A DNA stretch of 20,612 nucleotides, from the IMG/VR virus record IMGVR_UViG_3300030105_001406, positions 15,981-36,592 of that record. One strand, given 5' to 3'. A model generated the notes under the pieces. That model was not told the DNA's origin. It did not search any database and saw nothing but the letters and a program-made list of their open reading frames with translations. Position numbers and translations under genes: made by a program. Positions 1 to 20,612 of the stretch are shown here, piece after piece; position 1 is the stretch's first letter, and each line of letters opens with the position of its first letter. The stretch is from a virus.

Positions 1-788
1 CTTGCCAATTCATCAGCTAATATCTGTCCGTTAATATCTGTATCTGTTGCTAGTATTATCCTATCTATTCCTTCAAACTTATCTTTATCATCCCAAACAT
101 ACTTAAACCTTTTGTCCTCTGAGGGGTCAACCTTTGAGTCTGTGATTTTGTTTGGTGCTCCATTTGGTACTGAATAAACCATTATGTTGCTGTGATTTTT
201 AAAGGCTTCCATAATTGCCAAACAATCCATTTCTCCCTCTGTAATTACTAGAGTCTTTTCTATCGTTGGCAACTTTTCATTATGGACTTGCCTACCCCAT
301 AACCTAGTCGCATTGTTATCCCACCAAAAATCCTTTGACCCATTTGCACTTCTCCATTTAACCGCAACTGTCTCGTCTCCCTCGGTAAAAGAAAAACCTA
401 TGACTGGTTTATTATTTTTTTTACCCAGAACGCAACCAGATGCATTTGCCGTTTCAATACTTATCCCTCGCTCCAACAACCATTGCTCCGCCTGTTTATC
501 AGGTAGTGGAAGATTGATTGGTTTCTTCTTTGGCGTGGGTGTTTCTGTTTTTACTATCGTCATTTTTGCTCCTTGATTTTTAGCGATTGCTCCATTTATA
601 CCGCAATGATGACAATGATATATAATTGTTTCTGCGTTTATATTTATTGATAAGGGCGTGTCCCTTTTCTTTTTTCTCGAACTTCCACAGCTAGGACAAG
701 TCAATTTATATTGCCCTTGCTCATAGCCATTTGTCTTTGAATTACTGTTGATATGATTTTTAATATCATTTTTCTCTTGACTCTGCAT
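1..788 (-). CDS. DNA primase/helicase, N-terminal part (runs off the left edge)
   Basis: This is the N-terminal 262 codons of a phage primase or primase-helicase of the T7 gp4/Twinkle type; the rest lies outside the window. The start is ATG at 788-786, preceded by GGAGG about 5 bases upstream. A zinc ribbon is visible: CPSC at residues 31-34 and CHHC at 59-62, the template-reading finger of DnaG/gp4 primases. A TOPRIM core follows, with the glutamate motif VITEGEMD at 181-188 (E184) and the Asp motif LATDTDINGQ at 247-256. The helicase domain, if present, would be beyond the edge. It is expected to make primers and unwind DNA at the phage fork. It lies downstream of the 91-residue gene on the same strand, separated by an unusual inverted-repeat leader. 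A primase-only protein cannot be excluded because the C-terminus is not seen. Confidence 0.9.
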   Translation of the reverse strand, partial: MQSQEKNDIKNHINSNSKTNGYEQGQYKLTCPSCGSSRKKKRDTPLSININAETIIYHCHHCGINGAIAKNQGAKMTIVKTETPTPKKKPINLPLPDKQAEQWLLERGISIETANASGCVLGKKNNKPVIGFSFTEGDETVAVKWRSANGSKDFWWDNNATRLWGRQVHNEKLPTIEKTLVITEGEMDCLAIMEAFKNHSNIMVYSVPNGAPNKITDSKVDPSEDKRFKYVWDDKDKFEGIDRIILATDTDINGQILADELA

Positions 789-810
789 ATAACCTCCGTT
801 TATGCTCTTT

Positions 811-861
811 ATATACTTACTACTAAGTATGTACTTATTGTTAAAAACTTAGTAAGTATAT
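811..861. repeat. Inverted-repeat cluster of TACTTA/TAAGTA half-sites upstream of the primase
   Basis: Perfect 12-base inverted arms lie at 811-822 (ATATACTTACTA) and 850-861. A second perfect dyad, TAAGTA-TG-TACTTA, sits inside at 824-837. The TACTTA hexamer or its complement occurs at 814-819, 824-829, 832-837 and 853-858, with a related ACTTAG at 847-852. Neither strand has a T tract after the outer stem, so this is unlikely to be an intrinsic terminator. It ends about 10 bases before the primase ribosome site, which suits an operator array or an RNA stem in the primase leader. Confidence 0.6.
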
Positions 862-1136
862 TACCTACTATGTAACCCTTCCACGAACGAACTATCTATA
901 ACTTTTGCTATGTCATTGGCTAATTTTTTTCGTGATAGTAAAGGATATTTATTCAATTCTTTTATACTTAATAATATTGTTTCTAAATGGATTTTATTTC
1001 TAAAACATAGAACTTTAAAATCATCTGATATAAAATAAGAGAGTGCCTGATTAGATAAATTCTCGTCCTTACTAGCAACATCTCTGACTGCTTGCTTTAC
1101 AATTAAAGAATCTAATTTCGTTAAGTTAATCTCCAT
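861..1136 (-). CDS. Small conserved phage protein of unknown function (91 aa)
   Basis: It encodes a soluble, probably helical protein with no signal peptide or membrane segment. The start chosen is ATG at 1136; a TTG two codons upstream at 1142 also opens the frame but is less likely. A weak AAGA ribosome site lies near 1144-1147. The middle reads ALSYFISDDFKVLCFRNKI, which resembles a recurrent phage pattern of the form A..Y..S.DF..LC that I remember from small phage proteins of unknown function. I cannot name a domain. It is the first leftward gene after the divergent control region and precedes the primase, so it may be an early or regulatory protein; that is inference only. The stop codon lies at the edge of the TACTTA inverted-repeat cluster. 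Confidence 0.7.
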   Translation of the reverse strand: MEINLTKLDSLIVKQAVRDVASKDENLSNQALSYFISDDFKVLCFRNKIHLETILLSIKELNKYPLLSRKKLANDIAKVIDSSFVEGLHSR

Positions 1137-1157
1137 AAACAAATCTTAATGTATCTC

Positions 1158-1171
1158 TTGCACATTTGCAA
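1158..1171. promoter_or_regulatory. TTGCA dyad, candidate operator between divergent operons
   Basis: The sequence TTGCA-CATT-TGCAA is a perfect inverted repeat with 5-base arms. It lies in the short region between the leftward 91-residue gene and the rightward recombination operon, where a regulator could control both directions. Its first arm overlaps the -35-like hexamer of the weak rightward promoter proposed at 1158-1186. No regulator is identified in the window. Confidence 0.4.
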
Positions 1172-1186
1172 CACATCAAGTAAACT
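1158..1186 (+). promoter_or_regulatory. Weak sigma70-like promoter candidate for the rightward early operon
   Basis: A possible -35 TTGCAC (1158-1163) is followed by 17 bases and a possible -10 TAAACT (1181-1186). The -10 matches the consensus at four of six positions and the -35 at three of six, so the case rests mainly on the spacing and on the position just upstream of the first rightward ORF. The -35 overlaps the TTGCA dyad. Confidence 0.25.
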
Positions 1187-1217
1187 TCATTCAGACATCA
1201 TAAAAGTTGGAGCGATT

Positions 1218-1277
1218 ATGGAAATGAATGAGTTTGATAAGTTAATGGCACTTCTACTATTTGTAGGAGTTAAGTAA
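1218..1277 (+). CDS. Possible 19-residue leader peptide
   Basis: This is a very short ORF starting at ATG 1218 with a clear GGAG ribosome site at 1209-1212, five bases upstream. It encodes MEMNEFDKLMALLLFVGVK and stops with TAA at 1275-1277, directly before the TTG start of the exonuclease gene. The last ten residues are hydrophobic. The good ribosome site and exact abutment suggest it is translated and couples ribosomes to the next gene. A chance ORF is possible at this length. Confidence 0.45.
   Translation: MEMNEFDKLMALLLFVGVK
1266..1269 (+). promoter_or_regulatory. Ribosome binding site that fixes the TTG start of the exonuclease
   Basis: GGAG at 1266-1269 stands eight bases before TTG at 1278. 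The first in-frame ATG is about 165 codons into the gene, within the nuclease domain, so TTG is the only sensible start. The site lies inside the 3' end of the 19-codon leader ORF, which allows translational coupling. Confidence 0.65.
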
Positions 1278-2174
1278 TTGAAATATAGCAATGTAAATAA
1301 CATACCGCAAGAAATAATCAGAGCAGTATCTAATGATAGTTATTCTAAAGGTGCTTCTACTATTTCTGTTACTGGCTTATTACAAAATCCAAGAATTAGA
1401 ATACTTAAAGAAGAACATGACGATAAAATCGTTGTCGATGTCTCTAACGAGATTTGGAAGCTATTAGGTCAAAGTGTCCATACTATTATCGAACGAGCTA
1501 ACGAGAGCAACACAGACACTATAACGGAGCAAAGAAACTTTGCAGTAGTAAATGGGTGGACGATAAGCGGACAGACAGACAGCATATCTATCGAAGAAAA
1601 AATCTTAAAAGATTATAAGGTCACTAGTGTTTGGTCAGTTATGTCAGCGACCAAAGACGGAAAGCTAGAATGGGAACAGCAATTGAATTGTTATGACTGG
1701 CTCACACGAAAGAACAACCCTGAAATTATTATTAACCAGTTAAATATAATTACAATCAACAGGGACTGGAGCAAAAATCAGATGCTGAGAAGTAGTGGCG
1801 ACTATCCAGTTGCACCAGTTAGCGTGATTCCGATCCCAAAATGGAGTAACGAAGAACAAGAAGAATTCATAAAAGAAAGAGTTTCAATTCATCAAGAAGC
1901 AGAAGCTGATTATCTAATCAGTAAAAAACTACCTTTGTGTAGTGATGTGGAAAGGTGGAGAAGGAAAGATGCTTATAGGGTAATGAAGAAGGGTAGGAAG
2001 TCTGCCTTGCGTGTGCTAGACACACAAAAATTAGCCGATGAGTATTTAAATGGTCATGATGACAAAGCTAAGTTGAGTATAGAGTTTCTTAAAGGGGAAG
2101 CTATACGATGCAAGGATTATTGTGATGTGGCTGAATTTTGTAATCAGTATCAAATGGAGAAAACTAATGGCTGA
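1278..2174 (+). CDS. PD-(D/E)XK (RecB/Cas4-fold) phage exonuclease
   Basis: This 298-residue protein has the ordered motifs of the RecB-like nuclease family: H68 (QSVHTIIE), D101 (SGQTDSIS), the D-x-K pair D112/K114 (KDYKVTS) and a QxxxY motif, Q135 to Y139. The C-terminus carries C221 (LPLCSDVERW) and a C278-x3-C282-x5-C288 cluster, a pattern seen in many phage nucleases of this group and suggestive of a metal or Fe-S site. The likely role is 5'-end resection of double-stranded DNA to make single-stranded tails for the annealing protein encoded next. Translation starts at TTG with a good ribosome site. The gene overlaps the annealing protein gene by 8 bases. The nuclease assignment is firm; substrate polarity and cluster type are inference. 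Confidence 0.85.
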   Translation: MKYSNVNNIPQEIIRAVSNDSYSKGASTISVTGLLQNPRIRILKEEHDDKIVVDVSNEIWKLLGQSVHTIIERANESNTDTITEQRNFAVVNGWTISGQTDSISIEEKILKDYKVTSVWSVMSATKDGKLEWEQQLNCYDWLTRKNNPEIIINQLNIITINRDWSKNQMLRSSGDYPVAPVSVIPIPKWSNEEQEEFIKERVSIHQEAEADYLISKKLPLCSDVERWRRKDAYRVMKKGRKSALRVLDTQKLADEYLNGHDDKAKLSIEFLKGEAIRCKDYCDVAEFCNQYQMEKTNG

Positions 2175-2892
2175 TAAAGAACTAACTTATAAAGATGTAT
2201 GGCAAACACTATCCAAGGTGGATGTGTCTAAACATACAGAAGAAAAAATGAAATTGACATACTTATCTTGGAGCAGAATGTGGATGTTACTTTGTGATAG
2301 CTATCCTCAAGCACAATATGAATTTGTTGATTTTGACGGAGTGCCTTACAAGACACTTCCTGACGGAACTACTGAGGTTATCACTAGGATTACTATTGAT
2401 AATTTGGTAAGAGAGATGAGACTGCCTGTTATGGATTATAAAAACAACCCTGTTGTTAATCCTCATGCTAGGCAAGTTTCTGATAATGCTATGCGTTGTT
2501 TGGTTAAGAATGTAGCAATGTATGGATTAGGCATAAGTGTTTTTGCCAATATGAAAGATGAGACTTTGCCTGATGAAGAAAAAGATGCTCAACCTAAAGG
2601 CAAGAAAACTCCTGTTAAGAAAGTTGAACCTGTACAGGAAGAAACTCCTGTAGAAACAGGCGAAGTTTTTGACGAAGCGTGGGCGGATGTTTTTGTTGAC
2701 GGAGCAATCAAACTTATTGACGGAGGACTTTATGAAAGTAGAGACCAGTTAGTTGATTTTTATAAATCAAATAGTGAAGCAATAGGAATGTTAAAGGATA
2801 AGTTCCCTGAACAAAAAGATAAACTAGATAAGACTATTACATCGTTAATAGATACATTTAAACAAGAAACAAACTCTGAGGAGGGTAAGTAA
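2167..2892 (+). CDS. Sak3-like single-strand annealing protein (DUF1071 type)
   Basis: This 241-residue protein starts at ATG 2167, with GGAG at 2156-2159 seven bases upstream; an ATG at 2122 in the same frame lies inside the exonuclease gene and is less likely. The N-terminal half contains TYLSWSRMWMLL (about residues 31-42) and a region ending MRCLVKNVAMYGLGISVF, both characteristic of the DUF1071/Sak3 single-strand annealing proteins. A charged, proline-containing linker (about residues 134-165) joins a C-terminal acidic helical domain that may bind partners. It should anneal complementary strands and act with the exonuclease upstream and the SSB-like protein downstream. The final GGAGGG doubles as the next gene's ribosome site. 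Confidence 0.8.
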   Translation: MADKELTYKDVWQTLSKVDVSKHTEEKMKLTYLSWSRMWMLLCDSYPQAQYEFVDFDGVPYKTLPDGTTEVITRITIDNLVREMRLPVMDYKNNPVVNPHARQVSDNAMRCLVKNVAMYGLGISVFANMKDETLPDEEKDAQPKGKKTPVKKVEPVQEETPVETGEVFDEAWADVFVDGAIKLIDGGLYESRDQLVDFYKSNSEAIGMLKDKFPEQKDKLDKTITSLIDTFKQETNSEEGK

Positions 2893-3204
2893 ATGGAAGA
2901 AAGAATTCAAACTGACGGAGCAATCTACACCAATAACTATAAGGAGACTGATAAACAACCTGATTGGACTGGTAAAGTTGCGTTTGATAAAGCTTTACTA
3001 AAGTTGTTGGTAGATAAAATAAAGAATGGAGAGGAAGCAGAGGTGCGTGTCGCTCTATGGGATAGAAGGTCTAAGAATGGTAACGACTATAAGTATGCTC
3101 GTTTTGACATTCCACAACAACAGAAACAGCAAGGAGACCCAAGACCAACTCCGCCTGTACAACAAAGCAGACCAGAGTTGAGTGATGATGATATCCCCTT
3201 CTAA
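2893..3204 (+). CDS. Small SSB-like protein with acidic DDDIPF tail
   Basis: This 103-residue protein starts directly after the stop of the annealing protein, with GGAGGG (2880-2885) seven bases upstream. The body (about residues 26-76) contains KVAFDKALLKLLVDKI and VRVALWDRRSKNGNDYKYARFDI, consistent with a short beta-rich single-strand DNA binding domain. A glutamine/proline-rich linker (76-91) leads to the tail PELSDDDIPF, the acidic Asp-Asp-x-Ile-Pro-Phe end that bacterial SSB proteins use to recruit partners. The tail and the neighbours support an SSB role. The body is shorter than a classical OB fold of about 110 residues, so it may be a minimal or divergent version. Confidence 0.65.
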   Translation: MEERIQTDGAIYTNNYKETDKQPDWTGKVAFDKALLKLLVDKIKNGEEAEVRVALWDRRSKNGNDYKYARFDIPQQQKQQGDPRPTPPVQQSRPELSDDDIPF

Positions 3205-3418
3205 AAAACGAACGACTAATAAGGTAGTCAAGATTGATGATGAGGGCAATAAGTGTCCTCATCGTCAAGGTCTTGAGGAAATTCATAAAAGGCTTGAAGA
3301 ATGTATTGTTCATTTTGAAAGTGCAAATGACAATTACCATGAGGTAAATGTTCACAGTTATAAAATGGTTATGTATGAACTTAGCGATAAGATTAAAAAT
3401 CTAATAACCAGTAAATAA
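3185..3418 (+). CDS. Hypothetical protein (77 aa)
   Basis: I do not recognise this protein. It overlaps the last 20 bases of the SSB-like gene in another frame. GTG 3182, ATG 3185 and ATG 3188 are all possible starts; ATG 3185 is preferred because AGAG at 3174-3177 lies seven bases upstream. The N-terminus is basic (SPSKKRTTNKVVKI) and contains CPHRQG near residue 24. The rest is helical, HKRLEECIVHFESANDNYHE and a C-terminal YELSDKIKNLI. Its place in the tight early operon supports real expression. Confidence 0.6.
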   Translation: MMISPSKKRTTNKVVKIDDEGNKCPHRQGLEEIHKRLEECIVHFESANDNYHEVNVHSYKMVMYELSDKIKNLITSK

Positions 3419-3424
3419 TATTTT

Positions 3425-3430
3425 AGGAGG
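3425..3430 (+). promoter_or_regulatory. Strong ribosome site deciding the start of the next small gene
   Basis: AGGAGG at 3425-3430 touches the first in-frame ATG (3431), leaving no spacer. It lies nine bases before the second ATG at 3440, which is therefore the more likely start. Confidence 0.6.
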
Positions 3431-3439
3431 ATGTCTGGG

Positions 3440-3649
3440 ATGGAAGATAAATTTGAATACGATGATGATTCTGATTACAAATCAAACTTTAGCAGGTGGT
3501 TTGCGATGAACACATCAGAAAAAAAAATACATAAAGAAGAACCTTACAACGAAGAAGTTGCTCAAAGGGTTTTTAATGAACAGTATGGAGGCAAAGCTTG
3601 GAAAAAAGCAGTATTAAAACCTTTTGCATGGAGAGTTGAAGAAGAATGA
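3440..3649 (+). CDS. Hypothetical acidic protein (69 aa)
   Basis: I do not recognise this protein. It starts at ATG 3440, as set by the AGGAGG upstream; ATG 3431 would add three residues. The N-terminus is strongly acidic (MEDKFEYDDDSDYKS), followed by SRWFAMN and a C-terminal helix with FNEQYGGKAWKKAVLKPFAWR. No cysteines, membrane segments or catalytic motifs are seen. A run of nine A bases lies at 3519-3527. The stop overlaps the ATG of the next ORF (ATGA), indicating translational coupling. Confidence 0.65.
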   Translation: MEDKFEYDDDSDYKSNFSRWFAMNTSEKKIHKEEPYNEEVAQRVFNEQYGGKAWKKAVLKPFAWRVEEE

Positions 3650-3741
3650 AAAGATTTTTCAGTAGATGTATTAATAGGTTTTTAGAATGGTCTTTTCAGA
3701 GAACAGAAGATAGGCTATTTAAGAATAAAGAAAATGAGTAA
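3646..3741 (+). CDS. Very small basic protein (31 aa)
   Basis: This short ORF overlaps the stop of the previous gene by four bases (ATGA) and the start of the next by eight. A purine-rich GAAGAAGA stretch before the ATG can serve as a ribosome site. The product begins MKRFFSRCINRFLEWSFQR and is a basic, amphipathic helix in appearance. It has no recognised family. The overlapping start and stop on both sides are the main evidence that it is a real gene rather than a gap. Confidence 0.55.
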   Translation: MKRFFSRCINRFLEWSFQRTEDRLFKNKENE

Positions 3742-3883
3742 GTGGCGTGGCGGAAAGGGTAGTAGTCCAAGACCTTATGATAAAGATAAGTTTAACGAAT
3801 CTTTTGACCGCATTTTTAAAAAAAAGGATAAACCAGTTACTGAGTTGAAAAATGTAACTGAAATTAAAAAGGAGAAAAAATAG
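3734..3883 (+). CDS. Small conserved phage protein (49 aa, WRGGKG/PRPYD motif)
   Basis: The product starts MSKWRGGKGSSPRPYD and continues with KFNESFDRIFKKKDKPV, ending in a lysine-rich tail. I recall short phage proteins with the same arrangement (WRGGKGS.PR.YD followed by a F..nFd.IF segment), whose function is unknown. It overlaps the 31-residue gene by eight bases, and its TAG stop shares one base with the GTG start of the next gene. An A8 run lies near 3818. The high Lys/Arg content suggests nucleic acid or acidic protein binding, but that is only a suggestion. Confidence 0.65.
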   Translation: MSKWRGGKGSSPRPYDKDKFNESFDRIFKKKDKPVTELKNVTEIKKEKK

Positions 3884-4125
3884 TGAAGTTTGAAATAAAA
3901 GAAGGAATACCAATACCAATTGGCAGAGGAAAACCTAGAAAATATAACATACCTTTAGAGACAATGAAGGTAGGAGACCATATTTTGATTGAGTTACCAA
4001 AGACTAGAATACCCCAAGAGGTAAAAATAATTAGGAACTTTGTTCTTAGATATAAACACAACAATCCAAATACTAAATTTACAGTAAGGCAGGTAGAGAA
4101 TGGTGTTGGGGTTTGGAGAATGTAA
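3883..4125 (+). CDS. Small conserved phage protein (80 aa, IPIP motif)
   Basis: Translation begins at GTG 3883, overlapping the previous stop (TAGTG), with AAGGAG at 3869-3874 eight bases upstream. The protein reads MKFEIKEGIPIPIGRGKPRK, then LETMKVGDHILIELPK and a basic stretch IIRNFVLRYKHNNPNTKFTVR, and ends GVWRM. Short phage proteins with the KFEI...IPIP start and a MKVGDS/H.. strand are familiar, but their role is not established; a small beta-rich nucleic acid binding fold is plausible. The stop overlaps the next start (TAATG). Confidence 0.7.
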   Translation: MKFEIKEGIPIPIGRGKPRKYNIPLETMKVGDHILIELPKTRIPQEVKIIRNFVLRYKHNNPNTKFTVRQVENGVGVWRM

Positions 4126-4478
4126 TGAAAAGATATTTTTTAATTACAGACCATAACAGGGACGGAGAACATGAGTATTACGATAAGGTTTTAGTCAACA
4201 CTAAAATGACAGATGAACAATTAGATGCAGATTATAAAGATTGGCAACAGAATTTTCTTGCATGGCAATTTGGCTATGTATATTTAGAAGGGGATAGTTG
4301 GTGGAGTGATTGCAGGATTGTTTCTATATATGATTGGCAAGAAGTGTCTAAAGATGAGGCTAAAGTTTTAAAAGAATATCTTGGAAACTGGGATTTACAA
4401 CAGATAATCGCAGACGGAATAGAATCTTTTGAGGAAGAAGATAACAGACAGAAACTAGAAGGTGGGTTAGATGATTGA
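4125..4478 (+). CDS. Hypothetical protein (117 aa), acidic, tryptophan-rich
   Basis: I do not recognise this protein. It starts at ATG 4125, overlapping the previous stop, with GGAGA at 4115-4119; a TTG at 4113 would add four residues and is less likely. It begins MKRYFLITDHNRDGEHEYYDKV and has WQQNFLAWQFGYVYLEGDSWWSDCRIVSIYDW in the middle (about residues 40-71), giving many tryptophans for its size. The C-terminus is acidic, ending EGGLDD. The start suggests a beta strand and turn. It may be a single small domain; no catalytic motif is clear. It overlaps the next gene by eight bases. Confidence 0.65.
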   Translation: MKRYFLITDHNRDGEHEYYDKVLVNTKMTDEQLDADYKDWQQNFLAWQFGYVYLEGDSWWSDCRIVSIYDWQEVSKDEAKVLKEYLGNWDLQQIIADGIESFEEEDNRQKLEGGLDD

Positions 4479-4806
4479 AGTTGAGAATTGGATGCACAAG
4501 ATAAGGGAACTTGCTCCTCTTATAGAGAAGTGTGAGTATGCAGTCTTGAAAGCGGATGCTGAAGTAAAGAAGATGCAAGCAATATTAAAAGTGCAAGCAT
4601 TAGGAGAGGGTATTAAAACTACTTCTGCTCAAGATACTTATGCTGAAAGCAAGGATGAGTTGTTTCAAGCTAGGTTAAGAGTTGCTAGCTACAAGAGTGG
4701 ATTAAGTGCCTTAAAGATTGAGTTAAGGGCATTAGAGATTGGGTTTGAGCAATGGAGAACAGAACAGGTATCAGCAAGGAAAGAACAGGCTAGATATGGA
4801 GCATAA
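4471..4806 (+). CDS. Helical (coiled-coil) hypothetical phage protein (111 aa)
   Basis: The product is almost wholly helical and charged, with a long alanine/glutamate/leucine pattern, for example KADAEVKKMQAILKVQALGE and ARLRVASYKSGLSALKIELRALEIGFEQW. The C-terminal half, SGLSALKIELRALEIGFEQWR, recalls a conserved tail in small phage proteins of unknown role. No enzyme motif is visible. A homodimeric coiled coil or a partner of the recombination proteins is possible. An AAGG ribosome site lies nine bases before the ATG, which overlaps the previous stop. Confidence 0.65.
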   Translation: MIEVENWMHKIRELAPLIEKCEYAVLKADAEVKKMQAILKVQALGEGIKTTSAQDTYAESKDELFQARLRVASYKSGLSALKIELRALEIGFEQWRTEQVSARKEQARYGA

Positions 4807-4951
4807 GATAACCAAGATTTTAGTGAATAAGTTACTCAAGTTTCCTGAAGATAAGAGAATGAAAATTGCAATCCTGTTGATTGGTTCTTCTCTTATGGAT
4901 TTTAACTCTGAAGATATTGATGATTTAACAAAAGCGTTAAATGAAAGGTAG
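4796..4951 (+). CDS. Hypothetical protein (51 aa)
   Basis: I do not recognise this protein. It starts at ATG 4796, overlapping the end of the coiled-coil gene by 11 bases; a GTG or ATG further upstream in frame would lie deep inside that gene. The product is MEHKITKILVNKLLKFPEDK, then RMKIAILLIGSSLMDFNSEDIDDLTKAL. The hydrophobic AILLIGSSLM segment is too short for a membrane helix and probably packs in a small helical bundle. Its stop overlaps the next start. Confidence 0.5.
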   Translation: MEHKITKILVNKLLKFPEDKRMKIAILLIGSSLMDFNSEDIDDLTKALNER

Positions 4952-5264
4952 AAATCCTAACAAGGCAGAGTCCAAGCACATGGATATAGTTAGTCAGTTA
5001 GGATGTATTGTTTGTAGGAATCAAGGTAGATTAGATGTTCCTTGTGAGATTCATCACACGGACGGAAAAACTAAAAAAGATTCACACTTTAAAGTCTTAC
5101 CCCTTTGCTTTGAGCATCATCGTATGGGAAGTGACAAAGAACCCATAAGCAGACATCCATATAAAGCTAGATTCGTAAAGGCATATGGAACTGAACAAGA
5201 TTTACTTAATCAAGTAGATGAATTACTACAGGAAAATAACTACTATGATGACCGACCATTTTGA
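4941..5264 (+). CDS. Ref-like HNH/Cys-His endonuclease
   Basis: This 107-residue protein has the zinc-binding and catalytic pattern of the phage P1 Ref (RecA-dependent nuclease) family: LGCIVC (C22, C25), EIHHTDGKT (H38, H39), H49, and VLPLCFEHH (C56, H59, H60). Ref-type proteins nick single-stranded or RecA-coated DNA and increase recombination. Next to an exonuclease, an annealing protein, an SSB-like protein and a RusA homologue, a role in recombination or branch processing is likely. It starts at ATG 4941, overlapping the previous stop. The stop TGA (5262-5264) is part of the TTGACG -35 of the downstream promoter. A generic HNH nicking enzyme is the alternative. Confidence 0.8.
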   Translation: MKGRNPNKAESKHMDIVSQLGCIVCRNQGRLDVPCEIHHTDGKTKKDSHFKVLPLCFEHHRMGSDKEPISRHPYKARFVKAYGTEQDLLNQVDELLQENNYYDDRPF

Positions 5265-5290
5265 CGCAGCCTGGAGCTGCAATATATTAT
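5261..5290 (+). promoter_or_regulatory. Sigma70-like promoter for the RusA gene
   Basis: TTGACG (5261-5266) matches the -35 consensus at five of six positions. TATATT (5283-5288, 16-base spacer) or TATTAT (5285-5290, 18-base spacer) each match the -10 at five of six positions. The start of transcription would fall near 5295-5300, leaving a leader of about 25 bases before ATG 5325. The -35 overlaps the stop of the Ref-like gene. This gives an extra promoter inside an otherwise continuous operon. Confidence 0.55.
5266..5280. promoter_or_regulatory. Dyad GCAGC-N5-GCTGC in the promoter spacer, candidate operator
   Basis: The sequence GCAGCCTGGAGCTGC has perfect 5-base inverted arms around CTGGA. 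It lies exactly between the proposed -35 and -10 of the rusA promoter, the position for a repressor or spacer-distorting regulator. No T tract follows on either strand, so it is not an intrinsic terminator. Confidence 0.4.
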
Positions 5291-5299
5291 ATTTACCAG

Positions 5300-5319
5300 T
5301 CCCAGGTATTTCCAGGGAG
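5300..5319 (+). promoter_or_regulatory. Leader hairpin covering the rusA ribosome site
   Basis: TCCCAGG (5300-5306) can pair with CCAGGGA (5312-5318), apart from one A/A mismatch, around a five-base loop. The right arm contains the GGGAG ribosome site (5315-5319) of the RusA gene, so the hairpin would lower translation until opened. CCAGG is also directly repeated 10 bases apart here. Confidence 0.35.
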
Positions 5320-5324
5320 ACAGT

Positions 5325-5729
5325 ATGAAGATTGAATTACCATTAGAAGTTTACTACTCAAAAAACAAGAAGTTCATTCTGAACTTAAACAACTATCGCA
5401 ACGCCCATTATCGAATACTATCAAGTGCTAAAAGAATCTACTCTGAGAACCTTGTAGACAGAATCAGTTATCCAACATACAAAGAGCCTGTTCGTTTGAC
5501 ATACACTTACTACGCTAAAAGCAATAGAAGATTAGACATAAGCAACCCTTGTTCAATAATAGATAAGTTTACTTGCGATGCTTTGGTTAAAGCTGAGGTG
5601 TTAGAGGATGATAGTTTTGAGCATATAAAAGAAGTGATTTATAAGTTTGGTGGGGTGGAGAAAGATAATCCTAGATGTGTCTTGGTGATAGATACCATCA
5701 AGGATAAAAAATATTTAACTAGTAAATAG
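5325..5729 (+). CDS. rusA-like: RusA-like Holliday junction resolvase
   Basis: This 134-residue protein has the RusA layout: an N-terminal strand region with NLNNYRNAHYR (20-30), then RRLDISNPCSIIDKFTCDAL (68-87) and LEDDSFEHI (93-101). In E. coli RusA three Asp residues (D70, D72, D91) bind metal. Here D71 and D95/D96 are present but the second position of the DxDN motif is Ser73. Other phage members with a changed DxxN motif exist, and D80 or D85 may compensate. The enzyme would resolve four-way junctions formed by the recombination proteins or during replication, before packaging. It has its own promoter and a GGAG site at 5316-5319, five bases before ATG. The family is confident; activity is likely but unproven. 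Confidence 0.8.
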   Translation: MKIELPLEVYYSKNKKFILNLNNYRNAHYRILSSAKRIYSENLVDRISYPTYKEPVRLTYTYYAKSNRRLDISNPCSIIDKFTCDALVKAEVLEDDSFEHIKEVIYKFGGVEKDNPRCVLVIDTIKDKKYLTSK

Positions 5730-5749
5730 AATTTATCTGGAGGTAAATT

Positions 5750-6115
5750 ATGAAGTTAATGGAACAACTGCAAGCAGATTTGCAAGAAAGAAAGGAAGTT
5801 TGGTGGGAATGGCACAAAGCAAACCCTGATGTTTGGTTAAAGTTTGAGGAGTTTACTCTTGAAGCAATCAAGTCAGGCAGAAAAAACTACTCTCATTGGG
5901 CGATAATCAATAGGATTCGTTGGCATAGTGAGATAGAAACTCAAGGTGGAGAGTTTAAGATTAGTAACGATTACATTTGCTTCTACGCTAGATTGTTTCA
6001 CGCTCGTTATCCTGTGCATAAAGACTTCTTTAGACTAAAACAGTTGAAACAAGAAAAAATGATGGAAGAATTACAGTCCGCCTTGGAACACAGGGACATT
6101 AGCCTTCTTCCTTAA
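5750..6115 (+). CDS. Conserved phage hypothetical protein (121 aa), end of the rightward operon
   Basis: This gene follows a good GGAGG (5739-5743), six bases before ATG 5750. The protein is helical and aromatic-rich: VWWEWHKANPDVWLKFEEFT (about residues 17-36), then NYSHWAIINRIRWH and a region NDYICFYARLFHARYPVHKDFFRLKQ. I recall phage proteins with the same W..FE.FT, RIRW and Y.R.F...YP.....F series near replication or packaging genes, but no known function. There is no metal or catalytic signature. Its last 45 bases overlap, in antisense, the end of the 2451-residue virion gene, with no intergenic terminator. Confidence 0.7.
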   Translation: MKLMEQLQADLQERKEVWWEWHKANPDVWLKFEEFTLEAIKSGRKNYSHWAIINRIRWHSEIETQGGEFKISNDYICFYARLFHARYPVHKDFFRLKQLKQEKMMEELQSALEHRDISLLP

Positions 6116-9100
6116 TTCAGGAACAAACGCTAATCTTGAGTCTCTTTGCAATTCTAGTTCTCTAATCAAGTCTGATTTAACTATAACGGATATGTCATCC
6201 CTTCTCATAACGGCATCTCTTTGCTTTCTCCAGTTCTCTAGGTATCTTTCCAAGGCTCTTACTTGACCTTTAACATTCATTACCCCTTGATAGTTAGCTC
6301 TATAAGTTGCCAGTTCATCAAATCGTTTATCTTTCTTCAGGCTGTTCATGGTCTGTGTAACTTTTTGAACTTCTCCTCTTAACTCATAAAACTGTTGTTG
6401 CAGTCCACCCATTTTCTTAGTGTCAACAAATAGTCTTTTAAAGACTGGTAGTTTTGTCCAGTTGGTAGGGTTATTGAAAGCATTGTTAGGAATGTATGGG
6501 CTTCCTGTAACTGTTCTAGTAATACTATCAGCAACAGATAAAGCATAGCCTCCTAGAGTTCCTGTGTAGCCTTTTAAGACATACTCTATCTTAATAGGTG
6601 ATATGTTAAGAGCTTCACCTATAAGCCTCGCTAACTCGTTTGTTTGAGGATTCGCCTGATAACCTGCCTGCTTACCTAACTTGTAGTAAGGAACTATATC
6701 TGAGCCTGTAAAAGCACTTTTGTTATTGATAGCCTCGAACAAAGGTTTAACTGCTTGAATACTTATGTCTCCACCTATAACTGGTATCTTAGTAGATGTA
6801 GCTATCTGTCTTGTTATAGACCTCAATGGGTCTTTTTCTACTTGACCCCAAGCCATATCTATTACTCTTTCAGGTAAAGCTTTGAATATCATACCGACTT
6901 CAAAAGGTATAGGTATCTTAACTGTGTAATCCCAAGGTGTAGGTAATAACCAGTTGTCATCTCTTACTTCTCGTTTAGCTTCTTTGTAATCTTCAGTATC
7001 ACTTACCAGTAAATAATATAATGCAGTTATTCCCATCAAGCTCAAACCTCTTAACAGGGCTGTTTTTGTAATTCTGCTTTTAACATCCTGCATACTCTCG
7101 CCCTTTTGCAGTTTTTCTGAAGCAGAATATTGACCAGAGAAAGACCTGTAGAGAACATCAAGACCTTGTATTCTTGCGTTTAAGAATGGTATTGAAGCAG
7201 TAATAAGTTTAAAAGTCGGTGAGTTTCCTCTGCGACCAAAATTAATAATTTCTAAAGCTTGGTAGGCTGCGGATGATTGAGCTTCGGCTTCTGTTGCATT
7301 ATTTTTTAATGCATTTTTATATACTGAATCATATACAGCTTTACGAGTTGCACCATCAGATTTAGTTGTTAATCCACCAAGTCCATCCCACATCTTAAAG
7401 AAAATATCTTCTGCGTTCATTCCGTTATTTGGTGAGAGTCCTTGTTGCCTTCTGGTTCTAGCCATGAATTGAACAATGTCACCTTCATCATTAGCAAAGT
7501 CATAACCACCTATGATTCCAAACTTTTCTAAGTCTTGCATATCGCCAAACATATTCTTAACTGAATCTATAATTGGTGTATAGCTATCTGAATCTATACC
7601 TAGTTCTACTCCTGATGTAACAGCAGAAGATAAGGTATCTCTAAGTATGTTTACAACAACAAATCCTGGGTCTCTTGTAACCATGTCTCTTAAAAATCCT
7701 GCTGGCATAGCAAAGAATTTAGTTAAGGCATCTGTTTTAATACCACCTACTGTTTGTATTGCATAATATATTTCTGGGTCTTCTAGTAAGAAATGTTTTT
7801 TGTTGCCGTCTTCAAACATAAATATTGTATTTAATCCTGCTGTATCTTTTGCAGGAATTTCTCTAGCCATACCCATTGTTTGCATGTCTCTTACTAATTT
7901 ACTAACACCATCATTTTTCATAGATGCAGTAAGGATAGATAAAGAGTTTCTAGCTATAGCTTCAAGTGGAGGTACAGTTATTTCTTGTTCTGAACCTTTC
8001 ATTTTTATTGATAAAGGATTATTAGGTAAATAACCACCACCAATAGCAGGTACTACTCTGCCTTCATCATCAATCATTTCTCTATAAAATGGGTAATAAG
8101 ATGAATGTGTTATCCATTGCGTAGCTTGTGCCTCACTTAACAAACCTTTGGCTTTTGCAAAACTAATTAATCCGTTATTCCATTTTTGATAATTGTTATA
8201 AACTTCTACTACACTTTTATAATTATTTTCTATTTGTTTTATTTGTTCTAAATCTTTTAAAGAAGGTGGTGTATCTATTTCAACACCATTTTCTTTAAGT
8301 GTTTTTATTCTTTTAAGTTTTCCGTAAAGACCAAATACATATTCTAAATCTATTGTAGGGTCTGCAAATAATGGTGCGGTAAATTGTACAAATCCACCTT
8401 TACCTTTATCTCCATCAATAAATGGATTGTATTTAGTATCTATATCTAATTCATCTACTACTGTTGAGGAATCAACACCCTCAATTTGAAATGCAGGAAT
8501 ACCTCTTGTAAGCATTTGTGCAAACACACCTCTTGCTCTATCTGCTAATCTTAAAGATGCTTCTGTTTGAGTTGTTATTAAACTGTTTGCAAGTCTTACT
8601 TCTTCTGCTGCTGTTTCTGCTTCTGCTTCAGTCCATAGTTTTTTAGTTTGAGGATTCTGTCTGCCTTTTTGTAAGTACCATTCTTTAGTTTGACCATTTA
8701 TTATGTTTTTTGTTATAGGGTCTAAACTATCAATAATTGATGACCTAAATCCATTAAATGATTTCTTTATATTAGTTATAGGGTCAGAAACTATATCTAT
8801 TAAACGCTCACCAGCAGTAGTAGTAGAACTTTTATGTCCGCTTTGTTTTGCTTGTTGTGTAAACTCTGTAGGAACTTCCATGTTAAGTTCAGTAAGTTTT
8901 ATTTTAGGAGCAGTTAAATCTTTAGAAAAATCTTGTGCAGCTTTTAAAGCTATATCAGAAGCATTTAAATTATAAGGAGGCACATCTCCTCTGGGTGTTT
9001 TCTTAGTAAGTTCTTCAGCACTTTCTACTGCTTTCTTTAAAGAAGCATTAGGATTTATAGAACGCTGTCCAGGTTGAAATGGAATAAACAAATCTTTTTG

Positions 9101-12100
9101 CTCAGGAGACAAGTTATTTAATTTATTTTGTAATGTTTGTATCTGACTTGTAACTTGACTTATCTGATTTTCAAGTTTGTTTCTATTAGAATTACTCATG
9201 TCTCCGACTTCTCTATTACGGACATTGTTTAAGTCATATAGTCTACTTTCTAGTTTACGAATCTGTGTTTCAATTGCTTGTCTTTGTGGCGAACCACGAC
9301 TTGTAAGAGGTTCTAGTTCAACAGCAACTTCTGTATTTATATTAGGGGTAAAATATTTAGCTATTTGTGCAGAAGAATCTGTTTCTAAACTAAGAAGACC
9401 ACTTGCTTCTTTTAGAAATACAGATAAGGCTGTTCCTTGTTTTGCAGGCAATGACAATAATTGTCTTACACCATTAACAAAAGCATCCCATAAAGTTTTT
9501 TGACCTTGTTGATTGTATTCAATTCCTTCCAGAAACTCTTGAAATTTTCTATTAGTTAAACCAACAGCCAGAAGTTCATCAATATTTTTTACTCCATACT
9601 TAACAAAAAAATCTACATTACCAGTTTTTTTTATTTCGCTTTGTATTCGTTTTCTTAATTTTTCTAAATTTTTATAATTACTATCTAATTTTGTATCACC
9701 TTCACCAAATCTCCATGAATGTTTAGGATTTGATATTGTGGTAGCTCCTTGAGTTGCAGCATGAATAGCTTCATGTAATATTGTTTCAAAATCTACACTA
9801 TTATTTCCATTTACATTTACTATGTAAACTCTAAAACGTCCATCATATCCATTACTTCCCATTGTAGGAAACATAGAAACGCCACCAAGACCTCGAATAT
9901 TTTTTTTCAAATATTTTATATCTCTTAAAAGAACATCATCATTAGTTTTTTGTGCAAGAAAAGATTCATCTGCATAAGTGTAATCAAAAGTTAAACCAAA
10001 TTTTGTGTTCAACATTTTAAGTTGTTTTAAAACAGACTTAGCTATAAAGCCATAGTCTTTGCTTGGTGCATTTTTTACAAACCATTCCATAACACCTATT
10101 AAACTTTTATCTTGTGTACCATTTAATATAAATTCAGAGTCTTCTAATTTTTCTGCTTCTGTTAATGTTCTTGAATCATATAAACCATTTTGATTAACAG
10201 TTCTGGTAGTTTTAGTTCCTTTAGGCGGAGCAATAATTCTTCCTTTTATAGGTTCATTTTTTGCAGCTTGAAAGTCTGTATTTTTTGTATCATTGAATGT
10301 TGCACCAGCTATATCAAATTCTTCTATATCTTGTGTTGATACTTCTGTTTCTGTATTAACATCTCCATCAAGACTTTCATCTACTTCAGCTATAGGTGCT
10401 AGTTCTGCTGTTATAGGAAGTCTATCTAATTCTCTTAAAGTTCTTATTTGATTTCTTTCTCTACTACCAACTTTGCCAGACTCTATATCTCCAAATATAT
10501 CTGCTGATTTTTTATAACCAGAAGAACGCATAGCCGTACCCATGCCTTTAAAGAAGTCTACAAACTTACCAAATATACCTTTAGCTTTTGGTGGTATGTC
10601 AGGTTTAATATCTTTAGCTCTATATAAATCTGCTATTGCACTTTCTATATACAGTTCTTCTATAGCATCAACGCCTTTACCTTCTGATGCAAGTTGTTGA
10701 ACTTTGTCATTATTTATTATTTTACTTCTTTCATAAAAAGTTTTGCCTTTGAAATTCTCATCAAAATCAACAGGAACTTTTTTACTCTTAACTAATTTTC
10801 TGAAATAGTTATATTCTTTTTCAGTAATTAAATCTTTGGCACGAAATGCATGTATAACCTGTGCATCTATAACAGAGTTTAACCTTGCTTGTATTTGTGC
10901 ATCTGTAAATGTTCCTTCAGGATTAACAGCATTAAAAGATAAAAGAATAGTATCTGTTTCAACATCATACTCTCCTTCAGTTTGTTGTTGTCTAGTTTGT
11001 GTAGGGTCAAATATTATTTCACCTTTTCTATCAGCAACTAAATTTGTTGAAGATAATATGTCATTACTTACAATGACACCTGTTTCTGTAAGTCCTAGTT
11101 TGTTTAATCTTTTCTTTAACTCTGTAGCAAATTTATTAGTTCTACCTTCTTCTATGACTTCATTGAAGTTCATAATTTTTGGTTCTAATTCAACAGGAGG
11201 TAATACTTTGTCTTGTCGCACACGTTCAGATTCTACTAACTGGTCAATAATATTTTGTGGTAACACTCCTTCGTTTTCTTTCCATGCTCTAAATTCTTCT
11301 GGTGTTTGACCAAATGATTCTGCTTTTCTAGCTATATCAAACTCAAAGTTATCTCTGATTCTTAAAGTTGAAAATTTACTTCCTTCAGGTGATTCAGCTC
11401 TACCACTTGTTTTTAAATCTTCAAAAAAAGTATCTGCTTGTTCTAATAAAATGCCATCGTTAAGTTGTATTTCTTGGTCTAAAGTAATAGGTAGACCGCC
11501 TTCTGTTTGTGGAAGTCCTGAACCATAGTATTTTGATTCTCTGCCTACGAATCTATCTTTTAAATATGTTTGAATATCATCATATGTAAATGTTGATTTA
11601 CCTACACCACCAACAAAATCAGCCATATCTTGTGCTGTATATTCTCTAACTCTAAAGTCAGGTAGAGGTGTAAATACATTAAATTTAGGTAACGAATGTA
11701 TTCTAGCCAATAACAATTCTCTTTGACCACGATTCATTCCTTTGAACGATGTTGCACCAGTAACCATTGTATTGAATCTATCAAAAGCAATGCTATTAAC
11801 ATCTAAATCTATATTTTTAGATGAAGCTAATTCTTTTAAATATTTTTGTGTAATATTTAATTCTTCTTTATCTGCACGAATAGAAGGCTCGCCTGATTTC
11901 TCAGATGCTGTAAATACAGTTTGTGCCATATCAGCATTAAGTGCGTTAAATGCTTTAGGAGATAAAAACTTTTGAGCTTCAGCCATTGTATAAGTTGTTT
12001 TAAATGGTTGTTTACGAGTTTTTTCTACATAATCTTTTACTTCTGTTAAATTATCTTGATTGCCAGATGTATCAATTCTTTTCTTTTGTTTTGGTCCTTT

Positions 12101-13426
12101 ATATCTAGAGTCAAAATTAAGAATAGTTTGTAAATTAACTTCTGTATTGTTTGGGTCAAGTACAGTTGCACCAATATTTTGGGCTGTATCACTTTCGCTC
12201 AAGCCCATGCTGTATAAATCATTGTCTAATCTAGACTTTAATTTATCTCTTTCGTATTGGTTGTTTTGTTTTTCTCTAAGAACTAAAGCTTCTGTTTCGC
12301 TAGATGCTACTGCAACAACAGGATTTTCTGTTGCTTCTATATCAATGACTGCGAATGAGCCATCAACAAGTTGTGTAATTTCTAATTTTGGTTGTGTTCC
12401 TGAAACACCTGGAATAGGTATATTTGGTTTAGTTTTAGATTCTTGTTCTTGATATTCGGTAACTTCTCCTTGGTCTATAGCTCTTTCAAATTTACCTTGT
12501 TCTTGTAAGTAAAGTTTATTTGCTCTAGCTTTACCTTCTCGGTCATTATGATAAGCAGAACCAGCTCCTCTTTTTCCGCCCATAGAATTTAAGATTACAT
12601 TAGCACTACCACCAATAATACCTCCAATAGTAAGCTCATCAAACCAACTTTCTCCTATAGGCAATTCATCGCTATATAAACCTCTAGCAGTTAAATCTTG
12701 TGCAAGACTGGCTAGTAATTCTTGACTACCTTCAGTTACCGCACCACTACCAAATTGTTTTAATGTATTTGTTATTTGTTCTTTTACAGTAGGATTTTTT
12801 AAAGCAGTTTTATTTACTCCTTGTAAAAATCTTGCTACAGGCATTACTTCAGATGCACCTATAACTCCACCAAAAAGTTCAGAAAAAATTTCAGCTAAAG
12901 GTCCAACTTCTTCACCCATTTCTTTTGCTTGTGCTTGTAATTCTACTTGTCTAGCTATACCAGTAGGACTAGCTAAAGCTAATGGAAGACCAAATTGACC
13001 TGCTGTTTCACTAATAATACCTCTATTAGCTAATGCTCGACCTGCTAAACCAACACCTAAAAAAGGTAAAAATGAACCGACACCTTCTGCAAGTTTAGTA
13101 GAATAGTTATCTCTAAATTTTGGGTCTGAAGCAAAAGGAGAATCTTCTCGTAAATACTTTCTATATTCTAGTAAGTCTGTAACAAGTTCACTATCATTAC
13201 CCATGTCAAATAAACCAGCTAAACCTAAAGGTATATCTGAAGCTAATCCTATAGTTCCCCTAGCTACTGATTTTAATTTATCTCCAGAACTCTCTAAAAT
13301 AGTAGATTGATTTATATCAATACCATAAGTAGCCATAACATCTTCTGCTATCTGTGTTCTTTTGGTAGGGTCTAAATCATCTGGAACATTTAGAGTTTGA
13401 CCATTTTCTAATTGATACTTAGCCAT
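6071..13426 (-). CDS. Giant internal virion / DNA ejection protein (2451 aa) with metallopeptidase-like and LPD38-type domains
   Basis: The start is ATG 13426 with AAAGGA upstream. The N-terminus has glycine-rich hydrophobic stretches (VGSFLPFLGVGLAG near 116-129; IGGIIGG near 267-273). A metallopeptidase-like region near 840-960 has AQVIH (855-859) where HExxH is expected, retained H859 and a possible third ligand E928. A second such domain has HEAIH at 1218-1222 and a downstream E1284 (IDELLAVG), the gluzincin pattern. A coiled-coil stretch lies near 1380-1445. From about 1905 to 2330 the protein resembles the LPD38-type domain of large phage polyvalent proteins, with a hydrophobic segment near 2120-2140 (ALLRGLSLMGITALYYLLV). 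Such proteins are packaged in the capsid and ejected to breach the envelope and guide DNA. Proteolytic activity is plausible but unproven. It is the last gene of the leftward operon. Confidence 0.8.
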   Translation of the reverse strand: MAKYQLENGQTLNVPDDLDPTKRTQIAEDVMATYGIDINQSTILESSGDKLKSVARGTIGLASDIPLGLAGLFDMGNDSELVTDLLEYRKYLREDSPFASDPKFRDNYSTKLAEGVGSFLPFLGVGLAGRALANRGIISETAGQFGLPLALASPTGIARQVELQAQAKEMGEEVGPLAEIFSELFGGVIGASEVMPVARFLQGVNKTALKNPTVKEQITNTLKQFGSGAVTEGSQELLASLAQDLTARGLYSDELPIGESWFDELTIGGIIGGSANVILNSMGGKRGAGSAYHNDREGKARANKLYLQEQGKFERAIDQGEVTEYQEQESKTKPNIPIPGVSGTQPKLEITQLVDGSFAVIDIEATENPVVAVASSETEALVLREKQNNQYERDKLKSRLDNDLYSMGLSESDTAQNIGATVLDPNNTEVNLQTILNFDSRYKGPKQKKRIDTSGNQDNLTEVKDYVEKTRKQPFKTTYTMAEAQKFLSPKAFNALNADMAQTVFTASEKSGEPSIRADKEELNITQKYLKELASSKNIDLDVNSIAFDRFNTMVTGATSFKGMNRGQRELLLARIHSLPKFNVFTPLPDFRVREYTAQDMADFVGGVGKSTFTYDDIQTYLKDRFVGRESKYYGSGLPQTEGGLPITLDQEIQLNDGILLEQADTFFEDLKTSGRAESPEGSKFSTLRIRDNFEFDIARKAESFGQTPEEFRAWKENEGVLPQNIIDQLVESERVRQDKVLPPVELEPKIMNFNEVIEEGRTNKFATELKKRLNKLGLTETGVIVSNDILSSTNLVADRKGEIIFDPTQTRQQQTEGEYDVETDTILLSFNAVNPEGTFTDAQIQARLNSVIDAQVIHAFRAKDLITEKEYNYFRKLVKSKKVPVDFDENFKGKTFYERSKIINNDKVQQLASEGKGVDAIEELYIESAIADLYRAKDIKPDIPPKAKGIFGKFVDFFKGMGTAMRSSGYKKSADIFGDIESGKVGSRERNQIRTLRELDRLPITAELAPIAEVDESLDGDVNTETEVSTQDIEEFDIAGATFNDTKNTDFQAAKNEPIKGRIIAPPKGTKTTRTVNQNGLYDSRTLTEAEKLEDSEFILNGTQDKSLIGVMEWFVKNAPSKDYGFIAKSVLKQLKMLNTKFGLTFDYTYADESFLAQKTNDDVLLRDIKYLKKNIRGLGGVSMFPTMGSNGYDGRFRVYIVNVNGNNSVDFETILHEAIHAATQGATTISNPKHSWRFGEGDTKLDSNYKNLEKLRKRIQSEIKKTGNVDFFVKYGVKNIDELLAVGLTNRKFQEFLEGIEYNQQGQKTLWDAFVNGVRQLLSLPAKQGTALSVFLKEASGLLSLETDSSAQIAKYFTPNINTEVAVELEPLTSRGSPQRQAIETQIRKLESRLYDLNNVRNREVGDMSNSNRNKLENQISQVTSQIQTLQNKLNNLSPEQKDLFIPFQPGQRSINPNASLKKAVESAEELTKKTPRGDVPPYNLNASDIALKAAQDFSKDLTAPKIKLTELNMEVPTEFTQQAKQSGHKSSTTTAGERLIDIVSDPITNIKKSFNGFRSSIIDSLDPITKNIINGQTKEWYLQKGRQNPQTKKLWTEAEAETAAEEVRLANSLITTQTEASLRLADRARGVFAQMLTRGIPAFQIEGVDSSTVVDELDIDTKYNPFIDGDKGKGGFVQFTAPLFADPTIDLEYVFGLYGKLKRIKTLKENGVEIDTPPSLKDLEQIKQIENNYKSVVEVYNNYQKWNNGLISFAKAKGLLSEAQATQWITHSSYYPFYREMIDDEGRVVPAIGGGYLPNNPLSIKMKGSEQEITVPPLEAIARNSLSILTASMKNDGVSKLVRDMQTMGMAREIPAKDTAGLNTIFMFEDGNKKHFLLEDPEIYYAIQTVGGIKTDALTKFFAMPAGFLRDMVTRDPGFVVVNILRDTLSSAVTSGVELGIDSDSYTPIIDSVKNMFGDMQDLEKFGIIGGYDFANDEGDIVQFMARTRRQQGLSPNNGMNAEDIFFKMWDGLGGLTTKSDGATRKAVYDSVYKNALKNNATEAEAQSSAAYQALEIINFGRRGNSPTFKLITASIPFLNARIQGLDVLYRSFSGQYSASEKLQKGESMQDVKSRITKTALLRGLSLMGITALYYLLVSDTEDYKEAKREVRDDNWLLPTPWDYTVKIPIPFEVGMIFKALPERVIDMAWGQVEKDPLRSITRQIATSTKIPVIGGDISIQAVKPLFEAINNKSAFTGSDIVPYYKLGKQAGYQANPQTNELARLIGEALNISPIKIEYVLKGYTGTLGGYALSVADSITRTVTGSPYIPNNAFNNPTNWTKLPVFKRLFVDTKKMGGLQQQFYELRGEVQKVTQTMNSLKKDKRFDELATYRANYQGVMNVKGQVRALERYLENWRKQRDAVMRRDDISVIVKSDLIRELELQRDSRLAFVPELRKKANVPVFQGGL

Positions 13427-13436
13427 TATTCATCCT

Positions 13437-14852
13437 TTAGGTAAGAGTTAGACCAGAATCATTCATTCTTTGTTTTCTAGTTGCTTCAGAATTTGCTGAA
13501 GCATAACCTTGCATAGTAGCTAATCGTTCACTTAATGAATTTATATATCCTTGTATTTGTGCTATTTGTGCAACACTTGTTTTACTACCATCATTTTGTT
13601 CTACTAATGTTTTTAACATTTTTGCATAAGTATCAATTTCTTTTCTTAAATCTGTAGCAGGTAAAGCTTTAGTTTCAGCTTCTAACTTACCTGTTTGTGC
13701 TTTGTAATAAGCTTCTTGTGCTCCAGCTAAACCTTGAGATGCATCTCTAGTTTGCATATTGCTAGCTATACCAGTAATGCCTTTACCTAAATCAGTTAAG
13801 TTTTGAGAACCTAATATAACACCACCTAGTTGAGCCATATCAAGACCAGCCCTTCTTCTATCTGCTTTTTCTTTAGATGCTACATAATCAGAAAGAGATG
13901 TAATATTACCTTCAGCAGCCTTATCTCTAGCAGCTTGTATATCAGCTAATCTTTTTTCTTCTGCTTCTCTTGCTAATCTAACTTCTTTTTCTGCATCTGT
14001 TTCTTGTTTTTGTTCATTTTGATTTAAAGACAAAGGAGAGTCTCCATCCATTAAAGCATAAGTTGTTCCACCAACTGTAGAACCGCCTAAAAGTTTATAT
14101 GGTAGGTCTCGTCTCAATGCTTCTCTACCAGTTTGTAAAACTGTGTTTGGATTGTATGGCATTGTAGCTGGCATACCACCCCTTCTAGTTAATTCTTTTT
14201 GACCAGCGTTCATAAGTCTTTGTGCTCTTTTAGCATCATAAATTTTCTTTAATCCTGAACCTCCTCTAATACCCAAACTTAATAGTTTAGTAACACCTGC
14301 ACCAATTCTTGCTCCTGGTGCTGGTGTAAATAAAAGAGCTAAAGATGCAGCATTTAAACCAAGAATTGCTTTTTGTGCAGTTGTTAATCCTTGAGAGTTT
14401 TGTATTATTTCTTCTCTTTGGTCTGTAGATAAAGATTCTACTGGAATGGTTTCATTGTTAGGATTAGCAAAAGATTGACTTAAACTATCTCCTCCTAAAT
14501 TTAAAGAGCCACCATTATCATATCCAGTTATACCACCACTTGCTGCCATTTGCATGGGAGCAGAGGCAGGCATACCACTTAATCCTGGTGAGAAATCATC
14601 AGTTGGAGCTGACCCAGATGGTATACCTGCTTGCAAACCTTGAGGTTGAATAAACTCATTAACAACTTCTTCAGCTACTGTAGTAGTAGGCTGTTCCTGC
14701 ATTGCTGCATAAGCTTTTTCATTCTTTGTTCTTCTTTGTATTTCAGATATAACTAAGTATTGTGGAAAACGAGAACTAGGGTCTTGCGACATTTGAGCAA
14801 GTTGTTCTTTATTAACATACTCTAAATCATTTGCTGCTTCTATTAAATTCAT
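13437..14852 (-). CDS. Virion (tail or internal) protein, 471 aa
   Basis: I do not recognise a named family. The N-terminus (1-70) is helical, followed by a low-complexity Gly/Pro/Ala region with the motif AASGGITGYDNGG at 103-115, which also occurs in the LysM virion protein upstream. A hydrophobic patch AILGLNAASLALLFTPAPGA (162-181) and glycine-rich segments follow. A charged helical stretch (285-335) leads to GLDMAQLGGVILGSQNLTDL (336-355) and a C-terminal coiled-coil-like region (375-460). The gene lies between two virion genes with start/stop spacing of one to ten bases, consistent with co-translation and a structural role. A DNA ejection or tail tube associated protein is the best guess. 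Confidence 0.65.
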   Translation of the reverse strand: MNLIEAANDLEYVNKEQLAQMSQDPSSRFPQYLVISEIQRRTKNEKAYAAMQEQPTTTVAEEVVNEFIQPQGLQAGIPSGSAPTDDFSPGLSGMPASAPMQMAASGGITGYDNGGSLNLGGDSLSQSFANPNNETIPVESLSTDQREEIIQNSQGLTTAQKAILGLNAASLALLFTPAPGARIGAGVTKLLSLGIRGGSGLKKIYDAKRAQRLMNAGQKELTRRGGMPATMPYNPNTVLQTGREALRRDLPYKLLGGSTVGGTTYALMDGDSPLSLNQNEQKQETDAEKEVRLAREAEEKRLADIQAARDKAAEGNITSLSDYVASKEKADRRRAGLDMAQLGGVILGSQNLTDLGKGITGIASNMQTRDASQGLAGAQEAYYKAQTGKLEAETKALPATDLRKEIDTYAKMLKTLVEQNDGSKTSVAQIAQIQGYINSLSERLATMQGYASANSEATRKQRMNDSGLTLT

Positions 14853-14853
14853 A

Positions 14854-16443
14854 TTAACCCATACCTTTATATAGACCTAAACCACTCAATCCTGCACCTA
14901 CTGCAGTTTGAAATAATCCTGGTTGTTGCTGAAATGTACTTCTCATTTGTGTTGGAGTTACTGGTACGCCTCTTAATACTCCACCAAAATCACTAAGTTG
15001 TTGTTTAGCATAGTTCTGTTGTCGTTGAAAATCTTCATAACCTAAATCCATACTAGCTTGTGATAGAGCACGTTGTTGAGAACCAATGCCTTGTAAAGCA
15101 TTAATTCTAGAAAGAGCATCTTGTTGTTGTGCAGTTCCTATTCCTTGTAGTCCTTCAGCAGAAGCTAAGTTATAACGACTAGATAAATCATAACCACTTT
15201 GTCTAAATTTCTCTTGTGCTTGTCTTGATGCTTCATTTTGTTGTGCTGCTGTTAAACCAAGTTTAGCTGCTTGTTGTCTTGCGGCTTCACCTGCTTGATA
15301 ACCTTGTATTCCTTGTGCACCTTGCTGTTGCAAAGCTGATTGTTGTGCTCTAAATGCATCTAATCCCTGTGCACCCTGTTGCTGTAAAGCTTGTTGGTTC
15401 ATCTGGAATCCAGATTGATTAAATTTTTCACCAGCTTGTCTAGCAGCTTCTTCTTGTTGTTGAGCACTTAAACCTAAATCTGCAGCTCTTTGTCTAGCTG
15501 ACTCTCCAGCAGAATATGCAGCTTGACTGAATGATTCTTTTTGTTGTCTTGCTTGTTCGCCTTGTCCAAAAGCAGCTTGAGATAATTGTTCTTGAGTTTG
15601 TCTTGCTCCTTCACCAGCAGTAAATTTCTGTAATCCAAATTGTGCTGCACCTAATCCGCCTGCTCTTTCTCTTTCAAGTTGTTGCTGTGCTGATTCAAAT
15701 GCTGATTGACTGCCTCTTGCTTGTATATCTCCTAATTGCTGACCAAGATTACGCTCTCTTTCTGCTTGTACAATAGCTTCGCGATAACCACCTAAGCCAC
15801 CTTGAGATGTAGCAGCATCTTGTATACCTTTACCTGATATTTCAGATTGTCTTCTAGCTTCACGTTTTTCTATGTCAGTAACATTTTGTTGATACGGAGA
15901 CATAAATCTTTGTAAATTATCTTCATAATTTAACGGAGCATAGCTATCTCCCATAGAGCCTGCTTGATAGCTAGACTGTCTAGTAGTTGGGTCATAGCCA
16001 GATGTGATATCTCCAGCTTGATAACCTGCATCAAATTGCCCTGCTTGATAAGAAGGAGTAAATTGATTTGCTTGATAAGTTGGTCCTGCTTGACCAGCTT
16101 GATAAGTATCACCCATTTGTTGTGGTTGATAACCTGACTGAGCTTCTGTTGCATTGTATTCACCACCAATAGTACCTTGTTGGTTAAATCTATTTTGTGC
16201 ATCTGTATAAGCTTGAGGAGTACCAGAGGTAGCAAAACCTCTAGTCATTGCTTGTGAGGTCATTTCATCAGGAGAGAAATAAGCTAATCTTTGACCACCA
16301 TATGGGTCATAGCCTTGAAGACTTTCTGCTTCACCTCTTTGTAGCAGTCGCTTAAAATACGGCTCTACATAATCTGGTAAATCAGTATTAGTTACAGTTG
16401 TTTCTGTTGGTGCGGAGCTACCGCCTCCTTTATAATATCTCAT
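14854..16443 (-). CDS. Glutamine-rich repetitive virion protein, 529 aa
   Basis: This is a low-complexity structural protein. Residues 1-60 form a short unique N-terminus (YYKGGGSSAPTETTVTN; DLPDYVEPYFKRLLQRGE). Residues 105-170 hold short YQAG repeats. Residues 190-480 are a long helical, Gln/Ala/Arg-rich coiled-coil-like stretch in which a 33-residue unit (314-346 and 386-418, sharing LGLSAQQ/LGLTAAQQ and EKFNQSG/EKFRQSG) is duplicated. The C-terminus (480-529) is a different, glycine-containing segment with FQTAVGAGLSGLGLYKG. AAGGA lies nine bases before the ATG, which overlaps the preceding stop (ATGA). A fibrous tail or internal virion component is likely; no enzyme motif is visible. Confidence 0.65.
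   Translation of the reverse strand: MRYYKGGGSSAPTETTVTNTDLPDYVEPYFKRLLQRGEAESLQGYDPYGGQRLAYFSPDEMTSQAMTRGFATSGTPQAYTDAQNRFNQQGTIGGEYNATEAQSGYQPQQMGDTYQAGQAGPTYQANQFTPSYQAGQFDAGYQAGDITSGYDPTTRQSSYQAGSMGDSYAPLNYEDNLQRFMSPYQQNVTDIEKREARRQSEISGKGIQDAATSQGGLGGYREAIVQAERERNLGQQLGDIQARGSQSAFESAQQQLERERAGGLGAAQFGLQKFTAGEGARQTQEQLSQAAFGQGEQARQQKESFSQAAYSAGESARQRAADLGLSAQQQEEAARQAGEKFNQSGFQMNQQALQQQGAQGLDAFRAQQSALQQQGAQGIQGYQAGEAARQQAAKLGLTAAQQNEASRQAQEKFRQSGYDLSSRYNLASAEGLQGIGTAQQQDALSRINALQGIGSQQRALSQASMDLGYEDFQRQQNYAKQQLSDFGGVLRGVPVTPTQMRSTFQQQPGLFQTAVGAGLSGLGLYKGMG
15190..15288 (-). repeat. Copy 2 of a 33-residue duplication in the Q-rich virion gene
   Basis: This encodes residues 386-418 (start EAARQQAAKLGL, end EKFRQSGY). 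It matches residues 314-346 at most positions, so the gene has an imperfect 99-base duplication about 216 bases apart. Confidence 0.6.
15406..15504 (-). repeat. Copy 1 of a 33-residue duplication in the Q-rich virion gene
   Basis: This encodes residues 314-346 (start ESARQRAADLGL, end EKFNQSGF), the upstream copy of the duplicated unit. Confidence 0.6.
15934..16131 (-). repeat. Short YQAG protein repeats
   Basis: Residues 105-170 contain at least five copies of a TYQAGQ/SYQAGQ/GYQAGD-like unit with variable linkers; on the plus strand the shared core reads CTGCTTGATAA or a close variant. The repeats look like a locally expanded, probably flexible segment. Confidence 0.6.
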
Positions 16444-16922
16444 TCTTCTGCATCCTTAAAATTATATTCATAAAAAGTAGCTGGTTTTGTCCAACCTTTT
16501 TTATTTTTTACCCAATTCCATTGTCCATGTCTACCCATTCCTTCTATGCCATCACATCCAGTTTCTTTAGCAAACTTCTTAATTACATCTATTCCTATTT
16601 CTACCCAGTTCTGCATATTGCTTCCAGAAGTATGTTCAAGATTAAGCATTTTTTTTCCTGTAGGATAAGTATTAAACATAGTTATCAAAACACCAGAAAT
16701 ATCTAAATTGTCTTTGTCAAATATAATCCATAAATGACATTTGTTATTTAAACAATCGTAAAAAATATCTTCTACTCTTATTCTATTACCTGAACGGCTA
16801 GCAGATTTTTTTAAATATTTTTCACAATCATCCCATACTAAAGATAATTTATCAGAAGTTACTAAAGATAAACTATATTCTTCTGTTTTAGTTTCTGTTG
16901 GCTTTATTGCTACTTCATTCAT
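16440..16922 (-). CDS. GNAT-like acyltransferase-fold protein (160 aa)
   Basis: The protein has the character of phage GNAT-like proteins: a helix DDCEKYLKKSASRSG (31-45), then EDIFYDCLNNKCHLWIIFDK (51-70), then ISGVLITMFNTYP (75-87), LNLEHTSG (93-100), and IDVIKKFAKETGCDGIEGMGR (111-131) with HGQWNWVKNKKGW. The CoA-binding R/QxxGxG/A loop is not clear, so activity is uncertain; many virus-encoded copies may be structural. Its start overlaps the stop of the LysM virion gene and its stop overlaps the start of the Q-rich virion gene (both ATGA), so it is co-translated in the virion operon. That placement suggests modification of, or binding to, a virion protein. Confidence 0.65.
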   Translation of the reverse strand: MNEVAIKPTETKTEEYSLSLVTSDKLSLVWDDCEKYLKKSASRSGNRIRVEDIFYDCLNNKCHLWIIFDKDNLDISGVLITMFNTYPTGKKMLNLEHTSGSNMQNWVEIGIDVIKKFAKETGCDGIEGMGRHGQWNWVKNKKGWTKPATFYEYNFKDAEE

Positions 16923-19900
16923 CTTGGTAACATCCCTCCAGCATTAGCAAGCTTAGGTGCTTGTTTAGTAGTTCCTGTTTTTTCGTTACGAACTCTATCC
17001 ATCATGTCATAAAGTTCTTTAGAGCCAGCATCTGAACTACCATCTCCTAGCATTGATACTACATCGGCTGGAACAATAAACTCATCTTGTGATACAGCTA
17101 TTCTTTCTTGATTGCCAATACGACCAAATAAGTCATCATCCATTCCGCCATTACCATCACCTTGTATTTGTCCTTCTGTTTGTGCATTAGGAACTAGGCT
17201 TTCTAATATTTGTTGTCTTAATTGCATAAATGCTTCATTACCATATTTTTGTATAAAGGCATTAAGAGCTTCATTATTATCAGACTGACCTAGAATAAAT
17301 TGAGTTACTTCAGTAATAAGAGGGTCAGTTTGACCGCCTTCTTGATAACCCATTGTATCTACAACTTGCGGTGCAACTCTTTGTAAAGCTTCTAAACCTT
17401 TATTAGGAAGTGTATCTCCACCTTCTGCTCTACGATTTGGTCTAGATATACGCGATGGACCTTCTCTGTCTATTCTTCTTACTGGCTCAGAAACAGGCAT
17501 TGGTGCAGGAGTAGGTTCAAGCATTAATTGCTGTATTACTTCTGGTGGTAACTGCTGTATTTCTGGTGGCAATTGTTGCAGAATTTCTGGAGTTAATTGT
17601 GGCATTATTGGCTGTGGAACAGGAGGAGCTACAGGCATTGGCTGTTGTACAGGTAATGGCATTGGTTGTTGCATTATAGGTTGAGGCATAAATCCGCCAC
17701 TAATTATATCTTTTTCATTAATTCCAGATATAGGCTGAGGAATAGATACTGGAGTAGTTACAGGCATAGGCTTAGGTCTTTCTCGTGGCGGTTCTGGCAT
17801 AAACCCATCTGGTCTTCCTTTTGTAGGTAATTGTGCTATTGATGGAGGCATAATAGGTCTACCCATTCCTGGTCTTCCTGATTCATCAAATTCAAATGGA
17901 GGATTAAAAGGTACTGGATTCTCATTAATCATAGGAGGTATAACTGGTTCTGGTCCAAACTTATCTCTCATATCATCAACTTGTTCTGGAGAAAATGTAT
18001 TATCAAAGTCTGTAACATTAGGTAATCCATTATTAAAAAATCCTGGATTTTCTATTGGAGGTACGCCTGAACCTGGGATTCCTGCACCTGGATTAAAACC
18101 TGCTGAAGGTCCTGGTCTTGAAGGAGGTTGTGGGAAAGTTATTGGAGGCGGAATCATAAAGTCTTCACCTGCTCCTGTATCTATTTCTTCTCCTGTGTTT
18201 TGATTAAAATTAGAAAAATCTATACCAGTAAAATCAGGAATACCATCTGCACCTATATTACCAAAATCAATACCACCAAAATCAAAATCACCAAAATCAT
18301 ATTGATCTCCTGGGTTAATACCAATTCCTGGAGGAAATTTAATAGGTGGAAAATCAATAGGCGGATAATCTGGTGGTCCATCTGGTGGTCCATCTGGTGG
18401 TCCATCTGGTGGTGGTGTAATTGGTGGTCCATCTATCGGTGGTGTTACTGGTGGTGGTGGTGCAGCATTAGTAAACTGCAATCCTTGTGGTGCTTGTCCT
18501 GTAAAAGCTGCGTATGGGTCAATAGAAGTTTGTGGTGCAATAGATGCTTGCATACCTCCGTAACCTCCTTTAGAGCCTTCATAAGTATCAATACCTGTTG
18601 GCGGTCCACCTCTAGTTAAATTACTAGCAGGAGCACTTACAGTTGCTGGATTAAAATACATTGTTTCTGGTGCAAAACCAGCCATAAAGTCTGGATTGAC
18701 TTGATAAGCTGCTCTATCAGGTGCATATATCTGTGGAAGTTCTCCACCTGTATAATTTCCACCTCCTCCAAAGAAGCCATCGTCTATACCAAATCTTTCT
18801 CCCATTCCTCCTCCTTCACGATAACCTGTTATACCACCTGCTGCAGAGTAAAGAATTGGCTCTGGTGCATTTCTATACATTTCTTCTCTATCTTTATTAT
18901 ATCTGTCTAGTCTATCTGCTTCTTGTTGAGCGAATAGTTCTTGTGAATCCATAATAGCTGTACCGCCCATGCCTATTCCTGCTGGAATATAAGCACCAGG
19001 TTGGCTTAAACCTTGAGCTAAATTACCAAATCCTGAGCCAAGTTGATTACCTGCTGCATCAGCACCAGCACCTACAAAAGTATTAGCATTTACTGCTTGT
19101 CCAAACCCTTGTTCTGCTAATGGATTTATAACATTAGAACCAACCATATTATTTCCAAATGCAGATTGTAAATTCTGTATTCCTGTAGAAGATGCTGCAG
19201 TTTTTGCTGCTTCTGCACCTGCTTGTTGTGTTGCTTGATTAATTGCATTAATGCCAGCTTCAGTTCCCATTTCTCCTGCTGTCGTTACTGCGGATGTTGC
19301 TACATCAGTACCTGCTGCTGCTCCTGCTGCTCCTGCTGCTCCTTGTAAAGCAGAACCTATTCCATAACCAGTTAAACCAGCTAACATACCTTTTTTAAGG
19401 TCTCCTGTTACTAATGTTGTTGCTGCTGCTGAACCTAAAGCTCCTGCTGCTAAAGAAGATAAACCAGCACCTGCTACACCTGCTCCACCTAATCCTGTTA
19501 ATAATGCACTACCACCTAATGATCCAAGTAGTGGTGCTAAGAAAGGTAAGAAAGCTTCAGGCTGTCCTGTTTCTGGATTTACAGTTATAGGCATTGCTTG
19601 TGCCAGTCCTTTAACTTCTGCAGGATTAACATGAAGTAGCATGGAATCGCCATAACGACCTTGATTTGCTACATTTTGTGTTTGTTCTTTTATGTTCATA
19701 TTTGTGTTTCCACCTTTATTAAAATTGTATCTTGTTTGTCCGCCTTGTGCTGTAAGATTTATGTTACTTTTTCCGCCTTGTCCTGTTCCTTCTTGCGGTC
19801 CGTAATAACCCATAAAATTTCTTAGTTGTGCGTATGGGTTAAAACCAGCATCATCAATACTTCCAAAATATTGTTTTACTTTTTTTAATCCTGTTGCTTC

Positions 19901-20503
19901 TGTTTGAGGTTTAAAATCAAAAGTATCTACAACACGATAACCACCACCTTCTTGGGGAATAGCTGTAGCCTGTCCTAAAAATGTTTTTAAATTGTAATTA
20001 GGATTTTGTATTTTACTTGCTAAATCTCCTACAGACATATCACTTGTTCTATCAACATCTGCATATTGGCTGCCTTCAGATGTTGTTGCATAATCTTTAT
20101 ATTCAATAAGATTAGGGTCTAGTCCTTGTGCTTTTTTTTCTGCAATTCTTTCTGCTGTTTGACTACGAGCAATAACCTCTTTAAGTGTTTTTTTTTCTTC
20201 TGTTGATAAATCTTCTTCTGTTCTATCTTGATTAGGATTTAAAAATTGTCTTACATTAATTGGTAATATAGGTTCTCTTTTTTTTGTTTTTTTCTTTGGT
20301 TTAGTTCTTTTTTTTTCTTGAGGTTTAACTCTTTCAACACTAGATGGTTTCTTTTTCTTTGGTTGAGGAATGATTAAACTTGCACCAGCTTGTATTTTAT
20401 TAACATCTTTTATTTTATTAGCTGCAGCTAAATCCTTTACAGATATACCTAGTTTTTTAGATATTGCACTAAGAGTATCGCCTTTTTTAATTTTATATTG
20501 CAT
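16919..20503 (-). CDS. Large virion protein with N-terminal LysM domain and proline-rich repeats (1194 aa)
   Basis: Residues 2-46 form a LysM peptidoglycan-binding domain (YKIKKGDTLSAISKKLGI, then NKIQAGASLIIP). A lysine-rich linker (49-77) follows. Residues 281-320 contain the conserved block RYGDSMLLHVNPAEV and ITVNPETGQPEAFLPFL. Residues 320-430 are hydrophobic and Gly/Ala-rich. GGITGYREGG is at 556-565. A proline-rich segment (682-730) holds four DGPP units plus PPITPPP; two further Pro/Met/Gln-rich stretches lie near 860-1005. The C-terminal 1105-1183 region (EGQIQGDGNGG, then EFIVPADVVSMLGDGSSDAG) matches a widespread marine phage virion C-terminus. ATG 20503 is preceded by AGAGGA. It likely docks the virion on cell-wall peptidoglycan or forms part of the tail. 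Confidence 0.7.
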   Translation of the reverse strand: MQYKIKKGDTLSAISKKLGISVKDLAAANKIKDVNKIQAGASLIIPQPKKKKPSSVERVKPQEKKRTKPKKKTKKREPILPINVRQFLNPNQDRTEEDLSTEEKKTLKEVIARSQTAERIAEKKAQGLDPNLIEYKDYATTSEGSQYADVDRTSDMSVGDLASKIQNPNYNLKTFLGQATAIPQEGGGYRVVDTFDFKPQTEATGLKKVKQYFGSIDDAGFNPYAQLRNFMGYYGPQEGTGQGGKSNINLTAQGGQTRYNFNKGGNTNMNIKEQTQNVANQGRYGDSMLLHVNPAEVKGLAQAMPITVNPETGQPEAFLPFLAPLLGSLGGSALLTGLGGAGVAGAGLSSLAAGALGSAAATTLVTGDLKKGMLAGLTGYGIGSALQGAAGAAGAAAGTDVATSAVTTAGEMGTEAGINAINQATQQAGAEAAKTAASSTGIQNLQSAFGNNMVGSNVINPLAEQGFGQAVNANTFVGAGADAAGNQLGSGFGNLAQGLSQPGAYIPAGIGMGGTAIMDSQELFAQQEADRLDRYNKDREEMYRNAPEPILYSAAGGITGYREGGGMGERFGIDDGFFGGGGNYTGGELPQIYAPDRAAYQVNPDFMAGFAPETMYFNPATVSAPASNLTRGGPPTGIDTYEGSKGGYGGMQASIAPQTSIDPYAAFTGQAPQGLQFTNAAPPPPVTPPIDGPPITPPPDGPPDGPPDGPPDYPPIDFPPIKFPPGIGINPGDQYDFGDFDFGGIDFGNIGADGIPDFTGIDFSNFNQNTGEEIDTGAGEDFMIPPPITFPQPPSRPGPSAGFNPGAGIPGSGVPPIENPGFFNNGLPNVTDFDNTFSPEQVDDMRDKFGPEPVIPPMINENPVPFNPPFEFDESGRPGMGRPIMPPSIAQLPTKGRPDGFMPEPPRERPKPMPVTTPVSIPQPISGINEKDIISGGFMPQPIMQQPMPLPVQQPMPVAPPVPQPIMPQLTPEILQQLPPEIQQLPPEVIQQLMLEPTPAPMPVSEPVRRIDREGPSRISRPNRRAEGGDTLPNKGLEALQRVAPQVVDTMGYQEGGQTDPLITEVTQFILGQSDNNEALNAFIQKYGNEAFMQLRQQILESLVPNAQTEGQIQGDGNGGMDDDLFGRIGNQERIAVSQDEFIVPADVVSMLGDGSSDAGSKELYDMMDRVRNEKTGTTKQAPKLANAGGMLPR
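18371..18406 (-). repeat. Perfect 12-base tandem repeat, three copies
   Basis: TGGTGGTCCATC is repeated three times exactly on the plus strand, followed by a TGGTGG half unit. On the coding strand it encodes tandem DGPP units within the proline-rich segment of the LysM virion protein. Confidence 0.8.
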
Positions 20504-20612
20504 TATCTATCCTCTTTGGTTTCGCATCCAAACATGTTAAAACTCATGTCAACCGCACTCGTATAAACTTTTATAACATCTGTTTGATTTAATGTTATAC
20601 CAATTACCAAAG
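20503..20612 (-). CDS. C-terminal end of an upstream leftward gene (partial)
   Basis: The frame is open from the right edge of the window to TAA at 20505-20503, which shares a base with the ATG of the LysM virion gene (TAATG). The 35 visible residues include VIGITLNQTDVIKVYTSAVD and end FGCETKEDR. No family can be assigned from so little. Overlap with the next start and the shared strand suggest it is the gene before it in the virion operon. A start inside this fragment cannot be excluded. Confidence 0.5.
   Translation of the reverse strand, partial: LVIGITLNQTDVIKVYTSAVDMSFNMFGCETKEDR

Follow-up and report, generated by a model that had tools for sequence, protein, structure and literature searches.

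An exchangeable LysM-containing cassette at the N-terminus of a putative ejection-type protein of a podovirus-like phage

The DNA analyzed here (the window, a 20,612-nucleotide stretch of an IMG/VR virus record) encodes a 1194-residue protein that opens with a two-domain cassette, made up of a LysM domain, a variable linker and a second conserved domain of ~170 amino acids, and comparison of homologous genes indicates that this cassette is exchangeable and not intrinsic to the protein. We favor, at about even odds, the reading that the open reading frame (ORF) encodes an ejection-type internal virion protein of a marine phage, whose optional cassette would dock it on, and maybe act on, the host wall.

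RESULTS AND DISCUSSION

The ORF and its LysM domain

The full ORF lies at positions 16919..20503 on the minus strand, and its start ATG shares one base with the stop codon of an upstream 112-aa gene. Because the C-terminal sequence of that gene is readable at the end of the window (20503..20612, minus strand; the window ends inside the gene, which is complete in relatives), we consider the start assignment secure. Residues 1-46 (20366..20503, minus strand) form the LysM domain, as seen from the Pfam match, an invariant motif and a fold match. The PF01476 LysM profile covers residues 3-46 with all 43 of its positions (E = 1.2e-13), and the score of 51.2 bits against a curated cut-off of 20.9 is far beyond chance. 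This match bears out the earlier note on this DNA, which had placed a complete LysM module at 20366-20503, at the N-terminus of a 1194-residue protein. The same note had held that unconserved LysM key residues would speak against its reading; GDTLS and several Ile, Leu and Asn positions are instead invariant in all 15 aligned LysM carriers.

The predicted LysM superposes on the sugar-binding LysM 4uz3 with a Z score of 8.7 and an rmsd of 1.2 across 48 residues, and the LysMs of contractile-injection baseplates match the model too (Z 6.6-7.4). When a profile of the cassette was compared with PDB sequences, 31 matched; these were mostly LysMs that bind wall or chitin, and no baseplate LysM was among them. 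By sequence and fold, we infer that this LysM is of the sugar-binding type, and binding to GlcNAc-containing glycans is predicted.

A second conserved domain within the cassette

The LysM is followed by a linker at residues 47-79 (20267..20365, minus strand) that is variable between relatives. The very basic character that the earlier note described is present in the window protein, where residues 48-79 hold 16 K/R vs 3 D/E, but it is specific to part of the relatives: in an alignment of 15 sequences both length and composition vary, and some relatives have long linkers that are not Lys-rich. That note also had the linker running into a long low-complexity body. The body is indeed Pro/Gly-rich, but a conserved domain of ~170 aa intervenes at residues ~80-250 (19754..20266, minus strand), with a D193-x-F-D196 motif and an LRN-MGY-GPQEGTG block. 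Among the 15 aligned LysM carriers this second domain is better conserved than the linker.

All 26 aligned members of the second domain match phrog_7348, which is labeled 'endolysin'. No Pfam family, enzyme or other, was hit at E < 0.01, and a PDB sequence search returned no relative. The AF2 model of the domain from one homologue (L079) reached a pLDDT of 78.4 and a pTM of 0.74, and Foldseek with this model found no relative in the PDB; neither of the domain models had a convincing counterpart in the PDB outside LysM, and among viral predicted structures the domain models matched unnamed phage proteins only (best E 3.3e-6). Within the 2564 positions of the phrog_7348 profile, the LysM of a homologue (L072) aligns to 2106-2154 and the window protein's second domain to 2384-2549, so that giant phage proteins, too, seem to end in this pair. 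A diverged copy of the second domain (27% identity, E 4e-5) sits in gp40, a 1893-aa protein in the structural block of the Pelagibacter phage HTVC115P, in which a Pfam search found no LysM. Conserved and, beyond its PHROG label, without a described family, the second domain may represent a new wall-active fold.

One structural lead points to the colicin M family, whose catalytic motif is given as DxYDx5HR and for which degenerate motifs, and some domains of this kind that are inactive, have been described (PMC5821083, PMC8469651). A possible colicin-M D-x-Y-D motif had been noted before the structural match to syringacin M appeared. In a comparison of the second-domain model with 153 chains (VIA), only syringacin M (4fzm), of the colicin M family, reached Z >= 2, and its Z of 2.1 (rmsd 5.2, 105 residues) is too low for a claim of shared fold from the model. 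D-x-[YF]-D occurs in 22 of the 26 second-domain members, with D-x-F-N in the 4 gp40-type rows, and all 26 lack the HR pair at its expected place and with it the complete colicin M motif. The PDB sequence search with the second domain gave no match to colicin M. PF14859 found no match in 22 phage records, one bacterial genome and 390 genomes of its order, a search in which the controls also gave none. We treat a colicin-M-like fold, suggested by the model, as a lead only and not as a classification.

The cassette is present, absent, replaced or separate among relatives

Beyond the cassette lies the core protein, residues 269-1194 plus the stop codon (16919..19699, minus strand), defined from IMG/VR homologues and a tree of 40 cores. 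It consists of a conserved start, a Gly/Ala-rich segment, a Pro-rich body and a conserved C-terminus. The Gly/Ala-rich segment, residues ~317-420 (19244..19555, minus strand), is partly hydrophobic on the Kyte-Doolittle scale, with the sole stretch above 1.6 at residue 317, and the Pro-rich low-complexity stretch at residues 700-1030 (17414..18406, minus strand; 23% Pro) agrees with the low-complexity Pro-rich body described earlier. The conserved C-terminal motif (EFIVPADVVSMLGDGSSDAG...; residues 1112-1193; 16925..17170, minus strand) recurs in a protein of Synechococcus phage MinM2 whose gene occupies the equivalent place (E 5.7e-10). A tblastn search with the whole protein against isolated phages gave no match at E 1e-5.

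Searching IMG/VR with the whole protein as query returned 51 loci, and these, together with loci found via the second domain and the window itself, make up a core set of 55 proteins; a further 13 of 68 proteins had no core motif or were set aside. The LysM, whose presence or loss in homologues the earlier note proposed to check, is present in 29 of the 55, while 19 begin at the core and have no N-terminal extension, their gene start being the equivalent of residue 269, and the other 7 have a different N-terminus (5 of type A, 2 others). On five phage contigs (L027, L029, L035-L037) an alternative N-terminal extension of ~300 aa (MAKEKQDINPEQFNEF...) stands in place of the LysM cassette.

The tree, built from 40 of the 55 cores (at least 480 aa, duplicates removed), requires at least 5 changes of the LysM label on well-supported branches, and the two rows nearest to the window by path, L002 and L011, are without LysM. 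The exchange is also seen in pairs of close relatives. Between L001 (with LysM) and L002 (without), 4.2 kb of 5' flank is 96.0% identical up to the gene start, and identity returns at 95.7% at the core start, with an intervening block of ~264 codons; the pairs L013/L034 and L036/L030 likewise differ by a clean replacement (89% and 92%). Across 16 phage records taken whole, all of them possibly incomplete, a LysM was found in 6/6 whose gene carries the cassette and in 0/10 others.

Cassette and core also exist apart. In L072 the 112-aa gene is followed by a cassette gene with its own stop codon, and the core begins a few bases on in another frame; in L075, L078, L079 and L080 the cassette stands alone as a 259-263-aa gene whose neighbors are the large terminase gene and one for a small basic protein, with a 91-92-aa protein between cassette and terminase gene in the last three. 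The window protein is therefore a fusion of two proteins. At L028:4115-4470 (plus strand), the gene start repeats the core-start motif (MNIKEQT...), followed by an unrelated insert and then the true core start; the repeat may mark a route by which N-terminal cassettes are inserted.

For 18 chosen of 36 LysM carriers, with pairs at dS >= 1.5 dropped, the core start had a median dN/dS of 0.10, against 0.36 in the LysM and 0.43 in the second domain. These sequence comparisons indicate that the cassette is under purifying selection, yet evolves faster than the core, as expected for a host-facing or optional part. Literature searches on LysM in pelagiphages and podoviruses, within a limited collection of papers, turned up no description of this cassette. 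Near-identical natural phages that differ by one putative wall-binding cassette make its role in entry or host range testable by comparison, and the passage of short-tailed phages through the wall is understood in few models.

Gene order and podoviral context

In the 15 relatives examined, the genes run in the order lysozyme, a protein of ~621-632 aa, 67 aa, 112 aa and the homologue of the LysM ORF. The lysozyme gene belongs to PF00959 in the one relative tested. For the ~632-aa protein the match is to phrog_3287 'virion structural protein' (E 1.1e-76); it is annotated as a stabilization protein in isolates, and has relatives in the pelagiphages HTVC023P and HTVC027P, the Roseobacter phages CRP-901/902 and the freshwater phage DSL-LC04. 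The genes of CRP-901 are arranged in much this way (constituent, 62 aa, 107 aa, 316 aa, 120 aa, GNAT, 461, virion structural protein, 759). The window's own record carries terminase, portal and GroES-like genes and ends before the coat and tail genes, so that the upstream order given here is that of the relatives. There the LysM gene follows a tubeB/P22-gp10-like tail-tube gene in the structural block, which is the position of podoviral ejection proteins. According to PMC10386132, which also covers LUZ24-like marine clades that others assigned to Pelagibacterales, a podovirus with an ejectosome can be recognized from a tubeB (gp10-like) gene that has ejectosomal genes after it. By its gene content, the phage has the portal and tubeB-type genes of short-tailed phages.

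Downstream on the minus strand, a 160-aa gene (16440..16922) is a relative of HTVC023P gp80, and CRP-901 has an annotated GNAT acetyltransferase at its position; a 529-aa gene (14854..16443) has relatives in the structural blocks of MinM2, CRP-901 and DSL-LC04. A 471-aa gene of the same block (13437..14852, from the ORF list) had no relative among the isolates compared. The block closes with a giant protein of 2451 aa (6071..13426) that contains an LPD38 domain (PF18857, E 9.1e-34) and is related to a 2803-aa protein of MinM2.

Several other features of these records deserve mention. In the window's record (L053) a gene for a GroES-like co-chaperonin (1666-2067, minus strand; phrog_3188) separates the portal gene from the putative scaffold gene, and the record also encodes, outside the window, a MoxR-like AAA ATPase (8610-9719, plus strand; named by eye), near which lies a DUF2201 metallopeptidase/VWA protein (10866-12194, plus strand; PF13203, PF09967). 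The helicase-primase gene at the window's left edge contains four undetermined residues, a short N run immediately to the left of the window. In L072, a 593-aa ORF (102-1883, plus strand) that precedes the lysozyme gene is CHASE2-like by eye. PADLOC found nothing, and a scan of genome contigs with an alignment that included the LysM gave 79 loci, was swamped by bare bacterial LysM proteins and is uninformative on the host.

A possible role in passage through the wall

We propose that the ORF encodes an internal protein, of the ejection or pilot type, of an ejectosome-type podovirus, in which a conserved core (residues 269-1194) that travels with tail-tube and ejection genes carries the optional two-domain cassette at its N-terminus. 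Ejection would deliver the LysM to the periplasm, where it would bind GlcNAc-containing glycan of peptidoglycan and anchor the protein, and the anchored ~170-aa domain may then act at the wall or help the DNA conduit through it. The proposal draws on the sugar-binding type of the LysM and on the gene order (lysozyme, tubeB-like, 67 aa, 112 aa, this gene), from which the status as a virion protein is inferred. It is also suggested by DSL-LC04, in which the start of the core matches a protein with the annotation 'tail tape measure' (E 6e-4) and an annotated DNA transfer protein closes the corresponding block, and by the position of a second-domain relative inside HTVC115P gp40; T7 gp16 gives a functional precedent. 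Against it stand the purely structural use that a LysM can have in virions (as in Mu gp43, PMC11915804), the 'endolysin' label of the second domain in PHROGs, the standalone cassettes that adjoin the terminase gene and not an ejection block, the many relatives without a cassette, and dN/dS values that are higher in the cassette than at the core start. The earlier suggestion that the LysM could hold the virion on peptidoglycan fits the gene position, the LysM type and, in homologous loci, a separate upstream lysozyme gene; it has to be recast in that the virion location is itself putative, the LysM can be swapped or dispensed with, and a second conserved domain had been overlooked.

Alternative readings

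The LysM could instead be a tail assembly element that makes no contact with peptidoglycan, the role it has in the baseplate hubs of myophages and in contractile injection systems. LysM folds in the baseplates of Mu gp43, Milano gp25, A-1(L) and R2 pyocin (PMC11915804), along with the fit of contractile-injection baseplate LysMs to our model, are in its favor. We nevertheless think it unlikely: the known cases are contractile machines while this phage has podovirus-type genes, the PDB profile matches include wall- and chitin-binding LysMs and zero baseplate LysMs, and absence of the module from very close relatives would be odd for an essential assembly contact. We rate as similarly improbable, and if anything a shade more so, that the cassette is endolysin-like, combining a LysM with a wall-active domain, and was fused to its neighbor, and that it acts at the end of infection. 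Such a lysis function would suit the phrog_7348 label, the separate cassette genes near the large terminase gene and the L072 arrangement, where the cassette is its own gene directly before the core. Complete loci, though, already have a GH24-type lysozyme gene nearby upstream, a lysin would hardly be expected as part of a long Pro-rich protein of virion type, and the second-domain relative of HTVC115P lies inside a giant protein of the structural block.

A different possibility, compatible with an ejection-type protein and not exclusive of it, is that two products arise from the gene, one of full length with the LysM and the other a LysM-free core from an internal ATG at Met269 (19697..19699, minus strand); we hold this tentatively, with clearly less than even confidence. 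Met269 lies where the unfused core genes, among them the separate core gene of L072, have their start codon, and the ATG is kept in 26/26 fused forms listed. It is preceded by a Shine-Dalgarno-like stretch, AAAGGTGGA (19709..19717, minus strand; duplex energy -6.5), that is not significant alone. Mean ribosome-binding energy at the 26 distinct Met269 sites (-6.5) matches that of true starts (-5.8 for the 19 unfused starts, and -5.4), compared with -2.2 at 1474 other in-frame Met, and for endolysins, single phage genes that yield two isoforms have been described (PMC12203907, PMC7098653). At -7.5, however, the 814 Gly-Gly sites of these genes do equally well, which makes the Met269 site unexceptional, and because of these sites its signal may be a by-product of a Gly-Gly motif in the protein. 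Conservation of the Met carries little weight, since the core start is conserved as a whole, and the distant fused form in DSL-LC04 keeps the GG linker and has no Met there; in that comparison Met at position 1 of the core slices is by construction, and the retention of Met269 is taken from the 26 fused forms. Quite improbable, in our estimate, is the broadest combination of these ideas, in which podoviruses of the sea would share an exchangeable wall-targeting cassette, a LysM with a diverged colicin-M-like domain directed at lipid-linked wall precursors, that exists as a free protein, as the tail end of a giant protein, or at the N-terminus of an ejection protein whose gene would yield a cassette-free form as well, from an internal start.

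Comparison with known systems

Both LysM domains in virion proteins and wall-active ejection proteins are already known. A close functional parallel to the ejection-type protein proposed here is T7 gp16, which is ejected and has a domain at its N-terminus that cuts the wall (PMC8954989). As in T7 gp16 and podoviral ejection proteins, a wall-directed domain would stand at the N-terminus of a long internal protein, encoded in a podovirus-type block after a tail-tube gene. T7 gp16 has a lytic transglycosylase, whereas the window protein has a LysM and an uncharacterized domain; here, moreover, close relatives exchange the module or do without it, and ejection is predicted from gene order. LysMs in non-lysin virion proteins are documented in myophage baseplates (PMC11915804), and the window protein, putatively structural, resembles the baseplate hubs Mu gp43 and Milano gp25 in this respect; those belong to contractile tails and make structural use of the fold, and the PDB profile search gave no sequence relation to them. 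The same LysM and second-domain pair is found in phrog_7348, where it ends a giant protein, unlike its place here at the N-terminus of a different protein. With the colicin M family, the DxYDx5HR lipid II phosphatases, most second-domain members share D-x-[YF]-D-F, and the model shows the faint resemblance to 4fzm; the family differs in its HR pair, and the sequence searches gave no match between the two.
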